A DNA stretch of 64,000 nt, from the NCBI GenBank assembly GCA_029243025.1, contig JAQWSU010000044.1, positions 43,728-107,727 of the forward strand, given 5' to 3'. Positions 1-64,000 of this stretch are shown here, one piece after another (position 1 is the stretch's first letter; each line of letters starts with the position of its first letter). The position numbers and the translations under genes are program-made. This DNA is from Pirellulaceae bacterium. GTDB taxonomy: Bacteria; Planctomycetota; Planctomycetia; Pirellulales; Pirellulaceae. The notes beneath the pieces were generated by a model. It did not search any database and was not told the origin of the DNA. It was given only the letters and a program-made list of their open reading frames with translations.

Positions 1-264
1 GTACCAATCCCTCAAGATGGTAAGTTGTCGGTGCAGCTTGACTTGAAGTGGACGTTCCCCTTGTCGTACGCTGAAGTCATCACTGGCAATGGCGAACAGG
101 TCAAACGTCAACGTATCGATCTTTCCGAAACAGGGGCGTATGGGGAAGATCGATTTCAGGTGGATGCGGATGTGTCTGGAAAAGCCTGGATTCGCGTCGA
201 AGTTTGGGATGTCGCGACGAACGGCGCGTTTACTCAGCCCGTTTGGATTCGATCCAGTCCTTAG
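1..264 (+). CDS. 3' end of a protein with a CehA/McbA-like C-terminus (partial)
   Basis: The frame is open from base 1 and stops at 264, so only the last 87 residues of a longer protein are visible. The end reads as a beta-strand rich segment with AWIRVEVWDVATNGAFTQPVWI-like spacing, that is R-x-E-x-(W/R)-D followed by A-x-T-x-P-V-W-I. This resembles the C-termini of secreted PHP-type CehA/McbA metallohydrolases, which close with an R-E-V...TNPI(W/Y) strand pair. That assignment is by motif memory only, since no catalytic residue lies inside the window. The real start is upstream of the window; the internal GTG at 25 is not a plausible start. Confidence 0.6.
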   Translation, partial: VPIPQDGKLSVQLDLKWTFPLSYAEVITGNGEQVKRQRIDLSETGAYGEDRFQVDADVSGKAWIRVEVWDVATNGAFTQPVWIRSSP

Positions 265-453
265 TCCGTGCCGGTCGTCCTTTGTCTGCCCGCAGAATTT
301 CTCGAGCACCGCTGCATGATTGCGAAGAATCTTTTCTGTGAGCTGAGTGGATGATTGAGCGATCAGGTTGGCTGGTAGACTCCTGCGATGTGCCTACACG
401 GATCGAACGGTCATTGATTGGTGATTGGTGGTTTTTTCTCAGTGATCAATTCA

Positions 454-520
454 CATTCAGGTGCGCACTTCACATTCAGGTGCGCACTTGGCATTCAGGT
501 GCGCACTTGGCATTCAAGTC
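454..520. repeat. 19-bp tandem repeat, three units and a partial fourth
   Basis: The unit CATTCAGGTGCGCACTT plus two variable bases starts at 454, 473, 492 and, partially, at 511. Units differ only in the dinucleotide at the end (CA or GG). The repeat covers the last codons and stop codon of the ferredoxin gene on the minus strand and runs about 20 bp past it. Because 19 is not a multiple of 3, each added copy changes the frame. Confidence 0.9.
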
Positions 521-727
521 GATGTATTCTTGCCATTGCTCCGGAACGCGATCGCCGTGAAAGATCGCTTCCACGGGACATTCGATAGTACATGCTTCAC
601 AATCAATACACTCATCCGGATGAATGTAGACCATGCTTTCATCTTCATAAAAGCACTCAACTGGGCATACGACGACACAGTCGGTGTATTTGCAATTGTG
701 ACAAGGCTGGCAAACAACGTGTGGCAT
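476..727 (-). CDS. fdxA: 7Fe (3Fe-4S + 4Fe-4S) ferredoxin, FdxA type
   Basis: An 83-residue soluble electron carrier. The cysteine pattern matches Azotobacter FdI-type 7Fe ferredoxins: C9, C12, C17, C21 and C25 in the N-terminal half, then C40-x2-C43-x2-C46-x3-C50 followed by P, with the typical IHPDECIDCEAC motif between. Family knowledge says these carry one 3Fe-4S and one 4Fe-4S cluster and serve as low-potential cytoplasmic electron donors. The ATG at 727 is the only sensible start; the ribosome binding site is weak. The C-terminus is odd: after LNAK, where relatives run on for several conserved residues, the frame enters a 19-bp tandem repeat, gains two extra cysteines and stops. The metal ligands are intact, so the protein probably still folds. 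Confidence 0.92.
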   Translation of the reverse strand: MPHVVCQPCHNCKYTDCVVVCPVECFYEDESMVYIHPDECIDCEACTIECPVEAIFHGDRVPEQWQEYIDLNAKCAPECQVRT

Positions 728-793
728 GATGCTGATTTCACTTCAAGCGATTGTAATCGGGATCTGCGGATGGGGTTGCGAGCTATTTTCGAA

Positions 794-1276
794 TTAGTCC
801 CATGAGTCAGGGAAACCTCGGCGAGTAGTCACTTCGTGATACAACTTTGAGATTTCGTAATGGCATTCTTCGACTCGTTCGGTATCACATAACTCTTCAA
901 ATAGACATTTCAATCTCTGCAGATTTGCGTAGCAACGCATGCCCGAAATATCGATATCAAGCGACGTTCTGGCCGCTTCATAATCACCGAGATTCAATTG
1001 CAGGCGGGAGAGTGAAATTCGATATGCCGCATTTTCAGGTTCCAAGTCAGCTGCCTTGGCTAGAAAAAGTTCGATCACCTCCGCAGGAAGGACACGATTC
1101 ATGACTTGTGCGGATCCTGCCCAGAATACAGCATTGTCTGGGAATCGCCGGCGTCCTTGCTCGCAAGCGTTTTGAGCAATCTCGGTTACCCGATTCCCAT
1201 CGCTGTCTCCATGGCTTGGTAGGGGGAGCAATCGAAGCGGCTTGGTCAGATCGCTGGATGGCGACGCAGCAAACTT
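794..1276 (-). pseudogene. TPR-like protein lacking its 5' end
   Basis: The frame is open from about 1276 down to the stop at 794. It encodes helical repeats with TPR-type spacing, for example LPAEVIELFLAKAADLEPEN then AYRISLSRLQLNLGDYEAAR, followed by a conserved-looking tail ending PDSWD. No ATG is present in the upper part; only TTG (1231) and CTG (1249) codons occur, and neither has a ribosome binding site. The frame ends at a TAG at 1277-1279, just where a non-ribosomal peptide synthetase reading frame begins on the other strand. The simplest reading is a TPR gene that lost its 5' part at a recombination or assembly breakpoint near 1260-1300. A short gene starting at TTG 1231 cannot be excluded. 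Confidence 0.6.
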
Positions 1277-1797
1277 CTACGAGGAATCTGGACCAGCAAC
1301 TTCACCAATTTCTGAGCCAACATCTCCCGGCATACATGGTGCCCCAACACTTTCAACTTTTGGATCAGATCCCCTTAACCGCTAACGGCAAGATCGATCG
1401 ACTAGCACTTCCCGCTGTTCCCACAACAGTGGCTGCATTTATCGCCCCGAGAAATTCCACCGAAGCAACCATCACCAAGATGTGGCAAGATCTTTTGGAG
1501 CTAGAGCAAGTAAGCGTTGATGCCAATTTCTTTCGGTTAGGCGGAAATTCTTTGCAAGCAATCCAGTTGCTCGGTCAACTTCGTCGAACCTTTGAAATCG
1601 AATTGGATATGAGCCAATTATTTGGGGCACTAACCCCAACTCGCCAAGCCGAGCTTGTTTTGAATCTCCAAGATCAGGCAGCGGAGCCAATTCCAAAAAT
1701 CTGGAGAAGCACGACGATCGACACCTTATCGGACGAAGACGTGGACGCTGAATTGAAAAGAATGCTGCAGGAACGAAGTAAATCAGACAGAAATTAG
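1261..1797 (+). pseudogene. C-terminal remnant of a non-ribosomal peptide synthetase (A-domain end + carrier domain)
   Basis: The readable part begins near 1261. It has the end of an adenylation domain (LPAYMVP, then IPLTANGKIDRLALP, the A10-type core motif carrying the catalytic lysine), then a complete peptidyl carrier domain with FFRLGGNSLQAIQLL. The serine in GGNSL is the phosphopantetheine attachment site. A short acidic tail (LSDEDVDAELKRMLQ) typical of terminal modules precedes the stop. About 400 residues of the A domain and any condensation domain are missing, and the upstream sequence in this frame (1108-1260) is the antisense of the TPR gene rather than NRPS. It therefore cannot activate an amino acid. 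It is a truncated gene or one side of a chimeric join. Confidence 0.8.
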
Positions 1798-2051
1798 CTG
1801 CCCAGCCTCAAGTCATAAGTTGCAGTTTCTTTCGCGTTTGCAGTGCAAACGAATCGGCGAGAATTTAGTTAGAGTCGAAATTTGGCTGCGGAAAGCGTCG
1901 TTGATTGGGCTTCTGCTTTTCTTCGTGTGACGCGGTGATTTTCTCCAGAAATTGTTTTCTTTTACCGTCTGTCCCAACCAAAATGACGCTACATCGGAAA
2001 GCGCTAGGGAATCGACTCCGATCGATAAAAACAAAGGGAGGTCAGTAAGCG

Positions 2052-3629
2052 ATGACCCGTCCGCTGAATCGACGAGCAATTTGGATATTATTGGTGGCTG
2101 CTTTGCTTGCTCAAGTTGTCTTGCAGCCACAGCAGGTCGAGGGCGCACTTCCCAATATCGTGGTGATCTATGCCGATGATCTCGGCTATGGTGATGTCCA
2201 GTGCTACAATCCGAATCGCGGAAAAATTCCCACACCTCAAATCGATCGGCTTGCCGCACAGGGCCTACGGTTTACCGACGCGCATTCTTCTTCAGGTGTG
2301 TGCTCGCCATCCCGATACACCATTTTGACGGGCCGTTACCACTGGAGGTCTCGCTTGCAAAGCGGCATTGTGGGTCTGTGGGGCGAACCGTTAATCCCGC
2401 CTGACCGACTAACGCTTGCCAGTCTGGCAAAGCAAAATGGTTATCGCACTGCTTGTATCGGAAAGTGGCATCTTGGCTGGGACTGGCCGATCCCTGCCGG
2501 GAAAGAAAAACTGTTTAAGCGCGGTGGTCGCAACGGCAATAATTTTTTAAAAGCAACGGACCAACACCGGACTGCATGGCTTGAGACGTTTTCGCAGCCC
2601 ATTCCGGGTGGACCCACCGCGGTTGGATTTGACGTCTATTTTGGCACCGATGTGCCCAACTGGCCGCCTTATTGTTTCATTGAAAAAGATCGCACGCTTG
2701 GCATTCCCAGCGAATACGCCTCACCAGTCTTGTTTCGCAAGAACCAAGCGAGCATACAGGGGCCGGCTTTAAAAGGATGGACGCTCGAGCCTATTTTGCC
2801 GGCGCTGAGTGACCGTGCTGTGTCCTTCATTCGTCATCAAGCCAAAACGCCCGAACCTTTTCTGCTCTACATGCCATTGACGAGCCCGCATACACCGCTG
2901 TCTGTGAACGATGAATGGAAGGGGAAAAGTGGGCTGAATCTCTATGCCGATTTGGTCATGGAGACAGATGTCGTTGTCGGCCAAGTACTCGATGCGCTGG
3001 AAGCCACGGGTGCGATGAACAACACGTTGGTTGTTTTTACGAGTGACAATGGTTGTGCGCACTACATCGGAGTCAATGAACTGGAAGCGAAGGGGCATTA
3101 TCCGAGTGGCAACTTGCGTGGTTACAAATCCGATGCATGGGAAGGAGGTCACCGAATTCCTTTCGTTGTGCGTTGGCCGGGGAGGGTCGAAGCTGGCACG
3201 GTTTCTCAGCAATTGATTCACCAAGCGGATTTGATCGCCACCTTCGCAGAGATTTTTGGAGTGAAGCTTTCGGATGACGAAGCGGAAGACAGTTTTAGTC
3301 TGATACCATTGTTTGAAGGAGAAGATCGGGCGGTACGTAAACATGCGGTGAGTACGTCAATTCGCGGTATTCCTGCCGTGCGTTTCAGAGAATGGAAGTA
3401 TATTCCGGTAACCGGTTCGGGTGGCTGGGGCAAGGGAGGAGATCCGTCGCAGTCGGTCCAGCTTTATAACTTGGCCACGGACCTGAGCGAAACCAACAAT
3501 CTGGCGGCACGTGAACCGCAACGGGTGACTCAGATGCAAAAATTGCTCACTCGAATCATCAGACAAGGACGAAGCACACCTGGGGTGAACCAGGAAAACG
3601 ACGTCAAAGTGATTCGACATGGCCCCTGA
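2052..3629 (+). CDS. Secreted sulfatase, formylglycine (Cys) type
   Basis: A 525-residue arylsulfatase-family enzyme that should hydrolyse sulfate esters, probably on polysaccharides, in the periplasm or outside the cell. A signal peptide spans about residues 1-31. Metal ligands are in VIYADDLGYGD (D42, D43). The modified-cysteine motif is CSPSR at C84, followed by TGR, which is the site for conversion to formylglycine. GKWHLG and FTSDNG supply the other active-site residues. Length is normal for the family. The ATG at 2052 follows a GGGAGG ribosome binding site. A second sulfatase follows 137 bp downstream. Substrate cannot be read from the sequence, and no sulfatase-maturing enzyme lies in the window. 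Confidence 0.95.
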   Translation: MTRPLNRRAIWILLVAALLAQVVLQPQQVEGALPNIVVIYADDLGYGDVQCYNPNRGKIPTPQIDRLAAQGLRFTDAHSSSGVCSPSRYTILTGRYHWRSRLQSGIVGLWGEPLIPPDRLTLASLAKQNGYRTACIGKWHLGWDWPIPAGKEKLFKRGGRNGNNFLKATDQHRTAWLETFSQPIPGGPTAVGFDVYFGTDVPNWPPYCFIEKDRTLGIPSEYASPVLFRKNQASIQGPALKGWTLEPILPALSDRAVSFIRHQAKTPEPFLLYMPLTSPHTPLSVNDEWKGKSGLNLYADLVMETDVVVGQVLDALEATGAMNNTLVVFTSDNGCAHYIGVNELEAKGHYPSGNLRGYKSDAWEGGHRIPFVVRWPGRVEAGTVSQQLIHQADLIATFAEIFGVKLSDDEAEDSFSLIPLFEGEDRAVRKHAVSTSIRGIPAVRFREWKYIPVTGSGGWGKGGDPSQSVQLYNLATDLSETNNLAAREPQRVTQMQKLLTRIIRQGRSTPGVNQENDVKVIRHGP

Positions 3630-3765
3630 ACGTTTCCGTAATGAACAATTTGTTTGCTAGAATGAGCGGAACCAAGCGCGCCTTGGAAATACGCGATGGA
3701 CTTGGTTTCGAGCTATGTCGTGGCTGAAGCACGAGTTGGAATCGAAAATTGTCTTGAGAGTTAGC

Positions 3766-5250
3766 ATGATATCGAATTTGATCAACCGATTCCTGGCAAT
3801 CTTCATTGTTCTTGTCGCATTCGCCCAGCCCAGTTTCGGAGCTGATAGAGCAGCAGCGACGACGGAGCCCCTGAATGTTGTCTTTATTTTGGTCGACGAT
3901 TTGGGTTGGTCTGATCTGGGCTACTGCGGAAGTGACTATTATCAGACGCCACATGTCGATCGTCTGGCGAAGCAGAGCTTGCTTTTTCGGTCGGCCTATG
4001 CTGCTGCGCCCGTCTGTTCTCCCACGCGTGCGGCCATCATGACGGGCAAGTCCCCAGCCCGACTCGACATGACAATCTGGCACGAAGGGGCTGTTCAAGG
4101 TGGCCCCAATGATCGGATGCTCTTACCCGCAACGGCGGTGGCTAACCTTCCACGTGAGGAAATCACGTTAGCCGAGCGTTTTCGCCAAGCCGGTTATATT
4201 ACGGCGCACATCGGAAAATGGCATCTGGGAACCGCAGCTTACTATCCAGAAACGCAGGGTTTTGATCGAAATATTGGCGGCACATTCTGGGGCGCGCCGT
4301 CCACCTTCTTTTTTCCATTCTCTGGGAAATGGAACGAGAAAGATCCTGAAATCCGATACGTCCCTGGTCTGCCATTCGGAAAGCCGGGAGACTATCTGCC
4401 AGATCGACTTACGGATGCAGCCATCGATGTGATTCAGGCGAATCGCGATCGACCCTTCTTCCTAAATCTCTGGTACTACACGGTGCATAGTCCCATTCAA
4501 GCACCAAAGCCACTGGTCGATCGTTTTCGAGCCCAGCGAGCGGGCCAGCACCATCGTGATCCCACTTACGCGGCGATGGTCAATCGCATGGACCAAAATG
4601 TAGGACGGGTCCTGGCTAAACTCGACGAATTGAACTTATCAGAACGGACTGTCGTCGTCTTCACCAGTGATAACGGCGGTGTCGATTTTGATCAACGTTC
4701 GATTGTCCCTACCAGCAACTATCCGCTACGTTCGGGCAAAGGGACTCTCTATGAAGGTGGTGTTCGTGTTCCATTGTTGATTCGTTGGCCTGAAGCATCG
4801 GTTGGGGAAACCAACGAACTCTGTACGTCACAGGATTTGTTTTACACCTTTTCCGACATGTTGGCAGGTGACGTTGCTGAAGTTGCAGCGGCAAATGACA
4901 CAAAGACAACGGAGAAGGTGAAATCGACTCAGGATGGAACCAGTCTCGTGCCGCTGCTAAATGACGTGACCAAAAAGCTTCCGTCCAGATCGCTCTTTTG
5001 GCACTTTCCACACTACTATCCTCGCATGACTCCTGCCAGCGCTGTACGTGACGGTGATTGGAAACTGATTCACTTTTACGAAGACGATCATCGTGAACTG
5101 TATAATTTGAATACGGATCCGGGGGAACAAGAAGACCTGTCAGCCGTACGTCCCGGACAAACAGCTCGCCTATTTGCCCAATTGAATCAGTGGCGAAAAC
5201 GGGTTGACGCAAAAGCGCCGACTCAAAACCCAAAGTTTCCAGCTCGTTAA
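3766..5250 (+). CDS. Secreted sulfatase, formylglycine (Cys) type
   Basis: A 494-residue sulfatase from the preferred start. A signal peptide covers about residues 1-26. The metal-binding ILVDDLGWSD (D44, D45) and the CSPTR modification motif (C84) followed by TGK are intact, as are GKWHLG and FTSDNGG. The frame is open to an ATG at 3715, but the ATG at 3766 places the hydrophobic signal peptide at the N-terminus. It shares the fold but not close sequence with the preceding sulfatase, so the two probably act on different sulfated linkages. The pair is on the same strand and could be co-transcribed, although the 136-bp gap leaves room for a promoter. Confidence 0.94.
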   Translation: MISNLINRFLAIFIVLVAFAQPSFGADRAAATTEPLNVVFILVDDLGWSDLGYCGSDYYQTPHVDRLAKQSLLFRSAYAAAPVCSPTRAAIMTGKSPARLDMTIWHEGAVQGGPNDRMLLPATAVANLPREEITLAERFRQAGYITAHIGKWHLGTAAYYPETQGFDRNIGGTFWGAPSTFFFPFSGKWNEKDPEIRYVPGLPFGKPGDYLPDRLTDAAIDVIQANRDRPFFLNLWYYTVHSPIQAPKPLVDRFRAQRAGQHHRDPTYAAMVNRMDQNVGRVLAKLDELNLSERTVVVFTSDNGGVDFDQRSIVPTSNYPLRSGKGTLYEGGVRVPLLIRWPEASVGETNELCTSQDLFYTFSDMLAGDVAEVAAANDTKTTEKVKSTQDGTSLVPLLNDVTKKLPSRSLFWHFPHYYPRMTPASAVRDGDWKLIHFYEDDHRELYNLNTDPGEQEDLSAVRPGQTARLFAQLNQWRKRVDAKAPTQNPKFPAR

Positions 5251-5281
5251 ACGCTCGTCAGAATTCATGTTGTGAAATAAC

Positions 5282-5317
5282 GGCAGTGCTGAGGCAATGA
5301 ACGTAATGCCTGCTGCC
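5282..5317. terminator. Possible bidirectional terminator hairpin between convergent genes
   Basis: Nested inverted repeats GGCAG/CTGCC (5282-5286, 5313-5317) and AGGCA/TGCCT (5292-5296, 5307-5311) lie between the stop of the sulfatase (5250) and the stop of the LRR lipoprotein (5360). There is no T-tract. The position fits a shared terminator; the fold is inferred by eye. Confidence 0.35.
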
Positions 5318-5359
5318 AGTCAGATTAGATGGACTGATCCATTCTTTCAAAAATCACAG

Positions 5360-5971
5360 CTAATCAACAATGTGACAGTTTCCAAGCGTCTGCTGAAGAT
5401 CCGCAACCCCGGCGCGAGTGACTGAGGTGTCGACGATGCTTAAGGTTTCGAGTTTCGTCATGCCTTTTAGCTGGGCGAGTCCCGTATCGGTGATCTTGGA
5501 ACCATCAAGAAATAGAGAGTTGAGTCCTTTGAGTTGCGACAAGGACTGTAAGCCCGCGTCTGTTATCTGGGGTGTGTAGAGTTCCAGATGTTTGAGATGC
5601 TTCAGATCTTTCAGGTAGCTTAGTCCTGCGTCCGTGATTTCGGGCCCATTGAGTGCGAGCACTTCTAGATCGACGAAATCCTGGAGGTGAACAAGATCCG
5701 CATCTTTCAAATTTGCGTCGCCATTCCCCAAACCAATCACGATGACTTGTCCTTCTTCATTGACAGTGATCTCAGCGCCGAGTGTTTTGAGTGCCTTTGT
5801 TGCCGAGATCGGTTCGGTTTTGTTTTCGCCCAATCCTGTTGGGGTGGCACGTTTCTTCGGGGGGGCCTCCGTTGTTGCCACGTGGTGATCATGAACGTTA
5901 CTGGGTGAGTCGGTGCTGCACCCCAGCAGAGACAGAAACAGGAAGATCCAAATCGGGGATTGTTTCAGCAT
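5360..5971 (-). CDS. Leucine-rich-repeat lipoprotein
   Basis: A 203-residue lipoprotein. The signal peptide ends in LSLLGC, a lipobox with C18 as the likely lipidated residue, followed by a disordered Ser/Pro/Lys stretch to about residue 55. The rest is made of LRR units of about 24 residues carrying the ITDAGLxxL signature (ITDAGLSYLKDLKHL, ITDAGLQSLSQLKGL, ITDTGLAQLKGMTKL). This LRR type is abundant in planctomycetes and usually serves protein-protein recognition. A strong AGGAGG ribosome binding site sits 5 bases before the ATG at 5971. It is convergent with the sulfatase and divergent from the SGNH/NodB/GH78 gene. The partner is unknown. Confidence 0.85.
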   Translation of the reverse strand: MLKQSPIWIFLFLSLLGCSTDSPSNVHDHHVATTEAPPKKRATPTGLGENKTEPISATKALKTLGAEITVNEEGQVIVIGLGNGDANLKDADLVHLQDFVDLEVLALNGPEITDAGLSYLKDLKHLKHLELYTPQITDAGLQSLSQLKGLNSLFLDGSKITDTGLAQLKGMTKLETLSIVDTSVTRAGVADLQQTLGNCHIVD

Positions 5972-6329
5972 CGTTCCTCCTTGGATGAGTTATTGACACT
6001 TTCTAGGAACCCGGAAATCGGAATTGTTATCTCAGAGGACCAGAATGAATTGTCGAAGATTCAAATGTGGAATGCAAATCTTTCCGGCAATGGGGATTGT
6101 CCCGTAGGGTTTCGAGAACCCACAGGTTCTTGCTTCGCTGGCTGGTTTTTTCGGGCGACGGTTGTCCGGAGCGGTCGACCTTTAGCTAAGATAACAGCCC
6201 CGAATGACCTGTTGGTCCTGATTGGGCAAAGTTGTGAGGAGTTGGTTTTACTGAGTCGCTTATTCGGTAGGACAGCTTGCGAGATCGAGAGTGAAATCCT
6301 GGTGAAGTCGAAATGAAAGTTGCCAAGTT
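5972..6329. other. Divergent intergenic region
   Basis: A 358-bp gap between the divergent lipoprotein and SGNH genes, so it should hold both promoters. An open frame on the plus strand (5960-6316) has no domain signature and overlaps the lipoprotein start; I do not regard it as a gene. I see no repeat or RNA signature. Confidence 0.5.
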
Positions 6330-7226
6330 ATGAAAAACGTGATGGTTGCCATCGCAATGCATTTACTGTTTGCCCCGACGTTTGCCGCCGATGAATCCAA
6401 GACTCCTGGAATCGCTGATCATGGGCCGCGGTTCTCTACCGAGGGTAAAGGTTGGCGACTCGATCAGGCGCGGATCAACGATCCCGATTTACCGCGCGTG
6501 TTACTTATCGGTGATTCGATTCTCGCTGGCTATTTCAAACACGTTGCGAAAGATCTCGAAGGCCAGGCCTATGTGGATGCGTGGGTCAATCCACATCATC
6601 AGTCTGAGCATCTGAATAAGCTGTTGGCCGATGTGCTGGAACAAGGACCCTATGACTTCGTGCATTTTAATATGGGGTTGCACGGTTGGGTCGAAGGTCG
6701 CATCAAACCCGGGACCTTTGAGCCGCTCACCAAGGCTTATGTTCAGGTCCTGAAAGCGAAATTGCCGAACGCCAAATTGATTTGGGCGAGTAGTACGCCC
6801 GTTACAAAGCAGGACAGTCCGACGGAGTTGGAACCTGAAATCAATCCGATCATTGTCGAACACAATCGAATGGCTGCCAAGGTGATGGCTGAGATGAGTG
6901 TTCCAGTAAATGATTTTTACTCACTGCTCGTCGAGAAAAAACAGCTCGCTCGTGGCGATCGATTTCATTGGACGGCTCCGGCGTACAGGATTCTTGCGGA
7001 TAAGACAAGTCAATCGCTTCTGCAAACCTTAAGGTCAGCCGAAAAGAAACCGATACCTGACAGGCTCATCGTGCTGACGTTCGACGATGGTAACAAATCG
7101 GACATCCGTTTTGTTGCCCCCCTGTTAGAAAGACTTGGCTTTAACGCAACCTTTTTCGTGAATCGTGGGCAAGCTGATGGGAATGGCCCGCGCTTGAGTT
7201 GGGCTGATATGCGAGAGTTGCAGTAA
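6330..7226 (+). CDS. SGNH hydrolase + first half of a NodB polysaccharide deacetylase domain (ends at an in-frame TAA)
   Basis: The 5' part of a much longer frame. A signal peptide (residues 1-19) is followed by an SGNH/GDSL-type esterase domain with [10 protein letters not shown] (nucleophile S63) and GDRFHW (D210, H213), spanning about residues 50-235. A NodB polysaccharide deacetylase domain then begins at [12 protein letters not shown], which carries the metal-binding aspartate near 252. The frame stops at TAA 7224-7226, in the middle of NodB, right after SWADMRELQ. The same frame continues immediately with RGFEV then NHTLNHP, the missing metal-binding half of NodB. SGNH and NodB domains both remove acyl groups from carbohydrates. 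As it stands this product would have a working SGNH domain and half a deacetylase. Confidence 0.8.
7224..7226 (+). other. In-frame TAA splitting the SGNH/NodB/GH78 gene
   Basis: Codon 299 of the frame beginning at 6330 is TAA. Upstream (ADMRELQ) and downstream (RGFEVANHTLNHP) residues join to give the usual NodB sequence with one residue in place of the stop. No shift of frame is needed, so a single base change (for example from CAA, AAA or GAA) explains it. Because it is TAA, selenocysteine or pyrrolysine insertion is not an explanation. Confidence 0.9.
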
Positions 7227-7238
7227 CGAGGTTTCGAG

Positions 7239-10200
7239 GTGGCCAACCATACGTTGAACCATCCCAACCTCGTTGCTTCGGAGGCAGATAAAGTAAGAAG
7301 TGAATTGAGAGAACTCACTGAGCTGCTGCGTCAGCAAGGTATTTCGCCACCTGCCAGCATGGCATACCCCGGTGGACACCACGACAGAAAGAGTTTGAAG
7401 CTGCTTTCCGAGTTAGGTTATCAATTCGCTCGTCGAGGCGTTGATCCAGAATTTCCGCTTACGGATTTTGGTGGGCCTGGTTTGTTCTATGATCCGTTCG
7501 TCGATCATCCGTTTTTGATACCGTCCACGGTCGTTTTCGGTCCGGATACAGATTTAAACGATCTTCGGAACGCCATTTGGGGCGCAAAAGACGGCAAGGT
7601 GGCTGTTCTAACCTATCACGGTGTTCCTGATGTTCATCCACATTGCAGCACTTCGCCCGAGGTTTTTCAACAGCACATGCAACTCTTGAAGGATCACCGT
7701 TGTACGGTGATTGCGATGCAGGATTTGGCTCGCTATGTCGATCCAACCCGGCGACCGGTGAATCCTTACAAGGCCATTCATGATCGATTCGCACTTCAAG
7801 TGGGTGATTTGAGATGTGAGTACTTGGTCGACCCGAGGGGAGTCGATACAGGTGAGCCTCGATTCAGTTGGCAGCTCTCTTCCTTTCGACCGGGGCAAAA
7901 ACAGACGGCTTATCAGGTTTTGGTGGCTACGAGCGAGGAAAATCTAAGTCGGAGTCAAGCGGACCTTTGGGACAGCGGTAAGGTGGTTTCTGATCAATCT
8001 GTTCACGTGGCTTACCAAGGAAAGAGATTGAAAAGTGGGCAACTTGCTTATTGGAAGGTCCGTGCTTGGAATGGACCGGCCAATGACGGTCGTTATGCGA
8101 ACCCAACTTATTACGATCAGCAAACCGTAGCTGCCTTAAACTTCATCCGACCATCCGACTACTCCGACTCGGCAGAGTTTCAGATGGGGTTGCTCGAACC
8201 GAATGATTGGCATGGTTCGTGGTTAGCCCATCCGAATGCCAAAGTGTCATCCCCCTTATTTCGCAAAGCGTTCACGATCGATCGTGGTATTCGTCGAGCG
8301 ACGGTATTTTTCGCGAGAGTTGGCTACTCGGAATTAACTGTCAATGGAGAAAAGGTGGGCGATCACGTGCTTGATCCAGGTACGACCTATTATCACCACG
8401 ATCAAGATTACAAGATTGACTCCCGTGTATTGTATGTGACTCATGATATCACTCCGTTCTTATCTGATGGACGAAATGCAATTGGAGTGATGCTTGGACA
8501 CGGCTGGTACAGTGCCGAAGACGATGTACCCGGGCCTCCAAATCATCGACTGCCTTATGCTGAATCACCGCACTTACGTATTGAGATTCAGCTGGAGATG
8601 AAGGATGGTACAACTCGAGTACTTGCAAGCGACGAGACATGGCGAGTCGCAGCGGGGCCTGTAACTTATAACGACTTTTCGCATGGTGAGTCGTACGACG
8701 CACGCAAAGAGTCCGTTAACTGGGATCAGGTTGCCTTCGATGATACGGTCTGGCTTGTGCCGCAGGTTGTTGAGGGTCCCAATGGGCGACTTGTCTCGCA
8801 GATGTTGGAACCAATTCGTGTCGTCGAGACGATTCAACCGGTGAAAGTGAATGAACTTCGCGCGGGTCAATTTATCTATGATATGGGTCGTAACATAAGT
8901 GGTTGGACCCGGATTCGTGTGCGAGGTGATCGCGGCACCAAGGTGACTTTACGCCATGCGGGCGGCCTACATGCCGATGGCCGCCTCGATGACCGATGTA
9001 ACATGCATCCGACCCATGAGGCTCGTCAAACGGATCTTTACATTTTAAAGGGGGAGGGGGAGGAGAGCTGGGAGCCGCGATTTACACTCCATGGATTTCG
9101 TTATGTCGAAGTGTCGGGGGATCCTGCGCTTTTCGAGTTGCTTGCGGTCGAGGGTCGGATGGTCCGTACCGATGCTGAGTCCGCCGGAACTTTTCGGTGT
9201 TCCAATCCACTGCTCAATCGTATCCATGACTATGCGAAACAAACTTTCGCATGTTGTTTGCAAAGTCAGCCGCAAGATGCCATGGATCGAGCGGAACGCG
9301 TGGCGTGGTTGGGCGACCCAGGAATGATTGCCGAAGATTGCATGTACAACTTTCGGACGGCCCCCTTTTGGACGAAATGGCTCGAAGACATTCGGGACGC
9401 ACAAAAACCCAACGGCGAGGTTCCTTTTACTTGTCCCAACCCTTGGCGCGGATCCTTCGGGAATTATAGCTGGGTACCAGTGTGGCACTCAAGCTATCCA
9501 TTGTTTGTTTGGTATCTCTATCAGTATTACGGTGATGAACGCATTTTGGCTGAGCACTTTGACGCTCTGCGATCATTGGCTGAATTTCATCGGCGCAAAG
9601 CTGATAACGGCATTTTGAACGGCGGCCTTGGCGATCATATGGAACCTCAAGCCGACGGTAGGTCCTCGTCAGGACCACGGCGGACGCCCAGTTCGCTCAC
9701 CTCCACGGCCTACTATTTTTACGAAACAAAGATTTTGGCAGAGATTGCTCGCGTGTTGGGGAAAGACTCGCTGGCAGGAGAGTATCAGACCCACTCGGAT
9801 CGGATCAAAGATGCATTTAACCGCGAATTTTTTGATTCCGATTCGAACGACTATGGACGAGGAAGCCAAACGGCGAATGCCGTCGCACTCTATCTTGGTC
9901 TTGTCCCTCAGGATCGGATTATGGGAGTGCGAGAAAATCTTGTTCATAACATCATGGAAGAACATCAAGGGTCTCTGGCAACGGGGATCGTTGGTACGAA
10001 CGCCCTCGAACAGGTGTTGCCTGAACTTGGCGAAACCGAAGTGATGTATGGCATTGCAACGAAGACGACTTTTCCAAGCTGGGGTCATCAAGTAGTTAAC
10101 GGTGCTACAACGCTCTGGGAAACATGGGAGGAACCAACGGCGGAACGCTATAGCCTCAACACGAAAATATTTGGCAGTTCACAACTCTTCTTCTACAAAT

Positions 10201-10568
10201 ATCTTGCCGGAATTGCGCCGGGAAGTCCGGGCTTTCAGGATGTCATTATTCGTCCTCGAGTGGTTGACGATTTGGATTGGGTCGAGGGGGGGGTGGAGAC
10301 GATGCACGGTCGTATCGAAACGCGTTGGGAACGAACCAAAACCGGGTTGCGCTTGCGTGTCACAATTCCAACCAATACGACCGCCCAGATTCATGTTCCC
10401 ACGCTGGGTTCTCAGCAAGTGGCAATTGGACTCGCTGGTGCTGATATTTGGTCAGACAAGGGCTATCTTTCGGGCGGGCCTGGCGTCTTAGGCGGACATC
10501 AGACGAGAGAGGCTGTTGTGTTGCAGGTCGGCGGCGGACGCTATCTGTTTCGAATGCGGAAACGATGA
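7239..10568 (+). CDS. Second half of NodB deacetylase + alpha-L-rhamnosidase (GH78)
   Basis: This continues the previous gene in the same frame after its TAA; together they span 1413 codons. NodB resumes with NHTLNHP (the two metal-binding histidines) and YPGGHHD. From about residue 190 of this part comes a GH78 alpha-L-rhamnosidase: an N-terminal Ig-like domain (AYQVLVATS, LWDSGKVVS), beta-sandwich domains, then the (alpha/alpha)6 catalytic barrel. The acidic motif D-x2-D-R-x-E-x3-W-x-G-D is at 9276-9317 and the LWETWEE motif with a candidate catalytic glutamate is near 10111-10131. The GTG at 7239 has an ACGAGG box 7 bases upstream, so re-initiation is possible, but it would start inside NodB and lack a signal peptide. 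The rhamnosidase domain itself looks intact. Confidence 0.82.
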   Translation: MANHTLNHPNLVASEADKVRSELRELTELLRQQGISPPASMAYPGGHHDRKSLKLLSELGYQFARRGVDPEFPLTDFGGPGLFYDPFVDHPFLIPSTVVFGPDTDLNDLRNAIWGAKDGKVAVLTYHGVPDVHPHCSTSPEVFQQHMQLLKDHRCTVIAMQDLARYVDPTRRPVNPYKAIHDRFALQVGDLRCEYLVDPRGVDTGEPRFSWQLSSFRPGQKQTAYQVLVATSEENLSRSQADLWDSGKVVSDQSVHVAYQGKRLKSGQLAYWKVRAWNGPANDGRYANPTYYDQQTVAALNFIRPSDYSDSAEFQMGLLEPNDWHGSWLAHPNAKVSSPLFRKAFTIDRGIRRATVFFARVGYSELTVNGEKVGDHVLDPGTTYYHHDQDYKIDSRVLYVTHDITPFLSDGRNAIGVMLGHGWYSAEDDVPGPPNHRLPYAESPHLRIEIQLEMKDGTTRVLASDETWRVAAGPVTYNDFSHGESYDARKESVNWDQVAFDDTVWLVPQVVEGPNGRLVSQMLEPIRVVETIQPVKVNELRAGQFIYDMGRNISGWTRIRVRGDRGTKVTLRHAGGLHADGRLDDRCNMHPTHEARQTDLYILKGEGEESWEPRFTLHGFRYVEVSGDPALFELLAVEGRMVRTDAESAGTFRCSNPLLNRIHDYAKQTFACCLQSQPQDAMDRAERVAWLGDPGMIAEDCMYNFRTAPFWTKWLEDIRDAQKPNGEVPFTCPNPWRGSFGNYSWVPVWHSSYPLFVWYLYQYYGDERILAEHFDALRSLAEFHRRKADNGILNGGLGDHMEPQADGRSSSGPRRTPSSLTSTAYYFYETKILAEIARVLGKDSLAGEYQTHSDRIKDAFNREFFDSDSNDYGRGSQTANAVALYLGLVPQDRIMGVRENLVHNIMEEHQGSLATGIVGTNALEQVLPELGETEVMYGIATKTTFPSWGHQVVNGATTLWETWEEPTAERYSLNTKIFGSSQLFFYKYLAGIAPGSPGFQDVIIRPRVVDDLDWVEGGVETMHGRIETRWERTKTGLRLRVTIPTNTTAQIHVPTLGSQQVAIGLAGADIWSDKGYLSGGPGVLGGHQTREAVVLQVGGGRYLFRMRKR

Positions 10569-10680
10569 TCACTGATTTCCGCGCGAATTGGCCGTTTTTT
10601 ACCGGCTGACGGTCAAGCAGGAAAGTGGTTGAACAATCGATTGCCGTCCTGTTGTTATTCAAGAAGGCTAAGAGTCCCGC

Positions 10681-12105
10681 TCAGCCAAACAGCTCTTGAA
10701 TCGGTTCGGCTGTTCCGTCGGGGGTGACGTAGAAGGGGCGTTGTTCAACGTTGTAATGATGATCGTGTCGGATACCCAGGGCGCGATAGATGGAGGCATG
10801 AAGTTGTTCGGTGGTAACGGGATCTTTCACGGTGGTACAGGGTCGTTCATCCGCCGTTTCACCGTAAACGAAGCCTTTTTTTACGCCGCCGCCAAACATC
10901 AGGACGCTGCCGGCACCGGTGAAGTGACGGTGCATTCCATAATGTTGCGGGCCGTCGATTTTGGGCGGGACTTGCACCTGGTCCTGGACTTTCTTTTCCG
11001 GTTTACCTTCCATCATCATGTCTCGGCTGAATTCACTCGCAACCACAATGAGTGTTCTGTCAAGTAACTTGCGCGCCTCGAGGTCCAGCACCAGTTGGGC
11101 GATAGGCGCATCGATCATTGTCTTAAGCTCTTTCATCCTCGTGTGGCCGTTGTCGTGCGTGTCCCAATATTTGAACGGATAGTATCCATGCGTGACTTCG
11201 ATGAATCTTGCCCCCGCTTCGGTTAGTCGTCGCGCCAATAAACAGCCGAGGCCGAACCGACCGCCGACTTGATATGTTTCATAACTTTCCTTGGGCTCCA
11301 AGCTGAGATCGAAAGCCTGCCTCGCTTTGGGACTTGAAAGCAGGCGGTGTGCATTGTCGACCGATTTGATCAATGATTCCCGTTGGTACTCCGATCCGTG
11401 GCGTTGAATTGGGTTATTCGCGAGTAGTTTCTTGTAAGCCTTGTAACGCTTTGCGAAGCGGGCGTCGCTCATTCCCACTGGTGGTTTGACGGCCTCAATT
11501 GCCTGATCGGGTTCGACAAGGAAGAAGGGGGCAAATTCACTGCCGAGGAAGCCTGCTGTGTGGAAAGCCTTAAGCGATTCTTTCTCGCCACTATCAAACG
11601 TTTGGCCAATGTCGATGAAGGCCGGAAGATCTGGATTCAGCGGACCCACGCTGCGCGAGATCCATGAGCCGATGTGTGGAGCGGCTACCGTTAGTGGTGG
11701 CTCGTAGGCGGTGTGCCAATGATATTGGTGGCGGCTGTGCAGAATGAAGCCAAGGTCCGCGGCGCGGTAGGTTTTGATGAGCGTTCCGCGATCGATCACC
11801 GAACCAATCTTGTCTAAACCTTCGGTGAACTGCACTCCATCGATTGCAGTGTCAATTGCTGGAAATGTAGAGAGAACTCGGTTGGGATCCAACCCTTTCT
11901 CGTAAGGCGTGTAACGCTTGGGGTCAAACGTGTCGGTGCTGGCCATTCCACCGGCAAGCCAGAGGACAATCACTGTATCAGCAGTTGCCGGGAGTGATTC
12001 TGTTCGAGCGCTAGCCGATTGAGTCGGATATCCCGCTGCAAGTGCTCCAAGCGTTGCCACAGAAGCGGAAGAAAGAAAATCTCGGCGGTCAATTGAACTG
12101 GTCAT
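10681..12105 (-). CDS. DUF1501 secreted protein, alkaline-phosphatase-like fold
   Basis: A 474-residue DUF1501 protein with a twin-arginine signal (DRRDFLSSASVATLGALAAG). The family shares the alkaline phosphatase/sulfatase superfamily fold; its biochemical activity is not established. Diagnostic stretches are VIVLWLAGGMASTDTFDPK near the N-terminus, and IVVASEFSRD and GAGSVLMFGGGVKKGFVYG near the C-terminus. It lies 156 bp downstream of the PSCyt1/DUF1549/DUF1553 gene on the same strand, the usual planctomycete pairing, so the two probably form one transcription unit. Its 3' end faces that of the rhamnosidase gene with a 112-bp gap. Confidence 0.93.
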   Translation of the reverse strand: MTSSIDRRDFLSSASVATLGALAAGYPTQSASARTESLPATADTVIVLWLAGGMASTDTFDPKRYTPYEKGLDPNRVLSTFPAIDTAIDGVQFTEGLDKIGSVIDRGTLIKTYRAADLGFILHSRHQYHWHTAYEPPLTVAAPHIGSWISRSVGPLNPDLPAFIDIGQTFDSGEKESLKAFHTAGFLGSEFAPFFLVEPDQAIEAVKPPVGMSDARFAKRYKAYKKLLANNPIQRHGSEYQRESLIKSVDNAHRLLSSPKARQAFDLSLEPKESYETYQVGGRFGLGCLLARRLTEAGARFIEVTHGYYPFKYWDTHDNGHTRMKELKTMIDAPIAQLVLDLEARKLLDRTLIVVASEFSRDMMMEGKPEKKVQDQVQVPPKIDGPQHYGMHRHFTGAGSVLMFGGGVKKGFVYGETADERPCTTVKDPVTTEQLHASIYRALGIRHDHHYNVEQRPFYVTPDGTAEPIQELFG

Positions 12106-12261
12106 TTTAAGAGTTCCGAAACCGGTTTGAGCAACAAATGGAAGTCGTGAATAGAAGGTAGGGTTTAAGGTTGCGTGCTATCGAAATGGGACGATGGCTT
12201 GTACGGTAATTCTGATCCTCTTGATTTTAGCAGGCAGGCTTCAAGAGTAAATTCGTGGTCC

Positions 12262-14664
12262 TTAGTGAATCAGTTGAAACTCTGGATGCATCGCAAGAAT
12301 CCAAAATAGATCTTCGATGCCTTCAGACGACACGGGGTTCCCGACAATCTCACGCGATAATTGCATTTCACTGTCGGAGGGGGATCGGCTCAACGCGTTC
12401 GTGAAAAGCTGGTCCACGATCGACTCGGCTTGGTGTCCGGAGGCTGCCCAGACCTTGCCGCCTCGGGCCATTAAATCTGCAACGGCTTTGCCGTTGGATA
12501 ATTCTAAAAGTTGGGCGGTCGTCGCGGTCGACTCTCGCCTCGTTACGATGACATCGCGTTTCGGTCTGCCCAAGGTCGTCATCAGGCGATTGAGCGTCTG
12601 CAGGCCAGCGCGTTTTTTGGCTCCGAGACCGTAAACAATGAATTCTAGATCGGCTGGGTCTTTCGCATGACCATTCGTGGTGTGGTGACGGCCCACAGTC
12701 GCCGTGAAGCGATTAAAGCGTTTCCCAGTGATGTCAAAAACGATCACTGAATCTGCGTGAGTGCCCAATCCAGACCTGTAGGTGTTACCGTCGACATGGA
12801 GCGGAGACTGTAGGACAGATTTGTCTTGGGTCACTTTTCCCCAGCCAGAACTAGCCGTCAGCCAGGGGAGATCAGTCAGACGGGTCTTCTTTTCACCCGG
12901 ACCGTGGAGGATCGGGTCCACCCAGTTAGCGTGGTCGTCTTTGGTGCTTTGCTGTCCTTCTTCAACAACGAGAATGAGTCGCTCTTGGTTCGAGATATTG
13001 ACGTCGACTTGTTTTGATCCACCTGTCATCAGGCCACTGTCAAAGAGGGCTGTTTTGCGGTCGAATTGCTCTGGAAGTTTTTCTTCCGAGTCAACTTGTC
13101 CCGCGGCGAGAATTATTTGATCGAGCGCGTCCAGAAATTGTTCCGCAGATAGTCGCCGGACGACCGGACCCTCGAAGACATAATTATCTTCGTCCGCTTC
13201 GAGTGGTGCCGAAGGTCGTTGATAGGCCTTTGATGTGAGGATTAAACGTATCGTGTGCTTTAAATCGTAGCCGTGATTGACAAGGTCGACAGCGAGCCAG
13301 TCCAGTAAGTCTTGGTTCCAGGCAGGGTTGTCCATCTCGTCAACCGGTTCGATAAGACCACGTCCTAAGAAAATTGCCCAAAGTCGATTAACTGCGGTGC
13401 GGGCGAGTCGTCCATTTTTCGAAGAGGTGATGATTTTCGACAGTTGTTTGATCCGATCCGTCCGCGATGCAGTAGGATCGATTTCACCAAGCTGAGGATA
13501 AAGAAATGCGGGTGCAGCCTGTTGTCCGACCGGCTTATTACAGCGATGAACTTCCATGGGATTTTCAGAGAAAATCGAGGCGAGCGCGTAGGTCTGTTCG
13601 AGTGTCCATTCGTTGATGAACGAATCGTGACACGAGGCGCATTTGATGTTCAAGCCAAGGAAAACCTGAGCAACGTTTTGTGCCGCCTGCATCTCGGTGA
13701 CTTGCGAAGCGTTCACGGTGCCACGCCAGGCGATTCCTTTGATGAATCCGTCCGAACCGTCAACTGGATTAATCAACTCACGCACGAATTGGTCGTACGG
13801 TTTGTTTTCCATCAATGACTTTGTCAGCCAGCTTGTTATCGGCTTTCCGCCTCCACCGTGATATTGCCGCGTGTAACTGTTGCGGAGGCAATCGCTCCAG
13901 AAGGTAAGCCAGTGTTGACTGTAGTTTTGTTTGTCTTCTAGCAGATCGGTGACTAGCTTGGAGCGTTTATCTGATCGTGGGTCGGCTTGAAAGACTTCGA
14001 ATTCCTCGGGCGTGGGCAGTAAACCAATCGTATCTAGAAAAGCTCGACGTGCGAAAACCGCATCGCTGACCGTCATCTCTGGATTGATTTGGTGCTTCGC
14101 GTAATACGGAGCCATAAAGCGATCGATCGGATTGAGCTCTTGATTGGTAGGGAGGATAACTTCGCGGGGCGCCATCGGGGCATTACGGAATTTCGCAAAC
14201 GTGAAGCCTTTCTCCCACTTCACGCCTTGGTCAATCCAAGCTCGCAGAAGAGCAATCTCGTTCAGAGTGAGCGGTTTACCCTTGAGAGGCATTCGTAGAT
14301 CAGCGTCATTGGTCAGCAGGTACTCAAAAAGAAGACTCTCGGCACTATTACCCGAAACGACTGCGGGTCCACTATCGCCACCCCCCAGGAAAGTATGGAT
14401 GTGATCGATGTTGAATCCGCCTTTTCGTTTCCCATTGGCGTGGCAGCTGGTGCAACTGCGTTTGAGAATTGGCTTGATATCGTCAGCGAAATTGATCACT
14501 TTTTTGGCCGCAGGTGGTAATGTTCGTGACTCTGTCTCGTCGCCGCGAGTCGACGGTGACACCGCAAAGAGGCTTGTCAGCACGACTAGCTTTGCCCCGA
14601 GCAATGAATAACGGTTTTGGCGAACGAACTGCATGCGTTTTTTCCAGTTGGAATGTGGGATCAT
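12262..14664 (-). CDS. PSCyt1-DUF1549-DUF1553 c-type cytochrome protein with an internal NPCBM-like domain
   Basis: An 800-residue secreted protein. Order: signal peptide (to about 41), planctomycete cytochrome domain with haem motif CTSCH (C71, C74, H75), DUF1549 (about 175-380) carrying a second CASCH motif (C342, C345, H346), then DUF1553 with the NRLWAIFLGRGLIEP signature. Between the main DUF1553 part and its last about 60 residues sits a segment (about 608-685; SGLGTHADSVIVFDI, then FTATVGRH) that looks like an NPCBM carbohydrate-binding module. The two CxxCH sites imply covalent haem and a redox role, as in the paired PSCyt1/DUF1501 systems thought to act on polysaccharides. Start is uncertain: ATG 14664 is used, but ATG 14634 gives a tidier signal peptide. 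Confidence 0.92.
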   Translation of the reverse strand: MIPHSNWKKRMQFVRQNRYSLLGAKLVVLTSLFAVSPSTRGDETESRTLPPAAKKVINFADDIKPILKRSCTSCHANGKRKGGFNIDHIHTFLGGGDSGPAVVSGNSAESLLFEYLLTNDADLRMPLKGKPLTLNEIALLRAWIDQGVKWEKGFTFAKFRNAPMAPREVILPTNQELNPIDRFMAPYYAKHQINPEMTVSDAVFARRAFLDTIGLLPTPEEFEVFQADPRSDKRSKLVTDLLEDKQNYSQHWLTFWSDCLRNSYTRQYHGGGGKPITSWLTKSLMENKPYDQFVRELINPVDGSDGFIKGIAWRGTVNASQVTEMQAAQNVAQVFLGLNIKCASCHDSFINEWTLEQTYALASIFSENPMEVHRCNKPVGQQAAPAFLYPQLGEIDPTASRTDRIKQLSKIITSSKNGRLARTAVNRLWAIFLGRGLIEPVDEMDNPAWNQDLLDWLAVDLVNHGYDLKHTIRLILTSKAYQRPSAPLEADEDNYVFEGPVVRRLSAEQFLDALDQIILAAGQVDSEEKLPEQFDRKTALFDSGLMTGGSKQVDVNISNQERLILVVEEGQQSTKDDHANWVDPILHGPGEKKTRLTDLPWLTASSGWGKVTQDKSVLQSPLHVDGNTYRSGLGTHADSVIVFDITGKRFNRFTATVGRHHTTNGHAKDPADLEFIVYGLGAKKRAGLQTLNRLMTTLGRPKRDVIVTRRESTATTAQLLELSNGKAVADLMARGGKVWAASGHQAESIVDQLFTNALSRSPSDSEMQLSREIVGNPVSSEGIEDLFWILAMHPEFQLIH

Positions 14665-15343
14665 TCCATATCAAAGGTTGAGAGTCGTTTTCTTCTGGGC
14701 GGGGGATTGTCTCAGCCAGCCTGTTTTTCTTTGAATTGAGCCACAGGCAATGACCCGTTGGAGCTGGGCTGCGATTCACGTGAGTGGGGCGATCGATGTT
14801 TTTGCGATCCGAGTAGCCGCGATTTTCCGGACGTTATTTTACCTGAACATCAAAATGCCGTGTTGCACAAATCGAATGCTGCCACAAAATTCGCAGCTGA
14901 AATTTTGGTGATCGAGGCTAAGTTTTATGATCCCTGTGACACGATCCCCCCGAAATTATCGAGTTTAACGACGCCTGATTCGTTCGTAGGAAAAACGCTT
15001 TGTCCGACCGCTACCACTTGGCAACGGTTGCTACCAGATTGCCGTCAGATCGAAGGAGGCTGGCGGATCCGAGATTTTTTCCGGAACGGGTGCTCTCTTT
15101 TCCTCTTTCGCGTGCTGCCTGTTTGCTGAGATGAAAGCGGTGAATCGCATGAGACCCCTCCTTTTGCACCCGTGTCGATACGGGTTTTGAGGAGGTGGAA
15201 GCCGCTTGCCGGAGAGTCGGCGGAGAAATCGGGGCGATCAAGATTGGCCGAAAGAGTGATTGAAGCCAGCTGAGGGCAGGCACGGTTGGCTCTTGCCCCC
15301 ATCCACCACCGATGGGATGGGGGCCTGCTGATTGTTGACCAGC
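14665..15343. other. Intergenic region, 680 bp
   Basis: Lies between the PSCyt1 gene start and the stop of the secreted protein gene, both on the minus strand. A plus-strand frame (14758-15129) and overlapping minus-strand frames show no domain, signal or ribosome binding site and look like chance. The only structure I can support is the hairpin at 15295-15324. The half near 14665 should contain the promoter of the PSCyt1/DUF1501 unit. Confidence 0.5.
15295..15324 (-). terminator. Strong hairpin, likely terminator of the 15344-16294 gene
   Basis: A perfect 10-bp stem, GCCCCCATCC paired with GGATGGGGGC, around a 10-base loop, 20 bases past the stop codon on the minus strand. It has no T-run, so termination would depend on the stem alone or on Rho. 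Confidence 0.55.
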
Positions 15344-16294
15344 TTATTTGGCTTTCTTAAGAATGATTTCCGGTTCTTGCGGTTGAGGCACACCATTGAG
15401 CGTTCGATCGAGAATCGCATGGCGGAAAATTCCAGGTTTTGAAAGGTCGATCAAGCACTTTTCCTGCAACACACCGGTTGGAGTATGTCCTTCTCTTTCC
15501 CACAGGAAGACGTTGTTCTGAGCCGAAATGATTTTTCCGGACATCTGAACCCCGGTGGATGTGTGGTAGTTGACAACAATGTCTCCGGTGTAGGCGTCAT
15601 AGCTGGTCGCTCCGTAGCCTTCCAAGAGATCCGATTTCCAGTTCCAGACAATCATTGTCCCATCTTCTGAATATTGCACGGGATGAGAAATCACTTGCGT
15701 GTGTGCCGGAAAACCGTAAGCCGCATTGGCTGGCTGTTCGACAGTGCCTTCCCAGGTGCCGATCATGCTTTCCAATTGCTTTAGCTTTCTTCTGGCAAGA
15801 TCCTTGTAGGACGCTTGTGCGTCTTTCGTGCTGATTCTGCGAAACTTTCGCTTGTTGCCGTGGTCGAGATCTCCCATGATTTCGTTCCAGAAGAATTCGT
15901 CGGGCTGAAAAACATAACGCAGTTTGTTTTCGGACCAATCACTCCAAGTCGATGTTTTCAGGTCCATGCTTCTGTTTTGTTCGCCGACGAATTTCAACAC
16001 TTTTCCGACGACAGGTTCGACGGAAAAGCGAAGCTCCCATTTGTTTACTACTTTTCCATCAACGCTTGATGTGATGGTCTCGACGTAGTGGTAAGGTTTG
16101 TCTCGAGGCACAATCTTTTTGGTCATCGCGTACACCTTGCCTTCGGGGGTGATTTGTTCGCGTAACCAAGTACCGGGGACAAATTTTGCGCCTGCGACCT
16201 TTGCATCGCTGGCTAAATGGTGGTCTGCCGAGACGTCCGTGTGGCAGCTCGCGAAAATGGTCATGGCGAGCAGAGTGGTGGTGTAAGTTCTCAT
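15344..16294 (-). CDS. Secreted protein of unknown function, two lipocalin-like halves
   Basis: A 316-residue protein with a signal peptide (cleavage near VSA-D24). The mature part seems to contain two beta-barrel-like halves, each opening with a G-T-W motif (FVPGTWLREQITPEGKVY near residue 40 and MIGTWEGTVEQP near 180), a spacing seen in lipocalin-like proteins. Alternating hydrophobic beta strands and many aromatics fit that. This is inference from pattern, not a family match. AAGGA 8-12 bases upstream of ATG 16294 is a good ribosome binding site. It is the downstream member of a same-strand pair with the 16605-18101 gene, whose C-terminal part has a similar strand pattern, but a 310-bp gap with tandem repeats separates them. 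Confidence 0.7.
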   Translation of the reverse strand: MRTYTTTLLAMTIFASCHTDVSADHHLASDAKVAGAKFVPGTWLREQITPEGKVYAMTKKIVPRDKPYHYVETITSSVDGKVVNKWELRFSVEPVVGKVLKFVGEQNRSMDLKTSTWSDWSENKLRYVFQPDEFFWNEIMGDLDHGNKRKFRRISTKDAQASYKDLARRKLKQLESMIGTWEGTVEQPANAAYGFPAHTQVISHPVQYSEDGTMIVWNWKSDLLEGYGATSYDAYTGDIVVNYHTSTGVQMSGKIISAQNNVFLWEREGHTPTGVLQEKCLIDLSKPGIFRHAILDRTLNGVPQPQEPEIILKKAK

Positions 16295-16470
16295 TGTGCT
16301 GATGGAATCCTTGAAAATAGATGTTGTGAGACGCGGTAACGCGAAAAACGGTTTTTACACCCTCTGCCATGCATGGCCGTCGGGTGAATACGGAGTATTT
16401 GATCTTTGCTCGGAGTAAAACCTGGGAGGCAAACGACCAGGTTGTGTTCTTTTGTCCATCCTGTCACTTT

Positions 16471-16528
16471 GAATCTTGCGCTGAATCTTGCGCTGAATCT
16501 TGCGCTAAATCTTGCGCTAAATCTTGCG
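16471..16528. repeat. 12-bp tandem repeat, nearly five units
   Basis: Units GAATCTTGCGCT at 16471, 16483 and 16495, then AAATCTTGCGCT at 16507 and a partial AAATCTTGCG at 16519-16528. There are no spacers, so this is a simple minisatellite-type array in a gap between genes. Confidence 0.9.
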
Positions 16529-16570
16529 GATCAAGATGTGGATCGGTGGATCGCAGAAACAATGCATTCC

Positions 16571-16589
16571 GCCAGAGGATCTCTGGCGG
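16571..16589 (-). terminator. Short perfect inverted repeat downstream of the 16605-18101 gene
   Basis: CCGCCAGAG, ATC-centred, CTCTGGCGG form an almost perfect palindrome 15-35 bases past the stop at 16605 on the minus strand. It could act as a transcription terminator; no T-tract is visible. Confidence 0.45.
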
Positions 16590-16604
16590 AAGAAGGGCAG
16601 GAAG

Positions 16605-18101
16605 TTATTTGGCACGGGTCCAGATTTCCTGGAAATCTCCGTCGTAGAATTCTTTCATTCCTTCTGGGAGTTCGTCGTGTTTGCCGCTGTGAATGAGTTG
16701 GTTGCCACTCAATTCTGTGCTTACTTTCCAGTTTCCGTTCAATTTGTCGGCATTGTTTAGTTGGAAGTCGATGTGTTCGATGTAGTTGTCACCATCAAAC
16801 GTGTACGAACCACCCAACGACTCCATCACTTGATTGGTTTTAGGATTGACGACGACCCAGTTCCAGAAGTTGTCGATTTTGATCTTGGTGCTGATGTTCC
16901 CGTTGGGGAATTCTATTTGCCAGACACCCTCGATGGCCTCGAAGGCACTGTCGTTCGGTTGCATTCGAACCCAAGTTTCATCTAGATCTTCATTTTTTCC
17001 AGAACCTTTGATGCCAAGTTGGTGGAACGAACCATCATTCGATTCGATGTTGTAGGTTGTTGAACTCGGTAGATTCGGAAGCCATTCTTCGTTCGACGCA
17101 TAGGCCGCTTGTTCCCTTATCGTTGAGCCATCAAATCGTGCTGGTCCGCCGTGGATGCTTTTGATCTCTCCATCTTCGACTCGGATCACTCGACGAACGC
17201 CATCGCAGATGATCTTGAAAACGCCGTTGCTGAAATCTTTCGGCATCGTAAACTCGTCAGTGGGCTCAAAGTTCTTCGCATAGACACCATCGATTTCGTC
17301 ACCGCGGTCTTGGGTGGTGTCCAGCAATTGCCAAAGCTCTCTCTTGTGAAGTTGCTTGGTCGCGCCCATGCGGCTGATGATGTGCTGTCGTTGATCGTCC
17401 GTCAGTTCCGGAATCGATTTGAGGTTTGAACCGTGGCCGGCTGCCACGTCACTTAGGGTGTGGAAGACATCGTGGGTCTGGAAGTGGTAGTCATTGGCGG
17501 CATTGGCCGGAAACATTTTTCTACCGATGTACCAGGATTCGATCCTACCTTGATCAATGCTGTTCTGAGCTGCTGGGCGGAAATAGTTTTTTCGCAGTGA
17601 CAGAAATTCCCCGCCCAAGCCATTCGGTACTTTCCAGAAGAAAACATTGTTGACATTGTTCCGATGGAAGTTGCTAGGAATGGACCCGCTGTCAACGAGG
17701 ATCGCGCTGTTGACGATCTGACGCAGTTCGCCCGTTCGCTTAGCTAAAGGATGTCCCTCCGGATGAGCAGCTTGCCATTCTTGAGCGCCTGGGCTTGAAT
17801 TGATTGAGCCAAAATCGCTGTAGATCTGCCCCGTTACGTAATCGTATTCGGAGTCAGTGCCGAAAGGAGAAATCACCTTGAAAAAAAACCAGTCTACAAG
17901 CTTTCCGTTCTTCTTGCGTTCAACGTGAACCGGTTTCCAGACATTCGATTCCAGTTGCTCGTAATCCGAACGATTCTCGGGATTGACTTTCATGAAATGC
18001 TGAACCCAATAAAGTCGGGGAGCATCCGTTTGGGCGAAACTGGTCGACAGCGTGCCGAATAAAACGGCCAAAGTTATCACGAAGCATAGGGAGCGCTTCA
18101 T
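16605..18101 (-). CDS. Secreted protein of unknown function, probable dimeric alpha/beta-barrel repeats + lipocalin-like end
   Basis: A 498-residue protein with a signal peptide ending SFA-Q24. Residues about 27-125 (LYWVQHFMKVNPENRSDYEQ, then VWKPVHVERKKNGKLVDWFF, then SEYDYVTGQIYSD) follow a beta-alpha-beta-beta layout as in NIPSNAP/ABM-type dimeric alpha-beta barrels; a second similar unit runs about 145-240 (NVFFWKVPNG, FRPAAQNSIDQGRIESWYIG). The rest (about 275-498) is strand-rich, with EGVWQIEFPNGN and ETWVRMQP resembling lipocalin-type units. Fold assignments are inference. AAGGA lies 8 bases before ATG 18101. No neighbour indicates a substrate. Confidence 0.72.
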   Translation of the reverse strand: MKRSLCFVITLAVLFGTLSTSFAQTDAPRLYWVQHFMKVNPENRSDYEQLESNVWKPVHVERKKNGKLVDWFFFKVISPFGTDSEYDYVTGQIYSDFGSINSSPGAQEWQAAHPEGHPLAKRTGELRQIVNSAILVDSGSIPSNFHRNNVNNVFFWKVPNGLGGEFLSLRKNYFRPAAQNSIDQGRIESWYIGRKMFPANAANDYHFQTHDVFHTLSDVAAGHGSNLKSIPELTDDQRQHIISRMGATKQLHKRELWQLLDTTQDRGDEIDGVYAKNFEPTDEFTMPKDFSNGVFKIICDGVRRVIRVEDGEIKSIHGGPARFDGSTIREQAAYASNEEWLPNLPSSTTYNIESNDGSFHQLGIKGSGKNEDLDETWVRMQPNDSAFEAIEGVWQIEFPNGNISTKIKIDNFWNWVVVNPKTNQVMESLGGSYTFDGDNYIEHIDFQLNNADKLNGNWKVSTELSGNQLIHSGKHDELPEGMKEFYDGDFQEIWTRAK

Positions 18102-18967
18102 CGTTTTTTCCTTGAAAAAGAGGGGCCATGCAAACTGGAATCATGTAAAGTTCGCATCTTGCTTTATTGGGATGCCTTCAACGGGCATTCGAACCGATAT
18201 CCGTTACTGTCATTAAGAAAATGGTGGGAGCCGCAAGGGATTTACGGATTGGAGTGCAGAGTTTTCGTCCGGACGAAAACAGGAATGCCAATTGGGAACC
18301 CATTCCACCGTCTAGTGCGACAACGGCTGAACAATTACCCAAAGCAAAGCTGAAAGAATTTTCTTCTTGTCGCCTCTTTCCATAAAGTCAATCCATGCAA
18401 GCTTTTACTGGTGAAAGAGTGAGCAGTGGGCAAAAGCGTTTTTCGACTTGAAGCAATGTTTTTGCAGCCAAAGTGTGCCCGGACGAGGATGGTTAGGGCG
18501 TGCGAATTAAAAAAAGATCAGCCAGTTTCGATCTGCGTTTTCCGCCAGGTCGAATCGTGTAATCCCTCTGCGATGATGAACGGCATGGGAAACGGCCCCG
18601 ATAACAGGATGATTTCAGACAGTCATCTCTCGATTTGTTGGAATCGGATCAGACGTATCAGGGTCGGGCAGGCAGTCCGTCTCAGTTTTAGGCCTTACCG
18701 GATCGAAAATTCGAAGGCGAAGTCATCAAAATTCATCGTGCGGCTGAGCCGACATCCTACCTGGAAGGGAACATCAAGAAGTACAAAGGTAATGATACCC
18801 GTCGAGCCGCCGTCAACTGAATTAAGGAATGGCATGATGGCACTCATCGAGATTTTTTGAAGACCGCTGCGGCGGGCGAGCATTTCTATCGCGTGTGAAC
18901 TGGCGATCGTGCCATTTAGGCAACGTTTTTTCGCAATGTTTACAGCGTGTTTTACCCCAACGGTGAC
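18102..18967. other. Intergenic region, 866 bp
   Basis: Lies between the start of the secreted-protein gene and the stop of the giant envelope-protein gene. A plus-strand frame (18426-18860) and a minus-strand frame (18695-18883) have no signature. The minus-strand one (GGSTGIITFVLLDVPFQVG) looks faintly protein-like and might be the end of a decayed gene. I cannot support a gene here. Confidence 0.45.
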
Positions 18968-21900
18968 CTAGGCCGATGGTCGGCGTGTTGTGACTGTCGT
19001 TAAGCTAGCGATAACGATAACGAGGAAAAGCGAAACGACCAGGGTCTTCCAGAGAGGAATCCTGAGCTGCGAATCGAAATCGAGATCGAGTACAAGTGGG
19101 GCATTCTCGGCAACTTGAACGCTACGACTGAAGGCGTAAACGGTTCCCTCTTCGGGTAGGCTGATCAGCATGGCCTGAGGGGCTGGGTCGGTGGTGTGTT
19201 GATGTTGAACCAGACGTCCCGCAATTTGTTGCAGAATCGCATTGTCTTCGGACGTATTGCCTCGCAGTAATTGACTAAGCTCCTGAGGGCGGAAGTTTAA
19301 TTGGTTTTGTTGCAGAATCGGATTGTCGGCAGCAGCTTGCCGTAACTGCTGGTTGTCTGCAATGGCTGTATCGTTCTTGTTGTTGTCCAGGTAGAGTCGC
19401 TGCCGGCGCGTGTTGAGTCCGACAATTGCCTGTTGCGTTTGTAGGTTTTCTAATTGTACGCGGGCATCTTCATTGGACGCTGCGTCGAGCGCGTATTGGT
19501 TGGCTACGCTGTTGAGTGCCCAGCGAGCTTTGGTTTGTTCGCCTGCTTGAAGGAGATCGTTGGCTTGCTCCAGGAGTTGAGCGGCTTGCTGGGCTTGGAC
19601 CTCTCGCTTTCCGCTGATCTTCGAGAGATAACTATCAACGTCGTAAGTTGCCTGATTCAGTTGACGAACGAGTTCGAGGTTTCCGTCATGATCAGTTAAT
19701 TCAAATCCATGGGGCGCTACGACATTCCATTCGATGTTTTCCAGAGGTACGTTAAGATTTGGGCTGAGCAATCTCAGCTTATTCAAACGCTTGCCGGGCA
19801 CCGAATAAACAAAACGTACTTTGGCAGTCCGATCATCGATACCCGGCAAAATGTAGAACTGCCACTCGTTCGTTTCACCGGATTGGCGGATCGAATGGAC
19901 GCTTTCGCCGTTTACAAAAATGCTGAATAGTTCGCCGTTGGCTGGTAGACCGACAATTAAGCTACTGCGTTGGATCACTTCCATGGTTACATCGACTGCC
20001 GTCAGTTGATCGCCGCTTGGCGAAAGCACGGTGGTCAATGAGCCCTTAGCGACCCGTAGTTTGAGGGCATCTGCGAGAGAATGACGCTTGGCTTGGACTT
20101 GAAGCGTATTTTCAGGGTCTAAAGCTCGTAGAGCGAGTGCTGGTGCATTGCGATTGCCTGCGTCACGCAGTTTTTGCGGAAAGGTGTTCCAATCGGCTCG
20201 TTGCCATCCTTGCGAGAGAGGAGAGTGCTCGATTTCCAGGCGTCCGCCCGCGCGGACGCTGAAATAGTAGGAAAGTTGTCGAGCTTGAGGGAACGTTGCT
20301 GGGTTCAGTGTTTCATTTTCATTCGCCCGATCGCCACGTCGTTCATATTCGATGCGGAAATCAATTCCTCCCACGACTCGTCGCTTGAATTGCACTTCCC
20401 AAATGTTGGATTCAGGATCCGTTCTCACGAAATCGCTAATCGTTTCTCCGCTGGCTCGAACTGTCTTGATTTCGTCTTCATTGGTGATCGGCAGATTGAC
20501 CCGTAATGTCCGAATCGAAGCGTTCTGAACATTGAAGTGTGCAAGCAGAGTCGATCGCGTTTGTCCTTCTCGCAGTGTGATGTCATGCAATACCTGACCG
20601 GTGAGCCAAGGTTCCAGTTTTTCGATGCCGAGCAACAGCTTCCAATTGCCCTGAAGGAGTCGGAACGCTAAGGCGCCTCGGGCTGTTCCGCCTAACGTTC
20701 GTGGATCGGTCTCGGACACATTCTGCCGTGATACGGTGCGCAAACGGATGCCCGTCGTTGGCCTAACGACCAACTCGCCAATTTGACGTGTTGCTTCCTT
20801 TAATTCGAAACGAGGTATGACCCAGTCGCCGAGTTGTGTCGGTGCGGAACCGGTGAGCGTGATTGAGAAGTCTTGGGTACCCATCGTTTTTCCATTGAGG
20901 TGGAGGATGATTTGACGTTGGTTCCCTTCGGTTAATTCCGACCAATGGTGCAGCGCGCTTCCGGTTAGAGACTCCACTTCCAGGCCCTGCGGTAAAGGGA
21001 AACTCAGTTGAAACAGGCCTGCTCGTGCGATCTCGGCGGTGAAGTTGATGCCCAATACAACTCGTTCATCACCCAACGAAAGAACTTGTTTACTGACAAC
21101 ACGGACTTCTGAATCAACGGGCGCGACACGTAAAGCCAGTTGCCCTCCCTCGGCGCCATAGCGGTAGACACGATGCAGCACGATACGTTCGTTGGGAACC
21201 AAGCTGCTGTCGAAGTCTCCCAGGTTCACCGCAGACATGTCGGTCGGTGTGGATTTTTCTGGTTGGGCATCGGGGCCGAATGCAATTGCAACTAAACCAA
21301 CTTCTCCACTGGCGTCAGCGACTCGGAGCGGTGCGAGCACGACATCTGCAGGGAGTGGGCTAAGCCCACGTTGCGTATGGATCATCACATCGAAGGCTTG
21401 GGACTGACTTGGTTCGATTTCAAGTTTTAAGCCTCCGCTATCGGCATCGAACTGCCAAGAACCGACTGGGCCAGTTACTTCACTGACCGTTATGCCTGCT
21501 GGTACCTGTACGTTCAATTCATCAACTTCCCCTTGGGAGGTGCGGATCTGAAGCTTATGTTTTCCATCGATTACACCGGGACTCGGTATATAGAGGTTGG
21601 ATGCTTCGACGAAGAACTGCCTTGCTTCCGTTGTCACATCGCGGGCTTGGGGCTTAAGTGATAGGGTTGCCTGGCCGGGACGAAGGAGCAGATTCGCCCG
21701 AGTTTCCTTGGAATCGGAGATATCGAGCGGTTCGATACGTATGGCGGTTGGGCTGAACACTTCCCAGTTCGCTTCGTCATACGTGATGGTGATCTGCTGA
21801 ACGGCTGCTGTGCCGGTGAGGACAGGAATACCCTTGATCGGGTCAATTGCCTCCAGCTGAAATTCAAAGGTTGCTTGGTAGTCGGTTACCTCAGGTGTCG

Positions 21901-24900
21901 TGTCAGTCTCTTCCGGCGACGAGGCTGTATTTTCGACAACTGGAATGCTGATGATATACGTTAGCCCTTCGCCGGGAATGTTTCTCTTGTTGAGCCGTAA
22001 GCCTTGCGTTTCAAAGCGTGTCAGGATTGCCGGCGCTTTTAAAAGTAAAAAGCGATCGCCAGGTTGTCCGGAGAGTTTGATTGTGCCGTTTGCTGTGAGA
22101 CGCGCATCTCGATGAGTCAGTTGCCACTGCTGAGTGATTGCATTGGCGGCTTCGAAGCCCTCGGGAACCGACGCTCGGCAAGCTGCGGAGGAGGCGAGAA
22201 AGGAGAGGACTACCAAAAGGATGGTTGCGGTGGCCGGTCCCGCTCCAGCCTCCTGCGCTTCTGGGGTTGCCGTCTTTTTCGCTCGACGTCGCTCCGCGAG
22301 ATTTCGGAACCAATCGGGAATGCCTCGTAACCAAGTCCAGGCGGGAGGAATGAACGCAAGGCTGAGAATGGCCAGAGCAAGCATCGTAAAAAACAACGGT
22401 GCTCCGTCGCCTTGAAATAGAATACCGAGAGCGATCAGGAGGAGGCCGACGCCGCGGAGCAGGATTCGTTGGTCTCCGCTTCTGGTCTTAAAGAACGAAT
22501 AGATGACGGCAGCGAGACCTGCGAGAAGGGCAGTAAGACCGACTCCCGAAAGGTTGACTCGCCATAATGAAATATTCTTTGCTTGAAATTCAACGAGTTC
22601 GCCGGCCGGCAGAATCGGCAGGCTGACCTGCAGCGGTGCGGGCAGTGCTGTGTCGGACAGCGCCATCGTTGCGGTGGAAAAACAGACAAAAACTGCGAGC
22701 GCCAGGCCAGCAAGTCCCAATAGACGGAGCGCGCCTTTTTTGCGACAAGCCCAGATCCCCAACCCATTTAGCAGACCGATGGAGATCAGCGGTACCATCC
22801 CCTGATTCGTGACCCAATCAAAACCGGATGGCCTTAATACCGGAACCTGAGGTTCGACGGTTCCGCCTTGGGGAATCAAAACTCGTTGTTCATCGCCCTG
22901 GATATTCCATTGTGTCTTTAGGATGGGTGCGTCCACGACGGGCAAACTCAGTTCCGGCGAAGACTCTCTGACGCTTGGCTTTCCCAGTCGCAGATTGACT
23001 TCTACGGGAAGATTCGGATCCGTGTTACCGGGCAACGGAATTAATGTGGCATGGTCAGTTTGGCGCGCGGTGACAGGCTGCCCATTGACAGAAATTTCCC
23101 AAAGACGGACAGGCTCAGCCGGCAACTGGATGCGAAGTGTACGTCGCCCACGGGATTTCACGTAATAGAGCACGTCGGTGACAAGTTCACCGTCCTGAGA
23201 AACACGCGTTGTCGCTTCCGAGAACTCAACGAGTTGAGTCACGAGGCTACCTGGCTGAAACCAATTCACTTTTAAATGAAGATCAAAGGGACGTTCTGTA
23301 TATTGCCAGGTTCCCAAAGAGGGTGCGGTGCTGAGCAAGCGAAACTCAGCCGGTAACTCGAGTGGGTCTAACTTGAGCATGTCTTTCGACATGGACGTGG
23401 TGGTAATTTCCACTTGCATGGGACTGACTACCTGGATGTAACCACGTTCCCCTTGGACTCCGATAGGAGCGATCTTTCCAGCTTGGAAGGTGCTGTTGGT
23501 TTCATCAGGCTTTTCCTCAAAGGTTACCAATAACGTATACGGGCCCATCACGGGTTGATGGAGAGAAACGATCAACGTGTCGCCGTCTCGGCGCCAAGTG
23601 CGAACATTCTGGCCATCAACCATCACATTTCCCAGTGTTGCAGGAACCGCGATGTTCCACTCTGAGACAGGTGCGCCCGTGACGAAATAGTTAATCAGTG
23701 CGCTACCGTAGACAGTTTCTTGGTTGAGAGAATAGAGATGGAAAACATCGGACTGAATGCTGCGATCAAGCAATTCAATCTGCAGGGTGGCTGACCAACC
23801 AGGTTCGCGAATTCGGAAGGCTTGTTGCAGATTGGCCGCCGGTTTGGGGAAGTAAGAGAGTGGCTTTTCAACCAACAGGTTCGTCTCGACGACTGCGATT
23901 CGGAAACCCGGTGCACCGATGATCCCAATGTCGCCACGTATCGATTTCGCACCTGGATGATCAATGCGTGGAAGGCGCCAATCCTCTTCGGTCGCGGGCT
24001 GGTTTTTTTCTAAATGCAACTGGACTAATTGTCGCCCCAAAATGGCCTGAGAAAATGTCACCTTCAAATTGCGATGACTGTCTGTGACTTCACTCGCCGA
24101 AATGTAGTCCGCCACGCTAGCGCCGGTGACCGAGACCACTGAATAATCCGAGGGTATGAGAAAATCCCACTCCCGAATTGGAGCTTCTCGAACGTCCAAT
24201 TCGATATCTGCTTGAATCACGCGATCCGTTTCGGCTAACTCGTACAGCACTAGCTCAGCGACGTTCACCTCGGCCTGAATGCGATCGGCAGCGAGGGTGA
24301 ACTGGTACTCCGTAGCAGGAAAGCGATAAACAAAGGTTTGGCGAGCCTGAATGGCATTTCCCGGAAACTGATCTGGGGCCAGTTGCGTGAGACCTACCAG
24401 TCCGGTCGGTTCGAGACGTACTGATCCCAGGTTGCTGAGTCTCAGGTAACCGGAGTGGCGGACGGCCCCAACCGGAGACAATCGCAATCCGTCGACTCGT
24501 ACTGGAAATGCGCCGAGAGGGGTCTGACTGTGCACTTTGATTTGGCCGGATCCGTTAATTGGCTGGCTGAGTGTGATGTCCAATTGGCGATCCGCTTCTT
24601 GGGCACTGACTTTCCACGCGACGACGTTACTGCCTTGTACATCAAGTATTTCTCCAGGTCCTTGCAAAAGAATGCGAAGCGATTTTAAATCGCCCTGCAG
24701 GACTTGATAATTGATTTGGTGATCCTGACGCAGCAAACCAGCGCCAACTCTTGCCTCAATCTGTCCCGTCGTGGTGAAAAAAAGCTTTCCTTCTCCTGCT
24801 TTGCGTGCCGTTTTCCACTGTAAACGGGCGCGACCTGTTGCCGGTAAAAAACCTTTCCAGTCAGCGTCATTTCGCACAGGTACGACGGATTGTTGGTCGC

Positions 24901-25984
24901 GGTGGAACTCGAGATCCGAACGGAGTCCGCTGAGCGTCAATGGAACCACACCACTGGCGGCAATCGTGAAATCCATGCGATGCGAGTTGGCCTGAGGTGA
25001 TTCCAGCGTAGCGATGAAGTTGAGCGTGATCGGAAATGTGCCTGCCTGAGGAAATACCAGTTGGTAGGCAGTCATTTTGTTCGATTTTGAAAGCCGAAGG
25101 CGATAGTTGCTGTCGGTGGGGAGTTGGCTGAGAGCCGCATTGCCAGACAGGATCGTGATGTTGGTGTTGGGCTCGCTGACGTGTGCGGTGCTGACGAGTT
25201 CAAAACTGATTGACCGGAGATCTTCATTCATCGTGCCGCTAAGTCTCGTGTTTATTAGCTCAACGGGAGGGGGCGAAGAACCGTCACGGTTGAGCGAGAG
25301 CCTGATTCGACCACCGGTCGAGCTATAAAAACGTTCGAGGGGACTCTCAGGACTCTCGGCTTGTTTCGGATCGAGCGGTGAAAAACCGTTGACCGCTGTG
25401 ATCACACCTTGAATACCGGGCGCATCGTGAATGCTTACCATCGATTGGAAGCCGACTGATTTCCCAGGAGTCAAATGTGTCAAATCGATGGCGGTGGGAA
25501 GCTGGAGTTTGGCGGAACGGACGGTAATCGTCACTTTTTGCTCGTTGACGACCTGTTCGAGATGCAGGTCAAGAAAACGTTCAGATCCTTGTCGTCGCAC
25601 GGCCCAAGACTGTAGATTCTCGCCTTTCACCTCGCTAACGGGCCCTTCTCCACGCAAGCCGAAGCTCAGTGTCTTGGCTTCGCCCTGAATCACTTTGATT
25701 GCCAATTCAATACTTTGTTCGATTCGTTCCGGGCCGATTTGCACCTTGGCATCCGCTCGAGCTGTGTAAAACAGCGGGGGCTTGGGGCGGTTGTCGGCCG
25801 TCTCGACGATGATCGTTGCTCTCCCATCACCGCTGAGCGACGTACGATTTTCGGGCTGGTTGGAACTCTCTTGGCCCTGGCAAAGAACGACTCCTAGGTT
25901 TGCCCAGGACAACAGTAAGAGCAGGGGCAGGGTTGTGGAAACGGAAAGTCGTTTTGTTAACGTTTGCAAGATTGTCGTGACCAT
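18968..25984 (-). CDS. Giant envelope protein, two extracytoplasmic beta-rich arms around a multi-pass membrane core
   Basis: A 2338-residue protein I do not recognise as a named family. Visible parts: signal peptide (about 1-36); about 1020 residues of beta-strand repeats rich in VRLEP, LHLEQ and similar strand motifs; about five or six hydrophobic segments between residues 1062 and 1275; a second beta-rich arm of about 1000 residues; a helical coiled stretch near 2140-2220 (QAAQLLEQANDLLQAGEQ); and a last membrane helix at about 2312-2332 with a short basic tail (TTRRPSA). The last core segment (ILLVVLSFLASSAACRA) reads like a signal peptide, as if two secreted proteins had fused. It is the third gene of an operon, 30 bp after the vWA gene. 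A role in envelope sensing or adhesion is inference. Confidence 0.82.
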   Translation of the reverse strand: MVTTILQTLTKRLSVSTTLPLLLLLSWANLGVVLCQGQESSNQPENRTSLSGDGRATIIVETADNRPKPPLFYTARADAKVQIGPERIEQSIELAIKVIQGEAKTLSFGLRGEGPVSEVKGENLQSWAVRRQGSERFLDLHLEQVVNEQKVTITVRSAKLQLPTAIDLTHLTPGKSVGFQSMVSIHDAPGIQGVITAVNGFSPLDPKQAESPESPLERFYSSTGGRIRLSLNRDGSSPPPVELINTRLSGTMNEDLRSISFELVSTAHVSEPNTNITILSGNAALSQLPTDSNYRLRLSKSNKMTAYQLVFPQAGTFPITLNFIATLESPQANSHRMDFTIAASGVVPLTLSGLRSDLEFHRDQQSVVPVRNDADWKGFLPATGRARLQWKTARKAGEGKLFFTTTGQIEARVGAGLLRQDHQINYQVLQGDLKSLRILLQGPGEILDVQGSNVVAWKVSAQEADRQLDITLSQPINGSGQIKVHSQTPLGAFPVRVDGLRLSPVGAVRHSGYLRLSNLGSVRLEPTGLVGLTQLAPDQFPGNAIQARQTFVYRFPATEYQFTLAADRIQAEVNVAELVLYELAETDRVIQADIELDVREAPIREWDFLIPSDYSVVSVTGASVADYISASEVTDSHRNLKVTFSQAILGRQLVQLHLEKNQPATEEDWRLPRIDHPGAKSIRGDIGIIGAPGFRIAVVETNLLVEKPLSYFPKPAANLQQAFRIREPGWSATLQIELLDRSIQSDVFHLYSLNQETVYGSALINYFVTGAPVSEWNIAVPATLGNVMVDGQNVRTWRRDGDTLIVSLHQPVMGPYTLLVTFEEKPDETNSTFQAGKIAPIGVQGERGYIQVVSPMQVEITTTSMSKDMLKLDPLELPAEFRLLSTAPSLGTWQYTERPFDLHLKVNWFQPGSLVTQLVEFSEATTRVSQDGELVTDVLYYVKSRGRRTLRIQLPAEPVRLWEISVNGQPVTARQTDHATLIPLPGNTDPNLPVEVNLRLGKPSVRESSPELSLPVVDAPILKTQWNIQGDEQRVLIPQGGTVEPQVPVLRPSGFDWVTNQGMVPLISIGLLNGLGIWACRKKGALRLLGLAGLALAVFVCFSTATMALSDTALPAPLQVSLPILPAGELVEFQAKNISLWRVNLSGVGLTALLAGLAAVIYSFFKTRSGDQRILLRGVGLLLIALGILFQGDGAPLFFTMLALAILSLAFIPPAWTWLRGIPDWFRNLAERRRAKKTATPEAQEAGAGPATATILLVVLSFLASSAACRASVPEGFEAANAITQQWQLTHRDARLTANGTIKLSGQPGDRFLLLKAPAILTRFETQGLRLNKRNIPGEGLTYIISIPVVENTASSPEETDTTPEVTDYQATFEFQLEAIDPIKGIPVLTGTAAVQQITITYDEANWEVFSPTAIRIEPLDISDSKETRANLLLRPGQATLSLKPQARDVTTEARQFFVEASNLYIPSPGVIDGKHKLQIRTSQGEVDELNVQVPAGITVSEVTGPVGSWQFDADSGGLKLEIEPSQSQAFDVMIHTQRGLSPLPADVVLAPLRVADASGEVGLVAIAFGPDAQPEKSTPTDMSAVNLGDFDSSLVPNERIVLHRVYRYGAEGGQLALRVAPVDSEVRVVSKQVLSLGDERVVLGINFTAEIARAGLFQLSFPLPQGLEVESLTGSALHHWSELTEGNQRQIILHLNGKTMGTQDFSITLTGSAPTQLGDWVIPRFELKEATRQIGELVVRPTTGIRLRTVSRQNVSETDPRTLGGTARGALAFRLLQGNWKLLLGIEKLEPWLTGQVLHDITLREGQTRSTLLAHFNVQNASIRTLRVNLPITNEDEIKTVRASGETISDFVRTDPESNIWEVQFKRRVVGGIDFRIEYERRGDRANENETLNPATFPQARQLSYYFSVRAGGRLEIEHSPLSQGWQRADWNTFPQKLRDAGNRNAPALALRALDPENTLQVQAKRHSLADALKLRVAKGSLTTVLSPSGDQLTAVDVTMEVIQRSSLIVGLPANGELFSIFVNGESVHSIRQSGETNEWQFYILPGIDDRTAKVRFVYSVPGKRLNKLRLLSPNLNVPLENIEWNVVAPHGFELTDHDGNLELVRQLNQATYDVDSYLSKISGKREVQAQQAAQLLEQANDLLQAGEQTKARWALNSVANQYALDAASNEDARVQLENLQTQQAIVGLNTRRQRLYLDNNKNDTAIADNQQLRQAAADNPILQQNQLNFRPQELSQLLRGNTSEDNAILQQIAGRLVQHQHTTDPAPQAMLISLPEEGTVYAFSRSVQVAENAPLVLDLDFDSQLRIPLWKTLVVSLFLVIVIASLTTVTTRRPSA

Positions 25985-26014
25985 CAGTGAAGATTCCTCT
26001 GAATTCGCGTGTTC

Positions 26015-28918
26015 CTATTTTCCACTCATCTGTCGAGCTTGTTGAATCATTTGCTGCAGTTGTTGCAGTCGCTTTGCATCACGATATCGCGTCGGTAAAC
26101 CGGCCAGCACGTCGGATAACGCCTTCAGTTCGACGGTTTCTCCCAACGCTGTGCCTTTTAGTTTTGCCGCTAACAGGGCAGCAGAACCTGCGATACGCAA
26201 GGCCGGGTTGGCCCGATCAAAACGTGGAGCGTTAGCGTCGTACGGAATTGGCCAGCGGTTTTCAATCATCTGTCCCGTCGACAAGTCGCGAAATCGCACC
26301 GACACTGAACCGACGTCACCTTCGCCATCTGCTTTCGGTTCAAATTGATAAATGGCTACTCCGGCTTCAGCGGCAGCCATTTCGGCTGCATCGACGTTGT
26401 CGTCGTGAAAGTCTTCTTGTTGCAGCCGGTGTTTTTCAAATCCGAGTAGCTTGTAGTGGCCTACCCGTTGGGGATTGAATTCAATTTGTACTTTCACATT
26501 TTGGGCTGCGGGACGCAGCGCGCCGGCAATTTGACGTGCGAAACCTGCATCGGCTGCTTCGAGGGAATCGAGCAAATAATAACGTCCGTCACTCCGACGC
26601 GTGAGGGCCTCGAGAATTTCGTCGTTCAGCCCCTCGGCGCTGATACCGGCCGCATCAAACGCAATTCCCTGATCGCGCATTCTCGCAAGCATCTGAGACA
26701 AACTATCGGGATTGGCATCGCCCAAATTGACCGCACCGTCCGTGAGTAAAACGATACGATTTTGCGCCCCTTCGAGCCGTTGTTCTAAGGCTTTTTCGAA
26801 GGCTAATGCTAACGCGGCTTCGATATTCGTACCGCCTTCGCTAGGTAAGTCTTGGATCAGTTGCAGCAATTGTTGAGACTCAGTTCCACTCACTTTGTCG
26901 GCTAATAACCGCGGTTGCCGTGCAAAGCTGATCAGTGTGACTTGATCGATCGGTTTGAGTTGCTGAGCGAGTAAAGCGAATGCACGACGCACCGTTTGAC
27001 GGCGATCGAGTCGTTCCATCGATCCTGAATTGTCTAAGAGCAATGTCAACCGGAGGGGCGTGTCATTCGATCGACCCTCAGCCGCTGTCTTCATCGAAAT
27101 CCGCAATAAATTGCGTTGTTGAAGAAAAGGATGGATTGATTGTTCCACGCAACAGCTGACTTTTTCACTGCGGCCGGGAGTTGGATCGCCATAATCAAAT
27201 GCGTTGACAAATTCTTCAATACGAACTGTTTCCGCCGCTGGCCACTCTCCACGAGCAAGTGCTGACTGTGCTAGTTTGAAAGAAACATCACTCACATGCA
27301 GAGAAAATGTAGAAAAGGCTTCTTGTTCAGTGTTTTTTTCGTTGAGGCCCTCGTCAGCCTGTTGGATTTGGCGGAATTCGTTCCGCCTGTTCGTGACTTC
27401 TGGTTGTTGTGAAAGCCCATCGAAACCACCGATGTTCTTGTCGAGCTCTACCAGCTGACTTGATTCGAGCCCCAAATGATTTTGCTGCGCAGAGTTGAGC
27501 GATAGATCGGCTCCGTTTGCCGTTTCCGGTTGTTTGCGCTTGTTCGCTAACCCAGTCTTCGCCGAACGGGTCTGTGATTGTGAGGGTTGCGTTGCTGGGG
27601 TATTGCGGCGGTTGCTGAGGCGACCCTCTTTTCGCCCAGCGCCAGATTCTTTGGTGCGCTGCTTGAAATCTAGGTTGCCGCTGGGGTCAGGTGAACGAAT
27701 GAATGGACTTCCCGAGTCAGATAATTGGCTGGCGGGTTCGTCGATTTGTCCTCGCTCGAATAATGTTCTGGAGGATGGAGTTAGCGGGGGAGCGGCCGGT
27801 TGGTTTACCAATGGCCGAGCTTCCGTTTCTTCCGTGTCAGTCTCGTTGGTACTAGGTGAATCTTCTGCCGCTGAGTAACGCTCTCCTGATTGCCGTAAGT
27901 CGAAGGCGGGCGCGGATTCGCCCCGTTTTACTGCTTCTTGATTCCTTGCTCGTTTCAGTAAATCGAGTCGATCCGTTGCTTTTCCCGAAGTAGCTGCTGC
28001 TGCTGGTCGGAAAGGTTTCGATTCGTTGGGTGGTTCGGCGGATTGAGGTTGTTGTTCCTTGCTTTGCGACGCCCCACCTCTACCGAAAAATCGATTCTCG
28101 CTTTCCACCCTTTTCTCTTGGGATTGTGATTCGGTGAATCGATCACGGCTTCTGCTCGAGTTGCTTGATGCTCGTTTTTTAACTCTGTTTGAACCGGGGT
28201 TAGCAGTTTGCCTCGCTGAAGAATGGAGGTGGCCTATTTCGGAGTTTTCAGCTGCTTCTTTTGAGTTGAAATATCGAGCCGTTCCGATAGCTCTTGGTTG
28301 TTCGGAAGGTTTCCGTGCGTCAGCTTCCGGCGATCCTTCGAACCAGCTTGAAGAATCTTTGCCGCTCTGGTTGCTATGCTCCTGGTTTGCATTAGGTGAT
28401 TTCGAGGGAGTCATCGCCAAAGAAGGCATTTCGCCATCAGAGGGAGTAATGGCGGAATCCGAGGTGGAGAGGGCGGTTTGCAAAGCCGGTCGGATCGAAA
28501 AAAAAGTCAGCGTGATGAGGATGCCGGGGATCGTGATGTAACAAACCATTGCAGCAATTCGTTGTAAACTCCAAGTCGATGTGGGCGAGCTGCTGGTTGG
28601 TTGCTTGGGCTGTCGGTGGACGGTTGGTTCTGCCTCCGGTTGGGTCTCATTGTCAGCTGCTAATGCTAAGATTGAGGTTCGTTTGTCCGCAGACAATTTC
28701 CAGGCAGAATCATCTGCAAGCGATTTGTTGGGCTCAAGATCGCCCAGTAATCCATGGACACGTTGAATCCGTTCCTGAAAGTTGGCGAGCTCCGGACGCT
28801 CCTGAATGAGTTGGTTCAGCGTCTCTCGTTCGAAGTCGGATGCTTCCCCTAAGACGCGAGCGACGATGCGAGCTTCGAGTTCTGGATCGGTTTGCGGATT
28901 GTGCGTTTCTTCTTTCAT
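26015..28918 (-). CDS. Membrane vWA protein (YfbK-like, DUF3520) with anti-sigma-like cytoplasmic N-terminus
   Basis: A 967-residue protein. Residues about 1-115 are acidic and helical, as in cytoplasmic anti-sigma regions; one membrane helix follows at about 119-143; then a long disordered Ser/Gln/Arg/Pro-rich linker to about 520. The extracytoplasmic C-terminal part has a YfbK-type N-terminal domain (about 545-620), a vWA domain with MIDAS motif DNSGSM at 629-634 and TDGAVNLGDAN later, and a DUF3520-like end (about 800-960). Its ATG overlaps the stop of the ECF sigma gene by four bases (ATGA), which indicates translational coupling. This suggests it restrains that sigma factor and senses a ligand through vWA; that is inference from layout, with no zinc-binding anti-sigma motif seen. 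Confidence 0.88.
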   Translation of the reverse strand: MKEETHNPQTDPELEARIVARVLGEASDFERETLNQLIQERPELANFQERIQRVHGLLGDLEPNKSLADDSAWKLSADKRTSILALAADNETQPEAEPTVHRQPKQPTSSSPTSTWSLQRIAAMVCYITIPGILITLTFFSIRPALQTALSTSDSAITPSDGEMPSLAMTPSKSPNANQEHSNQSGKDSSSWFEGSPEADARKPSEQPRAIGTARYFNSKEAAENSEIGHLHSSARQTANPGSNRVKKRASSNSSRSRDRFTESQSQEKRVESENRFFGRGGASQSKEQQPQSAEPPNESKPFRPAAAATSGKATDRLDLLKRARNQEAVKRGESAPAFDLRQSGERYSAAEDSPSTNETDTEETEARPLVNQPAAPPLTPSSRTLFERGQIDEPASQLSDSGSPFIRSPDPSGNLDFKQRTKESGAGRKEGRLSNRRNTPATQPSQSQTRSAKTGLANKRKQPETANGADLSLNSAQQNHLGLESSQLVELDKNIGGFDGLSQQPEVTNRRNEFRQIQQADEGLNEKNTEQEAFSTFSLHVSDVSFKLAQSALARGEWPAAETVRIEEFVNAFDYGDPTPGRSEKVSCCVEQSIHPFLQQRNLLRISMKTAAEGRSNDTPLRLTLLLDNSGSMERLDRRQTVRRAFALLAQQLKPIDQVTLISFARQPRLLADKVSGTESQQLLQLIQDLPSEGGTNIEAALALAFEKALEQRLEGAQNRIVLLTDGAVNLGDANPDSLSQMLARMRDQGIAFDAAGISAEGLNDEILEALTRRSDGRYYLLDSLEAADAGFARQIAGALRPAAQNVKVQIEFNPQRVGHYKLLGFEKHRLQQEDFHDDNVDAAEMAAAEAGVAIYQFEPKADGEGDVGSVSVRFRDLSTGQMIENRWPIPYDANAPRFDRANPALRIAGSAALLAAKLKGTALGETVELKALSDVLAGLPTRYRDAKRLQQLQQMIQQARQMSGK

Positions 28919-29469
28919 GATCTACCGTCGATTCCGAGTGAACGCAAATTTTCTGCCAACTTTTTCAAAATGTGATGGAGACGATAGCCAACATTACTGA
29001 CGCTTAAACCAGTTTGGACGCTGATCTCTCGATACTTAAGCTGGTCGAAATATTTCAGCTTGATGAGCCTTTGATCCGTCTCGTTGAGCTTCTCCACTAG
29101 TTGTCTCAATGCGTCAGCCGTTTCTCGTCGCAACAGCGTTGCATCGGGCGACTCTTCTTGAGCGGTTTGCAGCTGTTCCTCGCATGATTCGCTATTGATA
29201 ACTTCCCGTTGATTGTCGCGACCATAGTTGTAGGCTCGGTTGCGAACGCTGCGGAAAAGCCAGGCTCTGGGAGCCTCGACATCGTCCCAACGAGCATGCA
29301 GCTGAAGGAAAACCTCCTGCACGATCTCCTCAGCAACCGTGCGCCGCCCAACCAGCGAATAGGCATATCGCAACAGGGGAGTTTCTTCCGTTTCAAACAA
29401 AGTCCGCAAGCTGGGCTTACTCACAGCCTGAGTTTCGGACGGATTGACTCGGGGTAACTGTTTCAACAT
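28915..29469 (-). CDS. ECF-type RNA polymerase sigma factor
   Basis: A 184-residue sigma-70 family protein of the extracytoplasmic-function type. Region 2 is at about 25-95 (LLRYAYSLVGRRTVAEEIVQ, VFLQLHARWDDVEAPRAWLF, RSVRNRAYNYGRD) and region 4 at about 115-175, with the HTH in YREISVQTGLSVSNVGYRLH. It lacks region 1.1 and 3, as expected. ATG 29469 is preferred; a TTG lies one codon earlier. It is the first gene of the operon with the vWA protein and the giant envelope protein, so the likely outcome is envelope-signal control of a regulon that includes its own operon. The target promoter cannot be read from this window alone. Confidence 0.94.
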   Translation of the reverse strand: MLKQLPRVNPSETQAVSKPSLRTLFETEETPLLRYAYSLVGRRTVAEEIVQEVFLQLHARWDDVEAPRAWLFRSVRNRAYNYGRDNQREVINSESCEEQLQTAQEESPDATLLRRETADALRQLVEKLNETDQRLIKLKYFDQLKYREISVQTGLSVSNVGYRLHHILKKLAENLRSLGIDGRS

Positions 29470-30183
29470 CAAACTCGGTTCGCTATGCCTGGCAACTGGA
29501 AGTCAGGGCCAACCCACTTGCTACAAGGCAGAAGACCCGTCATCGCTTCGTTTCTTAGGCCGTTTCTGGATTTTTTTGGGCAGCCTCGTGGAACGCTCTA
29601 AAACTGGATGGAAAAGTCAGCATCGGCCGGTTTGTCCCCCGCTGCAAACGCACTCCTGGCCGGGGTCTGTCGGGCCAATTTGCCTTCTAACCCGCCTAAT
29701 CGACTGATTTCTCGAATAATTGGGTCGCTGAAATTCCGCCAGAACCGACTCTTTGACGTACCCGACGGGCTACCCGTTCCGGAAATGCTGTGGTTTTGCG
29801 TAGAAAAATAAGAATGCCTAGGTTTGGCAGGTGAAACGAGGCAAGGAATGTCCGGTTAGGCGAGCTAACAAGCGTGAAAGAGATGCATTCGACGAGCCAA
29901 TCGAATTGCGTTCGTCGTGGCGAAACGGGTGTGGTGATCGCCTTTCCTTCGCTCCGGCGGCAGCAAGTTCTGGTTATGTGGTTACTCCGCCGACTCGCGA
30001 AGCTTCCTCCTTGCAGAAAGAGTGCGAGCTTGCCGATGGGTCGCTTAAATTGTTAATTGACTCAGTCGATTACCAGCTTCATACTGCGACTGACGAAGCG
30101 AAACGGAAATGTTTCGGACCCTGAGTTTCGGCCGAGCTTTGGCTAACAAGAACCGAATTTCAAGAGGAAAGGTTATCGACAAG
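29470..30183. other. Divergent intergenic region, 714 bp
   Basis: Separates the ECF sigma operon from the SGNH gene, which point away from each other, so both promoters should be here. Several short frames on both strands (for example 29608-29811 and 29831-30124 plus) lack any signature. No repeat or RNA fold was evident by eye. Confidence 0.5.
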
Positions 30184-33100
30184 ATGATGGGTAAATTAGT
30201 CGCGGGTCTTATGTGGGGCCTTCTCTTGACGCAGGTGGGCGTCGCATCGGATCCGCTTGAGATTCCCGATACGGACGCTGGTTTGACCGGTGCAGGGCCG
30301 TTACGACGCAGCGATTGGTTTCGAGGGGTGTGGCGACAGCGGCGCAAGTCTTGGTTGGACAAGACCGCCTCGCAACAGGGGTCGGTCGTTTTCTTGGGTG
30401 ATTCAATTACGCAAGGCTGGGGAGATGACTTGCGCGGGGCATTCGGAAAACTAAAGGTTGCCAACCGCGGAATCAGCGGAGACACGAGCCGCGGCTTACT
30501 CGTGCGACTGCCAGAAGATGTTCTTGAACTTCGACCGCGAGCTGTTGTGCTGATGATCGGCGCCAACGATCTTGCCGAGAAGGCCTTGGGGGAAGTTGTC
30601 TTTGGCAATGTGAAGCTGATCGTTGAGGCCCTCAAACAGCACAATCCGAAGATGCCGATCCTGTTGTGTGAAACGTTTCCGTGCGCACCGGACGCTTACC
30701 GCCCTGTGAAAGAAATTCGTAAGATCAATTCGCTCTATGCGCAGACTTGGGGTGACGATCCTCAGGTCACGATTGTGAAAACTTACGACCTGTTTGCCCG
30801 AGCTGACGGCGCCTCGTTGCGTGAATTTTTACCCGATCACGTGCACCCGAATAGTGCTGGCTATGCCAGGTGGGCGGGCGTCTTACGTCCCATCTTCACG
30901 GAATTGCAATTCGGTGATACGACGCCGGATCCGCACGCCTGGATTCACTTTACTCGACACGACAAGCAAGTTGCACTCTACAACGGTTACTACATTTACT
31001 ACACCGATCGCAGTCAACCGCTTGAATTCACGATCGACGTTCCGCCTCATCCGGATCACAAGCTGGCCTTTCAGTGGATTACCAAGCATGGTCCGATCCG
31101 ATCGATGACCGTTGAATTGAATGGTCAGGAAAAAATTGTTCGCCACCCTTCGCGTGGTGATGGCAAACAAGCGTATTTTTGGGATGCACTACCGGTGACA
31201 GATTTTGGCATTCGGGAGAAGCAGACCAAGGGAAGTTATCGACTGCAGATCAGCTGTCCGGATGATGCCGAAGATGATGCGGTGCTCTCCGGCATCCGCT
31301 TAATCACTGATGATGCACAGTTGTCTCATTCCCAACTTTCTCAGCCCATTCATAAAGTGAATTTTGTGGCGCCCGGGTCGATGTCCGCAGCCGAGCGTGC
31401 AGCGACGCGAATTGATCGGAATGCGGCCAGGCGACGAGTTCACACAAGTTGGGTCGCCGAAACGGTGCTCAATCAACAGCAGATTGCGGCCGATCCATTT
31501 TTGGCCGCAGCCGCTCGCTTTGGCGAAACGGTGATCCGTCATGGACGAGACGTCTACGGTCCGACGACCACGCCGATGTTCGTACGTTACTTGCATCGAG
31601 AACAGCTAAAGGCACCCGCCTCGCTTGCCTCGATGCCACCTGCTCTCGGCGGAGCATCACGTCCGATTGTGCAGACGCAATTTGATCGCTCGCAAAATCT
31701 GTTGCGAACACTTGTGAGTCTCAGTCAGGCGACCGGCGATCCGAAATACGCGGACGCTGCCATGGAAGCGACAATCCATATGTTCGAGGAATACGCGATG
31801 CCACACAGTGGCTTAATCGTGTTTGGTAATCACATGACGATTGATTTGGTTGGTGATCGCTCCTACAGCGATGGCCGCTCCGGTGATATTTTTGAACTTG
31901 AGGACGTCTTTCCGTTCTACGACTTCTGGTACGACGTGGCGCCCGTGAAGACGGAACGATTTATTAAAGGTTGCTGGGAGGTCTACGTGCGTGATTGGAA
32001 TATCATGCATTACAACCGTCATGCTGGTTTTAATAAGAACATCGACTTCCGTCAGACCTGGGAGCGTCCGCTGTTGGAGGTCAAAGATTTGCCCACCAAG
32101 ATGGAGGTGCTTGGGTTCATTGATGTTGGACTCGACCTGGCCTTTGGTGGATATTCGCTAGGCTGTCTACAGCAGGAGCAGAAACCGCGGCAGTGGGGGA
32201 ACCGCTACCTGAAGGTACTCGCTTACCACCGCGATCCGAAAACCAATGTCTGGCCGATGTTGCTTTACACGCCGTCGATTCGGCGACATCTGGAAGTTTA
32301 TCGTGAAGCTTTTCCCGAGGCCAATGTGACCGAGCCTCGAGTGATTATTTCAAGCTGGATCTACAACATGCCGGTGTTTTTTCTCGGTGCGTTGGGGACG
32401 GTTGAACAGGCCGACAAATACGGCCACAAAGCCGAATTGAGCGAAGTTCATGGTCGGATCGATGATTGGATCCTCGGCTATATGGATGCGGCTTACGATC
32501 GAGAAAACCACACCATGCGGAGTATCATCCTGGATGGTACGGACGTCACGGATCACGTTTTTCAGCCCGGTAAGGTACTTCATGGTTGGGGGGCAAAAGC
32601 CGGAGATTCTTTTCGAGCAAACCCGCCATCTCCCGCATTTCTGACCGCCATCGCTCGCGCCTACCGGCTTGCCGATGATGAAACTCGCAAACGCTATTGG
32701 TCGCTACTGCGCGAATTGGTTCGAGGGGAGGGACTCGGAGAGCTTGGTGCGACACCGGACGATCCACCGGATTTTAAGCTGGATGGTGCGCCGGCGGAAC
32801 CTCCGTACCTTTTTGCACTCGCCGATCTCTATCGGGTTCATCGTCGACCTGAAGATTTGGAGCTCATGGAGGCGTTGGGGCACAAGTTGATTGATCGTCG
32901 TCAGGATCCGAAGACTGGATTGTTCTCATTACCGCCCGATCGTCTGCAAACCATGCGGCATAATCAGCGAACGAAGGAACCCGGCGAGGGGCTCACGACC
33001 GGGCAAATTCTACGTGCGGAATTTGACTATGACCGGCCCAGGGTGGTCTCGTTGGATGTGATTGATCCTCTGGCCTTAATGGCGGTGCATGCTTGCCGCA

Positions 33101-33294
33101 CAGGACAGTTCGAAAAGATTCCGCAATGGCTAAGTGGAGGTCGGTGGGGCACCAGCACGGGTTGTGGTCACACGGTCGATCTGAATCTTGAACGTTGGTT
33201 CGACCGAGAGAAGCAAGAAGCCTATTACGAACGGGAACGCGATTGGCTGGACCAGAAAGGCTACGTGATCGGCGAGGGGTGGTTCGCCGAATGA
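30184..33294 (+). CDS. Secreted SGNH/GDSL hydrolase fused to a large helical (toroid-like) domain
   Basis: A 1036-residue protein from the preferred start. The ATG at 30184 follows GAGGAAAGG and gives a clean signal peptide (MMGKLVAGLMWGLLLTQ); an in-frame ATG at 30109 would bury it. Residues about 60-245 are a platelet-activating-factor acetylhydrolase-like SGNH domain: GDSITQGWG (S74), GISGDTS, IGANDLA and DHVHPNS (D218, H221), all blocks present. A beta-sandwich segment follows (about 250-400). The last about 600 residues are helix-rich with repeated aromatic and acidic motifs (SGDIFELEDVFPFYDFWY, FGGYSLGCLQQEQKPRQWGN) and look like an alpha/alpha toroid as in polysaccharide lyases or glycosidases. 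The esterase call is firm; the second activity is inferred. Confidence 0.88.
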   Translation: MMGKLVAGLMWGLLLTQVGVASDPLEIPDTDAGLTGAGPLRRSDWFRGVWRQRRKSWLDKTASQQGSVVFLGDSITQGWGDDLRGAFGKLKVANRGISGDTSRGLLVRLPEDVLELRPRAVVLMIGANDLAEKALGEVVFGNVKLIVEALKQHNPKMPILLCETFPCAPDAYRPVKEIRKINSLYAQTWGDDPQVTIVKTYDLFARADGASLREFLPDHVHPNSAGYARWAGVLRPIFTELQFGDTTPDPHAWIHFTRHDKQVALYNGYYIYYTDRSQPLEFTIDVPPHPDHKLAFQWITKHGPIRSMTVELNGQEKIVRHPSRGDGKQAYFWDALPVTDFGIREKQTKGSYRLQISCPDDAEDDAVLSGIRLITDDAQLSHSQLSQPIHKVNFVAPGSMSAAERAATRIDRNAARRRVHTSWVAETVLNQQQIAADPFLAAAARFGETVIRHGRDVYGPTTTPMFVRYLHREQLKAPASLASMPPALGGASRPIVQTQFDRSQNLLRTLVSLSQATGDPKYADAAMEATIHMFEEYAMPHSGLIVFGNHMTIDLVGDRSYSDGRSGDIFELEDVFPFYDFWYDVAPVKTERFIKGCWEVYVRDWNIMHYNRHAGFNKNIDFRQTWERPLLEVKDLPTKMEVLGFIDVGLDLAFGGYSLGCLQQEQKPRQWGNRYLKVLAYHRDPKTNVWPMLLYTPSIRRHLEVYREAFPEANVTEPRVIISSWIYNMPVFFLGALGTVEQADKYGHKAELSEVHGRIDDWILGYMDAAYDRENHTMRSIILDGTDVTDHVFQPGKVLHGWGAKAGDSFRANPPSPAFLTAIARAYRLADDETRKRYWSLLRELVRGEGLGELGATPDDPPDFKLDGAPAEPPYLFALADLYRVHRRPEDLELMEALGHKLIDRRQDPKTGLFSLPPDRLQTMRHNQRTKEPGEGLTTGQILRAEFDYDRPRVVSLDVIDPLALMAVHACRTGQFEKIPQWLSGGRWGTSTGCGHTVDLNLERWFDREKQEAYYERERDWLDQKGYVIGEGWFAE

Positions 33295-33373
33295 GTGCAG
33301 CGCCGTGAAGATCTGTGGCGCGAGAATGTCTCAACTTTATTGCGATGAATTGCTCACGGAACTCGCACGCGGA

Positions 33374-34732
33374 TTAGACAAGTTCCGACAGGGGTTTCGC
33401 GTTGTCTTCGGTAAGATACTGAGGTCGTCCCGCAAGGTCGGGAAGGGTTGCCTGTTCCGGAGTGATACCGAGGTTATGGTAGAGCGTCGCATACAGTTCG
33501 CCGAAGGTGACAGGACGGGAGGCGACTTCGCCAGCGATCTTGTCCGTGCTGCCGATGACCTGACCCGTCTTCATGCCGCCACCGGCAAGCAATGCGCAGT
33601 TAACGTTCGGCCAGTGGTCACGTCCCGTTCTGGCGCTGATCTTGGGTGTACGACCAAATTCACCCATCACAACGACGCTACAGTCCTTGTCGAGACCGCG
33701 GTCATGCAGGTCTTCGACCAAAGCACTTAAGCACTGATCGAACGGGGGAAAGTCTTCTGCCTCGCGAAGGAAAATGGAGTTGTTGACACGGCCTTCGGTA
33801 TTTCTACCACCATGCCAGTCCCATTTGCTGTAGTTAAGTGTCACAACACGAGCACCGGCTTCGATTAGCCTTCTCGCCATGAGTAAGCTTTGAGGTACAC
33901 GCGGCGCACCATTGCTGTCCATGAAGACTGTCGGGTCTCCGGTACCGTACCGTTCGATAACGTCAGCCGGTTCCTGCGAAATATCGAGAGCATCGGCCAT
34001 TCTGGACGAGGTCAATAATCCAAATGCTTGTTGGGTAAAGGCGTCCATCGCGCCCATTTCGTCGTTTGAGTCGAGATTGCGGCGAATGTTGTCAAAGCGA
34101 CGCAGCAGTGATTTGCGATCTTCGAGACGTTTGACGCTCATGCCATTAAACAGCATGTCGTCACGAGTCTTTCCCATCAATGCCCGGAACGGCGAAGCGG
34201 CGGAGCCGAGAAAGCCTGGTCCCGGTTCGTTGTAAGGACCGTGCGAGCAGGTGTAACACAAGCTGACGAACGGTGGGACGCTTGGATCCACCGAGCCCTG
34301 TAGCTTCGCGACGGCGGAGCCGAACTGTGGCCAACCACCGGCTGGTGTGAGCCCTTTCGGGTGGTGCCCGTTGTACACTTGGATCGCATCGTGGTCAGCC
34401 TGATTACCGACGAGAGATCGCACAATTGCCAATTTGTCCATGATCTTGGCAAGGCGCGGGAGGGCTTCGCAAATCTGGACGCCTGTGACGTTGGTTGGGA
34501 TTGGTTTCCATGGACCTGCGAATTCACTTGGTGCGTTCGGTTTCAGGTCAAACATGTCCTGGTGGGGGGGGCCACCGACCAGGTAAATCAGAATGACTGA
34601 TTTGTGTGACGAACGAACCCCTGAAGCGGCTTCGGCGCGAAGCAAGCTCGGAAGCGTGAGGCCACCTAGGCTCAACGCACCCATTTGAAGGAAGCCGCGA
34701 CGCGGCAACTGGAATGGATGTGAAATCGGCAT
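33374..34732 (-). CDS. DUF1501 secreted protein
   Basis: A 452-residue DUF1501 protein. Its N-terminus PRRGFLQMGALSLGGLTLPSLL is a twin-arginine-type signal. Family marks are SVILIYLVGGPPHQDMFDLK, the central RRFDNIRRNLDS helix, SVVVMGEFGRTPK and GRDHWPNVNCALLAGGGMK. No PSCyt1/DUF1549/DUF1553 partner lies nearby, unlike the copy at 10681. Its stop faces the stop of the SGNH/toroid gene across 79 bp. Closest in style to the copies at 40932 and 52410. Function is unknown, and the gene could be expressed alone. Confidence 0.93.
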   Translation of the reverse strand: MPISHPFQLPRRGFLQMGALSLGGLTLPSLLRAEAASGVRSSHKSVILIYLVGGPPHQDMFDLKPNAPSEFAGPWKPIPTNVTGVQICEALPRLAKIMDKLAIVRSLVGNQADHDAIQVYNGHHPKGLTPAGGWPQFGSAVAKLQGSVDPSVPPFVSLCYTCSHGPYNEPGPGFLGSAASPFRALMGKTRDDMLFNGMSVKRLEDRKSLLRRFDNIRRNLDSNDEMGAMDAFTQQAFGLLTSSRMADALDISQEPADVIERYGTGDPTVFMDSNGAPRVPQSLLMARRLIEAGARVVTLNYSKWDWHGGRNTEGRVNNSIFLREAEDFPPFDQCLSALVEDLHDRGLDKDCSVVVMGEFGRTPKISARTGRDHWPNVNCALLAGGGMKTGQVIGSTDKIAGEVASRPVTFGELYATLYHNLGITPEQATLPDLAGRPQYLTEDNAKPLSELV

Positions 34733-34890
34733 GGGAGACTCCGGCGGTGGGCGTGGAGACGGTTTCAGCCCACTCAGTCTCGCTCAAATGCTTTCACCGG
34801 TCAACCGTTTTTGACCGGTTATTTGATCGTGCCCGCTGGAATCGTGATCCAGCGCATGCTTCATCAAGTTGGAAAGCAGTTGCCAAATGA

Positions 34891-35736
34891 CTAGAACGAT
34901 TTTTTGCGTCGTTGCCAGTAGGTTGCACTGATCCCGAAGATGCCGAGAAGTGACCAGACAGCGAGGGTTGTGGGCTCCGGAACTGCCGGCGGTTCGTCAG
35001 TACCGATAGCAAAACCCGCCCTAAATCCGCCGTCAAATACTCCTGTAAAACTAGTTCCGGTCGGCACATCAGAAACTTGACCGTATTCGTCACTTCCCCA
35101 GCCGACGATCGAGCCGTCACTTCGTAAGGCGTAAAAATTGTAATCGCCCCCCGCGATCTGCACGAAGTCATTGCCTGATGGTACGTCGAGGAGGTTGGAA
35201 TCGTCGTATCCCCAGGCGACGAGTGAACCGTCCGCACGAATCGCGGCGCCTTGGTAAGAAGAGGCGGCTACATCTTGAAACCCGGTGCCGGTCGGCGTGT
35301 CAGTGACCTGATTGTATTCATTGTATCCCCAGGCGGCGATCGATCCGTCTGCAGCCAGAGCATAGACATTCGCGTACCAGCTGACGACCTTCGTGTACCC
35401 GTTGTCGGTCGGGATGTGGGTGAGTTGATCGGAATCATCGTTTCCCCAGCCGTAGATCTTGCCATCAGAGTTGAGGGCAAAGCCGGCGTAATAGCCGTTC
35501 GAGAGCTGGACGAAGTCATTGCCTGATGGTACGTCGAGGAGGCTGTATTCGTCGCGTCCCCAGCCGACGATCTGGCCGCTGGAGTTGATGGCAAAGCCAG
35601 TGTAGTAAGAGCTGGCGACATCTTGAAACCCGGTGCCGGTTGGCGCGTCAGTGACCTGATTGTAGTCATCGTATCCCCAGGCGGCGATCGATCCGTCGCT
35701 ATGCAAACCAAACCCAAATGCGTAATAGGAGGACAT
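34891..35736 (-). CDS. RCC1-like repeat protein with PEP-CTERM anchor (5' end frameshifted)
   Basis: The readable frame encodes about 281 residues: six or so units of about 40-58 residues with a GxxxAWGxDxxxQxxDxPTG pattern (for example DGSIAAWGYDDYNQVTDAPT), which resembles bacterial RCC1-type beta-propeller repeats, and then a PEP-CTERM sorting signal: VPEPTT, a hydrophobic helix and RRKKSF. PEP-CTERM proteins are exported and processed by an exosortase, which is not in this window. The signal peptide is missing from this frame; it sits just upstream in another frame (35737-35893). The internal ATG at 35736 would give a protein without export, so the gene is probably broken or contains a base error. 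Repeats are also visible as a 348-bp duplication in the DNA. Confidence 0.75.
   Translation of the reverse strand: MSSYYAFGFGLHSDGSIAAWGYDDYNQVTDAPTGTGFQDVASSYYTGFAINSSGQIVGWGRDEYSLLDVPSGNDFVQLSNGYYAGFALNSDGKIYGWGNDDSDQLTHIPTDNGYTKVVSWYANVYALAADGSIAAWGYNEYNQVTDTPTGTGFQDVAASSYQGAAIRADGSLVAWGYDDSNLLDVPSGNDFVQIAGGDYNFYALRSDGSIVGWGSDEYGQVSDVPTGTSFTGVFDGGFRAGFAIGTDEPPAVPEPTTLAVWSLLGIFGISATYWQRRKKSF
35163..35710. repeat. 348-bp offset internal duplication in the RCC1-like gene
   Basis: The stretch starting at 35163 (CGAAGTCATTGCCTGATGGT) recurs from 35511, and following blocks such as the one at about 35277 recur at about 35625, all with the same 348-base offset (116 codons). The similarity is high in blocks and lower between them. 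It is an in-frame duplication of two or more propeller units. Confidence 0.8.
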
Positions 35737-35893
35737 GTCGGTGAAATCGCCTCCGGTCGGGATGTCACTGATTTGATTGGAATCGTTGTCTCCCCAGCCG
35801 TAGATGATAGCCAGCGCGCGACGGGGACGCGATACTTGTCAGCAAGATGATCACGAGTAGGACCTGTCTGTTGGTGAATTTGATGACTGGCAT
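35737..35893 (-). pseudogene. Frameshifted signal peptide and first repeat of the RCC1-like gene
   Basis: From ATG 35893 the minus strand encodes MPVIKFTNRQVLLVIILLTS then IASPSRA, a clear signal peptide, with GAGG about 10 bases upstream. That frame stops soon afterwards. One base out of step, the same stretch reads AIIYGWGDNDSNQISDIPTG, another RCC1-like unit that runs straight into the 35736 frame. Removing one base near the G-run at 35823-35826 (CCCC on the coding strand) would join signal peptide and repeats. Confidence 0.75.
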
Positions 35894-36834
35894 TTTGGGG
35901 ATCCTCGAACTTCAGTTATCTGTCTGCTTGTTGATTCGGCAAGAGTTTCATTTGATCAACCCAGGTCGGGTGCGCGATATTGGTTCACTATGGTAGCACC
36001 GTGATCTTGCGTATTGAAGCGATTCTGCGTTGACTTAGTCGTTTTTTGGGGGTGCATGTAAAAGTCGTGAAACGGTATTGCTCTTGGCTCGACACGATCG
36101 TGCCAATTCTGCGGTATTCGCTTTGTTAAGCGAACTGAATCGATTCAGCTTTTCAGCTGAATCACGATCGTGGTCGCTATCGTTCGGCGTCACCACATGG
36201 CTTTTTTTCGTTCGGTTTGGTGTCCAAGGTTGTGATGCGAGGAACGCTTGGCGTGCGCCGATTGACGAGCAGAAGTAAAGAGATTTGCCGGCACGTGTTA
36301 CTGCCAAGCATCAAAAGGGATCAATGCTCGAATTGATAACTCCATCAAGCCAAAGCCGCGCCAGAAAGCAGGAGAACATTCGCCATGTCTGGCTGGATCT
36401 CTTTCCCTTAACTTTCTGGCAAAGGTTGATGGAGATTCGAATCTGGAGGCTGTAAATCTGTTACAAGCCACCGATCGTTGCATGTTGCCAGGAACCATCT
36501 GGCCGCCAAGGCAGGATTTCTTTTATCGCGAAAAATCGGGGTTTTTACCGTGTAATGGGTTTGCATGCTTTGGTTTGCGCGCCCGATTATTCGATGCACA
36601 CGGATCTATTTTGTGTTCTGGACGAGATATTATTGAGTCGCATCGAGAACTTATTGGGAAGAATGTGTTGGATTTGATACGATGCGAGATCTGCTATCAA
36701 TACGTGGAGCTGCCGCTATCAATACGTGGAGCTGCCGCGAAATCCACTTGTGATTCGGAACGTGACAGACGGATGGGCTTGGCGATGGATTCGACACAGA
36801 TCGAAGTTAACGTACAACCCGGCAAGGTGACGAC
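35894..36834. other. Divergent intergenic region, 941 bp
   Basis: Lies between the RCC1-like gene and the first CotH giant, which diverge, so both promoters should be here. Short frames on both strands (36035-36307 minus, 36482-36838 plus) carry no signature. The only structure noted is the 22-bp tandem duplication at 36693-36736. Confidence 0.5.
36693..36736. repeat. 22-bp perfect tandem duplication
   Basis: GCTATCAATACGTGGAGCTG plus CC occurs at 36693-36714 and again directly at 36715-36736, about 100 bp before the start of the CotH giant. Its place suits a 5' leader or promoter region. Confidence 0.9.
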
Positions 36835-39800
36835 ATGAGACAATGTTGGTCAGCAATTTTGCAGAATTGGCTCACGCGGCCGCAGGCGAGACGAATTTCA
36901 AGACGGCGTGACAGGAGACCGAGACAGCTTGAGTTGCTGGAGTCGCGCCGGGTTTTGGATGCGAAGCTACTGATCACAGAAGTCGTTGTCGCCAACGAAG
37001 AGGGCATCGAAGACGAAGACGGTGACCGTTCGGATTGGCTTGAAATCTACAACGCCGGTGACGCAACGGCGAATCTTGGCGGCTGGCATTTGACCGATGA
37101 TTCGGAGCGAAAAGATAAATGGTCGTTTCCTCCGCTCTCGCTGCCGCCAGAGCAATATCTCATCGTCTTTGCGTCGGGAAAAAATCGCAGCGATGATTCG
37201 AGTCCGCTGCACACGAACTTCCGTCTCCAAGCGAGTGGGGAGTATCTTGGCCTGACAAATCACGAGCAGGTGGTGGTGAGTGAAATGGCACCGCAGTATC
37301 CTGCGCTGCAAAGCGATCGATCTTATGGCCTTGCCCAGCAGAGTAGCACGACGATTGCGGTCACCGAGGACACAGCCGTCCGGGCCCTGGTGCCCACGGA
37401 AGAAAACGGTGGATCGACGCTCGGGATATCGTGGACGGAACTTGGTTTCGACGACTCGAGTTGGTTAAGCAATTCTGGCCCCGTTGGATTTGAAGGGGAT
37501 GTGGGCGGGTACACCGATCTGATCGGTCTCGATCTCGAAGCCGATATGTGGCGAGAGAATGCAACGGCATACATTCGTATCCCCTTTCAAATCGAAAATG
37601 CAGAAACACTGTATGGGATGACGTTGCGCGTTAAATGTGATGACGGCTTTGTTGCTTATGTGAATGGCACTGAGATTGCCCGTCGAAACGCTCCGGGAGT
37701 CCTCGATTGGAATTCGAAAGCGACGGCTCGGCCAAGTGATTCGGAAGCGAAGACGTTTGTGGATTTCGACGTCAGTTCGATGCTGGGGACACTGCGCAAC
37801 GGTGAAAATCTACTCGCGATCCATGGGATGAATAGTTCATCGGGTTCCAATGATTTCTTGATTGGAGCCGAGTTGCGAGTGGAATTGCCGGGGCCGATTC
37901 AAGACGGAGGCTATCAGTTCTTTCAGCAACCGACTCCCGCTGGAGCCAATGGGCTTGTCGCATTCGACTCGCTGGTTGATCCTGTTTCGTTGGATCACGA
38001 ACGCGGGTTCTATGAGTCGGCGTTTGATTTGCAATTGCAAACTGCTACCCCGGGTGCGAGTTTGATTTATACGACCGACGGTAGCTTGCCGACGCTCGAC
38101 TCAGCGATCATCGTTTCACCACCCGATGCCCTGACTCCACCAACGGCGACCGTGCGAATTGATAAAACGACAACTTTGCGAGTTGCCGCGATACGAGAAG
38201 GCGCGATCTCGAGTCCGCTCGATACACACACGTTTTTGTTGTTGGAAGACGTGATTCACCAAGATGTGCAGCAAACACGAGATCGAGGTTTTCCGGAAAC
38301 CTGGGGCAGCCGAAACACGATTCCAGATTACGGAATGGATCCTGATGTTGTGGGTCCGGACGATCAATTTGAAGGTCGTTTTGCAGCCCAAATGGTCGAG
38401 TCATTAACTGCTGTGCCTTCGGTTTCGATCGTGACCGAGATGGATGATTTGTTCGAAAAGGAAAATGGTATCTATGCCAATTCAGCCCGATATGGCTTTG
38501 ATTGGGAACGCCCAACGTCCGTTGAAATAATTGGGGGTGACGATCAATTTGACTACCAAGGTCTGGCCGGTTTACGGATAGCAGGTGACAACGTACGGAA
38601 CTTTGCAAATTCGTTGAAACAGTCGTTTCGACTTGAGTTTCGCGGGCGATATGGTCCAAGAAAACTTCGTCTGCCGCTGTTCGGAAATGATGCGTCGGAT
38701 TCGTTCGACACCATTATCTTGAGGGGTGCTTACAACGATGGTTGGGTACATACTCCCCATTCAACGCAATACATTCGCGATACATGGGCCCGAACAACCC
38801 TGCTTGAAATGGGGAATCCACAGGCCCATGGACGCTTTGTGCATGTGTATTTGAACGGTGTTTATTGGGGTTTGTATAACGCGGTTGAACGTCCCAATGC
38901 CTCCTTCTCAAGCAATTATTTTGGCGGTGATAAGGATGAATGGGACGCGCTCAACACGGGGTCCGTTCGTGATGGTAATGCTTCCGCATGGCAGGCGGTA
39001 CGTCGAGTAGCTCGCAACGCGCGCAAGTCGGATGCCGAGGTGAGTAACGCCGCTGTACTCGAATTGATGGGTAAGAATCCCGATGGCACGGACAATCCAG
39101 AGCTGGAAACTCTCATCGATTTTGACAACTACATTGACTACCTCATGGTGAATCACTATGGCGGAAACGTCGATTGGCCAGGGCGAAATTATTATGTGGG
39201 TCGCCGGCAGGGTCCCGAAAGTACGGGCTTCAAATATTACGCTTGGGACACCGAAAAAATCTTGGATCATGGGGAAGGTTCGTCATTAACCACCAATCGA
39301 TTGAACGCGTCGGATGGAGTTGCAGAGGCCTATCGATCATTACGCGAGAACGAAGAGTTTCGCCTGATGTTTGCCGACCGAATTCAACGACATTTCTTCA
39401 ATGGCGGAGTGCTTCATGTTGATCCTGCGTCGCCCGAATGGGATCCCGCTCATCCCGATCGTAATGTGCCCGCAGCACGCTACGACCAATTGGCGGCGGC
39501 AATTGAAACCGCGCTGATTGCCGAATCAGCACGCTGGGGCGATACTCAATCGACCGGCGTTCGGAAAGACAATCGCCTGTTTACTGTGGATGATTGGCAG
39601 CAAGTCCGCGAACGTCTCAATGAGCGTTATTTTCCCCGACGGTCTGCGATTGTGCTGGATCAATATGTGGAAGCCGGGCTCTTTCCTGCTGTGGCTGCGC
39701 CTGTCTTTAGCCAACACGGTGGCGAAATCACTCCGGGCACGCTGGTGAATGTCGAAGCCGTTGGCGATGTCTACTACACGACGGATGGCAGCGACCCAAG

Positions 39801-40809
39801 ACAGAGTGCGTTGCGACAGGGCGAAACGGCTGGCGAAGTTGGTCTTACAGCCATGCAGTACACCCAGCCCATTTCGTTAAACGGGGCGACCGTTCTTCGA
39901 GCACGCACATTGGTTGACGGTGTTTGGAGTGCCTTGAATGAGGCGATCTATCGTTCTGCGACACCAAGTGTCAGGATTTCGGAACTGATGTATCATCCGG
40001 CCGAGGCAGATGATGGCGACTTCTCCGAGGCAGACCTTGAATATCTGACTGTTGTGAATGTCTCCGATCAGACCATCGACCTTGCCAATCTGCAGCTCGT
40101 AAAAGGAATTTCCTATCGGTTCCCTCAATTTGAACTTGCTGGCCACGAAGAGGCTGTGCTGGTGAGAAACACGGCAGCCTTTCAACATCGATACGGGGCG
40201 GCTGTGCGAATCATTGGGGAATATGGAGCGACTCCCGACGCATCTCGTTTGAGCAACGGCGGGGAAACCATTCAGTTGCTGGATTCGTCGGGGCAGACGA
40301 TTCAGGAGTTTAATTATGACGATGCTTGGTATCCATCGACCGATGGCGGAGGATATTCACTGACGATTCGCGATGCAACCGGACCGTTTGAAAGGTGGAA
40401 TCAGTCGGAGGGCTGGCGACCTAGCGTCGGTCGGGGAGGTTCACCCGGGTTGGATGATGCGGTGGCAGACATCAATCGGGATGCGGAAATTGATGTGAGT
40501 GATGTGGATCTTTTTTGTGCCATGGTTCGCGATCGGGATCTAACGGCCGATTTGACGGGCGATGGCTCCTTGGAGGATGACCTTGATTTTCTCATCCAAG
40601 ATGTCTGGCGGACCACCTACGGGGATACGAACTTGGACGGAATCTTTGATTCGGAAGATTTGATTGCAATTTCGCAGGCTGATCACTTTGAAGATGGTAT
40701 CCGTAACAATTCATCCTGGCGTCATGGAGATTGGAATTGTGACGGAGAGTTTGATACGTCTGATCTTGTCTTGGCCTTCCAGTCAGGCAAGTACGTAGCG
40801 AATCGTTAG
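36835..40809 (+). CDS. Secreted LTD-CotH-dockerin giant protein (1324 aa)
   Basis: Starts with a basic N-terminus and LELLESRRVLDA, a LEPR-XLL-like motif known from large planctomycete surface proteins. Order by rough residue: lamin-tail domain (42-150), galactose-binding-like sandwich (165-345; DDGFVAYVNGTEIARR), chitobiase C-terminal type domain (390-455; IYTTDGSLPTLDS), CotH kinase-like domain (520-840; SLKQSFRLEFRGRYGPRKL, FKYYAWDTEKIL), a second YYTTDGSDP domain (about 980), second lamin-tail domain (1044-1165), and dockerin-like Ca-binding repeats (1212-1324; DTNLDGIFDSEDL, GDWNCDGEFDTSDLVLAF). CotH proteins can phosphorylate proteins in spores; here the role is unproven. ATG 36835 follows AAGGTGA. 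It is a paralogue of the 44996 gene, and its 3' end faces a DUF1501 gene. Confidence 0.88.
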   Translation: MRQCWSAILQNWLTRPQARRISRRRDRRPRQLELLESRRVLDAKLLITEVVVANEEGIEDEDGDRSDWLEIYNAGDATANLGGWHLTDDSERKDKWSFPPLSLPPEQYLIVFASGKNRSDDSSPLHTNFRLQASGEYLGLTNHEQVVVSEMAPQYPALQSDRSYGLAQQSSTTIAVTEDTAVRALVPTEENGGSTLGISWTELGFDDSSWLSNSGPVGFEGDVGGYTDLIGLDLEADMWRENATAYIRIPFQIENAETLYGMTLRVKCDDGFVAYVNGTEIARRNAPGVLDWNSKATARPSDSEAKTFVDFDVSSMLGTLRNGENLLAIHGMNSSSGSNDFLIGAELRVELPGPIQDGGYQFFQQPTPAGANGLVAFDSLVDPVSLDHERGFYESAFDLQLQTATPGASLIYTTDGSLPTLDSAIIVSPPDALTPPTATVRIDKTTTLRVAAIREGAISSPLDTHTFLLLEDVIHQDVQQTRDRGFPETWGSRNTIPDYGMDPDVVGPDDQFEGRFAAQMVESLTAVPSVSIVTEMDDLFEKENGIYANSARYGFDWERPTSVEIIGGDDQFDYQGLAGLRIAGDNVRNFANSLKQSFRLEFRGRYGPRKLRLPLFGNDASDSFDTIILRGAYNDGWVHTPHSTQYIRDTWARTTLLEMGNPQAHGRFVHVYLNGVYWGLYNAVERPNASFSSNYFGGDKDEWDALNTGSVRDGNASAWQAVRRVARNARKSDAEVSNAAVLELMGKNPDGTDNPELETLIDFDNYIDYLMVNHYGGNVDWPGRNYYVGRRQGPESTGFKYYAWDTEKILDHGEGSSLTTNRLNASDGVAEAYRSLRENEEFRLMFADRIQRHFFNGGVLHVDPASPEWDPAHPDRNVPAARYDQLAAAIETALIAESARWGDTQSTGVRKDNRLFTVDDWQQVRERLNERYFPRRSAIVLDQYVEAGLFPAVAAPVFSQHGGEITPGTLVNVEAVGDVYYTTDGSDPRQSALRQGETAGEVGLTAMQYTQPISLNGATVLRARTLVDGVWSALNEAIYRSATPSVRISELMYHPAEADDGDFSEADLEYLTVVNVSDQTIDLANLQLVKGISYRFPQFELAGHEEAVLVRNTAAFQHRYGAAVRIIGEYGATPDASRLSNGGETIQLLDSSGQTIQEFNYDDAWYPSTDGGGYSLTIRDATGPFERWNQSEGWRPSVGRGGSPGLDDAVADINRDAEIDVSDVDLFCAMVRDRDLTADLTGDGSLEDDLDFLIQDVWRTTYGDTNLDGIFDSEDLIAISQADHFEDGIRNNSSWRHGDWNCDGEFDTSDLVLAFQSGKYVANR

Positions 40810-40828
40810 GGCCAAATCGTTAGGGCCA
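40801..40828. repeat. 14-bp tandem duplication over the stop codon
   Basis: AATCGTTAGGGCCA occurs at 40801-40814 and 40815-40828. The first copy contains the final codons and TAG of the CotH giant gene, so the duplication left the stop in place and merely lengthened the 3' region. Confidence 0.85.
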
Positions 40829-40931
40829 AATCGACTTGCCGAGAAATTGATCGCTCGCCGTCGATTGGAAGTGGCGGTTGGACGTTACTTCGCTCGAGTG
40901 CTCATTCAAGCCACGCCATGAGCGGCCGCTG

Positions 40932-42365
40932 TCAGCTGAACAATCCACGCACCGGTTGTCCATTGGTCACCAACGCGGTGGGGCGGCCATCGGGCATTGT
41001 GATTTGCAGATTTGAGTCAATGCCCAAGGCGTAGTAGATCGTGGCAGCAAGGTCTTCGGGGGACATTACGTTTTCTTGCGGATAGGCTCCATCTTTGTCG
41101 GAACTTCCCCACGTCGTGCCGCCTGGAATACCAGCGCCCGCAACAACGGCAGGGAACAAGGTGCTCCAATGTCCACGGCCCCATCGTGGGGTCGGTTTGG
41201 GGGTTCGCCCCATTTCTCCGAGTGCTACAACGAGTGTTTCGTCCAACAATCCTCGCTCTTTCAGGTCAACCAGCAGAGCGGATAAGGCCTGGTCAAAAGT
41301 TGGCAGCAGATGATTCTTCACGTCATCGCTATGAACGTGAGAATCCCAACTGTAGCCGTCGCAAGCATCATAATGAATTGTGACGAATCGTGTTCCGGCC
41401 TCAACAAGCCGTCTAGCTAAAAGGGTGGCCTGGCCAAACAAATGGCGTCCGTATTGGTCACGCGTCGTCGCCGGTTCGCGACGAACATCAAGGGCCTCAC
41501 GGGTGCGTTGTGATGTTGCTAATCCAACGGCACGACGGTTGAGTAAGTCGAGTTCGTGTTCATGTCGCCTGTCCAAGATACGGCGCTGATCGTCAAATTG
41601 CTTGAGTAATGATGTTCGTTGTCGCAGGCGGTCGAGTTCGATCGCAGTCATGGGTTCCAGACCGGCGAAACGAAAGTTTAATTCTTCATCAGAACAATTA
41701 CGCCAATAGGGATTGTCGTTGATGTTTTTTCTGTCAAAACGAGTCGTCAAAGGATTGTTGGCTGCGCCGAGCCAACCCGCATATTCGCCAGGTCGGACAT
41801 ACTGGCCGTTTTCTTGCAGTCGTCCCAACCGATTGGGGACGACCATATAGTTGGGTAATTCAGCTGCTAAGCCGCCGTTTTGTTGTGATAGATATTCGAC
41901 GACCGATCCGATCGAGGGCCAATCATTGGGGGTGGCGCTAAAGCCGCCGCCAATCGGGATGTGCCAACGGTGTCCCGTTTGTAAATAGTGGCCCGCTCCG
42001 CTGTGATCGTTGAAATCATGTGACATCGATCGAATCACACGGAAGTGATCGGAAACGTTTGCCAAGCGTGGCAGGTGTTCGCAGATCTTCATGCCTGGAG
42101 TGCGACAACCGATGGGGCGAAATGGCCCTCGGATTTCACTGGGCGCATCAGGCTTCAGATCGAATGTTTCAAATTGACTGGGGCCGCCAAACAGAAACAT
42201 GAAAATGACCGACTTGGCGCGAGCCTGCTCAACCGGTTTGATCCGCTCAGCAGCTAATGTTTTGGGGAGGCTCAGCCCCAGTAGGCCTGAGCCAGCCGCC
42301 TGTAACATCGCTCTACGGGACACGCCGTTACACGATTTACTGGGGACTCCGCGGATCGATAGCAT
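40932..42365 (-). CDS. DUF1501 secreted protein
   Basis: A 477-residue DUF1501 protein with a twin-arginine-type signal (SRRAMLQAAGSGLLGLSLP). Marks: SVIFMFLFGGPSQFETFDLK, IRSMSHDFNDHSGAGHYLQT, LVVALGEMGRTPKPT, and WGRGHWSTLFPAVVAGAGI. A GAGG box precedes ATG 42365. The PQQ-propeller gene lies 105 bp upstream on the same strand and may share a transcript. Its stop faces the CotH giant across 122 bp. No cytochrome partner is nearby. Confidence 0.94.
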   Translation of the reverse strand: MLSIRGVPSKSCNGVSRRAMLQAAGSGLLGLSLPKTLAAERIKPVEQARAKSVIFMFLFGGPSQFETFDLKPDAPSEIRGPFRPIGCRTPGMKICEHLPRLANVSDHFRVIRSMSHDFNDHSGAGHYLQTGHRWHIPIGGGFSATPNDWPSIGSVVEYLSQQNGGLAAELPNYMVVPNRLGRLQENGQYVRPGEYAGWLGAANNPLTTRFDRKNINDNPYWRNCSDEELNFRFAGLEPMTAIELDRLRQRTSLLKQFDDQRRILDRRHEHELDLLNRRAVGLATSQRTREALDVRREPATTRDQYGRHLFGQATLLARRLVEAGTRFVTIHYDACDGYSWDSHVHSDDVKNHLLPTFDQALSALLVDLKERGLLDETLVVALGEMGRTPKPTPRWGRGHWSTLFPAVVAGAGIPGGTTWGSSDKDGAYPQENVMSPEDLAATIYYALGIDSNLQITMPDGRPTALVTNGQPVRGLFS

Positions 42366-42470
42366 GGTCTTGCCCTCGTGGAAACCGGTTCAACTCGTCG
42401 CCTCAGATTGTACTCTGGCGGTCGACCGGATCACAACCGGAAGCGAATATCATTAAGTGAAGTCTGACAA

Positions 42471-43994
42471 TTAATCAGTTTGGGCGTTTTTCGCCAGACA
42501 AAATAGTCGGCTGCGCGAGCGGACCAGGAGACACCCATCGGCAATGGCCGGGGTAGCAATGATGCTTTCGCCAATGTTGTTGCGAGCGAGTTCCCGATAG
42601 GTGGCATCGTTCTTGAGAACGATAATATCTCCATTTTCACCGGCCAGGTAGATCTTGCCATCGCCTGTCACGGGGGATGCATAAAAATCACCCCCGCGTC
42701 CAACTCGTTGGGGTCGATGAACGGGGAGTCCTTTCGCCGTGTCGAAGACGGTTCTGATTCCGCCGCTCTTTAAAAGCAAGAGCCGATCATCAACGACCAA
42801 CGGCGAGATGATGTGATCGGTATGCTTGGTGGGGTGCTTCCATTTTAAATGAGAACGAGTGACGTCACCGCTTCCGCCACCCTGGATCGACATGATGTAT
42901 TGTTCGGCAGACGTGTCGCCGGAAGCGGTGAAATCGGCACCGGCAAAATTGTTGGGATGAAGGAATGCGACATCCAATTCACGCCCTTCCAAGAAACCAT
43001 CTCGGTTGAGATCGCCACGGTCAAACGTGCGTGCCCAAAACTGTGCGGGAATCATCTGGTCCCCGACAAACTTCTGGATTTCACCTTTGTCGAGTCGGTT
43101 GTCATTGTTGCCCGCGTGCTCGTCACGATCAACGGCTGTGATCCATTGATTCGCAATGCCGGCGCTTTGTAGAGAAACATAGATCGTGCCGTTCACACAA
43201 ACGGGAGTCGTCTTGATATTGCGAAGCAGAACTTTAGCAAACCAACGTCGTTTACCGCTGTCGGGATCGTAGCCGATCAACATGCCGGTGCCAGCGACGA
43301 CGATGTCGCTCCGACCATCAATCGTCGAGATGACCGGATGCGAATAGTTCACCGACATGTCGAGTCGATCGTCGCTCCAAAGCAAATCTCCGGTGCGTTT
43401 GTCAAAGGCACGCAAGGATGGGTTAAGGTCGTCGTCCTGGCAAAACAAGACCGTGTCGCCATGAAGGACTGGTGACATTCCAGGCCCCCATTTGAAAACG
43501 AAGAACGGTGTTGGCAGCTTCTTTCGCCAAATGTCCTGGCCGGTTTGTGCATCAACGGCCAGCAAACCCAGCGTGCTGAAGTAAAAGTAAACACGCTCCT
43601 CGTCTGCAGCGGGGGTTGAACTAGCCTGACTGTTGATGGAATGAATCGAAGGTAAGGAACCCGTGGCCCAATCGCGTCGCCAAAGTCGCTTGCCTGTCTC
43701 GACATCGAAAGCAAAGAGGCTGATTGTCTCGGCGTCCGTCATCCCACTAACAAACACACGTCCGGATGTAATTACCGCGCCGCCGACGCCATCTCCAACA
43801 GCGGCTGACCAACGTACGTTTTCTCGGTCGGAGAAGGTTGTCGGGAGCGCGAGAGTCCCTCGGGAAATTCCACGACAATTCGGACCTCGAAATTGTTGCC
43901 AATCGTCGGCAGACAGATTCGCAGCGATCATCGTCACGAGTGTCAAGGCGATTTTAAATTGACGCGAAATCGAGAAACTAATTTTACCCACCAT
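42471..43994 (-). CDS. Secreted PQQ-like beta-propeller protein with an EF-hand insert
   Basis: A 507-residue protein with a signal peptide to about residue 29. The body is a propeller of PQQ-binding-like blades with W-x(2,3)-F and G-x-L-W-R motifs (WQQFRGPNCRGIS, FDVETGKRLWRRDW, VDAQTGQDIWRKKL, FDKRTGDLLWSDDR). Between blades, about residues 295-365, sits an EF-hand-like stretch (DRDEHAGNNDNRLDKGEI and DLNRDGFLEGRELD), suggesting calcium binding. In planctomycetes such proteins are common and are not proven PQQ enzymes. GAGAG lies upstream of ATG 43994. It may form an operon with the DUF1501 gene at 40932. Confidence 0.92.
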   Translation of the reverse strand: MVGKISFSISRQFKIALTLVTMIAANLSADDWQQFRGPNCRGISRGTLALPTTFSDRENVRWSAAVGDGVGGAVITSGRVFVSGMTDAETISLFAFDVETGKRLWRRDWATGSLPSIHSINSQASSTPAADEERVYFYFSTLGLLAVDAQTGQDIWRKKLPTPFFVFKWGPGMSPVLHGDTVLFCQDDDLNPSLRAFDKRTGDLLWSDDRLDMSVNYSHPVISTIDGRSDIVVAGTGMLIGYDPDSGKRRWFAKVLLRNIKTTPVCVNGTIYVSLQSAGIANQWITAVDRDEHAGNNDNRLDKGEIQKFVGDQMIPAQFWARTFDRGDLNRDGFLEGRELDVAFLHPNNFAGADFTASGDTSAEQYIMSIQGGGSGDVTRSHLKWKHPTKHTDHIISPLVVDDRLLLLKSGGIRTVFDTAKGLPVHRPQRVGRGGDFYASPVTGDGKIYLAGENGDIIVLKNDATYRELARNNIGESIIATPAIADGCLLVRSRSRLFCLAKNAQTD

Positions 43995-44995
43995 GGTGAT
44001 GCTCTCTTGATGGCGTTTGGATGCGTTGAGGGCGTACGGTCCTGATTTAAAAAAAACGGCTGGAAAGAATCAAATGATCTGGAGCCAACTGCCTCAGCAA
44101 AACTTGAAAAGTGGGGCAGTAAATCCTTGAGATGCGCCCGATTCTAACAGTTGCGGCGCTGCCAGTAGCCTTTTGCCCAGCCTAAAGAAAGATTTTTGCC
44201 CGCTGACTTACAGAAGGCTAATCGGGGCGATGAATGGGGGGAAACCGGCATTCAACACAGACTGACATTGCGTGAATGCTGTCGGAGATCAGTTTGGCAG
44301 TTGAGTGGTGCCAACCCGCGGCCTGATTGATTGCCCTTTTGAGTAAAAGAATCCAGTATTTTGAAACTTGTCGGCTGACTTGGGTGTATGAGTTGCGTTA
44401 GATATCGGAACGGCAAGCCATCCGTGGTGAACGCAAGCATCGCGATTAATGCTAACCACAATGGTTGAAGAAGGTGTCGCGGGGTAGGAAGGTCCAGGAG
44501 GGCGTGATGATACGAACTGTGAACACCCAGCCGTTTCGCAACCGATTGTGACAACGTGCCGAGGTAAACCTCGCTGATCAACGGGGGAAGTTTAAAGTAG
44601 GCGTGCTGGAATCAGGTGCATCACGTGTAATTTGACGAATTCAATTTGTCTGTCTGTTATGCTGAGAATCGAGGCCGAGGGTGACCCCGTTTTAGTCCGA
44701 CTTGGCGTTGAGGGATTTCAATGGCTGTTCCGCCCTGTTGGTGGCAGCCTTTGGTGACGGTGGCGAAGATCGCTTGCGTGATCAGGTTAGTGGAATTCAC
44801 GCATCCTGATGTTCGATGAATCGTCACGAATCTTTCGGTCTATCACATTCTTGATGAACAGGGTGAATTCTGGATTGACGGGTTTATGAAGGTGGCGATT
44901 TTGTGACGTAGCCGAAGTGACTCGGTATTGGGGATTTGCGCGACGAACGTTGTTGGGTGGAGTGGTTTTTCGGCGACTTGACTTGATCATTTCTT
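43995..44995. other. Divergent intergenic region, 1001 bp
   Basis: Lies between the PQQ-propeller gene and the 2435-residue giant, which diverge. A minus-strand frame at 44252-44581 has a hydrophobic middle part but no ribosome binding site or known motif, so I do not call it. Promoters for both flanking genes must be here. I saw no repeats or RNA features. Confidence 0.5.
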
Positions 44996-47900
44996 ATGGA
45001 ATCAATATCGATGCGAATTGAATCAGGCAGAAATCATTTCCGTGGAAGAGCGAGAAGGATCACCTCAGAGCTTCTCGAATCGAGGCAGCTACTTGCGGTG
45101 GTGATCAGCGAGTTCATGGCGGATAACGAAGCCACTTGGGCGGACCAGGATGGAGACTATTCGGACTGGGTGGAAGTTCGTAACACGGGAGACTCGTCGA
45201 TCGATTTGCAGGGTTGGTACCTGACGGATGCGGCGGACAATCCCGCGAAATGGCAGTTTCCGAAACAGAGCTTGGAGTCGGGTGAACAGCTCGTCGTGTT
45301 TGCCTCTGGAAAGGATCGTCGGGAAGTCGCTCAAGAGCTGCACACCAATTTTAAACTTTCCTCGAATGGCGAGTACTTGGGGTTAATGCGTCCTGGTGGA
45401 GTGGCAGTGGAATTTGAGTATGCGCCGATCTATCCGGCACAAAGTGGAGACGTTTCTTATGGAGTTTCTCCAGATGGCAATCAGCAGGGGTATTTTCTGA
45501 CTCCCACACCGGGCGATCTAAACACCGACTCACCGATCGCTGATTTGCCGCAAGCGGTTGTCATCAGCGAAATCATGTACAGTCTGCCTCGTGATGGCAT
45601 TCTTGATGCAGAGCGAGTGGATCAGGAATTCATCGAGCTGCACAATCTGGGTTCGTCGGACATTTCCCTCGCGGGCTGGCGACTCATTCGAGGTGTCAAT
45701 TTTGAGTTTCCTGCCGTAACGCTTCCAGCTCAAGGGTATCTGGTCGTTGCTGCGGACACCGATGCGTTTACCCAAAAATACGAGAATGTGACGAACTGGG
45801 TCGGGGGTTGGGAGGGCAAGCTTTCGAACCGTGGCGAGACAATCGAGCTGGTTGATGGGCTTGGTAACGTCATCGATCAGCTCCGCTATGCGAGTGAAGG
45901 TGACTGGGCAATTCGGACGGTCGGTCCGGACGATCGAGGTAGCACGGGCTGGATCTGGAGTGCCGGCCACGATGGAGGAAATAAATCACTTGAGCTGGTC
46001 AATCGTTTTGTTTCCAACGACTTTGGTCAAAACTGGACGTCCAGTCTTGTTGATGGTGGAACTCCTGGATCTTCCAACAGCACGGCGGACGCGAATTCCG
46101 CGCCGTTGATTTTTGACGTGTTACATCAGCCCGCCATTCCCAAAACAAACGAAGCAGTAACTGTTTCGGCGGTCATCAAGGACGATGCCATCGGCGCAAA
46201 CGCAAGGCTTCATTGGAAGATCGATACGGAAGCCGAGTTCAACACCGTCGTGATGCTGGATGATGGTCAAGGCAGCGATGGGTTGGCAGGCGACTCGCTT
46301 TTTTCCGCAACGATTCCCCCGCAAGCGGATCGAACAGTGATCGAGTTTTTTGTTGAGGCAGTTGATGTCGCCAACCATCAAAGAACCTGGCCAGCCGCCA
46401 CTTCGAATCAATTGCAAGAGGCAAATGCGCTTTACCAGGTGCTGGATGATTTCGATCAAGATCAGCGGTGGAACCCGGAGAATCCGCCGGTCTATTTTCA
46501 AATTATGACGAATGCTGAGCGGCAAGCGTTTACCGATGTCAACCGACAGAGTGATGCTCAGTTTAACGCGACATTCATTTCAGTTGATGGATCGGGAGTC
46601 GACGTTCATTACAACACGGGGATCCGCTTGCGGGGTAGTGCGAGTCGTAATAACGCCGTTCCCAGTAATCGGATTAACTTTCCGAATGACCGCGATTTTC
46701 AAGGGTTCAGGCGAATCAATCTCAACGCTGCTAGCGCCGTGAATAATATTGCCGGAGCTGCATTGTTTCGCCTGGCGGGTGTGGAAATGGCCGACGCACG
46801 TGGCGTTCGGATGTACTCCAACGGAGTTGATTTGCGCAACGGGTTCTATGCACACGTTGAACAGATGGATTCAGACTTCGTGGATTTGCACTATCCCGAA
46901 GATAGTGCCGGCAACCTTTATCGAGGTCGACGACCTGATGAGTCACCTCCGGGTGGTGAGGGTGCTGGTTTGGCCTATTTGGGAACTGAGTCCGCGCCCT
47001 ACGTCAGCTACGGAAAGAACACCAATGCGAGTGAAGCGGATTGGAGCGATGTGATTCAGCTTACCGATCTGCTCAATAACAGTCCTGCGGAAACCTATGT
47101 CCAGGACGTTCAGCAGGTGGCGAATGTTCAGCAGTGGTTTCGAGCCTTTGCGATGAATTCACTGATAGGCAACACCGAAGCGGGGTTGTTTACGGGAGAC
47201 GATCTGGGCGATGACTATGCGATGTATCGTGGAGAAACCGATACCCGTTTCACCATGATTCCGTACGATTTGGATTCGGTGTTCGGTAACGCGGGGCGGG
47301 ACTTGGATGAGCCACGCGGCGTGCCTGCCTTAGATCGGTTGATGACTCATCCGGAATTTCGTTATCAGTTCTATCACGAATACGAGGACTTGATTCAGAA
47401 TGTAATACGGACGGACCAAACCGAAGAAACGATTCGACAGGTGTTGCGGGGAGTGGCGACCGAATCACGCATCGAAGAAATTCTCGGATTTCTGGAGCAG
47501 AGAGCTCAGAATGTAATCGACGACATCAATCAGGTCGTCTCGATCGGGGCCAATACAGAGATTGTTTCTGGTCTTCCTCGTACCAATTTGCCGGAGCTCA
47601 CGCTTTCCGGACGAGCTCCAGAGAGTTCGACCTTGTCGATGACAGTCAATGGACAAGAGGTCATCGATATCAGCGCAAATCGTAGCTGGGAGTTTAATAT
47701 TGCCGGGAACCAAAAAGTTGAATCGCAAATTCTGATCGAAGCAGGTTCCGCCTGGAACTATCTCGATGATGGATCTGATCAGGGTGCGGTTTGGCGCGAC
47801 GCGGGATTCGACGATCAAGCATGGGCAGTCGGACCAGCACAACTCGGATACGGTGACGATGATGAGCAGACGGTGATTTCGAATGGAGGAGGCGCAGACA

Positions 47901-50900
47901 ACGCTCCCACGACCTATTTTCGTAGCACATTTTCTGTCGACGATCTGGACAAGGTCGACCTCTTGTCGGCGAGACTCGTCTACGATGACGCAGCTGCTGT
48001 TTATCTGAATGGTACGGAAGTCATCCGCACCGATAACTTAAGTCTCGACGCTAAATTCGACGATTATGCATCCGAGACGCGACCGAATCAGCAAGAAAAC
48101 GATTTTGTTCCATTTGAATTGCCTGCCGATCTATTGCTGCAGGGAGAAAACGTAATTGCAGTCGAAGTCCATCAAGCGGGCCCGAGCAGTTCTGACTTGT
48201 CCTTCGATCTGGAATTAACTGCAAGAGATGTAGAAATCATTGATGCGGAAGTGGTACCGGAGCTTGAGTTGTTTCCGGGGCTGAATCGTTATTCGGTGGT
48301 CGCTTTTGATCAGCCCTCAGCGGCGGGTGATATCGTCGACGAGCAAATCATTGATATTTGGTATGACGATGGCTCTTCCCTGCTTGTTTCAGCAGATATT
48401 GTCAGCGACACAACATGGTCAGCAGCCGAGGGCCCCTTCCTCGTTCAGTCCGATATTACGATTGCTGCTGGTGCGACGCTCACGATTGAGCCAGGAACAA
48501 CGGTCTTCTTTGGCAACAACGGACGTTTGACTGTGCGAGGTACAATCAATGCGATCGGTAAACCATTTCAAGAAGTAAGATTTACTCGTGAACCAGGTGC
48601 TGATGACTGGAATGGAATTCAGTTTCGCGACGCGATGTCGGATAACCGGATCGAATATGCGATTGTCGAGTATGGCGTTACTGGGGATGGAATGTTGGGA
48701 TTGGAAAATTCAAGTTTGGTGCTTGATCATGTGACGCTAGACAACACCGATCGGCGTCGCGTCCGATCGATCGATTCCTCACTCGTCATCCGAAATTCGA
48801 TCTTTACGAATATCTTTGATCCCGATGAAGCCCCCACGACCGATAATCAAAGCGAACACATTTGGGGGCGTGGGGTGCCGGAAAATGGTCAATGGATCAT
48901 CGAAGATAATGTCTTCGGACATATCACCGGTCACAATGACCACATTGATTTCGACGCGTCTCGTTTGCCAAATCCAATCTCCGTGATTCGCAATAACCGG
49001 TTTGTAGGTGGAGGCGACGATGCGCTGGATATGACCGGGGATGTCTGGATCGAGGGCAACCGATTCTATAATTTCATCAAGGATGAATTCAATACAGATC
49101 CCGGCGAATCCAATACCATTTCGTCGTCAGCTGGAACGTTTTGGACGATCGGCAATCTGTTTTCGAATGTCCAACATGCGTCGTTGGTCAAAGAAGATGC
49201 GTTCATGCACTTCATCAACAACACGGTTGTCAATGCCGAGTTTGCTCCACTCTATTTCGATTTGCCAGGGCAAACCGACGGACCCGGTCGAGGGGCCTAT
49301 GTCGAAAATAGTCTATTTCCACCGACGCCAACAAGCTTTGAGCAGATTCAACCCGACACGGATTTGATCGTCTCTCATTCTTTTCTGAGTGGCGATTTAA
49401 TGTCATTCGAAGGGAACGGGAATCTGTTTGGCAATGCGAACGTGAGGACTGATGGAACGCTTGCTGCCGGGTCATTTGCACTGGGAGCCGGCAGTGATGG
49501 CCAAGATATGGGTGCGGAAGTGACGCTGGGGGCGAGTCTACGTGGTGTGCCCGTGGGAACGACCGCCAAACGCGACGCCACGATCTTTGTTGGCGGCCCA
49601 ACCATTACGCACTTTCGTTACCGAATCGATGCGGGCGCAGAAAGCCAGGAATTACCCGTTGGGCAATCGATTCAGCTTGATGACTTGTCGGAAGGCATGC
49701 ATACGTTGGTCGTTACCGGAAAGAACCAATTAGGCAATTGGCAAAGCAATGATGATGCCACGACCGCGACTTGGACCGTCGATTCAGAATACCGACCGGC
49801 AGTCGTCATCAGCGAATTGCTCGCGACTAATAAGTCGGACAACTTGGACGAGACTGCGGCGGGCTGGATCGAATTGTTTAATCCCAGTTCAATGCCAATT
49901 GACTTAAGTAATTATTCCATTACCGATGATCGGGAACGTCCCACTCGGTTCGTCTTTCCCGCCGACACGGTGTTGGCCGCTGGGGAGCATCTGACTTTAT
50001 CAACGGAGCAGCCTGGAGATGGTGCGGCTGAAGGAGATCTCGGGTTTGCACTAAACGATGATGGCGAGGCCGTTTACCTGTTCGACGACGGAGCGACGAA
50101 AAATCTGGTGGATTCGGTTGAATTCGGACTCCAACTTCCCGGTCTTTCAATCAGTCGCCTGGGAGACGACGCCGAATGGGGATTGAGTGTGCCAACTCCC
50201 GGGTTGCCTAACCAAGCTCACCCTGTGGGCGAGGCAACAAGCATCGTAATCAACGAATGGCTTGCAAGTGGGCAGGTGCGTGTGGAGGCCGATTTCGTTG
50301 AACTCTACAACTCGGCAGATTTTCCGGTCGACCTGGGAGGACACTACTTATCCGATGATCCTTTCGCGATTCCGGATATGTCGGAATTCCGCCCTTTGTC
50401 CTTCATTGCCGCGAAGGGGTTTCGCACCCTGATTGCGGATGGCGACATCGATCGAGGCGCAGATCATTTGGATTTCCGAATTTCGCCTGATCTGGAACAG
50501 ATCGGATTCTTTTCACCTGATCTGACGCGGATTGATCTCGTCTTTTCTCCTCCTCAGACATCAGACGTATCGATGGGGCGAGTTCCCGACGGTGACAAGC
50601 GATTCGGATTTCGTAACGTACCAACACCGGGAGCTTCCAACGGTACCGAAAATACCGTCAACTTCGGATTTGGGCTCAACAGCGAATGGAAATATGACGC
50701 ATCGGGATCCAATCTGGAGACAGCATGGCGAGACCCAGAATACGATGACTCCGATTGGTCGTCAGGCCAAGCTTTGCTAGGTGTCAGGAACCGGCTGTTT
50801 GGGCTTTCGTTGCAAACGGAAATCGACTTTGACGCAACCACCTTATATTTGCGCAAAGCCTTTACTCTGGAAGATGAGATCGATTTGTCTCAAGTCGTGG

Positions 50901-52303
50901 CAGCCATTCGTGCTCAAGTTGATGATGGATTCATCGTCTATCTTAATGGCCAAGAGGTTGTCCGGCAGCGACTTCCTGATAGTGATGTTCGATTCAATAC
51001 AAGTGCTTCTGAGAGTGTATTCAACGCGCCAGTTGATGGGCCTTATCAAATTCCGGAAGGTCTATTGCAGGTAGGGGAAAATGTGTTTGCCGTTGAAGTT
51101 CATCAGGGACGAGCGGTCTTCTTTGATCAAGATCTGACCTTTGGTTTGTCGCTCGAAGGAACTGCAAAGATTAAGCAAGAAGATCCCTTTGAAGATTTAG
51201 ATCAAGGTGCTCGGATTACGGAACTGATGTACAACCCAGAGTCCAAGGGCAACATTGAGTTTGTAGAGATCACGAATGTTCTGGATCAACCTCTCGATCT
51301 CACTGGAGTCAGGTTGTCCACTGCCATTGAATTCGTCTTTCCCGATAGCATCCTGCAGCCGCATGAATCGGTTATCGTTGCGGAAGATGTCGAGGCCTTT
51401 AGAAATCACTACGGTGCACACGCGCGAGTGATTGGCGAGTATGAAGGCAAATTAGCGAATGGCGGAGAGTCAATCAGCTTGATTTTTCCTGAACCGTTCG
51501 ATGCGGCGATTCTACGTTTTAATTTCAGCGATCGTTGGTTCCCACAAACTGACGGCGAGGGATATTCTCTGGAGGTCGTTGATCCCCAGTTGCGAATTGA
51601 TCGTTGGTCCGAACTGGATGCTTGGCAAGCTAGCTCTTGGGTGGGCGGTTCACCAGGGTTCCTGGGAACGGATCGCCCGGGCGATTTCAACTCTGACGGC
51701 AAGCTCGATGTTCAAGATATCGATCTGATGTCTGACGCGGTCCGCGCTGGTGCGGGCGATTTTGATCTCGATCAAAATGGCACGGTAGATTTGGCTGATT
51801 TGGAAAATCTTGTCGAAACGATTTTCAATACCAGCATTGGAGACGCCAATTTGGATGGCCTCTTTAACTCAGGGGATTTGGTGACCGTGTTTCAGGCCGG
51901 TCAATACGAAGATGGTATCGTTGGTAACTCGACTTGGAGTAGCGGCGATTGGAACTGCGATACCGAGTTCTCAACCAGTGATCTCGTTTACGCATTTCAG
52001 CAAGGGCAGTATTCGGCCGCAAGTGTGGCAGTGCAGAACCGGAGGCCCGCTTCGCATGCCGCAGTGAGTCATCTCTTTGAGAGTACGGCAGCTGAATTGA
52101 CGAAGATGGAAGCCGATCAGTCGCCAGCAACGACGATGGTCGCTCGACGATCCTTGCAACTGCCGGAACTCGATCAGGTGGCTGCCGATTCGTTGTTTTC
52201 AGAGGTTCACCCGTCCCGCAGGTTTGCAAATAATGAGAATTGGCTGGAAGGCGAAGGCGATTCACCGTTTTTCGAATCTGAGCAAGCGACTTGGCGATTC
52301 TAA
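44996..52303 (+). CDS. Secreted multi-LTD, CotH, beta-helix, dockerin giant protein (2435 aa)
   Basis: The largest gene here. It opens with SELLESRQLLAVV, the LEPR-XLL-like motif. Rough order: lamin-tail domains (34-180, 188-310), Ig-like segment (370-480), CotH kinase-like domain (500-842; GIRLRGSASR, FTMIPYDLDSVFGN), galactose-binding-like sandwich (917-1078), right-handed beta-helix (1135-1435; LTIEPGTTVFFGNNGRLTV), lamin-tail domains (1601-1740, 1750-1882), second sandwich (1889-2060), a fifth lamin-tail domain (2072-2220), dockerin-like repeats (2228-2340; GDFNSDGKLDVQDIDL, GDWNCDTEFSTSDLVYAF), and a polar tail. ATG 45011 is an alternative start. Paralogous to the 36835 gene in domain order and dockerin. 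It likely displays multiple binding modules at the cell surface; what it binds cannot be read. Confidence 0.88.
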   Translation: MESISMRIESGRNHFRGRARRITSELLESRQLLAVVISEFMADNEATWADQDGDYSDWVEVRNTGDSSIDLQGWYLTDAADNPAKWQFPKQSLESGEQLVVFASGKDRREVAQELHTNFKLSSNGEYLGLMRPGGVAVEFEYAPIYPAQSGDVSYGVSPDGNQQGYFLTPTPGDLNTDSPIADLPQAVVISEIMYSLPRDGILDAERVDQEFIELHNLGSSDISLAGWRLIRGVNFEFPAVTLPAQGYLVVAADTDAFTQKYENVTNWVGGWEGKLSNRGETIELVDGLGNVIDQLRYASEGDWAIRTVGPDDRGSTGWIWSAGHDGGNKSLELVNRFVSNDFGQNWTSSLVDGGTPGSSNSTADANSAPLIFDVLHQPAIPKTNEAVTVSAVIKDDAIGANARLHWKIDTEAEFNTVVMLDDGQGSDGLAGDSLFSATIPPQADRTVIEFFVEAVDVANHQRTWPAATSNQLQEANALYQVLDDFDQDQRWNPENPPVYFQIMTNAERQAFTDVNRQSDAQFNATFISVDGSGVDVHYNTGIRLRGSASRNNAVPSNRINFPNDRDFQGFRRINLNAASAVNNIAGAALFRLAGVEMADARGVRMYSNGVDLRNGFYAHVEQMDSDFVDLHYPEDSAGNLYRGRRPDESPPGGEGAGLAYLGTESAPYVSYGKNTNASEADWSDVIQLTDLLNNSPAETYVQDVQQVANVQQWFRAFAMNSLIGNTEAGLFTGDDLGDDYAMYRGETDTRFTMIPYDLDSVFGNAGRDLDEPRGVPALDRLMTHPEFRYQFYHEYEDLIQNVIRTDQTEETIRQVLRGVATESRIEEILGFLEQRAQNVIDDINQVVSIGANTEIVSGLPRTNLPELTLSGRAPESSTLSMTVNGQEVIDISANRSWEFNIAGNQKVESQILIEAGSAWNYLDDGSDQGAVWRDAGFDDQAWAVGPAQLGYGDDDEQTVISNGGGADNAPTTYFRSTFSVDDLDKVDLLSARLVYDDAAAVYLNGTEVIRTDNLSLDAKFDDYASETRPNQQENDFVPFELPADLLLQGENVIAVEVHQAGPSSSDLSFDLELTARDVEIIDAEVVPELELFPGLNRYSVVAFDQPSAAGDIVDEQIIDIWYDDGSSLLVSADIVSDTTWSAAEGPFLVQSDITIAAGATLTIEPGTTVFFGNNGRLTVRGTINAIGKPFQEVRFTREPGADDWNGIQFRDAMSDNRIEYAIVEYGVTGDGMLGLENSSLVLDHVTLDNTDRRRVRSIDSSLVIRNSIFTNIFDPDEAPTTDNQSEHIWGRGVPENGQWIIEDNVFGHITGHNDHIDFDASRLPNPISVIRNNRFVGGGDDALDMTGDVWIEGNRFYNFIKDEFNTDPGESNTISSSAGTFWTIGNLFSNVQHASLVKEDAFMHFINNTVVNAEFAPLYFDLPGQTDGPGRGAYVENSLFPPTPTSFEQIQPDTDLIVSHSFLSGDLMSFEGNGNLFGNANVRTDGTLAAGSFALGAGSDGQDMGAEVTLGASLRGVPVGTTAKRDATIFVGGPTITHFRYRIDAGAESQELPVGQSIQLDDLSEGMHTLVVTGKNQLGNWQSNDDATTATWTVDSEYRPAVVISELLATNKSDNLDETAAGWIELFNPSSMPIDLSNYSITDDRERPTRFVFPADTVLAAGEHLTLSTEQPGDGAAEGDLGFALNDDGEAVYLFDDGATKNLVDSVEFGLQLPGLSISRLGDDAEWGLSVPTPGLPNQAHPVGEATSIVINEWLASGQVRVEADFVELYNSADFPVDLGGHYLSDDPFAIPDMSEFRPLSFIAAKGFRTLIADGDIDRGADHLDFRISPDLEQIGFFSPDLTRIDLVFSPPQTSDVSMGRVPDGDKRFGFRNVPTPGASNGTENTVNFGFGLNSEWKYDASGSNLETAWRDPEYDDSDWSSGQALLGVRNRLFGLSLQTEIDFDATTLYLRKAFTLEDEIDLSQVVAAIRAQVDDGFIVYLNGQEVVRQRLPDSDVRFNTSASESVFNAPVDGPYQIPEGLLQVGENVFAVEVHQGRAVFFDQDLTFGLSLEGTAKIKQEDPFEDLDQGARITELMYNPESKGNIEFVEITNVLDQPLDLTGVRLSTAIEFVFPDSILQPHESVIVAEDVEAFRNHYGAHARVIGEYEGKLANGGESISLIFPEPFDAAILRFNFSDRWFPQTDGEGYSLEVVDPQLRIDRWSELDAWQASSWVGGSPGFLGTDRPGDFNSDGKLDVQDIDLMSDAVRAGAGDFDLDQNGTVDLADLENLVETIFNTSIGDANLDGLFNSGDLVTVFQAGQYEDGIVGNSTWSSGDWNCDTEFSTSDLVYAFQQGQYSAASVAVQNRRPASHAAVSHLFESTAAELTKMEADQSPATTMVARRSLQLPELDQVAADSLFSEVHPSRRFANNENWLEGEGDSPFFESEQATWRF

Positions 52304-52331
52304 GCCCATATCCGAATCCTTGAGTTGCCAG

Positions 52332-52370
52332 CTGAATCACGATTTGGCAAGCTGCCAAATACTGATTCAG
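52332..52370. terminator. Bidirectional hairpin between convergent genes
   Basis: CTGAATCA (52332-52339) pairs with TGATTCAG (52363-52370), and inside it TTTGGCA (52343-52349) pairs with TGCCAAA (52353-52359), leaving a 3-base internal loop on each side and a 3-base AGC end loop. It sits between the stops of the CotH giant (52303) and the DUF1501 gene (52410), where a shared terminator would be expected. Confidence 0.6.
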
Positions 52371-52409
52371 TAGCCTGCTCGCACTGTGTGGCTGATGGTC
52401 GGCGATCGG

Positions 52410-53882
52410 TCAGACGACCAGCTCTTTGATTGGCTTATGTTTTTCGATCGCCTGGAGTGCCGTACGGGACACGCCTCTTGCGATACGTAGTTTTCCTACG
52501 TCAAAAATCGTATGCATGATCGTACTCATCATCATTTGGGGAGTAACCGGGTCTGTGGCGGGGTACGCATTGTTGCGATCTGATCGTCCGATCACTTGTC
52601 CCATGGGAAGCCCTCCACCAGACATCGCCAGCGTTCCTAGATTAGCCCAATGGTCGCGTCCTCCATTCTTATTGATTTTCGGCGTTCTACCGAAATCACC
52701 GGTGATCACCAGCAGTATTTTGTCGGTCAATTCGCGATCCTTCAGGTCATCAATAAATGCGCTGACCGCCTTATCGACTGTACGGCCTAACATGTTCATG
52801 CCGTCAATCATGCCCGGATTGTTGCCGTCCGCATGCATGTCCCAGCCGGCTGAGTGAACGGTGACAAAACCGGCGCCATTCTCAACCAAACGTCGAGCCA
52901 GCAGCATTTGTTTGCCGAGATTGGATTTTCGAAAAACCTTTTTTCCAATCATCGTCTCACTGGTATCGTACTTCTCGACCAACCGTTTTGATTCACGCGT
53001 TAAATCGAAGACCTTTGAAGCGTTCCCAAGAATTAGGTCGAAAGCTTGCTGCTGATATTGTGATGTGGTTCGAATTTGATTCGATTCGACTTGGCGTTTC
53101 ATGCGGTCGATGGAAGTTAACAGGGCCATGCGATCATCGAGTTGATCCTGTGAAATGGCCAATTGCATGTCGGCTGCAAAGGAACCCTTCTTGGAGGAGC
53201 TGCCGTTGTTAATGCGTCGTATGCTTGATCGCTGGTGTTGAGGTGGCAGATGCGATGAATCGTGATGTCGGAACGGTGATAAACCTGGGCCGAGCTGGCC
53301 CGGCCAAGAGCCCTTCACCACACGTTTTACTTCGCTGCTGTACTGACCGTCGAGTTCTGCATGGGTCAGCAGCAAGTAGGTCGGCAAGCCTGTAACTTCA
53401 TGGTTTAATCCTCGCAGTCGAGCGTATAGCGAACCCATGGAGAATCCCGTCTTGCCATCACCTTTCGGATCGGTACCGCCGGATAGCACATGAACATGGG
53501 CTTGCTCGTGTCCGCCAATGGGGTGCTGATGAGATCGCACGATGGCTAACTGTTTCGCCCGTTTGGCCAGTTCGGGAAACGTCGAACCAAAAGTTACACC
53601 CGGCAAGGATGTCTTGGTTTCACCATTCATGCTCCGATGGGGCGCCGGAGCATCCATGTTGGGGTTGAAAGTTTCGATATGGCTTGCACCGCCAGAAAGA
53701 TAGAGCAAGACAACTGCCTTATCACGCAGGAAATCTGCCCTCATCGATTCCGCCTGGGCTCGAACCGATAGCAGGCCCGGCAAGGTCAGACCGGTCATGC
53801 CGAGCGCACCCACTTGCAGGAAATCTCGGCGAGAGACCCCTGAGCAATCGGGTGCTCCCGTTTGGGTCGTGATTGTGAACAT
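52410..53882 (-). CDS. DUF1501 secreted protein
   Basis: A 490-residue DUF1501 protein. The ATG at 53882 follows GGGGAG and is preferred to a TTG six codons earlier. The twin-arginine signal is SRRDFLQVGALGMTGLTLPG. Family marks are AVVLLYLSGGASHIETFNPN, IVRSHQHPIGGHEQAHVHVL, LLVITGDFGRTPKINKNGG and GGLPMGQVIGRSDR. Between about residues 205 and 250 it has a Ser/His-rich insertion (HHDSSHLPPQHQRSS) not seen in the other three copies here. Its stop faces that of the 2435-residue giant across 106 bp. No cytochrome partner is nearby. Confidence 0.93.
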   Translation of the reverse strand: MFTITTQTGAPDCSGVSRRDFLQVGALGMTGLTLPGLLSVRAQAESMRADFLRDKAVVLLYLSGGASHIETFNPNMDAPAPHRSMNGETKTSLPGVTFGSTFPELAKRAKQLAIVRSHQHPIGGHEQAHVHVLSGGTDPKGDGKTGFSMGSLYARLRGLNHEVTGLPTYLLLTHAELDGQYSSEVKRVVKGSWPGQLGPGLSPFRHHDSSHLPPQHQRSSIRRINNGSSSKKGSFAADMQLAISQDQLDDRMALLTSIDRMKRQVESNQIRTTSQYQQQAFDLILGNASKVFDLTRESKRLVEKYDTSETMIGKKVFRKSNLGKQMLLARRLVENGAGFVTVHSAGWDMHADGNNPGMIDGMNMLGRTVDKAVSAFIDDLKDRELTDKILLVITGDFGRTPKINKNGGRDHWANLGTLAMSGGGLPMGQVIGRSDRNNAYPATDPVTPQMMMSTIMHTIFDVGKLRIARGVSRTALQAIEKHKPIKELVV

Positions 53883-54048
53883 CGTATCTCGACTCCCCAA
53901 AAAAGTGACGATTCGATTACGAGCGTGGTTTCAAGCTCAGTGAGCCTGCCGTGGCTGACTTTGCGACTGTGTTAATATTATACGCTGATGAAGGACCATG
54001 GTTGAACTGCGAATTTGGCCGCCTTTTCCGGCTGGTTTCGCTGGCCAT

Positions 54049-55839
54049 TCAAGCGAGATAATCAGCCATCGGGGCCTTGGATTCGACATAGCGTCGGTGT
54101 CCATCCACGTAGGAATCGTGGACTAATTTGTCGATTGACTCGAGAGCCATAAATCGATCGCTGAAACCAGGGACGTGTGGGTCAATGGTCAAGCGAGCCG
54201 ATTGGATGAATTGAGCGATCAAATCTTTCGGGTTTTCGTTGCCGATTGCCAATCGGATGGTTGTCGCACCAATTCCACCGGCAGCCAATGTTACTTCGTC
54301 AAGTTCTGAATGGGTCGTTAAAGCCGGACAGCTGACAATCGTGTTTGATTGGCCCAAACTGATCATGTGGGCAAACATCGGTTCTAAGGAATCGAAGAAT
54401 CGCTGAAACACCTCGGCTGGAACGCCCTCGATGTCGATCGTGAAGAGGGGTGCCGGCAACCCGAGAAAAAGTAACTTTTGACGAAGGGCGGAATTTTCGT
54501 TGTCGGGCAAAGCGTTGCAGTGCACTTGTATCTGTGGATGGGAATCGAAAAATCTTGCCAGGATTTCGGTGTTAATGCATTTGTTCAACATGCGAACACC
54601 AAGTGTTCGCACACCTTGAATTACTTCGAAGGCTGCATCGGCATTCAGGAACGCTCCTTTGACGTAATAGACATTCCAGAACATCGTTTCGTTCCAGGCT
54701 ACACCATTGATCGTTGCTCCTTTGGGAGCGAACATATCGTGGTTGCGACCAATCACCACGCCCGCAATCGTCGATCCGGTTCCCGACAAATCTTTTGTGT
54801 AGCTGTGTATCACAAAGTCCGGTCGTTCGTTTGGATCTTCACGCTGTAACGGCTGAACCAAGAAAGGAGTTCCGACCGTGGCGTCGAGTATGACACGAAG
54901 TCCTTTTGCATGGGCTGATCGACAGATGCCGGGAACGTCCAGCACGTAGCCGTGCGGATTGCATGGTGATTCAATGTAAACGTAGGCTTGTCTGCCAGCT
55001 GCGAAACGGTCAGCAAAATTTTGTTGAGTTCGTTTCCAGCATTCTTCAAAATCATCGACGCTTGACCCGGCAAATGACTCGACTCCAATTCTCAAATTGG
55101 AGGGTTTCGCGTACCAATCGTGAATCAATTGATGAGCACCCCCATAGATGTTGCGACTGCTGATCAGTACGTCATCTCGTCCAAGCAGGTGGGATAAGAC
55201 ACCATCAATGGCTGCCATGCCACTGTTGAAGTTCCAGGCAAAATACTCAGTCGAATACGGGCCCGCTTCGATATCGACGATGAAATTTGCCAGCGAAACG
55301 GAAGTCGGATTCAGGAGTCGGGAATAAATTTCTAGCAGCAACTCTTTTCCCTGGAACGCGTCTTCAATCCATTCAGCACAGGCGTAAACGTAGGTTGCCG
55401 TTCTCGCAATGACCGGGGTTGCCGAAAAAATTGCAGTCACATTGTCGAAAACCGCATAAGGTCCCTTCGCAGATTGCGTTTGGTAGTCGAGTTTGAGTGT
55501 TTGGTAGCTGCGACGAAATGGGTTTTGCAGCATGTCCAGCAGCTTAGCCGTTTGAAAGGAAAGGAATTTCTTGGCGTTGAAGTAAGCGATCCGATCCGAC
55601 CGGTCGAGATGATTGATTGACTCTTGGGTCAAACGCCAAAGTGCATCCATGTCGGCACCCGTTTCATACAGTCGTCGCGCAACGTTCGCTAACGCTCGAC
55701 CTTGATCGCTTGCAGGGTCGATCCCGAAGTGAACAAGCTGCTCAGTCACGAGTTCACTGACGTCGCTCGCTGCTGTTGTGTTTCGACGTGGCGATAGATT
55801 TCGCATCGCCGCCAAGGCTGCGAGTTGGGGATCCGACAT
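54049..55839 (-). CDS. PLP-dependent Cys/Met-metabolism-type enzyme with N-terminal extension
   Basis: A 596-residue PLP enzyme of the cystathionine gamma-synthase-like fold. The Schiff-base lysine is in HSYTKDLSGTGS (K349); AYVYIESPCNPHGYVLDVPG and VILDATVGTPF supply the cofactor-binding aspartate and neighbours; NFNSGMAAIDG and SSRNIYGGAH match the phosphate-binding part. Family members are near 400 residues; this one carries about 150 extra helical residues at the N-terminus. ATG 55839 follows GGGAGAAG and is chosen over the upstream in-frame ATG at 55944, which has none. Reaction (gamma-synthase, beta- or gamma-lyase) is uncertain. Its start is 923 bp from the divergent glutamine synthetase gene. 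Confidence 0.88.
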   Translation of the reverse strand: MSDPQLAALAAMRNLSPRRNTTAASDVSELVTEQLVHFGIDPASDQGRALANVARRLYETGADMDALWRLTQESINHLDRSDRIAYFNAKKFLSFQTAKLLDMLQNPFRRSYQTLKLDYQTQSAKGPYAVFDNVTAIFSATPVIARTATYVYACAEWIEDAFQGKELLLEIYSRLLNPTSVSLANFIVDIEAGPYSTEYFAWNFNSGMAAIDGVLSHLLGRDDVLISSRNIYGGAHQLIHDWYAKPSNLRIGVESFAGSSVDDFEECWKRTQQNFADRFAAGRQAYVYIESPCNPHGYVLDVPGICRSAHAKGLRVILDATVGTPFLVQPLQREDPNERPDFVIHSYTKDLSGTGSTIAGVVIGRNHDMFAPKGATINGVAWNETMFWNVYYVKGAFLNADAAFEVIQGVRTLGVRMLNKCINTEILARFFDSHPQIQVHCNALPDNENSALRQKLLFLGLPAPLFTIDIEGVPAEVFQRFFDSLEPMFAHMISLGQSNTIVSCPALTTHSELDEVTLAAGGIGATTIRLAIGNENPKDLIAQFIQSARLTIDPHVPGFSDRFMALESIDKLVHDSYVDGHRRYVESKAPMADYLA

Positions 55840-56762
55840 GCCTATCACTTCTCCCTGATTCTTTGTCTTAAGATGCGTGAATTCCGCCCAATTGTAGCAG
55901 GTTAATAGGATCGACTCGGTCAGCTGTCGGTTGAATTCAATCAAGGATGTTGATGACCGCCGAAAACGGTTGAAGGGAGAGATCAGCAGCTTGCGATCGC
56001 CGATCCGTATCGAATTTCAGGCTGTGCAGTCGGCAAGTTGGAGTGGATTGTCACCGATTGGCCGCATTGTTTTCAGAAACGTTTCCGATTGCAAAGGGGA
56101 CGGGAGTTAGGTTGTCTGACGAGTTGTCAGCGTTGAATTCAGGTCGCATCGCGCTGCCAGGCCAACTTTGCCCGCTGCCTGCCGTAATGTCGGGTTTCGA
56201 TCTACTTGGTGGCCAGCTCCCTGCTCAGCGGTGGAGATGGGTGCGGGGAGCCTTTGCCGCGTTCGGTCGTTCGGCGCGTCGGCAGATCGGCGAATCGCTC
56301 GGAGTGCCTTCTCACTGGCGGAACTTTCCGCCGTCTCAGGATCCTTCGAATCGCGGTGGGTTGGCCGGCGTTCGACGGAAGGCAGGCTGGGAAAAATTAC
56401 CGTTGAGAGCCGTTTTTTTTTTCGCTTTGGGGTGAGCGAGGAAGGGTCGAATTATGCCGCATTTTTAGGCAAGCAACAGAGGTAGTGCTATGTTTGTGAG
56501 CGAGCGGGGTGGAGCCCCTTGCATACAACGTTGAATTCCTTACGATCATAGGCACTATTCGCGTCATCGGTACGCGATTTGCTGACTCGAGACTCCGCCT
56601 GAAGTCTTTCAGACACCGAAAAGGCGGCTGTGTGCTGGTAAGAGCTTTCTGGGCTGGTTGAGCCTCGGGGGGAAAATTGGTTCGCAGATCGATGTTTGGC
56701 GTCCTGCAGTCGACAGGCTTTGACATTTCCCATTCCTCTTGGAAAAAGGACGAACTTCAGCC
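55840..56762. other. Divergent intergenic region, 923 bp
   Basis: Separates the divergent PLP enzyme and glutamine synthetase genes. The part 56040-56490 is open in all three plus frames at once, a sign of base composition rather than coding; none has a recognisable domain. Promoters for both genes must lie here. I could not identify a nitrogen-regulation site with confidence. Confidence 0.5.
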
Positions 56763-57791
56763 ATGAGCAACAAAACGAAACTCGAATACATCTGGCTCGA
56801 TGGATATAAGCCGACGCAGAGCCTGCGGTCCAAGACACGGATCGAGTCAGATTTTGGAGGTAAACTCGAGGACTGCCCCGTATGGTCTTTTGATGGGAGT
56901 AGCACCGAGCAAGCGACGGGCGAGGATTCTGATTGCCTCCTGAAGCCGGTTGCGATCTTCCCCGATCCGGGTCGTAAGAATGCGTTTCTCGTGATGTCTG
57001 AGGTGCAAAACGCAGACGGAACTCCGCATGAATCGAATGGTCGAGCGACCATTGAAGAAGACGACGACGATTTCTGGTTCGGTTTCGAGCAAGAGTACTT
57101 CCTCTGGTGCACGACGAATAATAACCCACCTGGTTTTCCGGCAGGTGGTTTTCCAGGACCGCAAGGACCCTATTACTGCTCCGTTGGCTCAAGCAACGCC
57201 CACGGACGAGATTGTGTCGAAGAGCATCTCGATGCTTGTATTGAAGCAGGAATCAATGTTGAAGGAATCAATGCCGAAGTGGCAGCGGGTCAGTGGGAAT
57301 TCCAGATCTTTGCGAAAGGCGCGAAGCGGGCCGGTGATGAAGTTTGGGTAGCTCGATACCTGCTCGAACGTACCGGTGAGAAGTACGGCTTTGCGATTGA
57401 ATGGCATCCGAAACCGTTGGGGAAAACCGACTGGAATGGATCGGGGATGCATGCGAATTTCTCGAATGGTTTAATGCGCACCTGCGGGGACGAGGCTGTG
57501 TTCAGAAGAATCTGTGATGGATTTGGTGGCGTTATCGATCGTCACATCACTGTTTATGGTGCAGACAACGATCAACGATTGACTGGCCAGCACGAGACGC
57601 AGAGCATCAATGAGTTTAGCTACGGCGTATCGGACCGTGGTGCTTCGATTCGTATCCCGGTTGGTACGATTGACGACGGCTGGAAGGGGCGACTCGAAGA
57701 TCGACGTCCTGCATCGAATGCTGATCCTTACAAGGTATCGGCCGCGATCATTAAGACCGTGAAAGAGGCAACTGCTGCAGCGACTGCCTAA
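56763..57791 (+). CDS. glnII: Glutamine synthetase type II (eukaryote-like GSII)
   Basis: A 342-residue enzyme that makes glutamine from glutamate, ammonia and ATP in the cytoplasm. It is the short, eukaryote-like GSII type rather than the about 470-residue GSI. Marks: LEYIWLDGYKPTQSLRSKTR at the N-terminus, WSFDGSSTEQA, FGFEQEYFLW (metal-binding glutamates), EGINAEVAAGQWEFQI, GSGMHANFS and DRGASIRIPV with RRPASNADPY near the end. Start ATG 56763 follows AAAGGACGA; an upstream start at 56739 has no support. GSII is not adenylylated like GSI, so control would be transcriptional. A clear terminator follows at 57850-57883. Confidence 0.95.
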   Translation: MSNKTKLEYIWLDGYKPTQSLRSKTRIESDFGGKLEDCPVWSFDGSSTEQATGEDSDCLLKPVAIFPDPGRKNAFLVMSEVQNADGTPHESNGRATIEEDDDDFWFGFEQEYFLWCTTNNNPPGFPAGGFPGPQGPYYCSVGSSNAHGRDCVEEHLDACIEAGINVEGINAEVAAGQWEFQIFAKGAKRAGDEVWVARYLLERTGEKYGFAIEWHPKPLGKTDWNGSGMHANFSNGLMRTCGDEAVFRRICDGFGGVIDRHITVYGADNDQRLTGQHETQSINEFSYGVSDRGASIRIPVGTIDDGWKGRLEDRRPASNADPYKVSAAIIKTVKEATAAATA

Positions 57792-57849
57792 CGTTGATGC
57801 TTGCCATTCGATTGCTAACAAAACGCAGTCGATTGCCAGGAAAAAGATT

Positions 57850-57883
57850 AGCCCCCCGGAGCGAGACGAAGGGGGGCTTTTTT
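57850..57883 (+). terminator. Intrinsic terminator after glnII
   Basis: AGCCCCCC (57850-57857) pairs with GGGGGGCT (57871-57878) around a 13-base loop, followed by a run of T to 57883. It is the textbook Rho-independent form, placed 59 bases after the glnII stop and before the convergent kinase gene. Confidence 0.92.
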
Positions 57884-57909
57884 ATTGCCCTTTCAGCTCT
57901 GAGGAAGCT

Positions 57910-58887
57910 TCACTCCGTAAATCTGATATTTCGAACTGCGTCGACCATTTCGCGAATCGTTTGGTATCGGTGGGCCGGATTCTTGCTGATCGCCTTCATC
58001 ACGACGTCGTCGAAACTCTGCGGGATTCGCTCGGACGGTCTACGTTTTGAGGGAGGGGCAGGGGTATGGTCGATGATGTTTTCGAATGTTTCTTGGATCA
58101 CGCGACCGCGGAAAGGTTCCCACAGGGCGGCTACTTCATAGAGTACGACGCCAACGCTGAAAATGTCGGAACGTTCATCGACGGTTGCTCGGTTGACATT
58201 GACCTGTTCGGGAGACATGTAAAGCGGTGTTCCGGGCCGATCACCGGCCATCGTGAGTCCTTGAAGCGATTCCTGGTATTTTCGCGACATCATTGGATGT
58301 TGCGGTTCGTCGGCGGGCTGTCCCCACACCTTGGCGACTCCCCAATCCAACAGAATGACTTCGCCAAAGTTGCCGACCCAGATGTTCTCCGGTTTCACGT
58401 CGCGGTGGATCACTCCACGGGCGTGAGCATACATCAATGCCAGAGCAGCTGAGACCACAATATCCACGCGCTGTTTGAGTGGAAATTCAGCAACTGTCTC
58501 GCGAACATTCGTGGCGACCCGCTTCAGAATCTCAAAGAGGTTTTCTCCGGAGATCCGCTTCATGGTGAAATAGATTCCCGTTTCGTCATCGCGTCCAATC
58601 TCATAGACCGGCACCGTATTGGGATGTTGTAACTGAGCCGTGACTCGGGCCTCTCGAAGTAGGCGTCGGTTTTCTTTCGGATCTTTGATGTACTTTGGAA
58701 GAAGCGACTTGATAACTACCGTTCGGCCGGTGATTTGATCGTGGCAGGTGCGGAGGATCCCTGATCCGCCTCGCGCCATTTCTCGAAATCCCACGTACTT
58801 TTGTAGCCCCTCGGGGAGGTCATCAGGAAGCTCATTGTCGGTCGAGGTAAGAAAAATCGGACCATGGCTGTCCCCAGGCTGCGGCAT
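57910..58887 (-). CDS. Soluble Ser/Thr protein kinase (Pkn2-like)
   Basis: A 325-residue Hanks-type kinase catalytic domain without membrane segment or sensor domain. Visible: glycine loop ARGGSGIL, VVIK (K60), EARVTAQLQHPN, catalytic loop HRDVKPEN (161-168), the magnesium loop as DWG (181-183) instead of DFG, GTPLYMSPEQ, and DIFSVGVVLYE. The DWG variant is common in Pkn-type kinases from planctomycetes and myxobacteria, and the enzyme should be active. It ends tail-to-tail with glnII past that gene's terminator. With no attached sensor, its input and targets are unknown; a link to glutamine synthesis is only positional. Confidence 0.95.
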   Translation of the reverse strand: MPQPGDSHGPIFLTSTDNELPDDLPEGLQKYVGFREMARGGSGILRTCHDQITGRTVVIKSLLPKYIKDPKENRRLLREARVTAQLQHPNTVPVYEIGRDDETGIYFTMKRISGENLFEILKRVATNVRETVAEFPLKQRVDIVVSAALALMYAHARGVIHRDVKPENIWVGNFGEVILLDWGVAKVWGQPADEPQHPMMSRKYQESLQGLTMAGDRPGTPLYMSPEQVNVNRATVDERSDIFSVGVVLYEVAALWEPFRGRVIQETFENIIDHTPAPPSKRRPSERIPQSFDDVVMKAISKNPAHRYQTIREMVDAVRNIRFTE

Positions 58888-59309
58888 CGTGGGCTCCTTT
58901 GACTTTTAACCGACGCAAACAAACGTTGATGTTTTCCAGCTCAGCAATGTTTTTTGGAAAAGGTCTGCACAAGGCGCCGCATGCGCATTTCGTAACCGTT
59001 GGTAACGATGCAAGACTCTACTTCCATTTAGATTATGGCAGCTTGAGCGGGCGGCTTCCAGAAATCTGACAACACGCAATGTCTCAGATCGGTGCCCATT
59101 CGCCAACGCCTTTGTGTGACGCATTATTGGTGTGACGCCGAATACCGCCTTCAATCGGTGGGAAAACGGTGGCAACGCCGTTGGTTACTCGACTCTTGTG
59201 GACTGATAGGCAAAATTTGCGTTCAGCCAATGAAAGCTCGGGAAATGCAGCAGTCCGGCGATTTACCCGCGAGAATGCAGGGGATGATCGGAGAATTTAT
59301 GGAAAAGGC
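58888..59309. other. Intergenic region, 422 bp
   Basis: Lies between two minus-strand genes (kinase start and secreted-protein stop). It should contain the kinase promoter. Plus-strand frames here (59092-59313, 59169-59354) have no signature. No repeat or hairpin was found by eye. Confidence 0.5.
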
Positions 59310-60206
59310 TTAATTCGCGGGTGGAGCGATCAAGAGGGCAGCATACGCCATTGAGTCAGGCGTCTCGCAGCCTGGATCGACCACTGCAATCTGGCGATTT
59401 CCGATCTCATCGCTCAGGATGTTGTTCTCAATTTCAGCTCCGCCGGGTGACCAACCTGATAGTTGTACTCGGATCTTTCCATTGGTCAGGCGTTCGACCT
59501 TGCCATCGACGGGGCATCCCCATTGTTGGCTGTCTAATGTCGCGTTCCAGACGGGTGTGGATTCTTCTGCGCTGCTGTTCAGACAGATCCAGTCGGTGAC
59601 CGCTTTTACTTTTGTCACTCCCTGCTTCCGACATTTGTTGGCAATCCACGCCTCGACGAAAGGCGGCTTGACCGTGTTAGTCGACGTTGAAGGAAGGACG
59701 ATTTTCACATAGACGTTATTTCGAGGGGCGGGTTGGGAATCCTTGCCAGGAGGATTTTTGGTTTTGTGAACAATTTTCAGTCCTTGAGGTAGCTTTAGCT
59801 TTGAAAAGTCAATTTGGCCCTCTGTCCAAACATGGACTTTGACTTGATTGGCGGCAAGAGTCGCATCGAGTCGCCAGTCACAAGCGACTCCGCCGTCTTT
59901 GTTCCAGGGAGATTTGGCAATCCCTTTGCCTGGATGAATTACCAAGCGATGTTCTGCAATTCCCTTAATTGCCATGTAGTCACGAATGAATTCGTTGAAT
60001 TCGGATGTGTTCCCAGTGAAGAAGAACGTATCTTGGAAATTGACAAAAAAACCATGCACACGATGGTCGGTGTTGATCAATGCATTCAGCCCGGCGGGAG
60101 CCTTGGCGAGCTGTACCGATTCCGTTGCCGCATAGTCCGCGCCTACGCCGAACGCGCATGGGGAAAAGACGAAGATTAGGATCGGAAAGAACAGATATTT
60201 GTACAT
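59310..60206 (-). CDS. Secreted protein of unknown function
   Basis: A 298-residue protein from ATG 60206, which is preferred because GAGGGCG lies 8 bases upstream and a signal peptide (MYKYLFFPILIFVFSPCAFG) then begins at residue 1; the frame is open to 60236. The first about 100 residues hold a segment like DHRVHGFFVNFQDTFFFTGN; then VHVWTEGQIDFSKLKLPQGL and VPLxSGWSPGGAEIEN-like strands near the end (LSGWSPGGAEIE). Phrases such as IVVHPGKG-like HRLVIHPGKGIAKSPW suggest a beta-rich domain. I do not recognise a family. It is the last gene before the HTH gene, which is on the same strand 94 bp upstream. Confidence 0.65.
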   Translation of the reverse strand: MYKYLFFPILIFVFSPCAFGVGADYAATESVQLAKAPAGLNALINTDHRVHGFFVNFQDTFFFTGNTSEFNEFIRDYMAIKGIAEHRLVIHPGKGIAKSPWNKDGGVACDWRLDATLAANQVKVHVWTEGQIDFSKLKLPQGLKIVHKTKNPPGKDSQPAPRNNVYVKIVLPSTSTNTVKPPFVEAWIANKCRKQGVTKVKAVTDWICLNSSAEESTPVWNATLDSQQWGCPVDGKVERLTNGKIRVQLSGWSPGGAEIENNILSDEIGNRQIAVVDPGCETPDSMAYAALLIAPPAN

Positions 60207-60299
60207 GTGAAAGCGCCCTCGGTATTCCATGGTCATGTCCGGTGAGGAGATCAGTAGCCCGATTTCGACGCTTCTAGATTCGATAAAGTTCCCCTGCTC

Positions 60300-60518
60300 C
60301 TAGAATTGGCCTTGGCCTTGGCCTGATTGGCCTGGGCGTGAATTGCTGATGCTTCTGCGTTTCAGCATCGATTTTCGACTCAGTACTGATGCGCGTTTGA
60401 CCAGCGTTTCTCCGTCTTGAACCGTGCTTTGCAGAAGCCCCCCTTTTACCAGGCGAAGCACTTGTTTTTCAGAGGTTGATAGCTGTGCTGCTGCTTGTCC
60501 GACCGTCATGAAGCTCAT
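60300..60518 (-). CDS. Small helix-turn-helix (excisionase/MerR-like) protein
   Basis: A 72-residue protein. Residues about 3-50 (MTVGQAAAQLSTSEKQVLRL, VKGGLLQSTV) match the short winged HTH of excisionase-type domains (tvxEaAxxLxvsxxtvxrlixxG). The C-terminus is basic, Ser/Arg-rich, and ends in a Gly/Gln repeat that comes from a GGCCTT-rich DNA repeat at 60302-60335. The start at 60518 has GGAGAT 4 bases upstream; ATG 60530 is an alternative. It may regulate the divergent channel/GRDP/TAXI operon that starts only 33 bases away, but no operator can be seen. Similar small proteins are found in mobile elements; no integrase is present here. Confidence 0.65.
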   Translation of the reverse strand: MSFMTVGQAAAQLSTSEKQVLRLVKGGLLQSTVQDGETLVKRASVLSRKSMLKRRSISNSRPGQSGQGQGQF

Positions 60519-60551
60519 GTGTATCTCCAATTCTTGTCACGAGATAGGTTG

Positions 60552-61088
60552 ATGGACCTTGTTGATCTCGTGGCTGTTCTTCCTTTTTATGTCGGATTTT
60601 TTGTGCCGGAGGGCACTCTTCATCTCATTCGCACGTTTCGTATTTTACGTCTTCTGAAATTTTATCGCTACAGCACGGGGCTCCAAATCCTCGCGTTTGG
60701 GTTTTGGCGAGTTCGTCATCAGCTTCAAGCACTTGGTTTTGCAACCATTGTTCTTCTCTTTGTGAGTCAAGGCGCCATGTATGAGTGTGAACGGCATGCG
60801 CAACCGGAGATATTTGGAGATTTGGGAGATGCCTTCTGGTTTGCGTGCGTCACGGTAACGACGGTTGGATACGGTGATATGTTTCCCGTCACAACAATGG
60901 GGCGAATCATCGCGATGGCTACTTTTGTCGCTGGCATTACCTGTTTTGGGACTTTTACCGCTATGATGGGAAGTGCTTTTGCGACAACGTTAAAGCAAGA
61001 AATGGAAAAACAAAATGTCGATGCGAACCAGGGTGTCAGGTTGGATGGAAGAGGGGAAATTGGAACTCGAAACCAAGGAAACGAATAG
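60552..61088 (+). CDS. Half-length voltage-gated K+ channel (S3-S4 + pore)
   Basis: A 178-residue membrane protein from ATG 60552 (GAGATAGG upstream). It has an S3-like helix (DLVDLVAVLPFYVGFFV), an S4-like helix with spaced arginines (HLIRTFRILRLLKFYR), then S5, a pore helix and the selectivity filter TVTTVGYGD, and S6 (FVAGITCFGTFTAMMGS). Voltage-gated K+ channels of this superfamily have S1 and S2 before S3, and these are absent: upstream of the start is the HTH gene on the other strand. So the 5' end seems truncated, or the protein is a minimal channel. It overlaps the next gene by 74 bases, suggesting coupled translation. Confidence 0.82.
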   Translation: MDLVDLVAVLPFYVGFFVPEGTLHLIRTFRILRLLKFYRYSTGLQILAFGFWRVRHQLQALGFATIVLLFVSQGAMYECERHAQPEIFGDLGDAFWFACVTVTTVGYGDMFPVTTMGRIIAMATFVAGITCFGTFTAMMGSAFATTLKQEMEKQNVDANQGVRLDGRGEIGTRNQGNE

Positions 61089-61488
61089 TCTGTCGAAGGC
61101 ATTGCAAAAGCTTCTCGAGAATGAGCTGTTATTGCAGCGGGTTAGGGTGTCTCTCGATTGCGAACCGGAAGAAGTGCCGATTGCGCTTCGCGAAGTGTTG
61201 CGATTCTTGTTTCTTGTAAAACATTACGATTTAGGTCAGCTAACGCCGTCGCGCCGGGTTGACCTAATTTGGCATGAACTGATTCTTTTCACGAAAATGT
61301 ACCGTGAAATCTGTCATGAATTCTTGGGGAAATTTGTCGATCATCATCCGGGGGGATCTGCGGAAAAGAATCGACGACAGTACCAGGAAACGTTGCGTTG
61401 CTATCGACTGGAATTTGGAACGCCCCTCTTAACTTATTGGGGTCGTGACAAAATACCGGCTGATTGTGGCATCTGTGAAGCGTTTTGA
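61015..61488 (+). CDS. GRDP-like (glycine-rich domain protein-like) protein
   Basis: A 157-residue soluble protein. VDLIWHELILFTKMYREICH followed by FLGKFVDHHPGG is the core of GRDP-like proteins (PF07173, DUF1399 type), which carry D-x-x-W-H and H-x-P motifs; function of that family in bacteria is unknown. Upstream residues (about 25-80) are helical and charged. The C-terminus ends LTYWGRDKIPADCGICEAF with two cysteines. The frame opens at ATG 61015 inside the channel gene; ATG 61045 is a possible start too. It lies 15-30 bases before the next gene, so it is operonic. The assignment is by recall of the W-H...H-P pattern. Confidence 0.65.
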   Translation: MSMRTRVSGWMEEGKLELETKETNSLSKALQKLLENELLLQRVRVSLDCEPEEVPIALREVLRFLFLVKHYDLGQLTPSRRVDLIWHELILFTKMYREICHEFLGKFVDHHPGGSAEKNRRQYQETLRCYRLEFGTPLLTYWGRDKIPADCGICEAF

Positions 61489-61518
61489 TCGCCTTAACTC
61501 GATTTGCAGGAATCTAAA

Positions 61519-62652
61519 ATGTATTTGTACGGAATGCTTACGATTGATCCATCTCAGCTGACTCACCTCGACCGTGTGAAACCTACCAAAGGATTTGCGA
61601 GGTTGGCTCATTTATTGACAGGGGGACTGGTCAATACCAAGGAAGAACGGGAAACCTTTTGCGCCGTTACCATTTTGCAGCAGATTAATCGGGTGATGCG
61701 TTCGCTGAAAATCGATAACCTTGTTCGACTTTCGACAGATGAAACCGTTTTTTACGAAGATAAACACGGGGTTGAAGGTGATTTAAAGCAAGCCTTCAAC
61801 GAATTCGGACACACGGTAAGTGCCGACAATAGGCATTCATTTGAAAGATTAGAGCTCGTACTCGAACATCATACACGCGACTTGGGCTACTTAATTGATG
61901 TTCGGATTCTTCGCACGCACCGGGTGGGGGAGCATCCGATACAAATATCGATAAACGGGATGCCGAAAATTCTTGGCGGTGAGCCCGGTGGGAGTATCGA
62001 CCCTGGCCTTCTCAATGACGTTTTCGTTTCGCAGCAATCATACGATGTGTTTGTGGCAAGGTACAAATGCATGTTTGATGAATTCTTAAATGACATTGCC
62101 CAGGCATTTGGGGAGAATATGAAAGTCGATGATGTGAGCATGTCTTCGAAGGTGAAAATTATCCGTCCTTCGAAGCGAATTAATCGACCTTCTGATGTTC
62201 CACGGTCATCCGATTACGTCTACGATCCGATCTTTCAGGATTATTATGGCCATGCTGACGCCTCTTTCTATGCGTGGATCTGGGCTGATAGGTGTCACAC
62301 CAACGAGATACATTGCCAAGATTGCACGATCGTCGATTCTGATGGGGCGGATGTGCTTGCTGTGGGTGCTGAAGGTTTTCTGGCCGCAGAGGGCAGTACC
62401 ATGAACGTTGATGAACCTTTCGCGTTGCCTGCGACTGCAGACCTGGTCGTGTTCCATGAAAATGAATATGCAGCAGAGTTTTTCAGTGAGTCGGCGAGAT
62501 CGGACCTTTCGCAAACGGGGGAAGCCGGTTCGGGGGGGTGGCTTGACTCCTTCGGCGTTTCCTTCGATGGTGGTGGCGATGGAGGTGGCGATGGAGGTGG
62601 TGGTTGCGGAGGTGGTGGTTGCGGAGGTGGGTGTGGAGGCTGTGGTGGTTAA
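61519..62652 (+). CDS. Unknown protein with Gly/Cys-rich C-terminal tail
   Basis: A 377-residue protein from ATG 61519 (AGGA 8 bases upstream). It has no signal peptide or membrane helix. The main part is not recognisable to me: helices near 25-60, an ETVFYEDKHGVEGDLKQAF stretch, then a C-rich section (YAWIWADRCHTNEIHCQDCT). The last 28 residues (62566-62649) are Gly with Asp first and Cys later; four cysteines are separated by runs of two to four glycines. Such Gly/Cys tails recur in several bacterial protein families placed beside GRDP-like genes, by my recollection. Tail cysteines could bind metal, crosslink or be modified; nothing in the window shows which. Operon context: between GRDP-like and TAXI genes, 39 bp from the latter. 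Confidence 0.7.
   Translation: MYLYGMLTIDPSQLTHLDRVKPTKGFARLAHLLTGGLVNTKEERETFCAVTILQQINRVMRSLKIDNLVRLSTDETVFYEDKHGVEGDLKQAFNEFGHTVSADNRHSFERLELVLEHHTRDLGYLIDVRILRTHRVGEHPIQISINGMPKILGGEPGGSIDPGLLNDVFVSQQSYDVFVARYKCMFDEFLNDIAQAFGENMKVDDVSMSSKVKIIRPSKRINRPSDVPRSSDYVYDPIFQDYYGHADASFYAWIWADRCHTNEIHCQDCTIVDSDGADVLAVGAEGFLAAEGSTMNVDEPFALPATADLVVFHENEYAAEFFSESARSDLSQTGEAGSGGWLDSFGVSFDGGGDGGGDGGGGCGGGGCGGGCGGCGG
62566..62652 (+). repeat. Gly-codon repeat encoding the Gly/Cys tail
   Basis: Short direct repeats of GGTGGCGATGGA (two copies from 62572) and then GGTGGTTGCGGA (from 62602) encode the tail. Their regularity suggests growth by slippage. Confidence 0.75.
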
Positions 62653-62690
62653 GTTTAAACGGCGGTCGTGATCTACTTATGGAGAGCTGA

Positions 62691-64000
62691 ATGTCATCCT
62701 TAACAACTGCAAGGCTGCGGACCTGGGTTACGGTTGCCATGGTGTTGGTGCTCGTGGGTTCGTTAGCCTTATGGTCGTTTCACCGTGACCTCCTACCCCA
62801 TACGATTCGCATCGCAACCGGGGAACGTAGCGGGCTTTATTACAAAATTGGCGATGCGATTCAGGGACCCGTCGAACATCAGACGCGGCGCTCGGTCACC
62901 CTGAGTGAAACGCGTGGATCGGATGAGAATTATCAACAATTGGTGAATGGCGAGGTGGATTTAGCAATCGTTCAGGGCGGCGCCGCACCGCTTGAAGACC
63001 TCAGCGTGGTGACACCCTTGTTTCGAGAATATGTTTTCGTGATTGTGCGTCGAGAAAGTGGCATCAGCAGCGTTTGGGAGCTAACGGGACGAAAAGTCTT
63101 ACTTGGCCAACGCGGCTCAGGCAGTCGGGTTGCTGCCGTCAAAGTGCTCCACCATTTTGGGATCGATGTTGCTGATTTGCACGCTGACAACGCACGTTCC
63201 CTCCGTGTCTTGGAAACCGACGAGACGGTCGATGCGGCGATCGTCACCGCTGGCATTGAACATCCCCAACTCAAGAAGATTCTGGCGTCGAATGAATTTG
63301 ATCTTTTGCCGATTGAAAGCGCGCCAGCCATGGGGATGGTGCATCCATTCCTACGCAAAGTTGAGGTCCCGCGAGGGTTGTTTGCGGAGCACCCATCGAT
63401 GCCACCCGTCCCGATACCGACGATTGCGACGACGGCTTATCTTGTTTGTCAAAATAATGCTCCAGCTGAGCTCGTAGATGCCGCCTTGAGAAGCATTCAC
63501 GAAGAAAATCTCCGACTTAAGGTACCCACGTTAATCGAAAGGCAAGATGCATCTCAATGGACACCAACGCGAATGCATCCAATCGCACAACGGTATTTCA
63601 ATCCTGCTGATAATTTCGGCATGATGGCAAATGTGATGGAGTCACTTGCTGCCACCAAGGAGCTTCTGTTCGCGTTGGGGGCGGGCATTTATCTGATTTG
63701 GATACGTTGGCGACGGATGGAGGAACGGGAACTCCAAGAAATCATGGAGCATCAAAAGGAGCATCTTGATCGTTTTCTAAATCAGACACTTCAGATTGAA
63801 CGTGCACAGATCAAATCGGATGATGTTGAGGAATTGCAAGGCTACATGGCGGCTGTTACCGAAATTAAATTAAAAGCGCTGCAAGAATTGACCGAGGAAG
63901 AGCTTCGTGGGGATCAGGCATTTTCGATCTTTCTTGATCAATGCTCCAACTTGATTGGAAAAATACAGATGAAGATGCTCGGGTTGACCTCGGAAAATTT
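62691..64000 (+). CDS. TAXI-family solute-binding protein with C-terminal membrane helix and coiled coil (runs off window)
   Basis: The frame opens at ATG 62691 (GGAGAG just upstream) and is still open at base 64000, giving 436 codons so far. An N-terminal hydrophobic segment (12-30) could be a signal anchor. Residues about 38-310 match the TAXI type of TRAP-transporter receptors: IRIATGERSGLYYKIGDAI, LSETRGSDENYQQLVNGEVD, LAIVQGGAA, GRKVLLGQRGSGSRVAAVKV. Then comes a membrane helix (about 325-342; LLFALGAGIYLIWIRW) and a charged coiled coil (345-420). No TRAP permease gene is visible up to the edge. TAXI proteins bind small organic acids; here the extra membrane helix and cytoplasmic coil suggest sensing rather than plain transport, which is inference. 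Confidence 0.85.
   Translation, partial: MSSLTTARLRTWVTVAMVLVLVGSLALWSFHRDLLPHTIRIATGERSGLYYKIGDAIQGPVEHQTRRSVTLSETRGSDENYQQLVNGEVDLAIVQGGAAPLEDLSVVTPLFREYVFVIVRRESGISSVWELTGRKVLLGQRGSGSRVAAVKVLHHFGIDVADLHADNARSLRVLETDETVDAAIVTAGIEHPQLKKILASNEFDLLPIESAPAMGMVHPFLRKVEVPRGLFAEHPSMPPVPIPTIATTAYLVCQNNAPAELVDAALRSIHEENLRLKVPTLIERQDASQWTPTRMHPIAQRYFNPADNFGMMANVMESLAATKELLFALGAGIYLIWIRWRRMEERELQEIMEHQKEHLDRFLNQTLQIERAQIKSDDVEELQGYMAAVTEIKLKALQELTEEELRGDQAFSIFLDQCSNLIGKIQMKMLGLTSEN

Follow-up and report, generated by a model that had tools for sequence, protein, structure and literature searches.

RpoE-RseA, SigW-RsiW, SigK-RskA and AlgU-MucA are signalling pairs in which an ECF sigma gene is followed by the gene of a membrane protein with one helix. 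The three-gene locus described here begins in the same way, and it shares with these class I pairs a cytoplasmic domain of three helices plus a fourth (predicted here) and a promoter that is likely autoregulated. It departs from them in the outer part of the membrane protein, which consists of a long linker and a MIDAS-bearing vWA domain, and in the addition of a giant membrane protein to the operon. Anti-sigma factors of the RsgI type carry an external sensing domain. RsiV is another such anti-sigma factor, whose external part senses lysozyme according to the excerpts of the source drawn on here (PMC4183432). Both the RsgI and the RsiV types resemble the vWA protein of this locus in having a cytoplasmic anti-sigma part (predicted here), one helix and an external ligand-binding part; however, the external part is here a vWA/YfbK region, which is not homologous to theirs as far as Pfam shows. 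Membrane-tethered YfbK-like vWA proteins have themselves been proposed as force transducers, as excerpted text of another study has it (PMC12204202). Also close to the locus are generic planctomycete pairs of an ECF sigma factor and a long YfbK-vWA protein, which have in common with it the upstream ECF gene, a YALGEL-type N-terminus and the membrane helix.

Planctomycetes have an unusual envelope and are rich in ECF sigma factors, but to our knowledge the cue or the output has been identified for few of these circuits. The present locus lies in a stretch of 64,000 nucleotides (the window) from a Pirellulaceae bacterium (assembly GCA_029243025.1, contig JAQWSU010000044.1), where three genes run in one direction on the minus strand in the order sigma, vWA, giant and form a single unit. 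The ECF sigma gene (28915..29469) encodes 184 residues from its ATG, comprising regions 2 and 4. Its product scores above the cut-off for PF04542, PF08281 and TIGR02937 (Pfam and NCBIfam), which places it among ECF sigma factors, and a sequence comparison with PDB chains matches it to Mycobacterium tuberculosis SigL (E = 1.4e-11). The sigma stop codon overlaps the start of the vWA gene (26015..28918; 967 residues) in an ATGA at 28915..28918, and the giant gene (18968..25984; 2338 residues), whose product has no known family, follows after 30 bp. A preliminary description of this DNA had the overlap, the 30-bp gap and the coordinates and anatomy of the trio right, with exact open reading frame positions. 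The divergent neighbour on the plus strand (30109-33294) encodes a protein with a GDSL lipase domain and a pectate-lyase-2 domain, as found by a Pfam scan of the six genes that lie between 15344 and 33294. The reading favoured here, with moderate confidence, is that the trio is a switch of the ECF/anti-sigma kind whose sensor is the tethered vWA domain; it would drive its own operon and have the giant protein as its dedicated output.

The assembly that contains the window (G000; 8.35 Mb in 60 contigs) was set against 241 Pirellulaceae genomes. At thresholds of E up to 1e-100 for the giant and the vWA core and up to 1e-30 for sigma, matches are found in 63, 59 and 59 genomes, respectively. In 58 of the 59 vWA-bearing genomes, spread over 16 genera, the giant gene follows vWA in the same orientation; 56 of these are given by the match places, and the other two are G358, where the contig stops inside the giant, and G381, where the giant is short. 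In the 59th genome, G276, the contig stops 134 bp beyond the vWA core match. Five genomes have a giant and no vWA match (G114, G210, G357, G364 and G365); in every one of them a contig end either truncates the giant or is found within 0.4 kb of it. Sigma is found without a vWA core match in G274, G354, G357, G364 and G365, with a vWA N-terminus after sigma in all five, and vWA without a sigma match in G142, G205, G249, G252 and G356, the first of which does have a sigma gene, with an insertion. The 4-bp overlap of sigma and vWA recurs at 47 of 53 loci, among them four second copies of a locus from the same genome. Names on matching proteins or contigs point to Stieleria, Novipirellula, Rubripirellula, Roseimaritima and Aporhodopirellula among the carriers, all of which we take to be Pirellulaceae. 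The three-gene order, which the preliminary description had suggested seeking in other planctomycetes, is thus kept in relatives. Its proposal that genes standing apart in relatives would speak against a joint system finds a single case in the family, a duplicate pair in G326 that stands without the giant. Its remark that no described system has exactly these parts agrees with a search of the open-licence PMC literature, and an ECF-vWA group may have been described elsewhere.

This linkage bears on whether the giant belongs to the system at all. The sigma-vWA pair could be the working unit and the giant only a passenger on the same transcript. Giant-free pairs, which exist in G326 and at loci elsewhere in the class, speak for this, as do distant relatives of the giant: all 15 stretches examined around them are free of nearby sigma and vWA matches. 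The constancy of the giant after vWA across 16 genera of the family nevertheless argues against such a passenger, as does the patchy presence of the trio, in which the three matches come and go jointly (G236, the other genome of the window's genus, is without all three), so that this alternative is highly unlikely.

The vWA protein is predicted to be the anti-sigma factor of the adjoining ECF sigma factor. Its putative anti-sigma domain (residues 12-89; 28652..28885) was delineated from an AlphaFold2 model, Foldseek and VIA-align, with helices predicted at residues 12-22, 28-40, 42-60 and 77-89 (mean pLDDT 74.6, pTM 0.48). The model forms a three-helix bundle, a linker and a fourth helix, the predicted fold being that of class I anti-sigma factors, and its 18 best PDB matches in Foldseek all belong to ECF/anti-sigma complexes, every one with a weak E-value. 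Compared by sequence with PDB chains, the N-terminus gave no useful match to solved anti-sigma factors. Among Pfam anti-sigma families, zf-HC2 appears in one of 44 members at E = 0.18, and in the vWA proteins examined no zinc motif Hx3Cx2C occurs up to residue 110; class I anti-sigma factors may be without this motif, according to excerpts of a further source (PMC7406223). The alignment of 44 N-termini (A2) omits duplicates and the loci L072, L089, L164, L170 and L181, which are absent because the fourth-helix motif pattern missed them.

Beyond this domain, hydropathy places a single membrane helix at residues 121-139 (28502..28558), and a hydropathy peak above 1.6 follows the N-terminal domain in all 48 relatives, counted here and below as distinct vWA proteins longer than 850 residues. 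The linker that comes next (residues 140-523; 27350..28501) is rich in Ser, Ala, Arg, Glu, Pro and Gln (composition of 141-523), and by a rough rule spans 320 to 925 residues in relatives. It leads to PF12450 (vWF_A; residues 527-606; 27101..27340), the vWA domain PF00092 (residues 624-787; 26558..27049; Pfam and alignment) and PF12034 (YfbK_C; residues 800-930; 26129..26521), which stand in the order of the YfbK family and all score above cut-off. The MIDAS is complete (D629, S631, S633, T697 and D727), and its five residues are invariant in the alignment columns of all 48 proteins. The anti-sigma-like cytoplasmic part, single helix, long linker and external MIDAS-bearing vWA domain of the preliminary description have all held up, the first as a modelled fold and the position outside the membrane as a prediction. 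A constant vWA domain on a variable tether would suit reaching a partner across the periplasm. At one locus, L070 (G126:C9), the vWA gene is present as two overlapping frames of 432 and 768 residues (14598-18151), through a frameshift or a sequencing fault.

The same combination of helix, disordered linker and YfbK-like vWA domain characterizes the proposed force transducers, which the excerpted source reports in Planctomycetes among other phyla (PMC12204202). The vWA protein could accordingly be mainly a tethered force transducer or a structural envelope protein, its N-terminus having no anti-sigma role. It differs from the proteins described in those excerpts in that the SHLS motif is present in the membrane helix of none of the 48 relatives (the sole SHLS, in L072, is at residue 924), and in that no motor-protein family, tolQ/tolR-like genes included, was found in the six window genes scanned. 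The overlap with an ECF gene and the Foldseek matches of the N-terminal model to anti-sigma domains point the other way as well, and make a purely mechanical or structural role very improbable compared with a sensor built on an anti-sigma factor.

The giant protein gave no match above cut-off in Pfam or NCBIfam, and sub-threshold matches to NodS were taken as chance. It begins with a signal-peptide-like hydrophobic stretch (residues 17-35; 25880..25936; hydropathy), followed by ectodomain A (residues 40-1060; 22805..25867), which is all-beta in the AlphaFold2 model. Six hydrophobic helices between residues 1062 and 1269 (22178..22801; hydropathy) separate it from ectodomain B (residues 1270-2313; 19046..22177), and a C-terminal membrane helix (residues 2314-2332; 18989..19045; hydropathy) ends the protein. 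Each helix of the cluster is present in 29 to 40 of 40 orthologs, with alternating loop charges, and the C-terminal helix in all 40. Aligned by hhalign, ectodomains A and B are homologous over 646 columns (probability 99.3, E = 2e-20); by its sequence, then, the giant is an internal duplication. Alignment A1 holds 34 of the 40 orthologs, at pairwise identity below 85%. In the predicted model, Foldseek and a second structural aligner locate beta-sandwiches resembling the N-terminal domain of M1 aminopeptidases near residues 401-567, 571-738 and 746-907, a fold also seen in OST structure chains that we take to be Ribophorin I/Ost1. The TM-scores of the Foldseek matches are low, and the second aligner was therefore relied on for the fold. 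Compared with Ribophorin I/Ost1 and M1 N-domains, the domains of the giant are tandem, duplicated and membrane-anchored, with no sequence similarity found; the catalytic HExxH of M1 aminopeptidases occurs in none of the 40 orthologs, and both HExxH and the GxMEN motif are absent from the window giant. The protein is thus predicted to be a cell-envelope protein of M1-N-domain-like beta-sandwiches and seven membrane helices. Integrin alpha, alpha-2-macroglobulin and complement chains are also among its Foldseek matches; kinship with these was set aside, as their TM-scores are low and they are common strings of beta-sandwiches.

Several variants of the giant were noted. The short giant of G381 (L233, G381:C50:52000-62000) is a protein of 1127 residues corresponding to ectodomain A, encoded in the operon at 5054-8437, and second-half pieces begin two other contigs of that genome, which may reflect a split gene or an assembly fault. 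Distant relatives occur as neighbouring gene pairs of about 1100-1200 and 2500-2700 residues (L077, L082, L085, L087 and other class loci); as they stand apart from any sigma or vWA match, these suggested no function for the giant. Two of the 120 giant relatives listed, P0179 and P0180, carry a precomputed PF11992 match.

Pairs of sigma and vWA genes without a giant are found both within the family and beyond it. G326, whose contigs match Novipirellula aureliae, has a second pair (L146, G326:C1:1494000-1508500) that is preceded by the same promoter motif as the trio and followed, as read from the sequences, by genes for a PAS-type (PAS-kinase-like) protein, for response regulators and for an RND efflux pair. 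Across the class, the vWA core finds a match in 118 of 198 genomes (E up to 1e-10). In a sample of 20 class loci, hand-picked from these matches and mostly encoding long proteins, the ECF gene lies directly upstream of vWA at 17, and stretches of 7.8 to 15 kb contain no giant relative at any of the 20. The three loci for which a script detected no upstream sigma are L215, L226 and L228; a sigma match is seen in L048, which is the same place as L215. Judged from these sampled loci, the pairing of sigma with vWA is a theme that planctomycetes share more widely, to which the giant is an addition in Pirellulaceae.

MIDAS domains bind beta-sandwich ectodomains in integrins, and the giant might likewise be not just an output but also the ligand, its ectodomain docking on the MIDAS of the vWA domain so that loss or excess of giant sets sigma release in a self-measuring homeostat. 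The giant is so closely linked to vWA that a functional tie is suggested, the MIDAS is invariant, and the predicted ectodomains are beta-sandwiches of the sort bound by MIDAS elsewhere, with integrin alpha among the Foldseek matches. Those matches, however, have TM-scores of 0.17 or less over strings of beta-sandwiches and are silent on binding, and the giant-free pairs of the same build at 17 of 20 class loci and in G326 speak against a need for the giant. The suggestion of the preliminary description that the giant itself could control sigma release is weakened by these pairs, and the docking reading seems rather unlikely.

The preferred reading, in which the giant serves as output, draws on a promoter-like motif that is new in the present analysis. 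CTAAGAA-N13-GGGTCT lies at 29533..29558 on the minus strand, 64 bp before the sigma ATG. Of 49 distinct upstream regions, 48 were long enough to use; CTAA-N18-GTC precedes sigma in 35 of these, and other spacings from 8 to 30 occur in at most 5; the full pattern CTAAKAA-N13-GVGTCT is exact in 19 of the 48 and has at most one mismatch in 38. These regions are related and hence not independent events, although their flanks have drifted. In the 8.35-Mb assembly the exact pattern occurs once, at the site upstream of sigma. Across the 241 genomes it occurs 85 times, 23 of them directly upstream of sigma, 13 in a repeat of G325 and G337, and 49 elsewhere; a reversed control pattern is commoner (about 200), so the evidence for the motif is its placement. 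With one mismatch allowed, the window assembly holds 16 sites (15 besides the operon) against 66 for the control, and a wider regulon based on such sites was dropped for that reason. As the full motif is single and one-mismatch sites show no excess, sigma probably drives mainly its own operon; the assembly gives no sign of a large regulon, and single further targets are possible. The sharing of the motif upstream of sigma points to autoregulation.

In the resting state, sigma would be bound by the four cytoplasmic helices of the vWA protein. The tethered vWA domain would read a periplasmic cue that ends this hold, sigma being released probably through proteolysis of the anti-sigma factor or through a change of shape; stepwise proteolysis is borrowed by analogy from the RseA and RsiV systems. 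Free sigma would then transcribe from the motif and raise all three proteins. The anti-sigma factor among them would close the loop; the dedicated output would be the giant, which might strengthen or organise the envelope. A more specific version, held tentatively and on the whole doubtful, is a one-operon envelope homeostat: sigma, acting mainly on its own promoter, would make the duplicated ribophorin/M1-N-domain-like giant, and the long-tethered vWA domain would gauge it by MIDAS docking and so gate sigma. Since the trio probably activates its own promoter, it would be a dedicated envelope-control circuit that is open to testing, one in which gene set and promoter motif are defined and a single output protein stands out. 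If the switch operates as proposed, the vWA domain joins the sensor domains carried by anti-sigma factors, and a first handle is gained on a family of giants that the sources consulted term hypothetical.

Two further features of the promoter region deserve mention. The 13 sites of G325 and G337 belong to a near-identical single repeat, CTAAGAACCTA..CGAAAAGGGGTCT, which mimics the promoter pattern and was set aside. A GAGAGGAT block, perhaps a start site or leader element, is present in 21 of the 48 upstream regions (e.g., L142, L150 and L151) and, where its distance was measured, lies 10 bases past the GT of the motif in 13 of 16.
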